From: Crambe crambe
Lineage: Eukaryota > Porifera > Demospongiae > Poecilosclerida > Crambeidae
Length of the DNA stretch: 64,000 bases
Direction of reading: 5' to 3'
NCBI GenBank assembly: GCA_963924555.1
Contig: OZ004591.1
Coordinates: forward strand, 2,542,001-2,606,000
Part shown: positions 1 through 64,000 of the stretch, one piece after another
Layout: each line of letters begins with the position of its first letter
How positions within the stretch are numbered: position 1 is the first letter of the stretch
The notes under the pieces: generated by a model
What the model saw: the letters and a program-made list of their open reading frames with translations, nothing else
Databases searched by the model: none
Told to the model about the DNA's origin: nothing
Made by a program: the position numbers and the translations under genes

Positions 1-911
1 TGTGGATAGGCTTGATTCTATTATGCTGGCATAAATGTGGCATAAGAGGTACTCCCTAGCATCAGGCTTAATGAGGTGAATATTAGGACATGACTGGCGA
101 GGTCAAGGAAGCAAGCATGTAATGTATGCCTCCATTAAACACTTACTTCAGGTGTATAAAGAGAAAATCCAAATCTACATAATTATGAACAGTAAAATTT
201 AAAATTTCCCACCCCACCTTAGAAAGTTTTCTAAATGGAGCCCTGAATGGGATTCCCTCTTTTGTTCTTTTTCAACCACTTTTAGTCTGGTGTATGTATA
301 GGGTGATTTGTGGAAGTGCCTGGGGCTGGCTGCGCCAGACTAAGCTGGCTCATGAGACTAGGATTAGAAATGGAGTAACAATGGTGGCGTATCTATTCTC
401 CCAGTCATGTGACTGATCATGTAACTCATGCCCACTGCTGGACTGGGCTTTATTTGGAAGTCTGATTTTACCTACCTATTTTATGTATCTTGCTGGTACA
501 GTGTACCTATCTATGGTGTAACCTTGGTTATCCACACCTCCTTTATCCAGAACCTATATGTGACGATAGTTCCAGGTCTTTTCAATTAGCCATATCTTAA
601 ACATGCCGATGAAATGACTTGAAATTTCTGTCATGTGTTCGATGTATTATTTCACCCTCAAGGTGACTAGTTACGAGTCCTGGAGAGCTGAAGTGGGTAC
701 ATCTTTCTCTGAGGGATTGGTCTCAGGAAGATGATTGTGTCGATATTCCAGGGTCACATTACAGTCCCCATGGTGATATTTATATAGAAGAGGACACTCC
801 ATCAGAGATGTGCAAGGAAGGAGTGGACATAGTAAATGGTGAGTGATTTATCATCGTAGGCACACAGTGAACATGTCAATGGATAGACACTGAAGGTCCA
901 TTCATACTGTA

Positions 912-1636
912 CAGTGTTTCCTCTAGGGTCAAATTCAATCAGGTGCATAGCAGCCGCAGGGGGAGGGTGCAGGAGGGGGCACAGCGCGGAAGCAAAAATA
1001 GAAATGAATCTTTTGTTGTCTCAATTAGCTCATTTGAACAAGTTAGAAAATATAACAATTATAACTGTAGGCCTAAAAAAAAGCTAGTGGTTGTTGCTCT
1101 AAGATTCATTTGGCCTACTTGAATCATTAGGAACCAGAAAAGCTGATGCTCACGAACCTTGTCTCTGCGAAATAATTTGCAGGGGATCTCAATCCAAGAC
1201 ATCTTCTTGGTCACTTGATTATACTTACGACAGAGACTACAAAACATTGATGGACCATTTTTCTCATCATTTTCATAGAGTAACCATGGAAATTCATTTA
1301 GCCAGGCTGGATCAAATCCACTTTCCCTGTGCTTACCCTTTTTTGTCTGCAGTGGTGGACCAGAATCTGGGTCAGAACTGATATCTGAACTAGTAGTAGG
1401 CCTACTAGTGCTAGAAAAGAACTCTGTTATTTTCGCCATTGATAGATTGATAGTTATGGGCCACATGGACAGTTTGCTTAGTGTTAAGTGATTGTGGTAT
1501 GTAACTTTATGTATGTGGTTCAGTGGCATCTACTGCTGTGCTAATTAGCCAGACTACAAACCACAGTGACTAATTCCTGGAACTACTATTGCCAAACAGG
1601 GCGGGGCCACCCTGATTGAGCTATACTAGCGGAAAG
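912..1636 (-). mobile_element. hAT-like element fragment with zinc-finger exon, only in unit 1
   Basis: An insertion interrupts sequence that is continuous in unit 2. It begins CAGTGTTTCCTCTAGGGTC and ends ...CTAGCGGAAAG. The ends are imperfectly inverted (TTTCC-CTAG, TCAATCAGG). The minus strand encodes, from ATG at about 1439, MAKITEFFSSTSRP, then SGFDPAWLNEFPWLLY, FCSLCRKYNQ and a Cys/Arg stretch ending DKVREH, which is a TTF-type zinc finger as found at the start of ZNF862-like hAT transposases. No catalytic part is present. Confidence 0.6.
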
Positions 1637-2139
1637 ATTAAAAGTTTTATTTGGTTTGATTTCTTATTCATCATAAAATCATCAGTTATGGATGAGCACT
1701 TTCCTTTAATTATGGCCGTACTTCTTGTAGTGTTCCGGCCATTGTTGGTTTGGTATCTCCTACCTACTCTGTTTATCTACTGAGCAATGAGCATGCCCAC
1801 TGCTGGACTGGACTTTATTTGGAAGTTTGATTTTATGTAAGTATGTGCTTCTGGAGTCATCTTTCGTAAGGTTGTGTTGTGTTAGTTCCTGATGTTACTC
1901 TCTTTTTCCTGTTTGTGTTTTTGTGATCACAACATCCGTTTCAGTCATGAAGTGGCAAAAAATGATTCTAAATTAGTGTGCAGAGCAAATGCCAAGTCTG
2001 TATGAAATATGAAATGATACTGAAGAAGGATGCCACGATGATGGAGATTAATCCCATGGTAGAGACATTGGACACCTCATGGAAGAAAAGAGGTACATAC
2101 GAGGAAATTGCAGTAAACATTGCTAAACTCGTAAGGAAA

Positions 2140-2330
2140 GAGTTATGAAGGATGAGAGGGTGAGAGAGGGGAAGTATGGGAGTGGGAAAGAGGTGACTGT
2201 GTAACTATGGAGAGGGTGAAGAGGGAAGAGGGTTGGAATAGAAGTGGGATGTGGATATGCAGATGAGATTGGATAAGAGAGGAGAAAAGATCCCCTATGG
2301 CTATCTCTAAAAGTGACAATGCATAGACAC
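2140..2330 (+). repeat. GA-rich tract following an EINP-type exon, unit 1
   Basis: Purine-rich sequence (GAGAGAGGGGAAG, GGAAAGAGG) always directly behind the EINP-type ligase exon; further copies at about 30225-30415, 31600-31790 and 34085-34255. The exon and the tract have been copied as one block. Confidence 0.6.
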
Positions 2331-2615
2331 TTACTCCTATCCCCTGCAGGAAATTTTTACTTGGAACGTACATAATAATGAATCCTCCACCCCCTTATTG
2401 TCTAGAGCCCCGATTTTTCCCATCCTTAGAAAGTGTTCTAAATGGAGCCCTGAATGGGATTCCGCACTTTTAGTCTGGTGTGTATGTATCTTGCTTGTAT
2501 GTGTGGATCAGTTCCATGTATATGATGTGTTCAGCATTGGACAAATGCTCTTATTAGAATATCTGAACCCCATTTCTCTCTTGCTTGACCACTGTGTTCC
2601 ATGGAGCCTGTTCTT

Positions 2616-2906
2616 TCACATACGTAGTCTTGTGTGAAATCCCATGGTAACATATCTTCTTATGAATCCAGTTTTATCATACAGGTCTACCAGTACCCTA
2701 TTGAGAAGCTTTCCAGACATTATCGTGTTTTCGTTCATCTTCCTCTCTCGGTCAATGGCACATTCTTCAGCTTTGTGGTCATGAATCTGTGCCTGGAAGG
2801 CCAGCTGTAAGTTAGCTGTTTTTGCATCATTCATAGTGTCTCTGTAGACATCATAATTGAGATGACTACATTTCAGCCCAAGCAAATACCAAAAAGATCT
2901 GAGCAT
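2616..2906 (-). other. Open minus-strand reading, hydrophilic and helix-like, unit 1
   Basis: About 96 codons including NDAKTANLQLAFQAQI, DHKAEECAIDRE and LLNRVLVDLYDKTGFIRRYV. It reads like a real helical protein segment, and the unit 2 copy is open over 139 codons (34465-34884). I do not recognise it. On the plus strand the same place has CTACATTTCAG followed by a coiled-coil-like reading, so which strand is coding is unclear. It may be a fossil exon of a gene otherwise lost. Confidence 0.35.
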
Positions 2907-3300
2907 GCAATTAACCTCAGTAGTTCATGATAAGGAGAAAGAAATAGACTTGCTCAGTAAGGTAAGCAAGAGAAAACTTTGACTGCTAAGCAGCAGAATG
3001 TTGTTAGGTACAAGGTGGCTGTTGGGTTACACTGATGTGGTATCACCCTGTTGTGAAACCAGTTTCTCAGTGCAAGCTCTGCCACTGGAGTACTGTAGTC
3101 AAGTGTGCAATGGTGCCAGTGGAAAGACTGTTATCAGGGGGTGTGTAATCTTTTTAAGAATGTGTGTGATAGGGTCATACTCTCAACACTCTATTCTAGT
3201 CTAGTCTCCTGAAATGTAATCTCCTCTGAACTCCTGTAGGGTGATTGTGTGGACCTGGTGGTGGACTACATACGTGCACTTGATGTTGTCATTATCCCAG

Positions 3301-3396
3301 GGTCACATGCCAGTCCCCATGGTGATATTTTCATAGAAAAGAATATTAGAGACGCTCCCTCAGAGATCTACAAGGAAGGAGTGGACATAGTAAATG
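3301..3396 (+). pseudogene. Ligase exon with GDIFIE...APSEIYKEGVDIVNG
   Basis: Clean splice-like borders: preceded by ATTATCCCAG and followed by GTGAGT. Encodes GSHASPHGDIFIE and then APSEIYKEGVDIVNG. In SUCLA2-type proteins the same segment is GSS-GGVNIEDVA and then PEAIIKEPIDIEEG. It lies in the 1.6 kb present only in unit 1. Confidence 0.6.
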
Positions 3397-4740
3397 GTGA
3401 GTGGACAGACACTGAAGGTCCATTCATACTGTACGCAGTAGGGCTGGATATCTAATATCCAAGGATTGAAACTTGCTTATTCATGTGCATAGATTATGGA
3501 ATGAGCTGTACTTCCTATAAATGACTATAGTGCTCCTTGTGTAGACAATCACTAATATATTTGGTATCCTTACTGAGCAATGAGCATGCCCCCACTGCTG
3601 GACTGGGCTTTATTTGGAAGTCTGATTTAACCTATATCTTGCTGCTCTGTGCTTTCTGAAATCGTATCAGTGTGCTGGGTCTATATTGAAAGTGATACTT
3701 GTATGGTAAGGTGTGGCAGTTCATGCAAGTGTATATGCGCATATGCGCATATGCGCACCATAGGCTATATAGGTTCCTACATGGACTGGAAACGCCTATT
3801 AAATTAATATTAACAAGCACTTCCGGTGGTGTGATATCGGTGTTGCGCCTATATTGCACTGCAGCTGTATCTCCATGAACAGGAAAGATCACTTTAGTGG
3901 TTAACCGTACAAGCTTGTAAGTGGCTATGAAGAGGCTGAACTCTGCCAGGGAGACTATACTACAAGATGCCAAGACCCTGAGATTATTGTCAGAGCAAAA
4001 CTCGAGTTAAAGTGTGCTCTAGCAGTTAAAATTGCATATAAATACTTTGTGTAATTTTATCTCCTGAAGTAGTTCTATCATCCATAGTTAATGTGGTTGA
4101 GGACTTGAAGTACATGTTAGTAAATTGTTTTAAAAGATACATATCAACTTTCTACTACATTGTTACTAACTACTACACCTTTCTTTGTCAAATAGTATAC
4201 CTGCTTTGCGTAATTTTCTAGGACCAAGTTTAACCTATCCAGCTCATACTGTAATATAAGCAGTTCATATAAAGTTTGCAGTGTTGCATGGTATTGTTTT
4301 TATCCATTTGGGGTACATATTTATTTGGTTGTAGAAATTCACTAGACAGTTAATTAATTGATGGAAACAGCTGGCCCAGAATACAATATCGGTAAGTATT
4401 ACCAGGCGGATGTAATTAATCATTTCCAGTCCATTCTGGAACCTCTATAGTCTATGATGCCACTGTACACTGACTCAGTTTGGTGGTCATGTTCATGCTT
4501 GCTCACTGGACATTCACATCCACACAAATAAATCAAGGCATATATAGTCACTGGATTGTCAGGTTTATTCTAAGGAATTCGTCAAATTTCCCCTAATGTA
4601 GGAGGAGAAATGTTTGTACAAGTAGTAAATGGATATTCTACTGATTAATATGTGACAGTCCCTGATCAATTTTAATCAGCTTAATAAATTAGACACTTCT
4701 CAAACAAGACATGTTATTATTACTTCAAACTCCTTTCACA
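3397..4740 (+). other. Non-coding stretch present only in unit 1
   Basis: No gene seen. Contains an ATGCGCAT repeat at about 3728-3757 and intron-like A/T-rich sequence. Its first part resembles 38490-38800 in unit 2. Absent from block A of unit 2, where the join is near 35095. Confidence 0.5.
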
Positions 4741-5037
4741 TGTTGTATGTATAATGGTTGGACTATCTCCTCACCAATTTCCAGTCTCAAGGCTACTAGT
4801 AATCATGAGTTAAAGTGGTCCTATTTGATTCCTGTCATATTTATTGTCTTTCAGGTTGTAGAACAATCCCGAGTCTGTATGAAATGGAGAAGTATGCCAT
4901 GATGATGGAGATTAATCCCATGAAAAGAGGTACGCATGTAGCTAACATGACATCACATGTACTTGGACAACTGATGGGAACAAGATAAGAGGTGTGGCAG
5001 GGGGTGGGGATGATGTCATGTGATAGATACATGTATA

Positions 5038-5183
5038 CAGTGGAATCCAGTTACCCTTGGGACTGAACAAAATGGTTGCTCTACAGAGGTGGTCCTTTTA
5101 CACTGTATGTCTGTCTTTGAGACTATTCATTTGGACATCAAATACACTCATGAGTGACCTGCTAAGTTGGGTTCCACTATACT
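5038..5183. mobile_element. MITE-like inverted-end sequence CAGTGGAATCC...GGGTTCCACT, unit 1
   Basis: Ends CAGTGGAATCCAGTTAC and GTTGGGTTCCACTATACT pair imperfectly. Unit 2 counterpart is about 35400-35545. Confidence 0.5.
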
Positions 5184-5461
5184 GAGGGTTTTTACTACAT
5201 GAATTGCAACTTTTGCAAGCTTAATCATTGTCACATTTAATCACATGCAAAATGCTCCCCACACTCCCCCTTCATTGTTCAGAGTCCTGATTTTGCCCCC
5301 TCCTTAGAAACATCTCTCCATGCGTACATCCCTGATTATGTTGGTCTTCATGATTGCAGTGGTGTTCTTTTCTCCGATGGACTGGTCTCATGAAGATTCA
5401 CACTGGCATCAGGTACATCATAGGCTGTCTTTGTGAGCATTTCTTTATTGTACATATAAAA

Positions 5462-5466
<5 letters not shown>

Positions 5467-5492
<26 letters not shown>

Positions 5493-5517
5493 CATACATA
5501 CATACATACATACATAC
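5467..5517 (+). repeat. (CATA)n microsatellite, unit 1
   Basis: About a dozen CATA units directly after the DAK-type exon shard. Homologous tracts at 35871-35930 and 39518-39563 differ in length. Confidence 0.9.
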
Positions 5518-6164
5518 ACTGTACAATGGAACCTCTCACACTTTCTCCTTGTCCCATTACAATACACATCTCTATATATGTCGCTGTGTGTCCACCCTTA
5601 AGTAAGGACACCTCTCTAATCTGTATGCTTCCAAAGGTGTCTACATTGAGAATGTGATGCAAGTGTGTTATGTAACATTAGGCCCACCAGGCACATGTCC
5701 ATGTGGTCATGATTCAGTGACCCTTTACCATATATGCCATTTCTGGCTAGCTGCCCAATGAGTATTAACCTAACACTGGAAGATAATGTAAACCTCTCAA
5801 GTCCTAACCCTCAGCAAACAGCTTAGTATCAATAAAATTGTGTATCAGATACGTAATATGGAGCAGATCACCAGCAGGAGGTAGTCAGCCTAAAGCCTTA
5901 TAGATAGAGTAGTAGGTAATGGTTGGCATCACAGTGTGCATTGTATGGAGTGTTATGGTGTTGGAAATCTTGTCCTTCTTTCTGGAATAAACAAAATTGG
6001 CTAATGTAACAGATACACTGAGGGTTAATGAGTCTGGACATTGTCTGTTGCACTGACTATCACAAGGTGCTATATCACTGCCCATAACTTAAGTTGACTG
6101 CACAAGCTTCAGCTTTCACATAGAAACATGTAACTGCACTGTTACTCCTTGTGAACTAACAATA

Positions 6165-6331
6165 CAGTGGAACCTGACTTAGTGTCCACACAGAGTCAAC
6201 AAGTCATCTACGTTCACCTCATACCGGTCAAGATGAAAAGTCCAACCTAATATAAATCTGGTGACTTTGTAAAGGGACACCTCTGTATAGCAACCACTTT
6301 ATTGAGTCCCATTATAGCCAGGTTCTGCTCT
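6165..6331. mobile_element. MITE-like inverted-end sequence CAGTGGAACCTG...CAGGTTCTGCT, unit 1
   Basis: Left CAGTGGAACCTGACTTAG, right TATAGCCAGGTTCTGCTC. Same family style as 5038-5183. Unit 2 counterpart about 36586-36752. Confidence 0.5.
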
Positions 6332-6385
6332 ATGTGAAATTATATGTGTACATAAAATGCTTATCTATTTCTACACTTCCAACAG

Positions 6386-6471
6386 GTCAATGCTGTATTT
6401 ATTAGGGGAAGGGATCATTGCAGCTGCTCAGGAGAGGAACCTCAGAATACCCATAGTAGTCGGACTCCAAG
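6386..6471 (+). pseudogene. C-terminal ligase-domain exon (EGIIAAAQERNLRIPIVV)
   Basis: Acceptor CTTCCAACAG and donor GTAAGG flank a reading EGIIAAAQERNLRIPIVV then GLQG, against A-GI--A-K-L---IPVVVRLQGT in succinyl-CoA ligase beta. The first 18 bases read VNAVFIR in another frame, recalling the family's VNIFGGIMR, so a small deletion broke the frame. A near-identical copy is at 36807-36892. Confidence 0.65.
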
Positions 6472-7297
6472 GTAAGGAAATCACTCTACCAGTCACGAAA
6501 GTTCCCCTCTGCATGCTTATTGATATTGACCGAACTCCCAGTTTGTCCTAACATTTAACTGGACATTGCATCAGTGTGCATTTGACTTACTCTTGACAAG
6601 CCCTTTTGTCCTGATAAACAAATAATGACCAGGCATATGCCAATATTGGCCAGAAAGTGTCAGGTGTCAGGCTGTTATCATAAGTTGTGCTCTGAAGTAT
6701 CCTGTGTGTATCACTTGAGGAGTTTGTACATATTCCTCAATCCCTTACTAGACATGTTCATAACACTATGCTAGCTGTAATCCTGGTCTCTTGATCCAAC
6801 TGAACCCCTTGATCCCCACCAAAATTTACAAGCGGTTATCCCCACCAGATAGGTATGTAGTCCTACTCAGAAGAATTCCTGGAAGTCTACTTGTCCCCAT
6901 TGTAATCCTGCCCTCATATGATCATCTCCTTTTGAATCTTATCCTTACCAGATACGGAATCCCTTCTCCACATCGTTTGACATTGTTTTTGTTGACTACA
7001 AAATTCATTAAATGTCCCTCACCAATATCCCCACTAATCCAGCACCATGTGAAAGCAGAATTGGTTAAAGAGAGCTGAATAAGGCATCAGGCTCACCCCA
7101 CAATGCACTGCATTCATCTAGTTATTTTGAGGATTGTGCAACATAGCGCACACAGTGGTTAAGTCCTTCTGTTGTGAGACTTTTGTATTACTCTCTTGTA
7201 TACCAGTTATGTATGTATAATCTCTCTATGTACCCCTCTTGTGAAACCATCATTGTGGGTTCTTCTATACTAGTGTTATATCAGCATCCTCTGTATA

Positions 7298-9396
7298 CTG
7301 AAGTTATCGATCCATGGATAGTGACCCTTCAAAATGATTCAACCCACCTTTATGCACTGGTGATTTGACTTCATGATCTGTAAATTTTGTGTTCCAAAAA
7401 GTTATACGTACGTAGGGTGCAAGTTTGTCATATTTTTATCACCAGTCTCACTTCTAAATAGAGCATAGGCTTCACAATAGGCTCCATCTTCAGCTGGTGG
7501 ACAGACAAGCCACTCTTTAAGTCAATGTATATGGAATGCTCTATTCCATACTCAGTATGGATAGCTTATGCTTTGTTTATTGGTAGATATGTGGTTGATG
7601 CATGTGGTTGTAACTGTTTGTATAACTCTACACTTTTAATTAACTCTAAGTGTAGCCATGGTACAGTTTACTTAGGCTCTATTCAATTTGATGCATCCCC
7701 TGCAAGTCTTATCTGAGCACTGGTATCACCCTCTTCTGAAACCAATTCTCCATGAATTGTGGGTTCTGTGATATGAATTCCTTGATCAACTGACTTGAGT
7801 GATTCAGTTCTGTTGTGTATGTTCCCTCTCAATGTGGACTCCATGGTGATATGAAATAACATGGACACATGTTTCCATGTCCTGATTCATTTCTATAATA
7901 GGACACTCTTCCAGGACACTCCACTAAGTGTCTACATGAGAGATTCCACACCCTCTTTTTGATGTATTGAGTAAACCTTTATGCAGTAGTAGTATTATGT
8001 GTATACCTTTACAACCTCTGGACAACCAGCAAGTTCTACAGGAACTCCATGTACCATCCCCACCAGATAGGTATGTAATGTGCTATGATCCTACTCAGAA
8101 GAATTCCTGGAAGTATACTTGTCCCCATCAGATACGTGCTGTAATCCTGCCCTCATCTCCTTATGAATCTTCTCCTTACCAGATACAGAATCCCTTGACT
8201 ACACTTCTCTACATTGTCTGACATTGTAGTAGGTAATATTTGTAGACTCATTGAGACTTCCCCATCAATATTCCCCATAATCCGAGGTACTATGAATACC
8301 ATGTGAAAGCATTGCACTTTTCCTTTTGATTAGTGCATGCCTTGAACCATTGTAGGACTCTTACTCTTATCTTGCCATTCTTAATTTTTTTTCCTTGGCT
8401 GTCATTTTTGTTACCTTATTATTTGTGGATACTAAGACTTAGTGGTTTGGTGGGTGCTTATATTTAGTTTTAGAAGATACAGCCACCAATTCTTCATAAT
8501 AAGAGTTCTACTGATTTGTATGGCTGTCCTGATTGTGGTTTTTTGTTGTCGTTGGTGTTGCAATAATTCTCCATCTTCTTCGTAACTTTAATCGAATGAC
8601 TTCATAATTACCTTCTTGTAGTACCCCCACCCCCTTATTGTCTAGAACTCATCCTTTGAAGCATTTCTGAATACAACCCCGAGGGAGATCCCCTCTACAG
8701 TATGTATACTTGTTAGTAAAACTCTCAAATCTGATAGAACTGCCAAATCTAATGCAGAATCACATCAATTCTCTATCAGTTATGTCCTGACATGTACATA
8801 TGTGCATCTTGGTTCTTGTTTTAAATCACCTTCTTGTGAACCAGTTGCATATTCTCTCTACACTCTGTTTTGATACCAGCATTGTGGTTCACTGACAGTT
8901 ATCACCTCAGTTCCATCATGCAATCTCTCTATGCCCCCTAGTGAAACCAGCATTAGACTAGTGTTGTGTCACCCTCTTGTGAAACCAGTTCCAGCAATCA
9001 TAATCTTCTTTACTCCCCTCTTGTGAACCAGTTTTCCTTGAAAATGTTTTGATGATGGCAATAGATATGTTGTTTGTGTGTCATTGTTTGTGTGCATAAG
9101 AGCTGGTCTTAGAGATGTTTGAGGAGACACTGTTTACTGTGACCACCCATGGGACAGGAAGATGATCTTGGCTGGTATAGGTGCTGTTAGGACATGCAGA
9201 ATGGCCTTAATTGTGAGGTGGTCTCATTATAGGGTGGTCTAATAAGACAGGTTTCACTGTAAAAGTTCCCTGTTTTCATCTCGTAGTAGATTCATCTGAA
9301 ACATGCCACTCAGATATTATCGTCTCATATGCACAAAGATAAAAGAGACAGAAAACACTACTAGTTTGGAACCCATGAAAACTCCATTACATTTTT
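7298..9396 (+). other. Block B left part: decayed repeats, no gene
   Basis: Several phrases recur here and in 6830-6960, 37280-37390, 42300-42420 and 45030-45100, notably CCAGATA(G/C)GTATGTA and TAGTCCTACTCAGAAGAATTCC. They look like a dispersed repeat rather than exons. Partner 49269-51460. Confidence 0.5.
8825..9060 (+). repeat. Cluster of the same degenerate repeat, unit 1 block B
   Basis: Units CACCTTCTTGTGAACCAGTT, CCCCCTAGTGAAACCAGCAT and CACCCTCTTGTGAAACCAGT. The unit 2 partner (50840-51095) has one more unit, a perfect local duplication around 51003-51085. Confidence 0.65.
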
Positions 9397-9422
9397 GCCT
9401 CAGCAGCGGAGTGCTGAGGCAC
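9397..9422. repeat. Short palindrome TGCCTCAGCA...TGCTGAGGCA
   Basis: A perfect 10-bp arm hairpin around a six-base loop; the unit 2 copy is at about 51460-51485 with one loop change. Possibly an end of an old transposon; the surrounding few hundred bases look non-coding. Confidence 0.6.
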
Positions 9423-10845
9423 AGTGCCGAAGGTGACTATTGTACATACGTCTTATTACCATGCATGATGATGCACATGCTGCTTTGCACGTGCATTAGT
9501 TGCTTTGGCTACACAAGCTCTACTACAGTACTAAGGACAAACAAACAGATTCAGGCTCAGGCTCACAGTCACTATGCAGTAACTCTACATTGTGAAGAGA
9601 GTCTTGGCCATTGCTGCTTTCCTTAAAACTCAGTGAAGGAGTGACTTGCTTCTCACTAGCTGTCTCTATAAGCTCTATAATGTCCAAATGTTCTTCTGCC
9701 TCTAAGAAGATCTGTTACTGGACAGCTCAAGACTCAGCCATTATAATAATAATTTCTTTTGCGTGCTCTTTAGCAAGTAATCTGTGGGTGTGGCAAGTCC
9801 GTTACTAAACTTTGCATGTGTTGTACCCCATACATTTCATAGCACAAAAAAAGAATAATAATAATGAAAGGCAATTACTTACCAATGAAAAAATATTTTC
9901 ATGTAATTGATGTCCTTCTCGTGACCACCATTGTATTTTCATGCTATTTTCATGAGAAAAAATTTCACATGGTTTCACTGCATAAGTCCGTTTCATGTCT
10001 TTTTACATATGGTATTTTTATCACTTACCAGCTAATCTCACTTCCAAATAGAGCACAGGCTTCACAATAAGCTCAATCTTCAGCTGGTGGACAAACAAGC
10101 CAGTCAATGTGTAAGAATACTTTTTCCATACTCAGTATGGATATGTAGACATGTGGTTGATACATGTGGTTATAACTGGCTCTTATCAACTCTAAGTCCA
10201 GCCATGGTATACTTCAGCTCTATTAATTTTAGTATTTAGATTGGAAGTCTTAGTGAGGATTAGAACTCTCTTGAAATATCTGACCATGGCCTTTACATTT
10301 TTCAGTGGAATAAAGAATATTTCAATAGAATATCTAAACTGTGAAGGAGTCAATAGCATTAGGGCTAATATACTAATATTTGATGTCAAATTTGACACTT
10401 GACCTTTTGACCCGTTTAATAGTCTATGGTAGACTGTTATAATCCTCGTTGTATCTGCTGTGAGTATTCTTGTGAAACCATTCTATATTTTCCTAAGTAC
10501 CCCTCTTGGGTTCCTCTTAGGTTGTACTGGAAGTCAATCTCTCTCTAACTGACCACCTGACCCTAGTATCAGTTGATTGGGAAACACTGGTATCACCCTC
10601 TTGTGAAACCAACAGTGTGGGTTCTGTTGTATCACCCTCAACAGTGTGTTGTATCACTCTATTATCCATTCTCTGTCTTCTTGGGTATACCTCTATCCTT
10701 TATGCAGTAGTTATGTTCTGTGTATACCTTTATGCAGTACCAGTGTTATCAAGTGCATTGAAGTCAACCTCTGGACAACTAGCAAGTTCTATATACAGAA
10801 TCTCCATGTACGTAAGTATGTAGGTCCTAAACCATCTTCATTGTG

Positions 10846-11306
10846 TACCGTACAGCGGGAAACTTTCGAGGGAGAATACTTTCGCGAATTTCGTTGCTTT
10901 GTTGCAATCAGCGAAAGTTTTTTTCCGTGAAATACAATATATTTGGTCAAGCGCAAGCGCTCCATGCATGTGCCATGCTCGATTGGTGTATGCAGCTGTT
11001 CGTTCTTTGTTGCCATGTCTCTGCTCAAGTACTTCCAGAAAAATCCAATTCTTCCAAAGCCTGATGGACCACTGTCATCAGTAGCTCCTTCTTCTAGTAT
11101 GGCAGCCACTAACAAGGAGGTGAAACAGGTATTAGACTACCCTGACTGAGAACGGGAAGAAGAACACCAAGTCCAATATCAAAGCCCAGCGTGGAACGTA
11201 CATAAGGCTGTGATCGATCGATCGATCGATCGTGAAAGATTTCTCCGCGAATATTTCTCTCCATGCTATTCGCGAAAGTATTCCAAAAGTTTCCCGCTAT
11301 ACGGTA
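10846..11306 (+). mobile_element. Non-autonomous inverted-repeat element with a captured or retained first exon, unit 1
   Basis: Terminal inverted repeats of about 40 bp: CCGTACAGCGGGAAACTTTC at the left, its near-perfect complement ending CCCGCTATACGG at the right, flanked by TA on both sides (a TA target duplication). Inside, the plus strand has an ATG reading MSLLKYFQKNPILPKPDGPL then SSVAPSSSMAATNKEVKQ followed by GTATTAG. This is a short basic leader of the type that starts some sponge transposase genes, so it probably descends from an autonomous element. A (GATC)n run is at 11215-11232. Confidence 0.7.
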
Positions 11307-12771
11307 TATCAAAGAATGAAGCTTTAGAAAGAGTTCTCTCCTCTCTGTAAAGGTTGATCGTGATTCACTGTCTGAGAAGCCGAGAAACTATGTAGGCACA
11401 TTCAGGAAGGATTTTATGAGGTAAAAGTTTAAGTTGAGTATTTGCAGCATTACATTGAATATCATCCAACTTTCAGGTATGATGAATGAAGATGTAACCT
11501 CAACAATATACTTTCACCAAGAAGCCAACAAGAATGACAGTGACTATTAAAATTTTGTATTAATCCACACAATAATATTATTTTGTGCAGAATTAAAGCA
11601 AACATTATATCACCAGTGAAATGAGTCAAGATTAATAACTACATCTACATTAATTTTGGTTTCTTGTCAGTCAGTGACTTCCCTGGCACAACATATCAGC
11701 TTGTAATAGGATGAGTTCACTCCACAATTATAACCTGTGGTGGATAGAGATATAAAAGGAGAGGGAAGAAGAGATGATCTTGTTCTCCTATGGTAGGTAA
11801 AGTGTAACCACTATTAAAAAACCATTATACACCAAGTATCCAACACCATGATATTACACTCACATAGTGAGAATGTATTTCATGGTAGGTAAAGGGTTCT
11901 CACTATAACGCACACACAAAGGGCCAATAGCTAGTGAACAAGTGATCACTTCACAACAGAATCATGTAAGGGAGGGGCGAGTATTGGTGTTCCATTATTC
12001 GACTTTGTGCCCTATTCGATCCACTTCCAAAACGTACATCTGTTTGTAGGCTGGGACTAACTGCAAGGGATTTGGTGCTGGTTTGGGGAAGCAGTGGACC
12101 ACTAGAAGCAACAGTCCATTCATGTTTGGATGAACTATAATGAGACACACTAGGATGGATAACTCTCATGATGAACCTCATGAAACACTAGGACAACTCA
12201 CCAAGACAATACACTAAACAGTCCTGAAAGATCTGTTTGCTGAGGTAGACATTGACATCTTGAGGTACAGCTACACAGATCACATACAAAGAGAAACACG
12301 AAAGTGATCAATCTGGTAAAGGGTCATTACTCTCAAAAACAATATGCATCAACTTCCAACATTAGTAGTGGACAACACCATGATACTCACTATAACATAC
12401 ACATAGTCTCACACTGGATGGTACTATAATGGTGTATCTCATGATAGGTAAAGGGTCATCACTATAACATACACACAAGAGGGGACTCGTTACTATCATG
12501 GACCTTAAATTTTATGTGACCATGTTAAAGTGGTCCTTTATAGGGGGCCTGGTATGTGATCTCACGGGAGCATAGAATTGACCCAGAATCAACCCATGAG
12601 CATGAAACGTGGGCAGTATGTAAAATTATTACAACACTTAGTGAGGATGTAATATTCCGCAACAACTCATACATCACAAAGGATGTCCACTTGAGGTCAA
12701 TAGGAATATTGATGTGAATAGTTAGTCATGTGACCATGTACTGTTTATTGGAGCTTCTGGAGGTTAATTAT
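11307..12771 (+). other. Block B middle part: no gene, weak GGTAGGTAAAGGGT repeats
   Basis: Imperfect units of the type CATGATAGGTAAAGGGTCAT followed by CACTATAACATACACAC recur at about 11795, 11880, 12310, 12370 and 12440. Nothing coding recognised. Partner 53383-54870. Confidence 0.45.
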
Positions 12772-12868
12772 TTATCTCACTCACATCAGTTCATCCAGTG
12801 TAGGATCATATGCACTTTTTCTCCTGTTCCTGCCGAGTATGCAAAGGTACACTGGGCATGTTGTATGT
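12772..12868 (-). pseudogene. Decayed duplicate of the fifth recognised ITPA-like exon, unit 1
   Basis: On the minus strand this piece reads AQCTFAYSAGTGE and then loses the reading, and it keeps the GAACTGATGTGAGTG exon/donor end. It duplicates part of the exon at 13339-13451. It carries the glycine codon (GGA) where the main exon has TGA, so it preserves the older state. It lies beyond the last exon. In unit 2 the counterpart near 54873-54940 has lost about 27 bases. Confidence 0.6.
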
Positions 12869-12899
12869 TAACAATGCAAGAAGTCTGGATACACAATTC

Positions 12900-13928
12900 C
12901 TACAATTTTCCCTTTAGTTTCTTAGTGTCTGGTGGTTTGTGTTCAGTGTTCTCCTTCAAGTACTCACTGAGAGCGTTCACTGCCTTGAAACGATGGGATA
13001 TTGTGTTCTTGACTTCAGAGTCCAATTCTGCATAGATCTTATCAAACCCCTCGGGTTGGAATATGGGGTCCCAGCCAAAGTCAGGAGGTCCCCGAGCTTG
13101 AACTATTTGTCCCTGTATCACAAAAACAAACAAACAAAACAAGCAAATAAAAGATAAAACAAAAATCAAACAATCACTTCCATTTTGACATGAATGTGTT
13201 CTTTTGGGGTCATAGGCATGTTATACTTAGCAACAGAGTCTCGATACTAGTGGAGACTAGAATGTTCGTGACAAATGGAGTAGATAGTGTAAGGGGATAT
13301 CCTTATAAGGACACCATTAGCGAATCTCCAGCACTCACATCAGTTCTTCCAGTAAATAAGATCACTTCTTCTCCAATTCATGCGGAGTATGCAAAGGTAC
13401 ACTGGGCATATGCAGACTTGTCTGGGTAGGCTGCTAACAGGTTATTCAGACCTACCAATTAACAATACAAAAATATTTGGTAAAGGGTTAACAATGTCGA
13501 GTTTTTAAGTCACTCTTTGAGTACTCACCTTGATAACCCAGTTAATTAAAAAAAAGATTCTGAATGATAATGATACGGATAATCATTACGAAAAGATGAC
13601 CTGGAATAGGACATGATGCTCTACAAAGGGCAACCCAAATGTTCACTTCCAATAGTGCTAATACATTTTTAGAGGACAACTTCTTTAAAATGGCTGTCCC
13701 CAGTGAGTGTGTCTTTATTCAGAGGATCCCACTGTATACAAATGTGGGAGGTTCCACTGTAATCCTTGCATAGAGTTACGTCATAGAGTTAGAGGTACGT
13801 GGCCCCATTTCAGTGGTCCCAGTACATACAATACATACATACATATATACACACATGTATGGACCAGGGAGACCATTCAGAGCATTGAAACACAAACAGG
13901 TGTCTTCTGTGATGACAGGACCCTCTAT
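12900..13928 (-). pseudogene. ITPA: ITPA-like (inosine triphosphate pyrophosphatase) remnant, unit 1, lacking exons 1-3
   Basis: Three recognisable exons on the minus strand. 13855-13928 encodes [17 protein letters not shown], the ITPA substrate-pocket region. 13339-13451 encodes LNNLLAAYPDKSAYAQCTFA and FTGRTD. 12900-13112 encodes [13 protein letters not shown] and the SHRF motif, then runs to a stop after a Lys-rich tail. ITPA hydrolyses ITP, dITP and XTP to monophosphates and cleans the nucleotide pool. In this unit the sequence that holds exons 1-3 in unit 2 (56041-57977) is absent, so no start exon exists. The exon at 13339-13451 also has an in-frame TGA where a GGA glycine codon is expected (FAYSA-stop-IGEE). 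Between 13451 and 13855 only a degraded trace of the short exon of the family is seen, near 13520-13550. Almost certainly non-functional. Confidence 0.8.
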
Positions 13929-14107
13929 CTGCCATTGTAACACAATAATCAAAATCATTATGCAAATGACATACATAACACAAATCATTGTCATGTGTCA
14001 CAGTAAACAACACCAAATAAGGGCATGTGGCATGTAGACACAAGTGTATTCATATACCACATAAGAGGTTTGTGGTAGAGAAGAAGTGTCTATAAGATAC
14101 TTCATAG

Positions 14108-14473
14108 CATGGTTAGCAAATTATGCTTTTTTTCTTCCCTATTATGCTATGCTCCAATGCCAGAACCCCTGCCCTATTATGCTCAACAATAATGCCTATT
14201 ATGCTTTTAATAATTGATCAGAAAATTAATTGCAGCCTCTTTTAGTTAGCTTGCTTGAGCATGTAGTAAAGAAAACAGCAGCAGAAGACAGTTGTATGCA
14301 ATAATAGAAATGCTTTTCCACCACCAATTAGGTGGCTATACAAAGGAGCTCAAGAGTCGAAATCAATACCTCATATCTGCAAACCCTTGGAAATAAAAAA
14401 CCCCTATTATGCCAGCATTGTGCTGGAATTGAGGTTCAACCCATTATGCCCCAGCATAATTTGCATGTCCCTA
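14108..14473. mobile_element. Short MITE ending in GCATAATTTGCATGTCC, only in unit 1
   Basis: Left end CAAATTATGC, right end GCATAATTTGCATGTCC, with inner parts (TATTATGCCAGCATTGTGCTGG, and AGAACCCCTGCCCTATTATG) shared with the 1.6 kb element at 16981-18567. It is an internally deleted relative, inserted in inverse orientation. Unit 2 lacks it at the matching place near 58090. Confidence 0.65.
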
Positions 14474-15284
14474 ATGGCTAGGCTCACTAATACCAAAAGT
14501 TCCATTATGATCACTTACTTCAAATCCCTGGAAGTTGTCTTGTGCTGTAGAGGCTTCTTTGAGTGTATTCACTACAGGACACACACACACAACAATAGAG
14601 GAGATATAACAAGATCTCAAGATGAATTTGAATGGTATAAACTTTGACCCTATGATATTTCAAACTAATTAGGTTGCCCAATTCTGTGAGTTGGTAAATG
14701 ACTTCCTGCTCTGCACATTATGTCCATGTGTGAAGAGGTTAAACTTCTAACACATGCAAACTATTGGAGGATGGCAGCCACCACTCATTTCCCATAATCT
14801 CAATTCCAGTAGCTCTGAAAACTCAGCAGATGACAATGGACAGGATTAATCTGTTTGGACTTTAGAGCTGTCTAGAGTGTCACTGTGTACTCTAGGAATC
14901 TTTTACCTCAGAGCAAGCATTGTATGTTGTAGACGTAGGAACAAGAGTGAGACAAGGTCCCTGATTGAGATCCAAATGGTGTGTGGTAAATGCTGCACAG
15001 TAGACATAACATTTTCTCAGTCACCACTTGAATATTCTTGTAGCATGCTCAGCTCAGGTTGACTGCCACCTCATCAACACTGTAACAGGTAGGACTGCAT
15101 TCAAAGCTACCTCAAAACAATAGAGTAACCACTATTAACTAGGAACACACTTCAATTATTATATATGAAGTCTACTGGAATCTCCTAGGCCTAGCAAGAT
15201 AATCACTACACATTTCATTTGATGTTAGTCTCAATTTACAAACACATCAGTCTTTCTTGCAGTTCCATTTAGAGCGCAGGAGAT
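14474..15284 (+). other. 5' flank of the kelch gene, unit 1
   Basis: No gene seen. Unlike the rest of block C, this stretch differs from its unit 2 partner (58090-58925) by many substitutions and small insertions or deletions. Confidence 0.5.
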
Positions 15285-15340
15285 GGGCGTGGCTTGTTTT
15301 TCGATAGGGCGTGGCTCGTTTTTATTTTCCTAGTACAAGT
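15285..15340 (+). promoter_or_regulatory. GC-box-like repeats upstream of the unit 1 kelch gene (2 copies)
   Basis: GGGCGTGGC occurs at 15285-15293 and 15307-15315, each followed by TTGTTTTT or TCGTTTTT, about 25-50 bases before the ATG at 15341. GGGCGTGGC resembles a binding site for KLF/Sp zinc-finger factors (established for that motif class). A promoter role here is inference from position. Confidence 0.45.
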
Positions 15341-17868
15341 ATGGCATCTCCTCTCTATGAGCCTCCCCCTCGTTGGGGTCACTCTTCCTCCATCGTAGAA
15401 GGAAACCTCTTAATGTTTGGAGGAAGAACTAAAGATTTTGACAACCAAGTAGAGAACACCATCAATGTATTTAATCCCTATGACGAAAAATGGACCACAC
15501 ATAAGTCTACAGGTCATCCGATTAGAATATATTCTGGTGCAAGTGCAGCACTAGGCAAAAATTTGTATCATTTCGGAGGAACTAATGGTCATGAGCATAT
15601 AGGATATCTGTATCAATTGGATTCGACTTGGAACATCACAACAATGGACGACTTGAAACATCACAACAATGCACCAATGAGAAAGGTTGGCTCTAGTATG
15701 ATAAATGACGGAGAAAAGCTAATCTGTACAGGCGGCTACGGATCCCTCTCCAGACCGCACCAACTTCAATCTCAATTCGTCTTGGATAACAACTATGATA
15801 ATGAAGTGGGGTTGACAAATGAGTTGCACAGCTTTAACCTCAAAGAAGGTGAGATAGAATATTAGGGGTGGTTAATGAGGTGTGTACACACCACTCTACT
15901 TCCCTCACTCTAAATTGACCCTATAAATATGGGAGTGGTTATGTTGTACTGTGCAAAGCACAAAATAGCAGTCTGTCATTATTTTCTGGCAATTCAATGA
16001 TTTAAATGAATGGTCAAGTTGACTGGACAGAAGCAACTATGTGCATATAAGTGACCTAGTAAACTGATATCATAAAAATATTCAATCTGACATGTGAATG
16101 ACCATAATGTGGATGTTATTTCAGCGTTGACATGTGTAGCACACAGTTCCTCCTATATTATACCATCCTCACCATCTTTGCTGAAACTGGATCTATAGGC
16201 TGCCTTTCTTGCAGGTTTATTTGTTGCAAGTCAGAAGTGAATTAGAGCTCAATTTGGTATTTTAGTGCTAACCACTTCCCTTACAAAGCAGTAGATGTGA
16301 CAATAGTGATTTAACTAGCTACTGGTAACTGGCTAGCTAGTAGCTCTATTAATACTGAAGCTAGCTGTCATAGATAAGATGATGAAGGCACTGGCAGAGA
16401 CTGACTGAAGCTTTTTAGTGGATGGATTGCATCCTCTCCAATAAATTAAAAAATGGGAGTGACTTTATTTGGACGTAGTACCTATCTCAGAGGTCAACCA
16501 TTATTAATTTTACACCACCATTTTTTCTTAACTCATTCAGGGAAGGTGGTTAATGTCCATGTCATCAATTGTCCAGTTTCATAAATGTATCGTTGTTGTG
16601 TGCATGTGCATGACCTATAATAATTATTGGACATCATCACGTGCTTCAGTCCACCATTCTACAACTCAAAATTTATATTAGCTAGCTCATTCTGGATCCA
16701 CCAGAGTGTCCGTAATCCAGAGTACAGAGGTCATCCACTCATAGAGATCCACTTGAACTGTTCAAGGTGAAATCAATTATTGGTAACATACAATTTGTCT
16801 ATTTGGAGGCATCCAGTCTTCAGAGGTCAAAGTAATCATTAAATTACAATTAAATTAAAATACAGTATTTGTGTGGGTGTCTATGGTATCAAAATGGACC
16901 CTTTTCCCATAAAAACTATAATTACTATTAATCAAAACACAGACATAATAAAGATTCATAGAGTCCACTGAAGATGACTAGGGGCATGCAAATTATGCCA
17001 GCATAGTTTTGGGCATAATGGGTTGAACTTTAATGCCAGCACAATGCTGGCATAATATGGGATTTTTACTTCCAGGGGTTGGCAGATATGGAGGTATTGA
17101 TGTCGACTCTTGAGTTCCTTTGTATAAACTGCTGAATTAGAGTAGTAACAAAAATAACAACAACAACAACAACAACAACAACAAAAAACTGTCTTCTGCT
17201 GTTTTTGATTAAAAGAGGCTACAATTATGGCTAGTGGTGGAGTTAAGGAGTTTCTTAGAAGTACCTATCCTAATTCACATCTTAAAATTTAGCACAGCCA
17301 GGGCCGGATCCAGGATTTTTAGATAGCTAGGTGGACTACACACTAGACCATGGGGAAGGCTGCAAGAAAGAGCAAGTTATTTGGAGGATCCATTCTGGCT
17401 TGCAGGCTGCCACTTTTTGAGCATTTAGCATTTTTGCTTCATAATGCACAAATTGGATCCAAGAAGTCCAAAATTTTCCCCAAATCTCCCTACCACATAT
17501 TTGTGTGCATTATATGACAGCATGAGTATAGGCAAAGGTGTGAACCATCTCGAAAATTGCTAGCTAGCTATTACACTTAAACTCTGAAGTGACACATACG
17601 AGGTCACTGCAGGGGTGGCTGAGGACCCCAAAAAGTGCGGGGGGGGGGGGGGGGGGGGGGCTCAAAATTGCGCATCAATGACTACTCCCGATGAGCTGTA
17701 ATGATATTCATAAAGGTTTTGATTCTATACATGTTGTGGCCAAACAACAATGCAGTCACTAATGTGCAACATCATTTGTGACTTGAAACAATGCAGTCAC
17801 TAATATGCAGTGACTAGACAGTAGACTTTACTGCTGCAGTTAGTCAATTGTATAATAGGTCAAAAAAG

Positions 17869-17899
<31 letters not shown>

Positions 17900-20800
17900 T
17901 CAGCTCCCACTGCTAAAAAGTGGGGGGGGGGGGCCACCCTCAGCCGCCACTGGTTAGTATGTCTAATGTGTGACCTTGAAAATGAAAGCCAAAGTGTTCC
18001 AAAAGATATCTTTAAAGTGACACATGCAAGATCACAGGTGTAATTGTTAAGGAAGTCTCAGTTAGTATGCACTGAGTTATCTAATGTGTGACCTTGAAAG
18101 TGCAAGCCAAAATGGATGCATCATGTATACATAGACCATTTCTTTCCTGACCATAGCCTTATATGATGATGGCTGTAGTATCTACATTGGTTAAGTTAGC
18201 TCATATATTATGTGTTCCTACTTTAGAGCAGAAACACAAGAAAAATAGATACGGCTAAGCAAATTGCAATATTATCTACAGGCTTAGCTTGGGAACAAAA
18301 GAGAGGGGGGGGCCCCTCAACCCCACCCCTGGATCCAGCCCTGACAGCATTTGCAATGAAAATATAAAAACGGGAGTGGTAGTGGGACACCCACTAATAA
18401 GTACTCTTTTAATAGAAAATCTTGGATCCGCCACTGTATGCTACACTTTTAAATTTTCTTACCAATTTTTTAAAGCATAATAATTTGTTGAGCATAATAG
18501 GGCAGGGGTTCTGGCATTGGAGCATAGCATAATAGGGAAGAAAAAAAGCATAATTTGCATGTCTCTAAAGATGACACCATGTTTGTATACAGAACTTTGA
18601 GACTATACATACTTTATACAGTCACATGTAGCTACACTGACATGCAACACATAATACACATCATTATGTACAGACATTCCCATCACCTTCACAGGATTAC
18701 CAATCTTTATCTTACTTTCCCCTAACTCCCTCAGGGACATGGTCCTCTCCCACTGTCACTGGAACAAGGCCCCCTCCCTGCGAATCCTTCACACTAACGA
18801 AGATAAATGCAAACACAGCTGTGATGTTTGGAGGATTCCTAGGTGATCGACAGAGAAAAACCAATGATGTGTACATCCTTGATCTGACAAAAATGGTGAG
18901 ATGTAAAGTGTGGTATTAAAATATAGTGTCTGTTTCCATTGTACATTAATGAAGTAGATATTTCAGTATATGCTCTGACAGATGTGATGTACTGACTGGA
19001 TGTTATCATTGTAGCTGGTCCATTATGTCCCCATAGGTAGAGTGCCACCACACTCAGATAAGATATTCATCTATCAAGGTGAATATCCAAGAAATGGGAG
19101 GTCAAGTATGATCATGTGACTTGAGGACCACCAGGACCAATTATGACCATTGTTTATTTAGTAGTAAAAAATGAAACCATGAAACTTTTAGGTCATTGAT
19201 TTTATGATCATATTATATTGTGTTCAGCATGAAGTGAGTTCCATTAGGGAAATATAATAATTATGACCACTGATGAAAGAAGTTATTTAGAATTGTGAAT
19301 GTAGCAATCATTTAGGTTGATAGTTCACAAACCATGTGTCTTCATTTCTTGTTCATATAGTAGCTAGTAGGAAAGTATTAAATGGTCCAAATTTCATATA
19401 ATTTGTACAGCAGCAGAAATGATAATTTATAGTTCGACTTATTAAGCATGTGTGCATAAGCCTAACAGCTAGCTGGCATGCTTGATTGGTAGCAGCTGCA
19501 GTATTGATTTTCAGCAAGCAAGCTTCATCTCTCCCTGACTGCAAGGTGCTAATAAAGCTGTAACAGAAGTACGGAATTCCCTGAAATGAACGAGCTACAG
19601 CAAGTTCATAACTGAACGACAACTTTTCTTTTCTTTATAGCAACCATTGTTACATCCCATGGTTTCAATAGATCTGATCTCTCCATTGCTGTGGCAGCAA
19701 TTAGTCTTTTGAGTTGAGCATAAGAAATTTTAACCAACCCGCCATACAGTAAGTACCAACCTAATAATCTTTCTGTTAATTTGTAAATTGTGAAGAAGGG
19801 GCTAAGTGATAGTGTTTGTCCATGTGTACATGTGTTTATATCATTTGATTGCAATTAATTTTATAACAAATTTATACTTCTTTTTCCCGTCATATCTCTT
19901 CCCTTGTTTTAACTACCTTAAAATCTAACCCCCGTTATTGAACTCTATAGGTTGCCTAGAAATTCATTTGACAGTATTAGTCATCTGTTCTTCTACTGAG
20001 TATTATAGCTCCTTGAATATCAATGAATACCTAATTACTGATGGAGACACACTTCACAGCTTGGTAATTGTAACCTTTTGTAGCACTGGAGAAAACTGGC
20101 TCATCAGGAGGGAGAACCCTGTCCAGTGGCTAGGGACAGCCATGCTTCTGTCTGTCTGGGTTATGATGGAGATCACCCCCAGATTGTTGTGATTGGGGGG
20201 ATTGGTGCTGGCAACAAAGTTCTAAGTGACATGTGGCTACTTGATGTAGTGTCTGGGAGGTGGAGGGAGGTGAGTGATAAATTAGAATAAATAATAACAA
20301 TGGTGGGCACTGAATCATTTAGAATTAAAATCTCCCTTGTTGTTCTTCACCTCCCATGTGGTGTTATTGTTACTGTTTGTGTTGAAGACACTCTCTAGTG
20401 GCATCATATCAGAGCACTCTACCATAGTAGCATATCATCAGTTTAATAAGTGTCATGCAGATATTGACAATGTGTGGGTTTCAGTTGAGATATAATGTTA
20501 TGTCCTTACTGCATCACACTCAGTTGGTAGTGTTTCATTATAGGCAATTTTTTTCACTTTTGCTGTGTGGAGTTGGAGTAAAAAGTGTGCATTGTTTTAG
20601 TTGTAGCTACGAGGAAGTGCTTTTCTACCAATTATAATGTTTGTAGTTAATAGAATTTTCCTTTATCTTCATAATTGGAGTGAGCATAGCAGCACATTAA
20701 GAGTTACAGAGGGTAATTAAATTTAGTCTGGGTATGGAGTAATCTGTCAGGTGTTTGGAAAAATGGTTGGCATTCCCTAGAATAGTTTTAAAATGACCAC

Positions 20801-23800
20801 TGACCAAGTAGTTATTATAATTATTTTTATGATGTGTGAGTAATAACTTAGTAACATTTGTCACATAAATCATTGATAATCACTGTACACATTATCCACA
20901 ACATGCTGTGTACCTCTCCATCTGCTAATAGGCAGGTGCTGCATGTATGAGTGTTTCTAATTACCCTCGTCATGTGTGCACAGCAAGTGTTAATCTGGAC
21001 TTAAAATTACTTGTTCATTTCCACTTGGACAGCTATACAAACTTCTATTTCCTCTAATAGTTCAAAACTGTCAAGTATTTCTTCAGCTCTGGAGTCCTAG
21101 TCTTCAGTTAGCTATTTAATTATTCCATTCCTAATTTGCACGTGAATGTGAAATTCATTGCCATGTCCATATACATGCTTGGGGTGTGAAATGTGAGGTT
21201 ACCACATATTAGAGTAATGTGATCCATTTTGCTATTTTAAGTATGTATGTTGCTATGTACTGTGCTATCTTCAAAGTTCTAATGCAGTGGTACCTGATGA
21301 CCTTTTTATTAGCCAGTACTAACACCAATTATTGGCACCATGTAGTTTAGTATTAGAGGTCAAGACTAACAGTGCTGGAATTAACCATCTAGCACTTATT
21401 GGATTATTATTTGTAGTCTAAAGTACAAATTATCATGAAATGACCCCCTTACTCCCTCTAGTTATGTGTGATATTTGCATGACATTGTCTTGATGAGGTT
21501 GTATTTCACAATGGCACAACATGGAGGTTTTTAAGTCTTGTGGTGTGGAGACTAGTGATGATGTGTGTATTGAAATGGAGGATGATGTCATGGTAATTGT
21601 GAGAGGGATGATCCAATATTATGTGTCCATGTGCAGATCAAAGTTCCAAGTCTCCAGTCAAGATCCAAGCACACTGCTGATGTATTCCATTTCAATGCAA
21701 GACTGGCAGACGTCATTCTATTTGGTGGGATTCCTGAGTGGCCAAAGAATTGCAAATCTGATGCTGACGTTCCAATGATAGCCCAGACCACTGTACTACG
21801 ATTTGGTGAGTGTGATTTAACTGAGGCTAATCATACCATATTTCATTCCTCCATAATATAAGTACAGTAGAAAGTCATTATTTCCATGTATTGTGAATAC
21901 TTTCATTTTAAGTGTGCATATTTTAATGTCTCTATTACCCACTGACTTAACATCTCTGTACAGTGGGACCTCTAAATAAGCAGACATGTCTGGAAGAGCA
22001 TAATAGTCTCTTTATTTGGAGACATAGTGACATTACTGTAAATCTTCTATTTAGTGTGCTACTCTAATATAGTGTCACAATCACATTTAGACCCATTCTT
22101 ATAATCATGGCACTAAATGAAGTTTTAGTATGACATTGCACTAAGCACCACTCTATAATGCAGTCAATGTAGTCTAATAATAAACTCTCATTCTGCTAAT
22201 GTGCCAGTCATGATTTTTTCTGGCATGTTAATTGGAAGATTTATGGTATTGGATGTTCTATAGTAACTGTTGTTGTTCACTGCACTTGTTAGGAAGTTGT
22301 GTTTGTGGTTTGTGCATGTCTTGTGTTGTTGTGCATGACTTATGTGGTTATACAAGTACAAGCTATTCACAAGATTAAAGACAGACAAGTGTGATAGTTT
22401 GTTTTAGAATGATTATTTCATCCAATTCCCTCATTTTTACTCATGCTTTTTAAACACCCTATCATTCTGGAGATGAAACATACTTCACTTTCATTGTACC
22501 ACCACACATCCAAACTCATTTAGACCAACCCCTCTTCCAATGTGCCATAAATTTTAAACTAAATTATGCAGAAACTGAGTTGCTTCAATCCAGTTTTCAG
22601 CATGTAGCTAACTTCTTAATGAGTGACTTCCTTTTCAAATCATTCATTATTTTCCTAACTCCATTAGCTGATGATCTAAATTGTTCATGTAATAATTAAG
22701 GTTTCAATATGCAAGGGTCAGCACCCTCATAATCTTGTATCATTATATTTGGAGGTCAAATTGAGGAGTATTTCAGTGAGAGTTTCACTGGAGCATGTGA
22801 AGCTAGCTTTTTACTTCTTCTGACAGTTTTGCTGCTACAAAAATATTCTGAGTTAAATGTTCTTTAAGTATCATTCGACACTTAACATGTTTAGATATTG
22901 AAATTGAACAGATTGCAGCTGGCAAGCTTGTAGTTCATGGTCTTCTCTTCGCAATCTGCATCAGGAGTGAAAGTACATATCCTTGTTTCTTGTCCTTGAT
23001 TTACTGCTAGATAGTTATAACAGAAGATACTTTACTGTGGATGTGGTTCCATTTTATATGCTGTGTACAGCTACTCGATTACTATTTCATCAAGTGACCT
23101 CCACTTAACTTACCAACCACTCATTGATAATTGATACTTCAAATAACTACATCCATCATACTTTGCCATTTCTTCTCCACCATCTTGTGATATGAAGAAT
23201 ATCACAAGAACTTAATGGTTAAAAAATGGATATCACTTCTATTTCTCATCTAGTTTCTAGTTACTAGATAGTTTCCATGCAGTAACTAGTTACCATATGG
23301 TGGAAATTTTTCATTGAGTAAACATTCATGGATTCAGTTGTTTTACTCCAGCCTATGGTTCACACTTCACAACACATTATCGCAGTATTTCCCAACCAAT
23401 TAGCTAAGATTGATTCCTGTCAAAAGCTGGTCTAAACCTCCACCATAAATCTCACTATCATTTAATGACATACAAAGACACTCTTCAAACCTGAGGTCAA
23501 CCATGACATAATTATTACTAATGCTAATTAGAATGTGTTGATGATGAGTGGAGTCTGATTGATGTGTGCAAGTTTCCTGACCTCGGGAGTCCAGAGAGAG
23601 TGAAGATGAAAGAAGATCTGAAGAAGAATTCCAGTAAGTGTGCATATGTAATTATAGAGTTAGTATCATATCAACCCTCAGTGCATGCACGAAGGTTACA
23701 GTACTCAGTTGTGTATGTATTAATTAGTGTATCTGTTACATCCACCATGAAGCCATGCAGTAGTGGTTACCTCAACTATGTCCAAATAATACTCTCCAGT

Positions 23801-23832
23801 GTGTTCATTTTTCTTTATTCCCAGAAAGATGA
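15341..23832 (+). CDS. Kelch-repeat beta-propeller protein, unit 1 copy (6 exons)
   Basis: Exons: 15341-15848, 18735-18895, 20084-20269, 21637-21805, 23532-23633, 23825-23832. All junction phases agree and give 377 aa. The ATG at 15341 (MASPLYEPPPRWGH) is chosen; the frame is open a little further upstream but has no earlier ATG there. About six kelch blades can be read, each with a Gly-Gly pair and a later aromatic/Trp: LLMFGG, LYHFGG, LICTGG, AVMFGG, IVVIGG and VILFGG. That is the number expected for a six-bladed propeller. The tail (about 340-377) is charged and not kelch; the last two exons, especially the 8-nt one, are the least certain. No signal peptide or membrane segment is seen, so a cytoplasmic protein-binding scaffold is likely; the partner is unknown. 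Intron 1 (2.9 kb) holds nested transposons. Confidence 0.8.
17155..17185 (+). repeat. (AAC)n run in the 1.6-kb element, unit 1
   Basis: About nine AAC units; the unit 2 copy at 61360-61387 is slightly shorter. Confidence 0.85.
17299..18343. mobile_element. Nested hAT-like element, TIR CAGGGC(C/T)GGATCCAGG, unit 1
   Basis: The 16-bp ends CAGGGCCGGATCCAGG and CCTGGATCCAGCCCTG pair with one mismatch. ACAGC precedes and follows it, a 5-bp target duplication. CAG...CTG ends with GGATCC are typical of hAT families; 5-bp duplications fit the hAT5-type subgroup. Confidence 0.7.
17610..17952. mobile_element. Innermost hAT-like element with poly-G tracts, unit 1
   Basis: Begins CAGGGGTGGCTGAGG and ends CCTCAGCCGCCACTG. 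Contains G runs at about 17639-17660, 17870-17898 and 17922-17933. Its left flank has lost a short piece, including the left target duplication that unit 2 still shows. Confidence 0.68.
18896..20083 (+). other. Kelch intron 2, unit 1
   Basis: 1.2 kb, nearly identical to 63084-64000. No exon found whose phase would fit; exons 2 and 3 join directly (ILDLTKM to HWRKLA), which gives a normal kelch blade. Confidence 0.6.
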
Positions 23833-25129
23833 CAAGATTTGTAGTTGAGCTTCCCTACATGAAATGTTTAAATCTAATATTGTCTCTATGATACTTAATA
23901 GCTTGCTTTACTAAGAAAGAAGGTAAATTGTAGTTAACTTCTATACTATATAAAGTGGTAGTGTATGTTTGTCAGCCTAGACTGTGTACTTAATACCTCC
24001 AACTGATCAACGATCTCCTGCTCAGTATCTGAAATGTAATGCAAACATCTACTTCAACACACTTTATGTAGCTATGTGACTTCTCTCAGGTGACGTGATC
24101 AAAATATATCTTTTATGGTACCTCAGTCCAAACATTAGCCTTGTCCCCAGGCTCTATTGAAAATAGAACCTTGTATCAATTGTTTGCGCATGTGTGTAGT
24201 TTACAGGCCAATAACCTGAAAGTTTACTGGGTGAGATTTCTTTCTCCTTTTCTTTATTGTTTTGTCCAGTTTTTCCATACCATTCGCTATACTGCAGTAC
24301 TTATGCTCAACAAGACTCTGGCTTTATTATTTGGTGCTCAGATTATTTTTTCACAAGTAAACGTCTACTTACAGAGAGCGTAGAATGAATGTACGGAAGC
24401 CTCGGAATTCCGAGGCTAATGCATACAATTGATACCAGGCTCTCTTTTAGACAGGTCGCAAAAGAATACCTTGGGCCAAGGCTACTAAAGAAATCACAAT
24501 ACAGAATAACTGTTATTATTTTTTAGAGTAATTCAGGTGAGCCTAAGTTGGCTTTCTACTATATATGTAGCTATTTTAGGAACGTTTTAAGATTGTAGTT
24601 TTCATTTGCGGTAGAGCGTACGCGTGTCATGCATCTTATATCCTTACCTTGCTGTAGAGCAGCATTTTCTTATGCAATGACCACAAACAAGTATAACATG
24701 CACTCAGAGCATCATTAATACATCACAAATAACATCCACACAGAGCACAGAATCTTCTCTTTACCTACAGAGTTTATTGAATATAACAATATACACAGCA
24801 GACCTTATAACTCATCACCTTCAAAGATAAAAACTGTTCATTTAAACTCTCAGTAAATCAAAACACACACAAATACACATATCAAGCAATCCGCCAAATA
24901 TCTAACCACATCGATTCAGATTATCAGACTCACCCCACAATGCCCTGCATTTCTCTAATGGAAAAAAAGCATATAAAAGAAAATCAGCCCCAAAAGTCAG
25001 ATTCCTTATCACGTGTAGTAAGATCGTCTGTAGCTGCTTTGAATTGCCTTTTCTTGTGTTTCCACTTTGCTGTGTGTAGTACTGCACTGAGGGCTAGTAC
25101 TTCAGAGCTTTTAATTGTAGCAGTAATGG
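23833..25129 (+). other. Intergenic region between the kelch and GTPase-death genes
   Basis: About 1.3 kb in unit 1 with the inverted-repeat element at 24150-24465. Near 24925-24955 the phrase CTCACCCCACAATGC is shared with 7090 and 37530. No promoter motif is clear before 25130. Confidence 0.5.
24150..24465. mobile_element. Inverted-repeat element upstream of the GTPase-death gene
   Basis: Left end AAATAGAACCTTGTATCAAT and right end ACAATTGATACCAGGCTCTC pair imperfectly over about 30 bp. It contains a GCCTCGGAATTCCGAGGC palindrome at about 24399-24416. No coding capacity seen. Confidence 0.5.
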
Positions 25130-28100
25130 ATGAGTGATCGTGATGGAGCCCTTCACTTTATGTCTGATCCATTGAATTTAGTGATAGAGCAACACTTGAA
25201 GGAAGGCATCCAGCATGGCTTCATTCCATCAGAAGTTGCCAACTGCCTAGCTTATGGAGTTCCGGGATCAGGGAAGACGTCTCTCCACTATTCTCTCTAT
25301 GACCTCCCTGCACCGGAACTTCGCATCAGTACTGCATGCATCGAGCAAGCACAGAGAGCAGTGCTGGTCACAAGAAGCAGTGAAGATTCTTCATCTGAAA
25401 TTGTGATATGCAAACCAGTGGAAGAACAGGATCTCAAAGAAATGCTTGCGAAAGAGATGACTGAAGAAAGGATAACCGAGCAAAAGAAAGAAGTATTTTC
25501 ACAAATCGAGAAGACACTGAAGGAAAATTTTCCAGTGGAAGATCGCTCGACTCGACCCGTGTCACCTTCCACTCAAGAGCCGACTCCAGTGGAAGATCAT
25601 CCACTGCAACACTTACTTCAGCCTGTTTCAATTCCAGGGCCTTCCCCCACACCTGATGAAGAAGCTACTTCGCACTTAGTCATATCACCTCGAGTGAAAT
25701 TGCAAGGAATGGATGAAATCCTGTATTTGATGCTCCATCCCACCCCAGCCAACCTACCACGACTGAGAAACCGCTTGGTGCAATTCATCGACAGTGGTGG
25801 ACAGCCCAAGTTATTGGAGATGTTACCTGCATATCTCCGAAATCTCTCTGGTGTGATGCTTGTGCATCGTCTCTTGGAGAGCCTCAGCACCATGCCCAAG
25901 GCAGAATACTGCGATAAAGATGGGAAGCTGTTCGAGTTGGGTCACTTCAACCTGACCAATCTGGAAATGTTGGTGAAGTGTGCACAGCTCTCTCGTTACC
26001 ACCAGTCTCATCTGGCACTTCCTCATGTGGAGTGTGATGATTCTCCTCCCGACATTGTAGTGGTGGGTACCTTCAAAGATCAGGAAGGCAAATGCAAGCA
26101 AACCAGGGAGGAGAAAAATGCTAAACTGGAGGTGGCATTTGAGCAGTTTGGCAAGAGCATCATCAGGCGATCAAATGGGGAGATCATCTTTGGTGTGGAT
26201 GCCACCTCTCGTAGCGATCCTATAATCTCAGAGCTAAGAGCTGCCTTGAAGCATATGAAATGCCTGCACTACAAGTGCCCGATCCTGTGGTACCTCCTTG
26301 AAGTGGAGCTGAGGAAGCTGGGGAAGAAAGTTATTCCCAAAGAGTATGTCATGTCAATAGCCAAAGAGTTGCATATCGAAATCACAGAATCGATAGAAGC
26401 TGCATTGCTGTTTTGGCATGAAATTAATCTCATCATGTATTTTCCAAGTATCCTTCCTGAAGTTGTCATATTCCAGCCAGATGCCATGATTGGAATGATC
26501 AGTCAACTCTACGAGCAGCACATCAAGATCAGCGACACTGCTGAATGCGATATTTCCTCCGAAGAAGATTTACGTTTTCGAGACCAAGCTGTCTTTAGTG
26601 ATGATTATGCCTACAACATCAAAAATGAGACCATCCTGTCTGTGGACGAGCTCCTCCTTATCCTTCAGGACAGGAAGACCATTGCAAAATTGCCTTCCAG
26701 CTCCTCCCTGTATTTCATGCCCAGCCTTTTAGAAGAGTTGACTGAAGAAGAGCATGCTGGTTCTCATTCTCAACTTGCCTCTCAACGTCCAGTTGCTTCA
26801 TCTCTGCTGGTCTCTTTCCCCACTCCCGAAGTTCCTTCAGGTCTCTTTTGCACTTTCATATCTGATATAGTCTCTTCCAGTGAGTGCAAGATCCCTCACC
26901 TCGATAGTACCACCAGGTTGTATAGGAACTTCATCTCTGTCACTCTTAGTTTTAGCTCAGTCTCTTTCGGTACACTCACTCTGCACAACACGGGAAAGGT
27001 TTTCTCCATCACTCCTTACTCCCTCTCCTCTTCTTCTTTCTTGCCAAAAGTGAAGAAGCTTGTAGCTAAAGCTCTTGATGCTTCTTGTAGGGTGTTGTCT
27101 TACAGAAAGCTTCACCAGTTCTCCTTCCAGTGTGAGTGTGGTCAATCTCCTCCTCATGTTGCTCATGTTTCACCTGACAAGAAGGTAACCACCTGCTCCA
27201 TGGATGCTGATAAAGCAGGCATTGATCTCACCAGGAAGCAGCTCATGTGGACGAGTAAGTTTTCATTTATGATCACTTCATTCACTAATCTTTTTTCTCT
27301 TTATTTAGATCAGTCCATTGGAGTCACTCCTGAACCTTTCGACTCTTTATCTCAAGGTACATTGACTGCCAAACTAATACTAGATCATGACTACATCACA
27401 TGCACATGATTTTCTTGCATATTATGTCTATCATGTTTGTATACATAACATATTAGAGTATGTGAGAGGACTCGATGTCATTGGATCGACCTCATTCATT
27501 TACAGTGGAGAAGCTGTGAGCTTCACCTGGAAGGACTATGGCTTCAAGCTCCACCTTCCTGAGAATGCCTTACCTCCTGATGTCACAGAGTGTTCTGTTC
27601 GAATCAGGGCATCTCTCTCTGGCCAGTTCCAGTTTCCTGATGGTGCTGAGTTGGTGAGTGGAATCTACTCCATTCACAGCTCTCACTCCTTCACTCGGCC
27701 AGCAACAGTGGAAATTGAGCATTTCAGCACCATTGACACTCCCAAAGAAGCTGAAGAGCTTTCCTTCGTCGTCAGCACTGGAGACCTACTGGTCTCTCAA
27801 TTCCGCCCACTTAATGATGGGATTTTCCCTGTTCACAGTAGATATGGAGCCATTGAAGTGCCACATTTTTGCAAGTATGGTGTCACAAGGACTAAAAGGT
27901 CAAGAAGATCAGCAAGACGTGAACAAGTGGATCAGGAGCAGAGTTATAGCCTCGAGTCTCGCAATTTATACAAAGGCTATCTTCTATTCAACGAGGCAAA
28001 TCATGGTGATGATTGGGAAGTGATATTCAGTATTACTCCAGACTCAAAAATCCACTCTAAAGTGAGTTAGCTTTGATAATTATGCAGACCATAATAATTA

Positions 28101-29285
28101 TTACTGGCTTATTTTTCTTCATAGAATCTTCTGGAGAAATATCCCACTAACTCTGTGATTGAGCAACCTGTTGCGTTCAAAGAGAACAAGATAGAGTTGA
28201 ATATTCCTAAGGGAGGTCTTGATTTGGAAGGAGGTTGGAAGATTCATCCACTGGCAGCACCCATTGTAAGTGCACAGAGCTATATAGCTGTCCACAATTA
28301 AGGCATTTCCCTTTGGACTCACTCACTTCTTTATCATACAGATTCTCAAGTCTCATGTGGACACTTACCGACTTCATAAGCGATTTTCTTTTTGCAAGTT
28401 GAAAGTACGATACAGAGGTGTGGCACCCACTAGATCTGACCTGACATACAGCATTGACCTTCTTGGTGCTGAAGAACCTTACACTTATTTCACATTGTGC
28501 ATTTCATCTCAAGGTAAAGTTGCCATAATTTATAACTAGCTATCCAGTTGTAGTCAATACAATTGTCTTGTAGTATCTCCTCCAGTGCAATCTCTGCCAT
28601 CATCTGGAAATGAATCAGGGATTTCCCCAGTAGCATCAGCAAGCAATGTAAGTCACTTCAAGACCTCACAATCACACCTAACTCATAACTGACAATAATG
28701 TCCATTATAGGTGAGAGCCAGCACTAGTCCACAAGTTCTATTTCCAGAAAAGTCTTGTGAGTATGGTGGTACTTACAACACAATATTTAATTTCATTTAA
28801 CTGAGTATCTTCTTTTCCATTTACAGACCAGAACATACTGGCAACAGTAGATGACACAGACCTTGGTAAGCAAGCTATACACATACTTGTAGTTTGCAGT
28901 TACTGTTCATTCTTCCTTCTTTCTAAGGTATTGATGATATTGGAGATGTCTTTGATGAAGTGGAGAAGTTATCTCCAAAATGGGACTTGTTAGCTATGAA
29001 GCTACGTCTGAGAAATCATGCAGTTGAAAACATCCAGGAAAATTGCAGTGATGTCATGAGTAGCCTTAGTAAAGCCTTAAAAGAGTGGCTGAAGTTGAAC
29101 TACAATCACCAAAAATATGGAAGACCAAGCTGGCGGAGGTTAGCAGAGGCTGTGCGGAGTCTCGATTATGGACTCTTTGAGGAGATAGCCAGGAATCATG
29201 CAGGTGAGATGATACAGTTTCTCTGTTAGAATAGATTGTTTATCATTTCCTTTGATGTGCAGCTCAAGATATGTCACAGAGTTGA
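25130..29285 (+). CDS. Roc-like GTPase / COR-like / ZU5 / UPA-like / death-domain protein (10 exons, 1182 aa)
   Basis: Exons I place by GT/AG borders and phase: 25130-27254, 27309-27356, 27457-28061, 28125-28265, 28342-28513, 28574-28647, 28711-28756, 28827-28865, 28928-29203, 29263-29285. They sum to 3549 nt, an exact frame ending in TGA. Seen in the protein: P-loop GVPGSGKT (43-50), G3-type DSGGQP (221-226), G4-like GTFKD (313-317), a COR-like winged-helix stretch (about 385-465, FWHEINLIMYFP), and a Cys/His patch CECGQSPPH near 668. A ZU5 domain (about 735-835) and UPA-like region follow, then a C-terminal death domain (about 1095-1176) with WDLLAMKLRL and PSWRRLAEAV. Family knowledge: Roc-COR modules are regulatory GTPases, and ZU5-UPA-DD is the tail of UNC5, PIDD and ankyrin proteins. 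A cytosolic signalling or cell-death role is inference. The gap between G1 and G3 (about 170 residues, charged and Pro-rich) is unusually long. No LRR, kinase, signal peptide or membrane segment is visible. Confidence 0.88.
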
Positions 29286-30086
29286 TATGCTCAGTGAATT
29301 GAGGCAAATATGAACAAACACTTGACACTCACCATGCATAATACCCACACACTTTGTAGCACATTCCATTATGCATTGATTTATTGTATTCTATAATGCA
29401 CTTTTCTATAGTTTCTATAATAACTGTATTAATTTTTTCACTAACTTCCTTATGAAAATATCCTTGACTTTTCTGTGCAACTGCATGAAATTGTCTTCAG
29501 ATCATAATTGCTATATAGTCTATGCATGTAGACCTTTTCATATTTCAGCTGTGACTCTGAGAATCTTTTATTGTAGGACTAAGCAGTAGCTAGGACTATC
29601 ATAATGTATTGTTTAAACTGTGTGTGTGTGAACAGTACAATTATAGTCTCCCTAACCCCAGCCCTTGGGAAGATTGTTGCATCTAGCTATAAACAGAATG
29701 TAGGTATATATTTAGCAGGCCAGCTTTTAACTTGGTAAAGATCGTGAAATGGATATTGCAATCTTGCTCACTTACTGGTGTGGTGTTCATTAAAACGTCC
29801 TTTACCTATTAGAAGCATGCGGTGAAGACCTGCAGAAAGGATGACATCTTTACCAGTCCAGTGAAGATGGTAAGTTTGCCGACAGTCCGCGTGTCTCTTT
29901 GTGGATTAGATCATAGATATAGATCGACTAGGCTGGCTCTGCAGGAGGCTGAAGATCTGTAGTTAGTAAGGTGGTGTTGTGCTAGTTCCTGAGGTCGATG
30001 AAGTTTGGACATTCTTTCTTTCCCTGTTTTGTGTTTTTGTGATCATTTCTAAGTTTCAATCATTAAGTGGCTAATATCTAAATTAG
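29286..30086 (+). other. Region behind the GTPase-death gene
   Basis: A/T-rich, no gene recognised. The sequence after about 29960 becomes ligase-fossil material like that at 1850-1975. Confidence 0.45.
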
Positions 30087-31886
30087 TTTGCAGAACAAAT
30101 GCCGAGTCCATATGGAATGTGAAATGATGTTGAAGAAGGATGCCATGATGATGGAGATTAATCCCATGGTAGAGACACTGGACACCTCATGGAAGAAAAG
30201 AGGTTAGTAAGAAAAAGTCATGTAGGATGAGAGGATGAGAGAAGAGAAGGAAGAAGGGTATGAGAGTAGGAAAGAGGCGACTGTGTAACTATGGAGAGGG
30301 TGAAGAGGGAGGAGGGTGGGAAAAGAACTGGGATGTGTGTGTGCAGATGAGAGTGAGGGAAAGAGGAGTGTGTGGGATGGATAAGAACATGATGTGAGGT
30401 GTGCGGAAAGAAAAGAATTTTGTGACCAAAAAATGTATAGCTGTGGATAGGCTTGATTCTATTATGCTGGCATAAATGTGGCACAAGAGGTACTTCCTAG
30501 CATCAGGCTTAATGAGGTGAATATTAGGACATGACTGGCGAGTTCAAGGAAGCAAGCATGTAATGTATGCCTCCATTAAACACTTACTTCAGGTGTATAA
30601 AGAGAAAATCCAAATCTACATAATTATGAACAGAAATTTCCCATCCCACCTTAGAAAGTTTTCTAAATGGAGCCCTGAATGGGATTCCCTCTTTTGTTCT
30701 TTTTCAACCACTTTTAGTCTGGTGTATGTATAGGGTGATTTGTGGAAGTGCCTGGGGCTGGCTGCGCCAGACTAAGCTGGCTCATGAGACTAGGATTAGA
30801 AATGGAGTAACAATGGTGGCGTATCTATTCTCCCAGTCATGTGACTGATCATGTAACTCATGCCCACTGCTGGACTGGGCTTTATTTGGAAGTCTGATTT
30901 TACCTACCTATTTTATGTATCTTGCTGGTACAGTGTACCTATCTATGGTGTAACCTTGGTTATCCACACCTCCTTTATCCAGAACCTATATGTGACGATA
31001 GTTCCAGGTCTTTTCAATTAGCCATATCTTAAACATGCCGATGAAATGACTTGAAATTTCTGTCATGTGTTCTATGTATTATTTCACCCTCAAGGTGACT
31101 AGTTATGAGTCCTGGAGAGCTGAAGTGGGTACATCTTTCTCTGAGGGATTGATCTCAGGAAGATGATCGTGTCAATATTCCAGGGTCACATTACAGTCCC
31201 CATGGTGATATTTATATAGAAGAGGACACTCCATCAGAGATGTGCAAGGAAGGAGTGGACATAGTAAATGGTGAGTGATTTTATCATCCTTGTGGAGATC
31301 ACTACCATACTTGTAGGCACACAGTGAACATGTCAATGGATAGACACTGAAGGTCCATTCATACTGTATACCGTATGGCTGGATATTTCCAAGGATTAGT
31401 TATGATTTGGTTATATTAGGTTGCGGAACAAATGCCGAGTCTGTATTGAATGTGAAATGATGTTGAAGAAGGATGCCACGATGATGGAGATTAATCCCAT
31501 GGTAGAGACACTGGACACCTCATGGAAGAAAAGAGGTACATACGAGGAAATTGGAATAAGCATTGCTAAACTCATAAGGAGAGAGGTATGTTTGATGATA
31601 GGATGAGAGAGGGGAAGGAAGAAGGGTATGGGAGTAGGAAAGAGGCGACTGTGTAACTATGGAGAAGGTGAAGAGGGAGGATGGTTGGAAAAGAAGTAAG
31701 ATGTGTGTGTGCAGATGAGAATGAGGGAGAGAGGAGTGTGTGGGATGGATAAGAACAGAGGATGTGAGGTGTGCGGAAAGAAAAGATACCCAATGACTGG
31801 AAAAAAAATTTTGTGACCAAAAAATCACTAAAATATGATTAAGTGTATAGCTGTAGATATGCTGGCATAAATAGTGGCATAAGAGG

Positions 31887-32428
31887 TGTAGGAGTGCGGG
31901 TCCTCATATAACTGGGCCCCACAGGCCCTTAATCACTGGGGATATATGGGGACGAGCATAGTGATTTAGGGACCCTCAGATTTGTCAATTGTTGTTATTA
32001 TAAATAACGAGAGACAACAATACAGCTTTAATTAGTTATAATCATAGAAGAATGATAGTCAATGTCCAAATCAAATGTAGTTGGTATTAGTTCACGCCTT
32101 TTTATGATACCGTTAATAGGACAAAATGCCGTATCTTCTTGGCCACTCCACTCTGGCATTTTTATACATTTACAGAAGAGCTTCATCTTCATCGTTGTTG
32201 ATGCAATGTGTAGCTATGGTATGTCTCTGTACTCTGATCATATCTAGTATGCATTGTAGAATAGCTAATGCATTTTCTCAATTAACTTCAGTTGCCCAGC
32301 TTCATGCTGCACCATCAGCCTTGGTTTCTTCTTTCCGATTATTATAACGAAGGTGACCAGCATCAGTACTTTATGGACCCCACGGGGGCTCTATTTCACT
32401 AGTGATGTGGGGATGGGGTCCCTAAAAA
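31887..32428. mobile_element. About 540-bp insertion with GC-rich, partly inverted ends, only in unit 2
   Basis: Splits sequence that is continuous at 50-60 (GAGGTACTCCCTAGC). The left part begins GTAGGAGTGCGGGTCCTCAT with GGGCCCCACAGG; the right part has ACCCCACGGGGGCTC and GGGGTCCCTAAAAATAGGGG. Ends are loosely complementary, so a non-autonomous DNA element is likely; no protein seen. Confidence 0.45.
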
Positions 32429-32429
32429 T

Positions 32430-33551
32430 AGGGGACTCCTTAGCATAAGGCTTAATGAGGTGAATATTAGGGCATGACTGGCAAGGTCAAGGAAGCAAGC
32501 ATGTAATGTATGCCTCCATTTAACACTTCAAGTGTATGAAGAAAAAAATTAACTTTTTCCAAATCTACATAATTATGAACAGTAAAATAAAAAATTTCCC
32601 ACTAATCCTCCGCCCCTTTATTGTCTAGAGCACTGATTTCTTCCATCCTTATAAAGTGTTCTAAATGGAGCCCTGAATGGGATTCCCTCTTTTGTTCTTT
32701 TTCAAGTCCACTTTTAGTCTGTTGTATGTATCCTGTATGAGTGGATCAATTCCATGTGTATGATTGGTGACAAATTTAATGATGATCTGTGTACATATCT
32801 GAACCCACTTTCTGTACTCTATGCTCCTCTTATGAGACCAGCTTTGTGGCTTCTATGACACATGCATTATATTACCCTCTATCTATTCTCCTAGTCATGT
32901 GACTGATCATGTAACTCATGCCCCAGAGGAGGTCCGACATCCGGGTGTCAATATGCATATCAGCAAATTAGCATCACGTGGTGAGTATTGAATTGAATTG
33001 ACACCCGGGTGTCAGACCTCCTCTGCTCATGCCCACTGCTGGACTGGGCTTTATTTGGAAGTCTGATTTTACCTATTAAGTATCTTGCTGGTACAGTGTA
33101 CCATAGATGGTAGAGCACTCTACTATCTATGGTGTAACCTTGGTTATCCACACCTCCTTTATCCAGAACCTATATGTGACGATAGTTCCAGGTCTTTTCA
33201 ATTAGCCATGTCTTAAACATGCTGATGAAATGACTTCAAATTTCTGTCATGTGATCTATATATTATTTCACAACTAGTTATGAGTCCTGGAGAGCTGAAG
33301 TGGGTACATCTTTTCTCTGAGGGATTGGTCTCAGGAAGATGATCGTGTCAGTATTCCAGGGTCACATTACAGTCCCCATGGTGATATTTATATAGAAGAG
33401 GATACTCCATCAGAGGTGTGCAAGGAGTGGACATATTAAATGGTGAGTGATTTTATCATCCTTGTGGAGATCACTACCATACTTGTCACAGTGTACACTG
33501 AAGGTCCATTCATACTGTTTACCATAATGGCTGGATATAATTTCCAAGGAT
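32430..33551 (+). repeat. Second internal copy of the 30442-31373 block
   Basis: Shares with 30442-31373 the order TTAATGAGGTGAATATTAGG, the GGCTTTATTTGGAAGTCTGA stretch and the ligase exon at 33360-33442. Unit 1 has a single such block (1-911) joined directly, after its hAT-like insertion, to the sequence that follows the second block here. Confidence 0.75.
32924..33025. mobile_element. 102-bp MITE with 29-bp TIRs and a 9-bp target duplication
   Basis: Left end CAGAGGAGGTCCGACATCCG, right end ...CAGACCTCCTCTG; 27 of 29 end bases pair. CTCATGCCC flanks both sides. The empty site, with a single CTCATGCCC before ACTGCTGG, is visible in two homologous copies (near 427-437 and 30866-30878). A 8-9 bp target duplication fits hAT or Mutator-type MITEs. 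Confidence 0.88.
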
Positions 33552-34464
33552 TAAAGGTTTTATGATTTGGTTTGATTTCTTATTCACCATAAAATCATCA
33601 TCAGTTATGGATGAGTACATTCCTTTAATTATGGCTGTACTTCTTGTAAATAGTTGTAGTGTTCCGGCCATTGTTGGTTTGGTATCTCCTACCTACTCTG
33701 TTTATCTACTGAGCAATGAGCATGCCCACTGCTGGACTGGGCTTTATTTGGAAGTCTGATTTTATGTAAGTATGTGCTTCTGGAGTCATCATTCGTAAGG
33801 TTGTGTTGTGTTAGTTCCTGATGTTACTTTCTTTTTCCTGTTTGTGTTTTTGTGATCACAACATCCGTTTCAGTCATGAAGTGGCAAAAAATGATAATTT
33901 AATTTCTAAATTAGTGTGCAGAGCAAATGCCAAGTCTGTATGAAATATGAAATGAAATTGAAGAAGGATGCCACGATGATGGAGATTAATCCCATGGTAG
34001 AGACACTGGACACCTCATGGAAGAAAAGAGGTACATACGAGGAAATTGCAGTAAATATTGCTAAACTCGTAAGGAAAGAGTTATGAAGGATGAGAGGGTG
34101 AGAGAGGGGAAGAAAGAAGGGTATGGGAGTGAGAAAGAGGTGACTGTGACTGTGTAGCTATGAAGAGGGAAGAGGGTTGGAATAGAAGTGGGATGTGGAT
34201 ATGCAGATGAGATTGAGGTGTGTGGGATGGATAAGAACAGAGGATGTGAGGTAGAAAAGATCCCCTATGGCTATCTCTAAAAGTGACAATGCATAGACAC
34301 TTACTCCTATCCCCTGCAGGAAATTTTTACTTGGAATGTACATAATAATGAATCCTCCTCCACCCCTTTATTGTCTAGAGCCCTGATTTTCCCATCCTTA
34401 GAAAGTGTTCTAAATGGAGCCCTGAATGGGATTCCCCACTTTTAGTCTGGTGTATGTATCTGTT

Positions 34465-34884
34465 TCATGTATATGATGTGTTCAGTGCTCTTATTAGAAT
34501 ATCTGAACCCCATTTCTCTCTTGCTTGACCACTGTGTTTCCATGGAGCTTTGAAGGAATCAACTATTCTTTCACATAGTCTTGTGTGAAATCCCATGGTA
34601 ACATATCTTCTTATGAATCCAGTTTTATCATACAGGTCTACCAGTACCCTATTGAGAAGCTTTGTGTTTTCGTTCATCTCCCTCTCTCGGTCAATGGCAC
34701 ATTCTTCAGCTTTGTGGTCATGAATCTGTGCCTGGAAGGCCAGCTGTAAGTTAGCTGTTTTTGCATCATTCATAGTGTCTCTGTAGACATCATAATTGAG
34801 ATGACTACATTTCAGCCCAAGCAAAATACCTAAAAGAGATGAGCATGCAATTAACCTCAGTAGTTCATGATAAGGAGAAAGCAA
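34465..34884 (-). other. Open minus-strand reading, hydrophilic and helix-like, unit 2
   Basis: Partner of 2616-2906 with a small deletion and extra open sequence at both ends. Includes NDAKTANLQLAFQAQIHDHK and ETDK-like charged stretches. Product unknown. Confidence 0.35.
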
Positions 34885-34934
34885 TAGACTTGCTCAGTAA
34901 GCAAGAGAAAACTTTGACTGCTAAGCAACAGAAT
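34830..34934 (+). other. Possible plus-strand coiled-coil exon, unit 2
   Basis: After CTACATTTCAG (34804-34814) the plus strand reads QAKYLKEMSMQLTSVVHDKE then KAIDLLSKQEKTLTAKQQN, a heptad-like charged helix. No donor is certain. The unit 1 copy (2880-2960) is interrupted after LLSK by GTAAGC. Not recognised. Confidence 0.3.
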
Positions 34935-35865
34935 GTTGGAAATGTAGTACAAAGTGGCTGCTGGGTTACACTAATGTGGTATCACCATCTTGTGAAACCA
35001 GTTTCTTGGTGCAAGCTCTGCCACTGGAGTACTGTAGTCAAGTGTGCAATGGTGCAAGTGGAAAGACTGTTATCAGGGGGTGTGTAATCTTTAAGAATGT
35101 GTGTTGTATGTATAATGGTTGGACTATCTCCTCACCAATTTCCAGTCTCAAGGCTACTAGTAATCATGAGTTAAAGTGGTCATATTTGATTCCTGTCATA
35201 TTTATTGTCTTTCAGGTTGTAGAACAATCCCGAGTCTGTATGAAATGGAGAAGTATGCCATGATGATGGAGATTAATCCCATGAAAAGAGGTACGCATGT
35301 AGCTAACATGACATCACATGTACTTGGACAACTGATGGGAACAAGATAAGAGGTGTGGCAGGGGGTGGGGATGATATCATGTGATAGGTACATGTATACA
35401 GTGGAATTCAGTTACCCTTGGGACTGAACAAAATGGTTGCTCTACAGAGGTGGTCCTTTTACACTGTATGTCTGTCTTTGAGACTATTCATTTGGACATC
35501 AAATACTAACTCATGAGTGACCTGCTAAGTTGGGTTCCACTGTACTGAGGGTTTTTACTACACTCTTACAAAATACAACTGATAGTACACTCTTACTCCC
35601 CTACGAATTGCAACTTTTGCATGCTTAATCATTGTCACATTTAATCACATGCAAAATGCTCCCCACACTCCCCCTTCATTGTTCAGAGTCCTGATTTTGC
35701 CCCCTCCTTAGAAACATCTCTCCATACGTACATCCCTGATTATGTTTGTCTTCATGATTGCAGTGGTGTTCTTTTCTCCGATGGACTGGTCTCATGAAGA
35801 TTCACACTGGCATCAGGTACATCATAGGCTGTCTTTGTGAGCATTTCTTTATCGTACATATAAAA

Positions 35866-35870
<5 letters not shown>

Positions 35871-35896
<26 letters not shown>

Positions 35897-35930
35897 CATA
35901 CATACATACATACATACATACATACATACA
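35871..35930 (+). repeat. (CATA)n microsatellite, unit 2
   Basis: Longer than its partner at 5467-5517 by about two units. Confidence 0.9.
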
Positions 35931-37732
35931 CTGTACAATGGAACCTCTCACACTTTTCTCCTTGTCCCATTACAATACACATCTCTATATATGTCGCTGT
36001 GTGTCCACCCTTAAGTAAGGACACCTCTCTAATCTGTATGCTCCCAAAGGTGTCTACATTGAGAATGTGATGCAAGTGTGTTATGTAACATTAGGCCCAC
36101 CAGGCACATGTCCATGTGGTCATGATTCAGTGACCCTTTACCATATATGCCATTTCTGGCTAGCTGCCCAATGAGTATTAACCTAACACTGGAAGATAAT
36201 GTAAACCTCTGAAGTCCTAACCCTCAGCAAACAGCTTAGTATCAATACAATTGTGTATCGGATACGTAATATGGAGCAGATCACCAGCAGGAGGTAGTCA
36301 GCCTAAAGCCTTATAGATGGAGTAGTAGGTAATGGTTGGCATCACAGTGTGCATTGTATGGAGTGTTATGGTGTTGGAAATCTTGTCCTTCTTTCTGGAA
36401 TAAAACCTTTTCCAAAATTGGCTAATGTAACAGATACACTGAGGGTTAATGAGTCTGGACATTGTCTGTTGCACTGACTATCACAAGGTGCTATATCACT
36501 GCCCATAACTTAAGTTGACTGCACAAGCTTCAGCTTTCACATAGAAACATGTAACTGCACTGTTACTCCTTGTGAACTAACAATACAGTGGAACCTGACT
36601 TAGTGTCCACACAGAGTCAACAAGTCATCTACGTTCACCTCATACCGGTCAAGATGAAAAGTCCAACCTAATATAAATCTGGTGACTTTGTAAAGGGACA
36701 CCTCTGTATAGCAACCACTTTATTGAGTCCCATTATAGCCAGGTTCTGCTCTATGTGAAATTATATGTGTACATAAAATGCTTATCTATTTCTACACTTC
36801 CAACAGGTCAATGCTGTATTTATTAGGGGAAGGGATCATTGCAGCTGCTCAGGAGAGGAACCTCAGAATACCCATAGTAGTCGGACTCCAAGGTAAGGAA
36901 ATCACTCTACCAGTCACGAAAGTTCCCCTCTGCATGCTTATGATAAGAAATTGATATTGACCGAACTCCCAGTTTGTCCTAATATTTAACTGGACATTGC
37001 ATCAGTGTGCATTCGACTTACTCTTGACAAGCCCTTTTGTCCTGGTAAACAAATAATGACCAGGCATATGCCAATATTGGCCAGAAAGTGTCAGGTGTCA
37101 GGCTGTTATCATAAGCTGTGCTCTGAAGTATCCTGTGTGTATCACTTGAGGAGTTTGTACGTATTCCTCAATCCCTTACTAGACATGTTCATAATACTAT
37201 GCCAGCTGTAATCCTGGTCTCTTGATCCAACTGAACCCCTTGATCCCCACCAAAATTTACAAGCGGTTATCCCCACCAGATAGGTATGTACGTAGTCCTA
37301 CTCAGAAGAATTCCTGGAAGTCTACTTGTCCCCATTGTAATCCTGCCCTCATATGATCATCTCCTTTTGAATCTTCTCCTTACCAGATACGGAATCCCTT
37401 CTCCACATCATTTGACATTGTTTTTGTTGACTACAAAATTCATTAAATGTCCCTCACCAATATCCCCACTAATCCAGCACCATGTGAAAGCAGAATTGGT
37501 TAAAGAGAGCTGAATAAGGCATCAGGCTCACCCCACAATGCACCGCATTCGTCTAGTTATTTTGAGGATTGTGCAACATAGCGCACACAGTGGTTAAGTC
37601 CTTCTGTTGTGAGACTTTTGTATTACTCTCTTGTATACCAGTTATGTATGTATAATCTCTCTATGTACCCCTCTTGTGAAACCATCATTGTGGGTTCTTC
37701 TATACTAGTGTTATATCAGCATCCTCTGTATA

Positions 37733-38160
37733 CCCCTATTGTGAAACCAGCATTGTGAATTCTCTCACTAGTCTAGTGTTGTATCATCCTGTTGTGAAAC
37801 CAGTTATAATGCATAAATATTCTTTCTAGACTCCTCTTGTGAGACCACCATTGTGGGTTCACTAGTTATGTCATCCTCTGTGAAGCAAGTTTCATTAAAT
37901 ATCTATATCCTCTTGTGTTATGACACTAACATTGTATCACCCTCTAGTATCACCCTCCAGTTATATGAATTCTTTCTATGCTCCTTTTGTTAGACCAACG
38001 TTGTGGGTTACATTCTGTGACGTTACCCTCTTGTGGGTCCAGTTTCTCATTAATCATCATTTATTCTATACCCCTCTTGTGAAACCACCAGTGTTATTTG
38101 GTTAGCATTGTAATGAAATCAGCATTCACTCTATATGAACCAGCAGTGTGAGTTTAATAA
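37733..38160 (+). repeat. Cluster of the degenerate CCCTCTTGTGAAACCAG repeat
   Basis: Many diverged units about 60-80 bases apart: CCCTATTGTGAAACCAGCAT, CCTGTTGTGAAACCAGTTAT, CTCCTCTTGTGAGACCACCA, CCCTCTTGTGAAACCACCAG. Between them come GTGGGTTCT and ACTAGTGTTGTATCA phrases. No coding sense. Smaller clusters are listed under findings. Confidence 0.7.
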
Positions 38161-39517
38161 ACCATACAAGCTCTGCCAATGCAGTACTGTAGGCAAGTGT
38201 AGAATGGTTCTAGTGGAAAGACTGTTATCAGGGGATGTGTAATCTTTTGAAGTGTGCGTGTGATAGGGTTACACACTCATAATCTTTTGAAGTGTGCGTG
38301 TGATAGGGTTACACACTCAACACTCTCGTCTCCTGAAAATGCAATCTCCTCTGAATTCCTGTAGGATGATTGTGTGGACAGAACTTGAACCTGGTGGTGG
38401 ACTACATTCACTTAATTGTGTCATTATTTCAGAGACACTTTCTCAGAGATGTACAAGGAAGGAGTGGACACAGTAATTGGTGAGTGATTTTTATCATCTC
38501 ACTGCCATGCTTGTTGGCACACAGTGAACATGTCAATGGACAGACACTGAAGGTCCATTCATACTGTATACCATTATAGTCAATGTCTTACTTATTCATG
38601 TGCATAGCTTTCAAAATGTTATGGAATGAGCATATTGGCCGTACTTCCTATAAATGACTGCAATGTTCCTTTGTCATCACTAATAATATTACTTTTGGTC
38701 TGGTATCCCTTTATTTTTACTGAGCATGCCCACTGCTGGACTGGGCTTTATTTAGAAGTCTGCTTGTGATACTTGTATGGTAAGGTGTGGCAGTTCATGC
38801 AAGTGTATTATGTACATCTAAAGTGGCTTTGTATTTGATTTCTGTCTCTTTCAGGGTGCAGAACAAATGTTGGGTCTGTATGAAATGGAGAAGGATGCCA
38901 CGATGATAGAGATTAATCCCATGGTGGAGACACTGGATTCTTTAGGGAAGAAAAGAGGTATGCATGTAGCTAGCATGACATCACATGTACTTGGATAACT
39001 CATGGGAAAGAGATAAGAGGTGGGGCAGGGGGTAGGGATGATAAAAATTTTTTTATTTCATGGTAAAAGTCACCCTTGAGGCTGACCAAAGTGGCTGCTA
39101 TACAGAGGTGGCCCCTTTACACAGTAACTTCCAATATATCGGGTTCTGTCTTGGAGACTTCATTTGACTTGACCTACGTAGTTGCTGACTCACAGTCAGG
39201 GGTTGTATTATTATGTAGTACAGTTACTATAGGGGGAAAGGGTTTTCCCAACCCCCTTACTTCTCCGTCTCCCTACACTCCCCCTTCATTGTTTAGAGCT
39301 CTAATTTTGCCCCTCCTTAGAAATGTCTCTCCATACAGCCCTGATTGTTTGTCTTCATGATTGCAGTGGTGTGTGTGGATGCCAAAGGAGTACAGACAGA
39401 ACATCTTTTCTCTGAGAGACTGGTCTCGAGAAGATCCACACCATGTAGAGGCTGTCCATATGCTGGCATCAATTACATCATCCTCACTGGTTGTCTCAGT
39501 GAGTCTCTCTTTATTGT

Positions 39518-39563
39518 ACATACATACATACATACATACATACATACATACATACATACATAC
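39518..39563 (+). repeat. (CATA)n microsatellite, third locus
   Basis: Again directly after a DAK-type ligase exon shard (39367-39498), showing the block was copied with its microsatellite. Confidence 0.9.
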
Positions 39564-42500
39564 ACTGTACAATGGAACCTCTCAATGTGGACTCCCTGAA
39601 ACACTTGTGTCATCAGGACACTTTTCTCCTTGTCCCATTACAATACACATCTCTACATACGTAAGTTGCTACTAGGCCCACCAAGCACATGTCCACATGG
39701 TTTCAGTGACCCTTTACCATATAGGTTTTTTGTTATATGACTGTAGTTCTCAAGTATCACTTCATAAGTTTGAGTATGTCTTCCTCAATCCCTTGCTAGA
39801 CATGTTCATGAGCATACAATACTTTGCCAGCTGTACTCCTGGTCTCTCAATCCCCTTAATTTTGTCCCCATAGAAATTTTACAAGCGTTGATCCCCACCA
39901 GATACAGTATATAGTGTGTTATGATCCTACTCAGAAAAGTCCTGCCCTCATCTCCTCATGAATCTTCTCCTTACCAGATACATAGTAATATAGTCCTCCT
40001 ACTAACTTATGACAATTCCTTTGTATGACTGCTCACATGGACTTGTTGACCTTTATAGCGTAGCAGATGTCTACATTTCCTGGGGGAGAACCCCCTGCAT
40101 GCATAGAGTACTATGGCCACCTAATGATTTACACCTGCCTTGAACCAGTGTAGGACTCTTACATACTTAATTTTTACTGGGCCATATGAAATGCCCCTCC
40201 CCTCCCCTCCCCCTTTTTAAGTCCACTTTTAGTGTGTATGTGGCTCCTCTAGGACATAATGCTCATTCTCTGTAGAGAGAAATTTGTGCTTTTCTATGTA
40301 AGTACGAGCAATTAATTCTTTTGGTGTATAGAAATGACCCACTAATCCAGGCTACTATGTCATATTGTCCTATGAATGGCAATTTGTGTGATTATGCACC
40401 GACTGTCAAGAACTTACTGAGTGTGATTTTTAGACCATGCTTCTAACACCATCAAGTAAGATTGTGAGAAGTGACAATGCACAAACCCTCTTCTTGTATA
40501 GTTATTCATCTTCTCTACGTAACTATGTACTGGGGGACACTTACTCCTTGTCTTTTGACATACATAATAATGAATCCTCCCCCACCCCTTATCGTCTAGA
40601 GACCAGATTTCCCCATCCTTAGAAATGGAGCCCTGAATGAGATTCTCTGATTTCTCTTTTACTATTTTTCATGTGCATAGCTTTCAGAATGTTATGGAAT
40701 GAGCATATTGGCTGTACTTCCTGTAAATGACTTCAATGTTCCTTTGTCATCACTAAAATACTTTTGGTTTGGTATCCTGAGCATGCTCACTGCTGGACTG
40801 GGCTTTATTTGGAAGTCTGATTTATGTAAGTATCTTGCTGTTTGTGCTTCTGAAGTGACATAGTTTCATTGTATCAGTGTTTGGTCTATATTGAAGTATG
40901 GTAATGTGTGACATGCAGTTTATCCATACACTCTACACTGACTCACTTCATCTCCATTGTGAAATCAGCATCGTGGGTTCTGTGTCACTAGTCTAATATT
41001 CTAGTACCCTCTTGTGAGACCAGCGTATCACAAGCATTAGGCAAACTTAACTGTTGTAGTCCTTGGAAAAACTTTTATGACTGACAGGGCCCAAAATGTA
41101 CATGTGAAAGTACCCAGTAAAATTTGTGAAGTAATAACCATTCTAATTGGGTTTCCCCTGAAAATGTTTGTACAGTGTCAATACAGTGAAACCTGTCTAT
41201 AGTTGCCACCCTGGAACTGTCTGGCCAAAGAGAAAAAAATTCCCAACTGTTTAAATGGTTGGAAAATGGCCAGTGGCCAGTAGTAATTGGGGCAAGCCCC
41301 ACATTAGTGATGATGACCTTTCACCCTGATATAAATATGTACATATATCGTTGCACGTCTGTCCTGACATTGTAGTTTATTTCTGTGATGACCTTGGGTA
41401 AACTGAGCATGTGTGTTGACCCCACAATGCTTCGCATTTCCCTAGTATTACACACTGGATGTATTATAGTGCACACAGTGGAACTACAGGACTACTTCCA
41501 ACCCTCTTCATTCAGTAGTTGTGAAAACATTGTATAGTATGTTCTTTCTCATCTCTCATCTGTGTGAGTTCTCAGGTCACCATGGGATACTTGAACTTTA
41601 AAAAATCAACAGTTGTCACAATGTCCCATGCTTGAAGTCTTATCTGCTGTGAGACACTTACATTACCCTCTTGTGAGACCTGTTATAATTATGTGTATAC
41701 TCCATTATGAAACGTTTCTCTGATAGTATCACCCTCTTGTGAAACCAGTTCCATCATGTTTATCCACCAGGATTATGTGTTCTTGTATGTATAGTCCACA
41801 TTTTCCAGTGTGCATATTCCCTCTTGCCAGCTTGTGCTCAGTCTTTGTTTGTTTGCTTGTTTGTTTGTTTGTTTGGACAGCATCCATAGATATGTGATTG
41901 TGTATGTGCATAAGAGCTGGACCAGTCAAGTGTTCCTGGTCCATGAACTATATGAAGTGCTGACATTGCATGGAGACAATTGTATAAACCTACGTATGTA
42001 TGTTCATGAGAATTTCAGTCCTCGTGAAAAAGGTATGGAAATGGTTGTTTAGGAACTGGACCTTGAAATGTTGCACGTATGTCCAGCATTACATCTCTAC
42101 ATACGTAAGTAGCCACTAGGCCCACCAGGCACATGTCCACATGGTTTCAGTGACCCTTTACCATAAGTTTTTTATGGCATCCCAAGCATATACATGTAGT
42201 TCTCACAGGAGTTTGAGTACCTTAATGTATGTATTCCTCAATCCCTTGCTAGACGTGTTCACAGCATACAGTGTACTTTGCCAGCTGTAATCCTAAGTCG
42301 TTCCTACCAGATAGGTATGTAGTGTGCTATGATCCTACTCAGAAGAATTCCTGGAAGTATACTTGTCCCCATCAGATATGCTGTAATCCTGCCCTCATCT
42401 GCTTATGAATCTCCTTACCAGATTTCTGCACATTATTTGACAATGCAGTAATTGACTACAAGATTCATTAAATCAATATTCCCCACTAATCCAGGCTACT

Positions 42501-43266
42501 ATGCACCATGTGAAAGCAAAATTGGTTAAAGAGGTATCAGGTAAGAAAATCATTCTACCAGTTCTCCTCTGAAGTATCCTGTGTGTATCACTTGAGGAGT
42601 ATGTACCTTAATGTATGTATTCGTGTCCATTAATTTTGGTTGTTATAACTTACTTCACTATTTCATACAAGGTAATGAATTTTTGTCGTTGAACATGACC
42701 ATGAAAATAAAAATTTACCACATTTGCCAGCTGTAATCCTGGTTCCTGGTTTCTTGACACTTGACTGTTATTTGTTCCCACCAAATCCTGTTCTGAGCAC
42801 TATAAAAATCATTTGAGAAATTAACATTGCATAGTGTCCCATGACTGAATTGTCCATCTGCTATGTGACATTTGTATCACCCTCTTGCATACCAGTTTTA
42901 TCATCCATACCCTCTTTCTACCCCTCTCATGAAACCTTCATTGTGGGTTCTACTACACTAGTGTTGTATCAGCATTCTCTCTATTCCCTGTGAAATCAGC
43001 ACAGTACATCACGAGTTACTGTGGTTGGTGAGGTAAGGATATCACCCATGGTCATGCTGTTTGTGACGTCACTCATGTGATAAGCTCTCTTACTTTTCTT
43101 CTTCTTCTTCTCTTCCTCCCATGAGGTACTTTACCTTTTTCTTTGATGGGATGAGAGAGACTAGAGGAAGGCCTGGGAACGATACATGTAGTAAAAACAT
43201 TTAATTTGTGAAGTAATAACCATTCTAATTGGATTTTTCCTTGAAAATGTTAGGACAGTGTCAATA
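39564..43266 (+). other. Unit-2-only stretch: fossil repeats, no gene
   Basis: Holds dispersed CCCTCTTGTGAAACCAG units (about 40960-41040, 41650-41750, 42870-43000), a (GTTT)n run near 41848-41875, and CCAGATA(G)GTATGTAGTGTGC phrases (39900, 42300). No coding sequence recognised. Confidence 0.45.
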
Positions 43267-43354
43267 CAGTGAAACCTGTCTATAGTGACCAGTGTCTATG
43301 GACACTGGGTACATGGTCTCATTATAGGGTGGTAAAATTAGACAGGTTTCACTG
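43267..43354. mobile_element. Short MITE with CAGTGAAACCTGTCTA ends
   Basis: CAGTGAAACCTGTCTATA at the left, AGACAGGTTTCACTG at the right, about 15 bp paired. Single-ended relatives are near 9225-9261, 41187-41210 and 51300-51320. Confidence 0.65.
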
Positions 43355-44289
43355 TTCCATTCCATTTGAAAATCTTCACAAGATTCATTGATCTTGTGTA
43401 AACAAGATTACGTGTACACCAACGAACTGTTCATAAACCTATGTATGTTCATGAGAATTTCAGTCCTCCTGAAAAAGGTAGCTATGGAAATTGTTATTTA
43501 GGAACTGGTCCCTGAGATGTTAACATTTATAACTACTAGTTTTATGGGTCAAGGTATGAATTACCAACGACAATACACTATTGATACTAGGCCAATGTGT
43601 TTATCATTGTATTACAGAAACGATATCCAGATTCTCCCCAGTGAAACTGATCAGAGCAGTGCTTGAATGCCACATTAAAGGATTTTAATATTCTTGTGGC
43701 TATTAAAATACATTATTTTAACCACATGAAAGAAAAATGGGCCCATCAGAGTGGTGTTGCACCTCTCTAACACCCTTCGGGGAGAATCCTGTCAGTACCC
43801 ATAAATTAAATGATACAGTATTGAATATTCTGTGTGTAGTGTGTTTAGCTGTCTTAGGACGAGGAATTTGAATATAAAGCCCAGGATTTTTTCACCTTCT
43901 TCCCTATGACCCCTCTTAATGCGGAACTCTGTTTTCCACACAATTATCTTAGCAGTTTTCTTCACTGACTCACCCATGAAGATTGAAATTGTTGATAGAG
44001 CTTGACTGCTGGACTGGGCTTTATTTAGAAGTCTGCTTGTGATACTTGTATGGTAAGGGGGGTAGTACATGCAAGTGTATAATGTACAACAAGTTCCACT
44101 GTACACTGACTCACTTCATTCAGAAATGTCCAGTTTGGTGGTCATGTTCAATGCTTGCTTCACATCCACACAAACAACACAGTCACTAGATTGTCAATGC
44201 TGTCACCAAATTTCAGCCAAGTAATCATGAGTTATGTCATGGAGATCTAAAGTGGCTTGTGTCTTATATTTGATTTCTGTCTCTTTCAG

Positions 44290-44391
44290 GTGCAGAACAA
44301 ATGCTGGGTCTGTGTGAAGTGGAGAAGGATGCTACAATGATGGAGATTAATCCCATGGTGGAGACACTGGACTCCTCAGGGAAGAAAAGAG
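44290..44391 (+). pseudogene. Best-preserved EINP-type ligase exon
   Basis: Preceded by a pyrimidine-rich CTCTTTCAG and followed by GTATGC. Open in one frame throughout: AEQMLGLCEVEKDATMMEIN and then PMVETLDSSGKKR. The SUCLA2 family has DATM(V/I)EINPMVE here, so the resemblance is strong over about 15 residues. Confidence 0.65.
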
Positions 44392-45299
44392 GTATGCATG
44401 TAGCTAGCATGACATCACATGTACTTGGACAACTGATGGGAAAGAGATAAGAGGCGGGGCAGGGGGTGGGGATGATATGTATTATTTGGTGGTAAAAGTC
44501 ACCCTTGGGGCTGACCAAAGTGGCTGCTATACAGAGGTGGCCCCTTTGCACAGTAACTTCCAATATATCAGGTTTTGTCTTGGAGACTTCATTTGACTTG
44601 ACTCACAGTCAGGGGTTGTATAATTGTGTAGTACAATTACTATAGGGGGAAAGGGTTTTCCCAACCCCCTTACTTCTCCGTCTGAATTGACATGCAATAT
44701 ATGCTCCCTACATGTTTGTCTTCATGACTGATGGTGTGTATTGATGCCAAAGGAGTACAGACAGAAGGCAGAAGGACGTCTTGTCTCTGAGGGACTGATC
44801 TCAGGATGTCTTGAGTAATGACCACGATGTAAGTGATGCGAGTGTGTTATGTAACAGCTACTATCACGTCACATGTGATTTCAATGACCCTTTACCATAT
44901 AACCTTTCGTTTTTTGCATGCATGCATGCATGCATACATGCATACAGTGTACTTTGCCAGCTGTAATCTGGTCTCTTGACCCTTGACTTTTATTTATCCC
45001 CGCCAAAATTTCACAAGTGGTCCATCCCTACCAGATTGGTATGTGGAAGTATACTTGTTGTAACCAGATATGTGCTGTAATCCTGCCCTCCTTACCAGAT
45101 ACGCACACAGCATGCTATAGTCCTACAACTTATGACAGGACAAAGTTCCCCCCACCAATATTCCCCACTGATCTGCACTACTATACCATGTACATAACAG
45201 CACCTGTAAGATGTGAGTACTGGTGCATGTCATGTATGTTATATGTCCTCTCACATGGAGTCTGAGCACTGTGAAATCCCAGGTCACCATGGAAGAGCT

Positions 45300-45555
45300 T
45301 TCAAAGAATAGATATTTGCAAAGTGTTCCTCTTGCATATCAGTTATATCATGCATACTCTCTTTCTACCCTCTCATGAAACCATCGTTGTGGGTTCTGCT
45401 ACACTAGTGTTGTATCACCATTCTCTCCTTACCCCTATTGTGAAATCAGCATTGTGGGTTCTGCTATACTAGCATATCTCCATTCTCTCTTTACCCCTAT
45501 TGTGAAACCATCATTTTGGGTTCTGCTATACTAGCATATCTCCATTCTCTCTATA
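45300..45555 (+). repeat. Cluster of the same degenerate repeat, left of the hAT element
   Basis: Four or more units with CCCCTATTGTGAAATCAGCA or CCCTCTCATGAAACCATCGT, each followed by TTGTGGGTTCTGCTATACTA. Confidence 0.7.
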
Positions 45556-45561
45556 CCCAAG

Positions 45562-45812
45562 GATCTGACAATAAAGTACGGTATATATGCAAATCTGATA
45601 GAACTGATTCCCCCCCTTTACAAGACTACTTCTCAGTAGTCACCACCCCTCTTTATTGATTAGTTTGTGAAGCACTGTGTCTGTGTCTGTCACGGTATGC
45701 AATATTACTGCTGACCACTGGACATTTTTCGACCATTTTTTCTCTTTGGTCAGACCATTCCAACTTTAGTCGGATATCCTGTCAGAACAAATTCAAGAAG
45801 TCACATCATATA
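45562..45812 (+). repeat. Left copy of a 235-250 bp direct repeat flanking the hAT element
   Basis: Runs from GGATCTGACA to CACATCATATAG and is nearly identical to 48388-48623 (both include CACCACCCCTCTTTATTGAT and TTTAGTCGGATATCCTGTCA). Both copies point the same way. Far too long for a hAT target-site duplication, so it is a separate repeat or a local duplication. Confidence 0.7.
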
Positions 45813-45965
45813 GCAGAGGATAGGATAAGAATTTTCTTTTGCCCAACCAATTTGACAGATCAAATTTCATTTGACCTGTCACACTCCCATTTGCCCCACC
45901 AGTATAAAAGCCTTTTAATACTATTTAATGAATATTATGTTTATGGATATAGCAAAGAGAGTGTA

Positions 45966-46165
45966 TTAATTGTCAGAAAAAAGTTCATCCCATTGATCGA
46001 GAGAAGAGAACTCTGAATCTGGAGTTTCTTGTTCCTCAGTTTGTCTTGGTCTTAATGTCTCACTCTGGTTAGGTCTTCTCATACGTTCTCCCCACCAAAG
46101 GTCCACTGCAGTGGATGATGAAAAGTTTTCAAGAGTAGGACCCTCTATATTTATTTCGAGATGTG
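45966..46165 (-). pseudogene. C-terminal tail of the hAT transposase in a third frame
   Basis: Reads HLEINIEGPTLENF, then STAVDLWWGERMRRP and an acidic Glu/Asp/Ser-rich end to a TAA at 45966-45968. The WW plus Arg-rich stretch follows hATC in this transposase group, so this is the natural end of the protein, cut off by a second small frame shift (a CA repeat at the junction). Confidence 0.65.
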
Positions 46166-47824
46166 AAGGCTACTCCGGCGATCAGTCTTGATCACTTTCA
46201 GCTTTGAAAATGCCCTTTCAACACCGCTAGTAGTAAAAGGTAAACTGAAGAGTAGTTCACTTAATAAAAGAACTGTAGGCCAATTTTTTGACTCAGAGGT
46301 TACGTGAAGTTTGTACCAAATTTTCTTGTAGTCCTCAAGCTGAATATTCAGATACTTCCTACCAAAAGCCACAATTTCTTCCAATTCATCATTAAAGGAT
46401 GAAAGGCTAGCTCCTTTAGCTTCTAGTGGAACCCGAAATAATGAAATTATGTAGTCAGTGGCTGTGATGATCTGTTCTATTCCATCATCCGGTTCAGAAT
46501 GTGGTGTTGTTCCATGGGAGACCCAGCTACGAGTGTCCAAAAATACCAAGATAGATCTGAGTAGTTTCATATCAGACCACTGAAGCCTTTCTCGTATCTT
46601 GGTGTCCAACCTAGCAAGATCTGCTTTAGCATGAGCTGAACACTGATCCAGCGACTTACTGCTGTATTGATTCAAAGCACAACCCTGGTAGACACCCTCA
46701 TCATTGACTTTAGTAAGCAGTAATTTAACCTGTGGCCACTGTAAAGGATCCTGTTCTGACAGAGACATCAAAGTATCGACTGATTTTACTATGGGATTGA
46801 TGCCTTCAATTATGTCAAGGCTATCACACTGTAGAGTTAAACTAAGCATAGAAGGAGCCTTTAATATTTCGATATACATAGCTGATCCAATAAGCATTTT
46901 TGTCCTTGACCATTGCTTAAGATAGCCTTGTATACGAGCTCTATCAACGGCTTTTACAGAGGAATCCTGAGATAATGTGGTTAAATGAGCAATATAAGCT
47001 CCAAAACGATCAATCACTCTTTGGAGTGCCTTACGTTTGTGAGTAATCCACCTGGTACCTTGGCATCTGACAGGTAAGGCTCCCCCTTTAGGCAGGCTAA
47101 ACACTTCCTTCAAATCACTGACAATACCGGCAAGTTCCTGAGATTTTTTGGGGGAATTTTGATAGAGATAATATAACCTAAGAAGCATTTCATTGATATC
47201 CAATTCTAGCCTATGTGCAAAACACCAGGACCAAAATAGCCAAGGTAAGTCTGACTGTAACTTGCCTTTCATCCCACCATGGGCACCCACATTCACAGAT
47301 GCACCATCTGTACCAGCACCAATCAATACAGGCATCTTATCTACACCAAGAACGCTGTTAGGTGAGTGGATGTCCTCAATGCCAATGCGAGACAAAGCTT
47401 CGCCCAAACCAAGCAGTAAACCGTCAGCATCACCACGGGTGGGTTTAACTACTGCCAAATACCTAGTACGAGCCTGTATTTCACATGAACTGTCATCTTT
47501 AACACAAAAAACAACTAAAACCAGCTCAACCTCTAAATTTCCACTATCTGTCGAACCATCCATAAGGAAGCTTAAAAATTTACTATTACCAGACTCTGAA
47601 AGAAAGTGGAAGAAATCTTGCCGCTGGCTTTCAGCTATAAAGTGTGTAAAAATCTGTGCAGAGTCAGGCCACATATAAGAGGATCCAAGATCGATCCCAT
47701 GACTTTGTTCAAGTGCATGAAAAGCTGGGTATTTCCTGAAGGCTATGCCTTCACGAGCCAAAACATAGCAAATATCAAACTTCTTCATCAAACGAGACTT
47801 TTCCCCGTCATCAATAGTAAGCAA
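46151..47824 (-). CDS. hAT-type transposase, catalytic and dimerisation part
   Basis: About 557 codons, resembling ZNF862/KIAA1586-like hAT transposases. Seen: LMKKFDICYVLAREGIAF near the start of the RNase-H-like region; a first acidic motif MDGSTD; a second, GAGTDGASVNVG; WCFAHRLELD (Cys/His pair); and near the end LLFSLPFTTSGVERAFSKLK, the hATC dimerisation motif with the conserved Glu. The apparent start is not a real start. The N-terminal part (47788-48189) is in another frame, with a GA run at the overlap that suggests a 2-nt shift. A second shift just before the stop cuts off the C-terminal tail (45966-46165). So the element is inactive but young, since no stop lies inside this long part. 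Confidence 0.85.
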   Translation of the reverse strand: MLTIDDGEKSRLMKKFDICYVLAREGIAFRKYPAFHALEQSHGIDLGSSYMWPDSAQIFTHFIAESQRQDFFHFLSESGNSKFLSFLMDGSTDSGNLEVELVLVVFCVKDDSSCEIQARTRYLAVVKPTRGDADGLLLGLGEALSRIGIEDIHSPNSVLGVDKMPVLIGAGTDGASVNVGAHGGMKGKLQSDLPWLFWSWCFAHRLELDINEMLLRLYYLYQNSPKKSQELAGIVSDLKEVFSLPKGGALPVRCQGTRWITHKRKALQRVIDRFGAYIAHLTTLSQDSSVKAVDRARIQGYLKQWSRTKMLIGSAMYIEILKAPSMLSLTLQCDSLDIIEGINPIVKSVDTLMSLSEQDPLQWPQVKLLLTKVNDEGVYQGCALNQYSSKSLDQCSAHAKADLARLDTKIRERLQWSDMKLLRSILVFLDTRSWVSHGTTPHSEPDDGIEQIITATDYIISLFRVPLEAKGASLSSFNDELEEIVAFGRKYLNIQLEDYKKIWYKLHVTSESKNWPTVLLLSELLFSLPFTTSGVERAFSKLKVIKTDRRSSLHISK

Positions 47825-48189
47825 AGATCTCTAACTACAGGGGCATAAGACTGAACAGGCTCATTACGAGCTTTAGCTAAAGCAGTATGCATGAAATTCA
47901 TAGCAGCCTTGTGCTGGTCACTCTTTGCATGGTCCAAAATGTTACTGGTCCTGTGATTCCAAGAGCCATTTATCCAAGCACTGGAGAAGTTTCTCATGCC
48001 AATTATTTTATTTTCATACTCTCTGCATACCTTACAGTAGACTGTAGATACCAGTAACCGATCATCCTTGTCTCGATCACATCTTAGCCACACTAGACTA
48101 CTATGCTCCTTGTCCAGCTCTCTCTGCCATTTGTTAAAGGTAGACACTTGGACTTGCCGCTTACTTCGCTTAGCTGGAGCTTCGTCCAT
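47788..48189 (-). CDS. hAT-type transposase, N-terminal zinc-finger part
   Basis: Starts with ATG at 48189 (MDEAPAKRSKRQVQVSTFNK), a basic leader, then a TTF/BED-like zinc finger: VYCKVCREYENK, FSSAWINGSWNHRTSN, and DHAKSDQHKAAM. The Cys-x2-Cys and later His-x5-His are the ligands expected for DNA binding at transposon ends. The useful reading ends near PVQSYAPVVR, after which the protein continues in the frame of 46151-47824 (RSLLTIDDGEKSRL). Confidence 0.8.
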   Translation of the reverse strand: MDEAPAKRSKRQVQVSTFNKWQRELDKEHSSLVWLRCDRDKDDRLLVSTVYCKVCREYENKIIGMRNFSSAWINGSWNHRTSNILDHAKSDQHKAAMNFMHTALAKARNEPVQSYAPVVRDLCLLLMTGKSLV

Positions 48190-48387
48190 GGAGCTTGAGC
48201 TAGATGTGCAGCTGCTGGTGCTGGAAGCCGTGACTGATCAATTAACTAACTGTACACGTGTGCAAATTTAATTAAAGTTAGTGAATGCATGCATGACCGG
48301 TCATGTTTTAGTCCTCTTTAGAGACTGACATGACAAAAGATACATGTACGTAAAAGTACCCAGTAAGCACATTTAATAAGTTATTTA

Positions 48388-48623
48388 AGGATCTGACAGT
48401 ATCTGATAGAACTGATCTCCCCCCACGTACAATAAGACTACTTTCAGTAGTCACCACCCCTCTTTATTGATTAGTTTGTGAAGCACTGTGTCTGTGTCTG
48501 TCACGGTATGCGATATTACTGCTGACCACTGGCCATTTTTCAACCATTTTTTCTCTTTGGTCAGACAATTCCAACTTTAGTCGGATATCCTGTCAGAACA
48601 AATTCAAGAAGTCACATCATATA
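48388..48623 (+). repeat. Right copy of the direct repeat flanking the hAT element
   Basis: Partner of 45562-45812, with only a few substitutions and a short length difference near its start. The sequence after it (ATACACTCAAAG) differs from that after the left copy (CAGAGGATAGGA). Confidence 0.7.
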
Positions 48624-50595
48624 GATACACTCAAAGAAGATAAATCACCAGCAAATGTCTGACTAAGGTTGATTTGGTCGGACAAAATGTCCCATCAAAC
48701 TGAAACTCTTATTTTGCACACTGTTATCATGTTAAACATTGTCATCTACATGAGTTCCCAGGTCACCATAAGATACTTGAGCTGGACAAAGTCCTAGCTA
48801 CTGTGAGGGACTTGTATCACCCTCTTGTGAAAAGAGTTATATGTGTATTCTCTTTATCCCCCAGACACTTATGTATAAGGGGAGGTGAGGAAGTCGAAGT
48901 AGCTGGAATGGGTACTGTTAGGACATGGTGGAGTGGCCTTGATTGTGAGGTAGTCTCATTATAGGGTGACAGGTCTGTTCCCTATTTCCATCCTGTAGTG
49001 AACATCTGTTTAGAACCAAACACTCAGAAATCTTTATAGGATGAATGATGAATGAGGTCTACCATGTATGATGTGAAAAGCAATGATGTTTCATAATCCC
49101 AGAAAATGTGCTCATTAGAATTTATTTCTTAAGATATAATAGCACCCTACATAGAAATTCAATAAAGCCCTGAGGGTTCCAGGATATTTGGAAACGTCAT
49201 CTTCTTCCCTATAATCTTCCACAGTATAGTTGTCCTAGCAATATTTATCATTTTTCTACACTTGAGAAGACTGAAGTTATCGATCCATGGATAGTGACCC
49301 TTCAAAATGATTCAACCCACCTTTATGCACTGGTGATTTGACTTCATGATCTGTAAATTTTGTGTTCCAAACAGTTATACGTACGTAGGGTGCAAGTTTG
49401 TCATATTTTTATCACCAGTCTCACTTGTAAATAGAGCATAGGCTTCACAATAGGCTCCATCTTCAGCTGGTGGACAGACAAGCCACTCTTTAAGTCAATG
49501 TATATGGAATGCTCTATTCCATACTCAGTATGGATAGCTTATGCTTTGTTTAGTGGTAGATATGTGGTTGATACATGTGGTTGTAACTGTTTGTATAACT
49601 CTACACTTTTAATTAACTCTAAGTGTAGCCATGGTACAGTTTACTTAGGCTCTATTCAATTTGATGCATCCCCTGGAAATCTTATCTGAGCACTGGTATC
49701 ACCCTCTTCTGAAACCAATTCTCCATGAATTGTGGGTTCTGTGATATGAATTCCTTGATCAACTAACTTGAGTGATTCAGTTCTGTTGTGTATGTTCCCT
49801 CTCAATGTGGACTCCATGGTGATATGAAATAACATGGACACATGTTTCCATGTCCTGATTCATTTCTATAATAGGACACTCTTCCAGGACACTCCACTAA
49901 GTGTCTACGTGAGAGATTCCACACCCTCTTTTTGATGTATTGAGTAAACCTTTATGCAATAGTAGTATTATGTGTATACCTTTACAACCTCTGGACAACC
50001 AGCAAGTTCTACAGGAACTCCATGTACCATTCCCACCAGATAGGTATGTAATGTGCTATGATCCTACTCAGAAGAATTCCTGGAAGTATACTTGTCCCCA
50101 TCAGATACGTGCTGTAATCCTGCCCTCATCTCCTTCTCCTTACCAGATACAGAATCCCTTGACTACACTTCTCCACATTGTCTGACATTGTAGTAGGTAA
50201 TATTTGTAGACTCATTGAGACTTCCCCATCAATATTCCCATAATCCGAGCTACTATGAATACCATGTGAAAGCATTGCACTTTTCCTTTTGATTAGTGCA
50301 TGCCTTGAACCATTGTAGGACTCTTACTCTTATCTTGCCATTGTTAATTTTTTTTCCTTGGCTGTCATTTTTGTTACCTTATTATTTGTGGATACTAAGA
50401 CTTAGTGGTTTGGTGGGTGCTTATATTTAGTTTTAGAAGATACAGCCACCAATTCTTCATAATAAGAGTTCTACTGATTTGTATGGCTGTCCTGATTGTG
50501 GTTTTTTGTTGTCGTTGGTGTTGCAATAATTCTCCATCTTCTTCGTAACTTTAATCGAATGACTTCATAATTACCTTCTTGTAAAATGTTAAATT

Positions 50596-50624
50596 TAGTA
50601 CCCCCCCTCCCCCCCCCCCCCCCC
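50596..50624 (+). repeat. Poly-C tract in block B of unit 2
   Basis: A run of C broken by one T, with about 50 extra bases around it compared with the unit 1 site near 8625. Confidence 0.85.
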
Positions 50625-52921
50625 AAGACTGAATTTTCCCCCACCCCCTTATTGTCTAGAACTCATCCTTTGAAGTATTTCTGAATACAACCCTGAGGGA
50701 GATCCCCTCTACAGTATGTATACTTGTTAGTAAAACTCTCAAATCTGATAGAACTGCCAAATCTAATGCAGAATCACATCAATTCTCTATCAGTTATGTC
50801 CTGACATGTACATATGTGCATCTTGGTTCTTGTTTTAAATCACCTTCTTGTGAACCAGTTGCATATTCTCTCTACACTCTGTTTTGATACCAGCATTGTG
50901 GTTCACTGACAGTTATCACCTCAGTTCCATCATGCAATCTCTCTATGCCCCCTAGTGAAACCAGCATTAGACTAGTGTTGTACCACCCTCTTGTGAAACC
51001 AGTTCCAGCAATCATAATCTTCTTTACTCCCCTCTTGTGAAACCAGTTCCAGCAATCATAATCTTCTTTACTCCCCTCTTGTGAACCAGTTTTCCTTGAA
51101 AATGTTTTGATGATGGCAATAGATATGTCATTGTTTGTGTGTCATTGTTTGTGTGCATAAGAGCTGGTCTTAGAGATGTTTGAGGAGACACTGTTTACTG
51201 TGACCACCCATGGGACAGGAAGGTGATCTTGGCTGGTATAGGTACAGTTAGGACATGCATAATGGCCTTAATTGTGAGGTGGTCTCATTATAGGGTGGTC
51301 TAATTAGACAGGTTTCACTGTAAAAGTTCCCTGTTTTCATCTCGTAGTAGATTCATCTGAAATATGCCACTCAGATATTATCGTCTCATATGCACAAAGA
51401 TACAAGAGAAACAGAAAACACTATTAGTTTGGAACCCATGAAAACTCCATTACATTTTTGCCTCAGCACCGGAGTGCTGAGGCACAGTGCCGAAGGTGAC
51501 TATTGTACATACGTCTTATTACCATGCATGATGATGCACATGCTGCTTTGCACGTGCATTAGTTGCTTTGGCTACACAAGCTCTACTACAGTACTAAGGA
51601 CAAACGAACAGATTCAGGCTCAGGCTCACAGTCACTATGCAGTAACTCTACATTGTGAAGAGAGTCTTGGCCATTGCTGCTTTCCTTAAAACTCAGTGAA
51701 GGAGTGACTTGCTTCTCGCTAGCTGTCTCTATAAGCTCTATAATGTCCAAATGTTCTTCTGCCTCTAAGAAGATCTGTTACTGGACAGCTCAAGACTCAG
51801 CCATTATAATAATAATTTCTTTTGCATGCTCTTTAGCAAGTAATCTGTGGGTGTGGCAAGTCCGTTACTAGACTTTGCATGTGTTGTACCCCATACATTT
51901 CATAGCACAAAAAAATAATAATAATAATAATGAAAGGCAATTACTTACCAATGAAAAAATATTTTCATGTAATTGATGTCCTTCTCATGACCACCATTGT
52001 ATTTTCATGCTATTTTCATGAGAAAAAATTTCACATGGTTTCACTGCATAACTCCGTTTCATGTCTTTTTACATATGGTATTTTTATCACTTACCAGCTA
52101 ATCTCACTTCCAAATAGAGCACAGGCTTCACAATAAGCTCAATCTTCAGCTGGTGGACAAACAAGCCAGTCAATGTGTAAGAATACTTTTTCCATACTCA
52201 GTATGGATATGTAGACATGTGGTTGATACATATGGTTATAACTGGCTCTTATCAACTCTAAGTCCAGCCATGGTATACTTCAGCTCTATTAATTTTAGTA
52301 TTTAGATTGGAAGTCTTAGTGAGGATTAGAACTCTCTTGAAATATCTGACCATGGCCTTTACATTTTTGAGTGGAATAAAGAATATTTCAATAGAATATC
52401 CAGTACAATGTAAACTGTGAAGGAGTCAATAGCATTAGGGCTAATATACTAATATTTGATGTCAAATTTGACACTTGACCTTTTGACCCGTTTAATAGTC
52501 TATGGTAGACTGTTATAATCCTCGCTGTATCTGCTGTGAGTATTCTTGTGAAACCATTCTATATTTTCCTAAGTACCCCTCTTGGGTTCCTCTTAGGTTG
52601 TACTGGAAGTCAATCTCTCTCTAACTGACCACCTGACCCTAGTATCAGTTGATTGGGAAACACTGGTATCACCCTCTTGTGAAACCAACAGTGTGGGTTC
52701 TGTTGTATCACCCTCAACAGTGTGTTGTATCACTCTATTATCCATTCTCTGTCTTCTTGGGTATACCTCTATCCTTTATGCAGTAGTTATGTTCTGTGTA
52801 TACCTTTATGCAGTACCAGTGTTATCAAGTGCATTGAAGTCAACCTCTGGACAACTAGCAAGTTCTATATACAGAATCTCCATGTACGTAAGTATGTAGG
52901 TCCTAAACCATCTTCATTGTG

Positions 52922-53382
52922 TACCGTACAGCGGGAAACTTTCGAGGGAGAATACTTTCGCGAATTTCGTTGCTTTGTTGCAATCAGCGAAAGTTTTTTT
53001 CCGTGAAATACAATATATTTGGTCAAGCGCAAGCGCTCCATGCATGTGCCATGCTCGATTGGTGTATGCAGCTGTTCGTTCTTTGTTGCCATGTCTCTGC
53101 TCAAGTACTTCCAGAAAAATCCAATTCTTCCAAAGCCTGATGGACCACTGTCATCAGTAGCTCCTTCTTCTAGTATGGCAGCCACTAACAAGGAGGTGAA
53201 ACAGGTATTAGACTACCCTGACTGAGAACGGGAAGAAGAACACCAAGTCCAATATCAAAGCCCAGCGTGGAACGTACATAAGGCTGTGAACGATCGATCG
53301 ATCGATCGTGAAAGATTTCTCCGCGAATATTTCTATCCATGCTATTCGCGAAAGTATTCTCCCTCAAAAGTTTCCCGCTATA
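52922..53382 (+). mobile_element. Same inverted-repeat element, unit 2 copy
   Basis: Counterpart of 10846-11306 at the same place in block B, so the insertion predates the duplication. The right end keeps TTCTCCCTCAAAAG, which unit 1 has lost in part, making the unit 2 inverted repeat the better one. Confidence 0.7.
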
Positions 53383-54971
53383 CGGTATATCAAAGAATGA
53401 AGCTTTAGAAAGAGTTCTCTCCTCTCTGTAAAGGTTGATCGTGATTCACTGTCTGAGAAGCCGAGAAACTATGTAGGCACATTCAGGAAGGATTTTATGA
53501 GGTAAAAGTTTAAGTTGAGTATTTGCAGCATTACATTGAATATCATCCAACTTTCAGGTATGATGAATGAAGATGTAACCTCAACAATATACTTTCACCA
53601 AGAAGCCAACAAGAATGACAGTGACTATTTAAAATTTTGTATTAATCCACACAATAATATTATTGTGTAGAATTAAAGCAAACATTATATCACCAGTGAA
53701 ATGAGTCAAGATTGATAACTACATCTACATTAATTTTGGTTTCTTGTCAGTCAGTGACTTCCCTGGCACAACATATCAGCTTGTAATAGGATGAGTTCAC
53801 TCCACAATTATAACCTGTGGTGGATAGAGATGTAAAAGGAGAGGGAAGAAAAGATGATCTTGTTTTCCTATGGTAGGTAAAGTGTAACAACTATAAAAAA
53901 ACCATTATACACCAAGTATCCAATATTACACTCACATAGTGAGAATGTATTTCATGGTAGGTAAAGGGTTCTCACTATAACACACACACAAAGGGCCAAC
54001 TACACACAATAGCTAGTGAACAAGTGATCACTTCACAACAGAATCATGTAAGGGAGGGGCGAGTATTGGTGTTCCATTATTCGACTTGTGCCCTATTCGA
54101 TCCACTTCCAAAACGTACATCTGTTTGTAGGCTGGGACTAACTGTAAGGGATTTGGTGCTGGTTTGGGGAAGCAGTGGACCACTAGAAGTAACAGTCGAT
54201 TCATGTTTGGATGAACTATAATGAGACACACTAGGATGGATAACTCTCTCATGATGAACCTCATGAAACACTAGGACAACTCACCAAGACAATACACTAA
54301 ACAGTCCTGAAAGATCTGTTTGCTGAGGTAGACATTGACATCTTGAGGTATAGCTACACAGTTCACATACAAAGAGAAACACGAAAGTGATCAATCTGGT
54401 AAAGGGTCATTACTCTCAAAAACAATATGCATGAACTTCCAACATTAGTAGTGGATAACACCCAGTACCCTTCCATGATACTCACTATAACATACACATA
54501 GTAGTAGCACACTGGATGGTACTATAATGGTGTATCTCATGATAGGTAAAGGGTTATCACTATAACATACACACAAGAGGGGACTCGTTACTATCATGGA
54601 CCTTAAATTTTATGTGACCATATTAAAGTGGTCCTTTATAGAGGGCCTGGTATGTGATCTCATGGGAGTATAGAATTGACCCAGAATCAACCCATGAGCA
54701 TGAAACGTGGGCAGTATGTAAAATTATCACAACACTTAGTGAGGATGTAATATTCCGCAACAACTCATACATCACAAAGGATGTCCACTTGAGGTCAATA
54801 GGAATATTGATGTGAATAGTTAGTCATGTGACCATGTACTGTTTATTGGAGCTTCTGGAGGTTAATTATTTATCTCACTCACATCAGTTCATCCAGTGTA
54901 GGATCATATGCACTTCTTCTCCTGTTCCTGCCGAGTATGTTAACAATGCAAGAAGTCTGGATACACAATTC

Positions 54972-56357
54972 CTACAATTCTCCCTTTAGTTTCTTAGTGT
55001 CTGGTGGTTTGTGTTCAGTGTTCTCCTTCAAGTACTCACTGAGAGCGTTCACTGCCTTGAAACGATGGGATATTGTGTTCTTGACTTCAGAGTCCAATTC
55101 TGCATAGGTCTTATCAAACCCCTTGGGTTGGAATATGGGGTCCCAGCCAAAGTCAGGAGGTCCCCGAGCTTGAACTATTTGTCCCTGTATCACAAAAACA
55201 AACAAAACAAGCGAATAAAAGATAAAACAAAAATCAAACAATCACTTCCATTTTGACATGAATGTGTTCTTTTGGGGTCATAGGCATGTTATACTTAGCA
55301 ACAGAGTCTCGATACTAGTGGAGACTAGAATGTTCGTGACAAATGGAGTAGATAGTGTAAGGGGATATCCTTATAAGGACACCATTAGCGAATCTCCAGC
55401 ACTCACATCAGTTCTTCCAGTAAATAAGATCACTTCTTCTCCAATTCATGCGGAGTATGCAAAGGTACACTGGGCATATGCAGACTTGTCTGGGTAGGCT
55501 GCTAACAGGTTATTCAGACCTACCAATTAACAATACAAAAATATTTGGTAAAGGGTTAACAATGTCGAGTTTTTAAGTCACTCTTTGAGTACTCACCTTG
55601 ATGACCCAGTTAAAAAAAAAAAAATTAAAAAAAGATTCTGAATGATAATGATACAGATAATCATTACGAAAAGATGACCTGGAATAGGACATGATGCTCT
55701 ACAAAGGGCAACCCAAATGTTCACTTCCAATAGTGCTAATACATTTTTAGAGGACAACTTCTTTAAAATGGCTGTCCCCAGTGAGTGTGTCTTTATTCAG
55801 AGGATCCCACTGTATACAAATGTGGGAGGTTCCACTGTAATCCTTGCATAGAGTTACGTCATAGAGTTAGAGGTACGTGGCCCCATTTCAGTGGTCCCAG
55901 TACATACAATACATACATACATATATACACACATGTATGGACCAGGGAGACCATTCAGAGCATTGAAACACAAACAGGTGTCTTCTGTGATGACAGGACC
56001 CTCTATCTGCCATTGTAACACAATAATCAAAATCAATATGCAAATGACATGATGGAATGATTACCGAGCAGCTATTTTGCACTTTTCTTTGGCAATGTCC
56101 TCTGGCTCACCTTGGAGCTCAGGTACTGCAATCAAGTTGAGCTCAATCAACATAGCACAAGCATTAATAGCTACTTACAGTCCACATCTTTACTGATGAG
56201 TTGCCAAGGGAACTTCTCACCTAGAATGGCTTTGACCTACAGAAGGATAGTTGCATGACTTCAAATATTACACACCATATTTACTCACTTCTTTAAGCTT
56301 TTTAGGGTTACCTGTGACAAATGTCAACCTCTTTGCTACACTCACGATTTTTGACAT
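54972..56357 (-). pseudogene. ITPA: ITPA-like gene with all main exons but an in-frame TGA, unit 2
   Basis: Minus-strand exons: 56289-56357 (ATG; VAKRLTFVTGNPKKLKE, the phosphate-binding TGN-KK motif), 56179-56236 (VKAILGEKFPWQL), 56065-56125 (LPELQGEPEDIA), 55933-56006 ([17 protein letters not shown]), 55407-55519 (DKSAYAQCTFAYSA, TGA, IGEE, FTGRTD) and 54972-55184 ([22 protein letters not shown], stop). The order and motifs match ITPA across its whole length. Three defects suggest a dead gene: the TGA replacing a GGA; no clear acceptor before the exon at 56006 (the visible AG breaks the frame after the phase-2 donor at 56065); and a short exon near 55590-55620 eroded by A/T runs. Exons 1-3 themselves look intact. 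An undetected boundary that rescues part of it cannot be excluded. Confidence 0.72.
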
Positions 56358-56421
56358 GAGTAACCCCTTTACCAATGCAGATCAAGGAATATGGAAAAGG
56401 TCGTCTAGCTAGCCAGTACTT

Positions 56422-56455
56422 GCGCGCGCGCATGCAGCATGCAGCGCGCGCGCAG
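56422..56455. repeat. Alternating CG tract with internal ATGCAGCATGCA
   Basis: Two runs of alternating G and C separated by a near-palindrome, about 70-100 bases upstream of the ITPA-like start codon. Such purine/pyrimidine alternation can form Z-DNA; a promoter role is only a guess. Confidence 0.55.
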
Positions 56456-57113
56456 AGCATGTAATTGTGATGTGGTTTTAATTATAGCGAGCTTTACCTA
56501 AGAGTTGGCCATGAGTACCCTCAGGGGGAGGTCACTCCCATTCAATCTGTACATACGTTCGCGACCGGGGTCAAGGTTTTTGACCACCCAAAAATCTATG
56601 TTGACCTCTTGACCGTGCACAGAAATGTTCCTTGACCTGTTGACTGTTTTTTTTTTTTAATTTATCAAAGTCAAAATGAAATGTTTGAAGGGGGAAGCAA
56701 AGGATACATGTAAGAGTGAAATAGTCAGTTATTCAGCAAAGGGTCCCTCTTCTGTATGAGGGGACAGTTGTGATTCAGCTATTGCTCGGTCGAACTGTAC
56801 TGTTGACTGTACCCTTTCTTGACCGGTACCTTACGTATTACGCATGCGCAGTTATTGGGAATAAGATTTTATTCGGGATTTCCGGAAACTGCAAGCATGC
56901 ATAAGAAAGGGGCCAGTTTTGTAGCCATTTTGTAGAATGGTCTTCTCCTCTTATCATGGGAGGTTCCTGAGGGTGAGGTGCAGCTAGCTAATCACCAAAT
57001 TCAATTTGCTCTTGCAATTATTTAACAGACCATCATTCAAGTGAGTAGCATCATAATTCAACAGGATATGAATCTTTTGTAAGACTACCAAGATGTAGCT
57101 AGCTACACAATAC

Positions 57114-57323
57114 CAAGGGCGTATCGAGCCGCGAAGCGGCGAGAGGGCATGCAACTAGCAAAATGTAAATTGTTACTATATTTATGCAGTATCTGGACAT
57201 AATTATGTGGTCATGTGCTAAGCTATTTATAGTAATATTTTACATTACGCCGTCTATATACGTATATACAGAGCATTGGAAGCTGCATGCCCTTTCGTCG
57301 CTTCGCGACTCGATAAGCCCTTG
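57114..57323. mobile_element. 210-bp MITE with about 40-bp TIRs and a 7-bp target duplication
   Basis: Begins CAAGGGCGTATCGAG and ends CTCGATAAGCCCTTG; the inner parts of the ends also pair (GCGAAGCGGCGAGAGGGCAT with its complement). ACAATAC flanks it at 57107-57113 and 57324-57330. Lies in the 1.9 kb present only in unit 2, upstream of the ITPA-like gene. Confidence 0.85.
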
Positions 57324-58925
57324 ACAATACATATAGCAGCATATCCACCCACGTATGTGTAAGTGCAAACATGGACCTGCAAATAGGTCCCCACACTATT
57401 ATAACAATTATGCAGTGAGACCTGTAGGGGTGGTTATGCCATGGTGGTATTGAGACTGGTGGTAAGGGTGGTAATATAATGGCACATTGGGACTGGCAGA
57501 CTTTCTAGCACATTAAAAGGTGTCTCTTGGAAGTTCTTTGTCTTGTGTCCGGATCCATAATCACACTAGCCATGAAATGGAATGAGAATAGCATATGCAT
57601 GCTAGATTCACCCTTTGTTTTATTTTAATTAAATGATTGATTTTTGACCAGTTGTGGTTGGGATGTCCAGGTGATAGTGACACATCAATAAAGATTAGCA
57701 GATTATCCTAGTAAAGACACTACAGTTAATAGTCTCTCCTTTGATGACATTCTGTTTCAGAGTTTTAAGGTAAAAAATAGCCAGTAATTAACAGTCCAGC
57801 TACGCTTGAGCACATTCTTATTACTTCAGCTTTCCAGGATGTCTTCCCATTATGCTCGTGATATTGAATGCACAATATCAAACTAGTCTGTGTGCTGGTT
57901 GAAGCGTTATGCTTCAAAATTATGAAGTCATAATACTACTGTGCTGGTTATTGAGCACTATATCTCCCCATACACAAAACACCACATAACACAAATCATT
58001 GTCATGTGTCACAATAAACAACACCAAATAAGGGCATGTGGCATGTAGACACAAGTGTATTCATATACTACATAAGAGGTTTGTGGTATTTTGTGCTGTA
58101 AAGTGCAGGACACACACACACAACAATAGAGGAGATATAACAAGACTTCAAGATATATTTGAATGACAAATATATTTCAAACTAATTAGGTTGCCCAATT
58201 CTGTGAGTTGTTCTTGCTCTGCATATTATGTCCATGTGTGAAGAGGTTAAACTTCTCACACATGCAAACTATTAGAGGATGGCAGCCACCACATATCTAG
58301 TAGCTCTGAAAAGCCAGCAAATAACAATGGACAGGCAGTTTGTCAGGATTAATCTGTTAGGACTTTAGAGCTGATGTCTAAAATTTGACAGATTAATGGA
58401 CACCTCAACCATCCCTTGGACCCTAAATTTCATTGAGTTGACCATGTACATCTATCATAAATTTATGGCCCCTCCCCCAAACAAGGCAAGTCATCTTCCT
58501 ACACCACTATAAGAGTGTCACTCTGTGTACTCTACCTCAGAGCAAGCATTATGTAGAAGTAGAGATGATATACAACAAGAGCGAGACAAGGTCCCTGATT
58601 GAGATCCAGTTGTACAAATGGTGTGTGGTAAATGCTGCACAGCAGACATGTTTTTTCAGTCACCACTTGAATATTCTTGCAGCATGCTTAGCTCAGCTTT
58701 ATAGGATTTTCTTTTCTCTATTGGTTGACTGCCACTTCATCAACACTGCAACAGGTAGGACTCTACCTCAAAACAATACAGTAACCACTATTAACTAGGA
58801 ACACAATTCAACAGCTGAATTCTACCGGAATCCTAGGCCTAGCAAGACTTTCACTACATTATTTTTTGAGTTTAAACGCACATTTCATTAGTCTTCCTTG
58901 CTGTTCCATTTAGAACGCAGGGGAT

Positions 58926-59003
58926 GGGCGTGGCTCGTTTTTGCATTGAGGCGTGGCTCGTTTTTGCGGTGAGGCGTGGCTCGTTTTTGCGGTGAGGCGT
59001 GGC
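58926..59003 (+). promoter_or_regulatory. GC-box-like minisatellite upstream of the unit 2 kelch gene (4 copies)
   Basis: Four units of about 23 bases carry (A/G)GGCGTGGC at 58926-58934, 58949-58957, 58972-58980 and 58995-59003, ending 25 bases before the ATG. The equivalent position in unit 1 has only two units, so the array has expanded or contracted since duplication. A KLF/Sp-type function is inference. Confidence 0.45.
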
Positions 59004-59028
59004 TTGTTTTATTTACCTTTCTACAAGT

Positions 59029-62000
59029 ATGGCATCTCCTCTATATGAGCCTCCCCCTCGCTGGGGTCACTTTTCCTCCATCGTAGATGGAAACCTCTTA
59101 ATGTATGGAGGAAGAATGAAAGATTTCTACAACCAAGTAGAGAACACCATCAACTTGTTTAATCCCTACGAGGAAAAATGGACCACACATAAGACTACAG
59201 GTACTGATCTGATTAGAATATATGATGCTGCAAGTGCGGCACTAGGCAAAAATTTCTATCTTTTCGGAGGAATTAATGGTCAAGAGTATATAGGATATAT
59301 GTACCATCTGGATTCGACTTGGAACATCACAACAATGGACGACTTGGAACATCACAATAATGCACCAATGAGAAAGCGTGGCTCTAAGATGATAAGCCAC
59401 AAAGAAAGTCTAATCTGCTTTGGAGGTTACGGAATCCCCTCCGGACCGCACCAACTTCAATCTCAATTCATCTTGAATAACAAGCATGATGATGGAAGGG
59501 GGTGGACAAATGAGTTACACAGCTTTAACCTCAAAGAAGGTGAGGTAGAATATTAGGGGTGGTTAATGAGGTGTGTACACACCACTCTACTTCCTTCACT
59601 CTAAATTGACCCTATAAATGTGGGAGTGGTTATGTTGTACTGTGCAAAGCACAAAATAGCAGTCTGTCATTATTTTATGGCAATTCAATGATGGTCAAGT
59701 TGACTGGACAGAAGCAACTATGTGCATATAAGTGACCTAGTAAACTGATATCATAAAAATATTCAATCTGACATGTGAATGACCATAATGTGGATGTTAT
59801 TTCAGCTTTGACATGTGTAGCACACAGTTCCTCCTATATTATACCATCCTCATCATCTTTGCTGAAACTGGATCTATAGGCTGCCTTTCTTGCAGGTTTA
59901 TTTGTTGCAAGTCAGAAGTAAATTAGAGCTCAATTTGGTATTTTAGTGCTAACCACTTCCCTTACAAAGCAGTAGATGTGACAATAGTGATTTAACTAGC
60001 TACTGGTAACTGGCTAGCTAGTAGCTCTATTAATACTGAAGCTAGCTGTCATAGATAAGATGATGAAGGCACTGGCAGAGACTGACTGAAGCTTTTTAGT
60101 GGATGGATTGCATCCTCTCCAATAAATTTAAAAATGGGAGTGACTTTATTTGGACGTAGTACCTATCTCAGAGGTCAACCATTATTAATTTTACGCCACC
60201 ATTTTTTCTTAACTCATTCAGGGAAGGTGGTTAATGTCCATGTCATCAATTGTCCAGTTTCATAAATGTATTGTTGTTGGTGCATGTGCATGACCTATAA
60301 TAATTATTGGACATCATCACGTGCTTCAGTCCACCATTCTACAACTCAAAATTTATATTAGCTAGCTCATTCTGGATCCACCAGAGTGTCCGTTATCCAG
60401 AGTACAGAGGTCATCCACTCATGGAGATCCACTTGAACTGTTGAAGGTGAAATCAATTATTGGTAACATACAATTTGTCTATTTGGAGGCGTCCAGTCTT
60501 CAGAGGTCAAAGTAATCATTAAATTCACACTTTCAAATATTTGGATCTAATACTAGTAAGGTATAATGGAAACTACTTTTGAAATGTACAGTAGTAATAG
60601 CTGAGTACTAATTTATTCAACTCACTTATAATTGGGTTGATGGATGGTAAGTGAGGTAATATCTATTCATCTCTTTACTCTCACCTTTTATCCTTCTACA
60701 TTTTAGAATAAGAGCATAATTATTAATAGAGCAGGTAATATAAAATGATGTAGTTATTATTGCCATTTAATTCCAGTACAAATTGTGGCAGATAATCAAG
60801 GACTAGCTACTTAGACCTACTTATGTGTAACACCCAACAAAGTTGTTTCTATCCTTATGCTTGAGATTAAGCAATGATGTTCCAGGCTCTGGGAAATGAT
60901 GTCTGTGCTTTCTGTTGAAACACAACTATAAAAGGTTTATGGTCCTACTGGACCTCATCTCTTATAAATGTCATTCCTGAAAGATTTGACTCTTAACTAA
61001 CCTCTGAGGATGTCAATAATATTTACTTCCAGATTTGTTTGTGACTCAGTGTTAAGTGTGACAACTATACAGTATTTGTGTGGGTGTCTATGGTATCAAA
61101 ATGGACCCCTTTCCCATAAAAACTATAATTACTATTAATCAAAACACAGACATAATAAAGATTCATAGAGTCCACTGAAGATGACTAGGGAGGCATGCAA
61201 ATTATGCCAGCATAGTTTTGGGCATAATGGGCTGAACTTTAATGCCAGCACAATGCTGGCATAATATGGGATTTTTACTTCCAGGGGTTGGCAGATATGG
61301 AGGTATTGATGTCGACTCTTGAGTTCCTTTGTATAAACTGCTGAATTAGAGTAGTAACAAAAACAACAACAACAACAACAACAACAAAAAACTGTCTTCT
61401 GCTGTTTTTGATGATTAAAAGAGGCTACAATTATGGCTAGTGGCGGAGTTAGGGAGTTTCTTAGAAGTACCTATCCTAATTCACATCTTAAAATTTAGCA
61501 CAGCCAGGGCCGGATCCAGGATTTTTAGATAGCTAGGTGGACTACACACTAGGCCATGGGGAAGGCTGCAAGAAAGAGCAAGTTATTTGGAGGATCCTTT
61601 TTGGCTTGCAGGCTGCCACTTTTTAAGCATTTAGCATTTTTGCTTCATAATGCACAAATTGGATCCAAGAAGTCCAAAATTTTCCCCAAATCTCCCTAGC
61701 ACATATTTGTGTACATTATATGACAGCATGAGTATAGGCAAAGGTGTGAACCATCTCGAAAATTGCTAGCTAGCTATTACACTTAAACTCTGAAGTGACA
61801 CATACGAGGTCACTGAAGGAAATCACAGTTAGCAGGGGTGGCTGAGGACCCCAAAAAGTGGGGGGGGGGGGGGGGGGGGGCTCAAAATTGCGCATCGATG
61901 ACTACTCCCTATGAGCTGTAATGATATTCATAAAGGTTTTGATTCTATACATGTTGTGGCCAAACAACAATGCAGTCACTAATGTGCAACATCATTTGTG

Positions 62001-63083
62001 ACTTGAAACAATGCAGTCACTAATATGCAGTGACTAGACAGTAGACTTTACTGCTGCAGTTAATCAATTATATAATGGGTCAAAAAAGTGGGGGGGGGGG
62101 GGGGCTCTACCCCCTCTCGCCCCCACCCTCAGCCGCCACTGGTTAGTATGTTTAATGTGTGACCTTGAAAATGAAAACCAAAGTGTTCCAAAAGATATCT
62201 TTAAAGTGACACATGCAAGATCACAGGTGTAATTGTTAAGGAAGTCTCAGTTAGTATGCACTGAGTTATCTAATGTGTGACCTTGAAAGTGCAAGCCAAA
62301 ATGGATGCATCATGTATACATAGACCATTTCTTTCCTGACCATAGCCTTATATGATGATGGCTGTAGTATCTACATTGGTTAAGTTAGCTCATATATTAT
62401 GTGTTCCTACTTTAGAGCAGAAACACAAGAAAAATAGATATGGCTAAGCAAATTGCAATATTATCTACAGGCTTAGCTTGGGAACAAAAGAGAGGGGGGG
62501 CCCTCAACCCCACCCCTGGATCCAGCCCTGACAGCATTTGCAATGAAAATATAAAAATGGGAGTGGTAGTGGGACACCCACTAATAAGTACTCTTTTAAT
62601 AGAAAATCTTGGATCCGCCACTGTATGCTACACTTAAATTTTCTTACCAATTTTTTAAAGCACAATAGGCATTTTTGTTGAGCATAATAGGGCAGGGGTT
62701 CTGGCATTGGAGATTAGCATAATAGGGAAGAAAAAAAAGCATAATTTGCATGTCTCTAAAGATGACACCATGTTTGTATACAGAACTTTGAGACTATACA
62801 TACTTTATACAGTCACATGTAGCTACACTGACATGCAACACATAATACACATCATTATGTACAGACATTCCCATCACCTTCACAGGATTACCAATCTTTA
62901 TCTTACTTTCCCCTAACTCCCTCAGGGACATGGTCCTCTCCCACTGTCACTGGAACAAAGCCCCCTCCCTGTTCTTACTTCACACTAACAAAGATAAATG
63001 CAAACACAGCTGTGATGTTTGGAGGGAGCCTACCTGATTATAAGAGAACCAATGATGTGTACATCCTTGATCTGACAAAAATG
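59029..63083 (+). CDS. Kelch-repeat protein, unit 2 copy, first two exons (continues past the window)
   Basis: Exon 1 is 59029-59539 (ATG start, 170 codons plus 1 nt) and exon 2 is 62926-63083, ending at GTGAGA. Both are open, with the same splice phases as the unit 1 gene. The window ends inside intron 2; by the offset to unit 1, exon 3 should lie about 270 bases past it. The encoded blades keep the kelch signature (LLMYGG, FYLFGG, LICFGG, AVMFGG), yet about a fifth or more of exon 1 residues differ from the unit 1 copy, while the intron sequence is nearly identical. No stop or frameshift is seen in the visible part, so it looks like a functional paralogue and not a pseudogene. Confidence 0.8.
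60525..61066 (+). other. About 540 bases in kelch intron 1 present only in unit 2
   Basis: Unit 1 jumps from TAATCATTAAATT (16835-16847) to ATACAGTATTTGTGTGGGTG after a short A/T stretch. The extra DNA is A/T-rich with no inverted ends that I can see, so a deletion in unit 1 is as likely as an insertion here. Confidence 0.5.
61505..62530. mobile_element. Nested hAT-like element, unit 2 copy
   Basis: Same ends and same ACAGC flank (right copy 62531-62535) as 17299-18343. Confidence 0.7.
61833..62141. mobile_element. Innermost hAT-like element with poly-G tracts, unit 2
   Basis: Begins CAGGGGTGGCTGAGG, ends CCTCAGCCGCCACTG, with GTTAG on both sides (61828-61832 and 62142-62146). The second G run is much shorter than in unit 1 and is followed by a C/T-rich stretch. 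Confidence 0.72.
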
Positions 63084-64000
63084 GTGAGATGTAAAGTGTG
63101 GTATTAAAATATAGTGTCTGTTTCCATTGTACATTATTGAAGTAGATATTTCAGTATATGCTCTGACAGATGTGATGTACTGACTGGATGTTATCATTGT
63201 AGCTGGTCCATTATGTCCCCATAGGTAGAGTGCCACCACACTCAGATAAGATATTCATCTATCAAGGTGAATATCCAAGAAATGGGAGGTCAAGTATGAT
63301 CATGTGACTTGAGGACCACCAGGACCAATTATGACCATTGTTTATTTAGTAGTAAAAAATGAAACCATGAAACTTTTAGGTCATTGATTTTATGATCATA
63401 TTATATTGTGTTCAGCATGAAGTGAGTTCCATTAGGGAAATATAATAATTATGACCACTGATGAAAGAAGTTATTTAGAATTGTGAATGTAGCAATCATT
63501 TAGGTTGATAGTTCACAAACCATGTGTCTTCATTTCTCATTCATATAGTAGCTAGTAGGAAAGTATTAAATGGTCCAAATTTCATATAATTCGTACAGCA
63601 GCAGAAATGATAATTTATAATTTGACTTATTAAGCATGTGTGCATAAGCCTAACAGCTAGCTGGCATGCTTGATTGGTAGCAGCTGCAGTATTGATTTTC
63701 AGCAAGCAAGCTTCATCTCTCCCTGACTGCAAGGTGCTAATAAAGCTGTAACAGAAATACGGAATTCCCTGAAATGAACGAGCTACAGCAAGTTCATAAC
63801 TGAACGACAACTTTTCTTTTCTTTATAGCAACCATTGTTACATCCCATGGTTTCAATAGATCTGATCTCTCCATTGCTGTGGCAGCAATTAGTCTTTTGA
63901 GTTGAGCATAAGAAATTTTAACCAACCCGCCATACAGTAAGTACCAACCTAATAATCTTTCTGTTAATTTGTAAATTGTGAAGAAGGGGCTAAGTGATAG

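Follow-up and report, generated by a model that had tools for sequence, protein, structure and literature searches.

A tandem kelch gene family in the sponge Crambe crambe with variation concentrated at codons aligned to the KLHDC2 ligand pocket

Gene content of the locus

The window, a stretch of 64,000 nucleotides (C14:2542001-2606000) from the Crambe crambe genome (143.1 Mb, 119 contigs), holds the final two of 15 tandem kelch units, here called U2557 (exon 1 at 15341) and U2601 (exon 1 at 59029) (Table 1). A DNA search with exon 1 recovered 15 full-length copies with 82-100% identity, all on the + strand of C14 between 2.02 and 2.60 Mb. None of these 15 copies contains a stop codon, exons 2 and 3 are also open in 15 of 15 units, and the exon 1-3 proteins are all distinct, the units differing pairwise at 18-64 alignment columns. 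The initial 971 bases of intron 1 have a full-length match (90-97%) in 12 other units and a partial one in U2020 and U2314. Matches to exon 2, to exon 4 and to the initial 2.1 kb of the GTPase stretch downstream lie near all 15 units, and matches to the death-domain part near at least 11; as part of the candidates was scored, the kelch, GTPase/death and exon 4 match counts are lower bounds. Related exons occur on C14 at 5.0-5.7 Mb, with approximately 44-49% amino-acid identity, and there are others at 4.1-4.45 Mb and at further sites. The whole study concerns one genome, with exon joins taken from sequence and phase rather than from RNA; the loci L001-L008, L037, L038 and L055-L068 fall outside the analysed sets.

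The phases of exons 1-5 are consistent. Exons 1-4 encode a 341-residue kelch domain with GG doublets at residues 27, 79, 131, 202, 261, and 315 of the spliced protein, and the predicted U2557 product has the six GG-bearing kelch repeats of a KLHDC2-type beta-propeller. KLHDC2 is the best PDB match of the exons 1-4 protein (E 8.6e-17, query residues 8-316 of 342). Exon 2 alone scores 34.4 bits against PF24681, under the cut-off of 50. A structure model of exon 1 was set aside for its low quality (mean pLDDT 48.7). We dropped a candidate exon at 19015-19080, identical in both window units: exon 2 joins the exon at 20084 in phase, and the stretch is not kelch-like by eye. Exon 5, which in U2601 and U2443 shows only a few base differences from U2557, has no Pfam match; it encodes SLIDVC in U2557, a partial match to a BC-box pattern, and GLIDVC in U2601. 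In KLHDC2-type ubiquitin-ligase substrate receptors, a BC-box and a cullin box follow the propeller.

In the window unit, the adjoining GTPase gene includes a death domain. An in-frame stop lies directly or one codon 5' of the GTPase ATG in nine of the ten units read there (the exception is U2277), and we therefore treat this ORF as a neighbouring gene. With this stop, and with no in-frame junction fitting the exon 5 phase to the GTPase ORF found by eye, a kelch-GTPase-death fusion receptor is unsupported.

Table 1. Features of the kelch units and the neighbouring GTPase gene (window positions; residue counts are across the 15 units)
Feature	Positions	Strand	Remarks
Type A 5' flank/promoter block of U2557, approximately the last 1 kb	14341..15340	+	0.4-2.0% from U2061, U2106, U2151, U2234 (last 300 columns)
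Kelch exon 1, 169 codons + 1 base, blades 1-3	15341..15848	+	Pfam PF24681, 61.1 bits (cut-off 50)
Variable codon 65, blade 2, before strand	15533..15535	+	4 residues in 15 units; array 2 equivalent: 7
Variable loop codons 81-84, after blade 2 GG	15581..15592	+	4, 4, 5 residues at 81, 82, 84
Variable codon 116, blade 3	15686..15688	+	8 residues, NNT codons throughout
Intron 1	15849..18734	+	0.2-2.4% pairwise, first 900 columns; about 2% later without U2526
Kelch exon 2, blade 4	18735..18895	+	Open in 15/15 units; kelch matches
Exon 2 hypervariable stretch PPPC[xx]FTLT	18775..18794	+	Ten-base window diversity 0.129, 0.101
Exon 2 hypervariable stretch MFGG[..]TND, aligned to KLHDC2 R236-R241	18835..18864	+	Ten-base windows 0.292, 0.354, 0.163
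Intron 2	18896..20083	+	Diversity 0.0045 at 18896-19350, 0.0047 at 20000-20083
Kelch exon 3, blade 5	20084..20269	+	Open in 15/15 units; variable codons 18-19 (20135-20140), 40-44 (20201-20215)
Kelch exon 4, blade 6	21637..21805	+	14/15 units; variable codons 10-11 (21664-21669); 39, 42, 45 within 21751-21771
Exon 5, conserved non-kelch tail	23532..23633	+	Aligned to U2601 and U2443 only
P-loop ORF, own ATG	25130..27406	+	COR-A E 1e-4, 22.7 bits, below Pfam cut-off 35.3
ZU5-like region	27387..28067	+	E 0.025, 15.3 bits, below cut-off 21
Death domain PF00531	28930..29226	+	E 1.3e-5, 25.7 bits, above cut-off 22.6
Kelch exon 1 of U2601, with type B 5' block	59029..59539	+	
Kelch exon 2 of U2601, 158 bases	62926..63083	+	

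Divergence between the two window units

A first-pass annotation of the window, which placed exon 1 correctly, had seen strong exon 1 divergence between the two units beside a near-identical intron 1. This was confirmed by alignment: 66 of 507 aligned bases differ in exon 1 vs 13 of 934 in intron 1 (first 1000 family-alignment columns). Its figures of some 35-40 residue changes and one inserted codon agree with our 39 differing protein alignment columns, insertion counted, and the diverged 5' flank that it described corresponds to 72 of 653 aligned bases over the last 1000 upstream columns, 327 of which are gapped in one unit. By the Nei-Gojobori method, the exon 1 pair has a dN of 0.136 and a dS of 0.169 (ratio approximately 0.8), and the intron divergence is 0.014. 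Exon and intron divergence are thus not equal, the gap being about ten-fold, and the exon dS lies far above the intron value, so that neither of the two outcomes named as speaking against the annotation was observed.

Two of its emphases did not hold. Exon 1 is no special case, as exons 2 (17/156), 3 (14/183), and 4 (10/168) of the pair are diverged as well, with intron 2 differing at 7 of 916 positions. The exon/intron border, which it took as the key feature, fails in this role: the bulk of exon 2 varies no more than the adjoining intron, and exon 5 is conserved.

Position of the variable codons

Across the 15 units (array 1), only the stretches 18775-18794 and 18835-18864 of exon 2 contain ten-base windows with a diversity of 0.10-0.35. 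Four of the remaining windows stand at 0.025-0.027 and the others at zero, which also holds for the 40 bases of intron 1 before the exon and the 50 of intron 2 after it. Because the variation of exons 2-4 sits in few codons and exon 5 is conserved, the relevant boundary is that between loop and scaffold, not that between exon and intron. Four or more residues occur at 24 codons: 11 at GG+2 to GG+8, eight at 14-20 residues before GG, and five elsewhere (T53, N151, C324, D327, V330), the final three in the longer loop of blade 6. In blades 2-6, codons of this kind occur at or near both sites, after GG and ahead of the preceding strand; blade 1 lacks them, and its variation is weaker.

These positions can be compared with the degron pocket of KLHDC2. 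In this pocket, Arg236, Arg241, Ser269, Tyr163, Trp191, Trp270, and Lys147 are named ligand contacts, R236, R241, and S269 recognising the degron C-terminus (PMC11377542), and Arg189 is a predicted contact (PMC12169847). The residue identities agree with the PDB chain at these spacings. KLHDC2 residues 163, 147, 189, 191, 236, 241, 269, and 270 align to positions 133, 117, 156, 158, 204, 211, 241, and 242 of the kelch domain, where 3, 2, 3, 2, 8, 3, 6, and 5 residues, respectively, occur across units; S269 and W270 correspond to codons 18-19 of exon 3. All eight contacts fall on variable columns, vs a background of 114/341 (p 1.3e-4), six of eight on columns with at least three residues (45/341, p 9e-5), and three of eight on columns with at least four (24/341, p 0.014). 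The equivalents of R236, R241, and S269 in U2557 are F204, K211, and D241, at positions taking 8, 3, and 6 residues across units, and by these three residues U2557 does not qualify as a KLHDC2-type degron receptor.

Selection at pocket-equivalent codons

The pN/pS ratio is 5.46 at the eight pocket-equivalent codons and 0.78 at the other 333. For exons 1-4 overall it is 0.87 (bootstrap 0.66-1.16), and therefore there is no excess over the whole gene. Selection driving change in the protein, one of the alternatives offered by the first-pass annotation, thus finds support at the pocket and none in exons 1-4 as a whole. Nine exon 1 sites picked by eye from array 2, a second set described below, give a pN of 0.275 and a pS of 0 in array 1. 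The 24 codons with at least four residues were selected post hoc and their pN/pS of 5.48 is therefore biased; similarly, the GG+2 to GG+8 and pre-strand windows, with array 1 values of 1.63 and 4.10, were defined after viewing array 1. The GTPase ORF, used as a control over approximately 392 of its 759 codons, has a pN/pS of 0.17 (0.11-0.24), with purifying selection in the first 390 or so and a pS of 0.103 without variable loops. Changes inferred on a tree number N 334 and S 95 in kelch, N 76 and S 138 in the GTPase, and 32 kelch vs 4 GTPase codons have at least four residue changes; in a codon-by-codon binomial test on the tree, none was significant.

Relaxed constraint, with any residue tolerated in the pocket loops and change not favoured, would agree with whole-exon kelch pN/pS values near or under 1 in all three sets that we analysed. 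It does not agree with a pN about five-fold above pS at the eight pocket-equivalent codons, nor with exons 1-3 being open in every unit. The pocket pN (0.347) is also about 30 times the intron 1 divergence (0.011), which neutrality would not produce unless introns alone were homogenised. We consider this explanation unlikely.

Silent third positions of exons 2-4 peak near variable codons, at 0.115 for distances of up to 6 bases, and still differ by 0.026-0.059 at 16-60 bases; in the same comparison intron 2 gives 0.000-0.005 and the start of intron 3 0.024. Silent changes linked to a selected pocket account for the silent peak and not for the entire gap, because the values at 16-60 bases exceed those of intron 2 and the GTPase reaches its pS without variable loops.

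Introns and their similarity among units

In any pair of the 15 units, intron 1 is 0.2-2.4% divergent over its first 900 columns, irrespective of promoter or exon type. On this evidence the introns look homogenised among units, and the suggestion of the first-pass annotation that conversion has evened out everything outside the promoter and exon 1 is right in part. Intron 2 has a diversity of 0.0135 in a third stretch, beside 0.0045-0.0047 in two, and of 0.054 at 19388-19460, or 0.016 without U2526. This unit diverges strongly in distal intron 1 and also in part of intron 2, and including it raised some of the mean figures. Diversity is 0.019 at the end of intron 3 and 0.003-0.019 where intron 4 begins.

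Introns 1 and 2 are unusually alike, beyond what pocket selection accounts for. If they were functionally constrained within a normally diverging gene, they would be expected to fall below the exonic silent sites and the GTPase pS of 0.103, as intron 1 does over its first 900 columns and intron 2 over most of its length. Such constraint does not account for the clustering of replacements at pocket codons while exon 5 and the bulk of exon 2 are conserved, and the divergent distal intron 1 of U2526 implies that the intron sequence is not indispensable. Moreover, intron 1 of array 2 is also low (0.021), yet it matches array 1 only in short or 66-88% stretches. Constrained introns are thus a very unlikely explanation. 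An exchange of exons templated by cDNA is not favoured either, exon 5 and most of exon 2 being as conserved as the introns.

Promoter types and reshuffling of blocks

The units carry two 5' promoter types, A in five units and B in ten. Over the last 300 alignment columns, divergence is 17-19% between the types and 0-3% inside a type; the last fixed difference between A and B lies at alignment column +140 from the ATG, and more than approximately 1 kb upstream the two are barely alignable. The promoter and exon 1 of U2557 are nearer to those of U2151 and U2106 than to those of U2601, which are in turn nearer to U2020 and U2405 than to U2557. The annotation had proposed a swap from a third paralogue, and to this extent the proposal stands.

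As a full account, conversion of promoter and exon 1 from another unit with nothing further is refuted, and we give it very little credence. It holds for the 5' block, where it fits the two discrete types, the difference of only 0.4% between U2557 and U2151 over the last 300 upstream columns, and the correlation of promoter and exon 1 distances in Mantel tests (r 0.59, p 0.002). However, the variable loops in exons 2, 3, and 4 group the units differently, and within types the exon 1 pN is 0.066 (A) or 0.062 (B) vs a promoter divergence of 1.5% or 1.1% (last 300 columns).

The Mantel tests covered the 14 units with exon 4; the splice string of this exon was not located in U2485, which was left out. 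Intron 2 distances correlate weakly with those of exon 3 (r 0.27, p 0.013), and the other 26 of 28 segment comparisons have p > 0.05, two of them borderline (exon 1-intron 1, 0.054; exon 2-intron 2, 0.052). PHI detected a recombination signal in exon 1 and in the GTPase ORF (0/300 shuffles each), and none that was significant in exons 2 and 3 together (109/300). U2443 and U2485 have an identical exon 3, yet differ at 61 exon 1 and 18 exon 2 alignment positions. Distance along the contig weakly predicts similarity, for exon 3 (p 0.042). Because the grouping of the units mostly changes from promoter to exons to GTPase ORF, the blocks have been reshuffled.

Other kelch sets

Array 2 comprises 13 exon 1 loci, ten of which were used for pN/pS (L029, handled in a wrong frame, L027, the same as L026, and L034 were omitted). 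Pairs differ by 4-14% in exon 1 and by 0.5-3% over the first 300 columns of intron 1, in a pair list that includes L029. By eye, the most variable sites are at the same places as in array 1. The exon 1 pN/pS is 0.59 (0.41-0.86), and 1.45 at the six most variable codons.

The third set consists of five intronless kelch ORFs, out of at least eight kelch matches at C13 2.24-2.46 Mb. Their best matches are designed kelch proteins, KLHL20, and Keap1, and KLHDC2 is absent among the 60 of 89 matches listed. Of 22 columns with at least three residues, 15 fall in the 72 window columns out of 345 (p 9e-7). The pN/pS is 1.66 in the GG window, an independent test of a window defined on array 1, 1.14 in the pre-strand window (GG-17 to GG-13), 0.49 in the rest, and 0.78 (0.55-1.10) overall. 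On a propeller model (mean pLDDT 71.3, pTM 0.73), the excess of variable columns in loops is significant for those with at least two residues (50/86, p 0.0015) and not for those with at least three (13/22 vs 132/299, p 0.11). Array 2 and this different kelch clade show similar but weaker contrasts.

Diversity-generating retroelements combine a template repeat with an NNY codon pattern. Targeted mutation of loop codons by such an element, or by a process resembling hypermutation, is scarcely credible: in array 1, 21 of the 24 codons with at least four residues are mostly pyrimidine-ending vs 166 of 320 others (p 4e-4) and minimal changes number 50, 37, and 14 at codon positions 1, 2, and 3, but the bias is not significant in array 2 (5/6 vs 94/167, p 0.19; 16/23 vs 83/150, p 0.15) or in the C13 set (12/22 vs 145/323, p 0.25), amino-acid selection likewise spares third bases, and the DNA searches found no full-length exon 1 beyond the 15 units and full-length exon 2 only in the units and their C14 5.0-5.7 Mb relatives. 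A retroelement is thus not supported, with an NNY bias in array 1 only and no extra full-length copy of exon 1 or, outside the C14 arrays, of exon 2.

A probable recognition family

The family looks like an inherited recognition repertoire, because the tandem copies are near-alike except at codons matching the KLHDC2 ligand pocket. We consider it probable that these genes form a germline-encoded kelch recognition family in which the pocket is diversified by selection, while ectopic recombination shuffles segments and homogenises the background. The placement of the variable codons agrees with the first-pass idea of a kelch family kept diverse as in recognition systems; recognition itself, immunity, a ubiquitin-ligase role, and death signalling are inferences.

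Under selection for pocket diversity, different pocket residues would be favoured in each copy because the peptide or protein that each binds would differ from copy to copy or keep changing; microbes or non-self cells would be its most likely source. Ectopic recombination and gene conversion would spread the remaining sequence and mix pocket segments into new combinations, and conversions wiping out pocket differences would be lost. The protein may act intracellularly, its N-terminus being without a signal peptide by eye, and its output could be that of a KLHDC2-like ubiquitin-ligase adapter, or a signal passed to the adjoining GTPase gene.

A more ambitious version, which we regard as possible and advance only tentatively, is a large intracellular, antibody-like kelch repertoire encoded by at least three arrays from two kelch clades. 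Its scaffold would be fixed, the loops of its binding face hypervariable, and its pocket segments shuffled among tandem genes, and it would recognise non-self through ubiquitin ligases or the neighbouring death-domain GTPase.

Comparison with known systems

The kelch domain of KLHDC2, a ubiquitin-ligase substrate receptor for C-terminal degrons, resembles that of the sponge genes by sequence match, and its pocket contacts coincide with variable codons here; in contrast, its degron-binding arginines and serine are not retained. KLHDC2 is one conserved gene and is not known as a hypervariable array.

In the PRDM9 zinc-finger array, repeats are homogenised within species, with the positively selected residues being those that contact the ligand (PMC2794550). 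The kelch family similarly combines little background divergence with an excess of replacements at contact sites, which here are assigned by KLHDC2 homology only. PRDM9 differs in having DNA-binding zinc fingers inside one gene, whereas here whole genes are arrayed and the pocket is of another kind. The data are best read as selection for differing ligand pockets on a recombination-homogenised scaffold, a PRDM9-like mode that would operate in a kelch family.

Snake venom phospholipase A2 genes evolve at an accelerated rate, their exons diverging more than their introns, as in the kelch array. They encode secreted toxins, whereas in the kelch genes only loops vary and the scaffold and exon 5 are conserved. 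Large substrate-adapter families with a binding domain under selection also include the F-box/MATH adapters of nematodes and the S-locus F-box genes of plants. The sponge family differs from them in using a kelch pocket, and no F-box or MATH domain was found in the pieces scanned. The sea urchin 185/333 genes are likewise a highly variable family, in their case of immune genes (PMC4204807). They are not known to have a kelch fold, and their pattern of variation is different.

Significance

Recognition repertoires of invertebrates have mostly been described for Ig, lectin, SRCR, LRR, and NLR proteins. Among titles and abstract openings in the PMC literature, we found no description of a hypervariable kelch array. 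A repertoire built on the kelch pocket, if true, would be a new recognition scaffold, and it would suggest that KLHDC2-type substrate receptors can be converted into a diversified defence. The near-identical background provides an unusually clean map of the propeller residues that are likely to face the ligand.

Third-base pattern and kelch clusters elsewhere in the genome

Among the 24 kelch codons that show four or more residues across the tandem units of array 1, 21 mostly end in a pyrimidine, compared with 166 of the 320 other codons. The same bias was tested in array 2, the related exons at 5.0-5.7 Mb of contig C14, and in the C13 set, and was significant in neither. Many clustered kelch ORFs, open for about 300-340 codons, are found on contigs C13, C12, C3 and C9; the five from C13 that we compared vary at places similar to those of array 1.

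Features around the kelch exons

Directly 5' of the kelch ATG lie copies of a GGCGTGGCTCGTTTTT-like motif, two in unit U2557 and four in unit U2601, perhaps a promoter repeat. Exon 5, the non-kelch tail, encodes in U2557 the peptide SLIDVCKFPDL (23552-23584), which partly matches a BC-box pattern; U2601 has G in place of S. The first part of the neighboring P-loop/COR-A-like gene has a match near all 15 array 1 units; its copies form three or more lineages, which group the units differently from the kelch exons. In unit U2358, this GTPase ORF (L091) carries an in-frame TGA at codon 4 and an in-frame ATG further on; it may start at this later ATG or be damaged. The transposon remains comprise a C17orf113-type zinc finger (E 6e-8) and a hAT dimerisation match below the cut-off (E 0.0011).

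Features of the window outside the kelch exons
Feature	Position	Strand	Remark
GGCGTGGCTCGTTTTT-like motif copies	15286-15325 (U2557); 58925-59010 (U2601)		before ATG
P-loop, COR-A-like, ZU5-like and death regions, one gene	25130-29226		adjoins kelch gene
hAT-type transposon pieces	46154-48237	-	domain matches

Intron 1 and long-range identity

Unit U2526 deviates both in intron 1 and in a section of intron 2. Its distal intron 1 differs by about 58% from all other array 1 units over 18435-18690, and this divergent stretch stops short of the intron's final 40 bases, where U2526 and the other units are identical. Two loci 330 kb apart on C14, L026 (5701257) and L027 (5370725), have identical exons 1 and nearly identical introns 1; at such a distance, this sequence likeness points to a recent exchange or a recent duplication.
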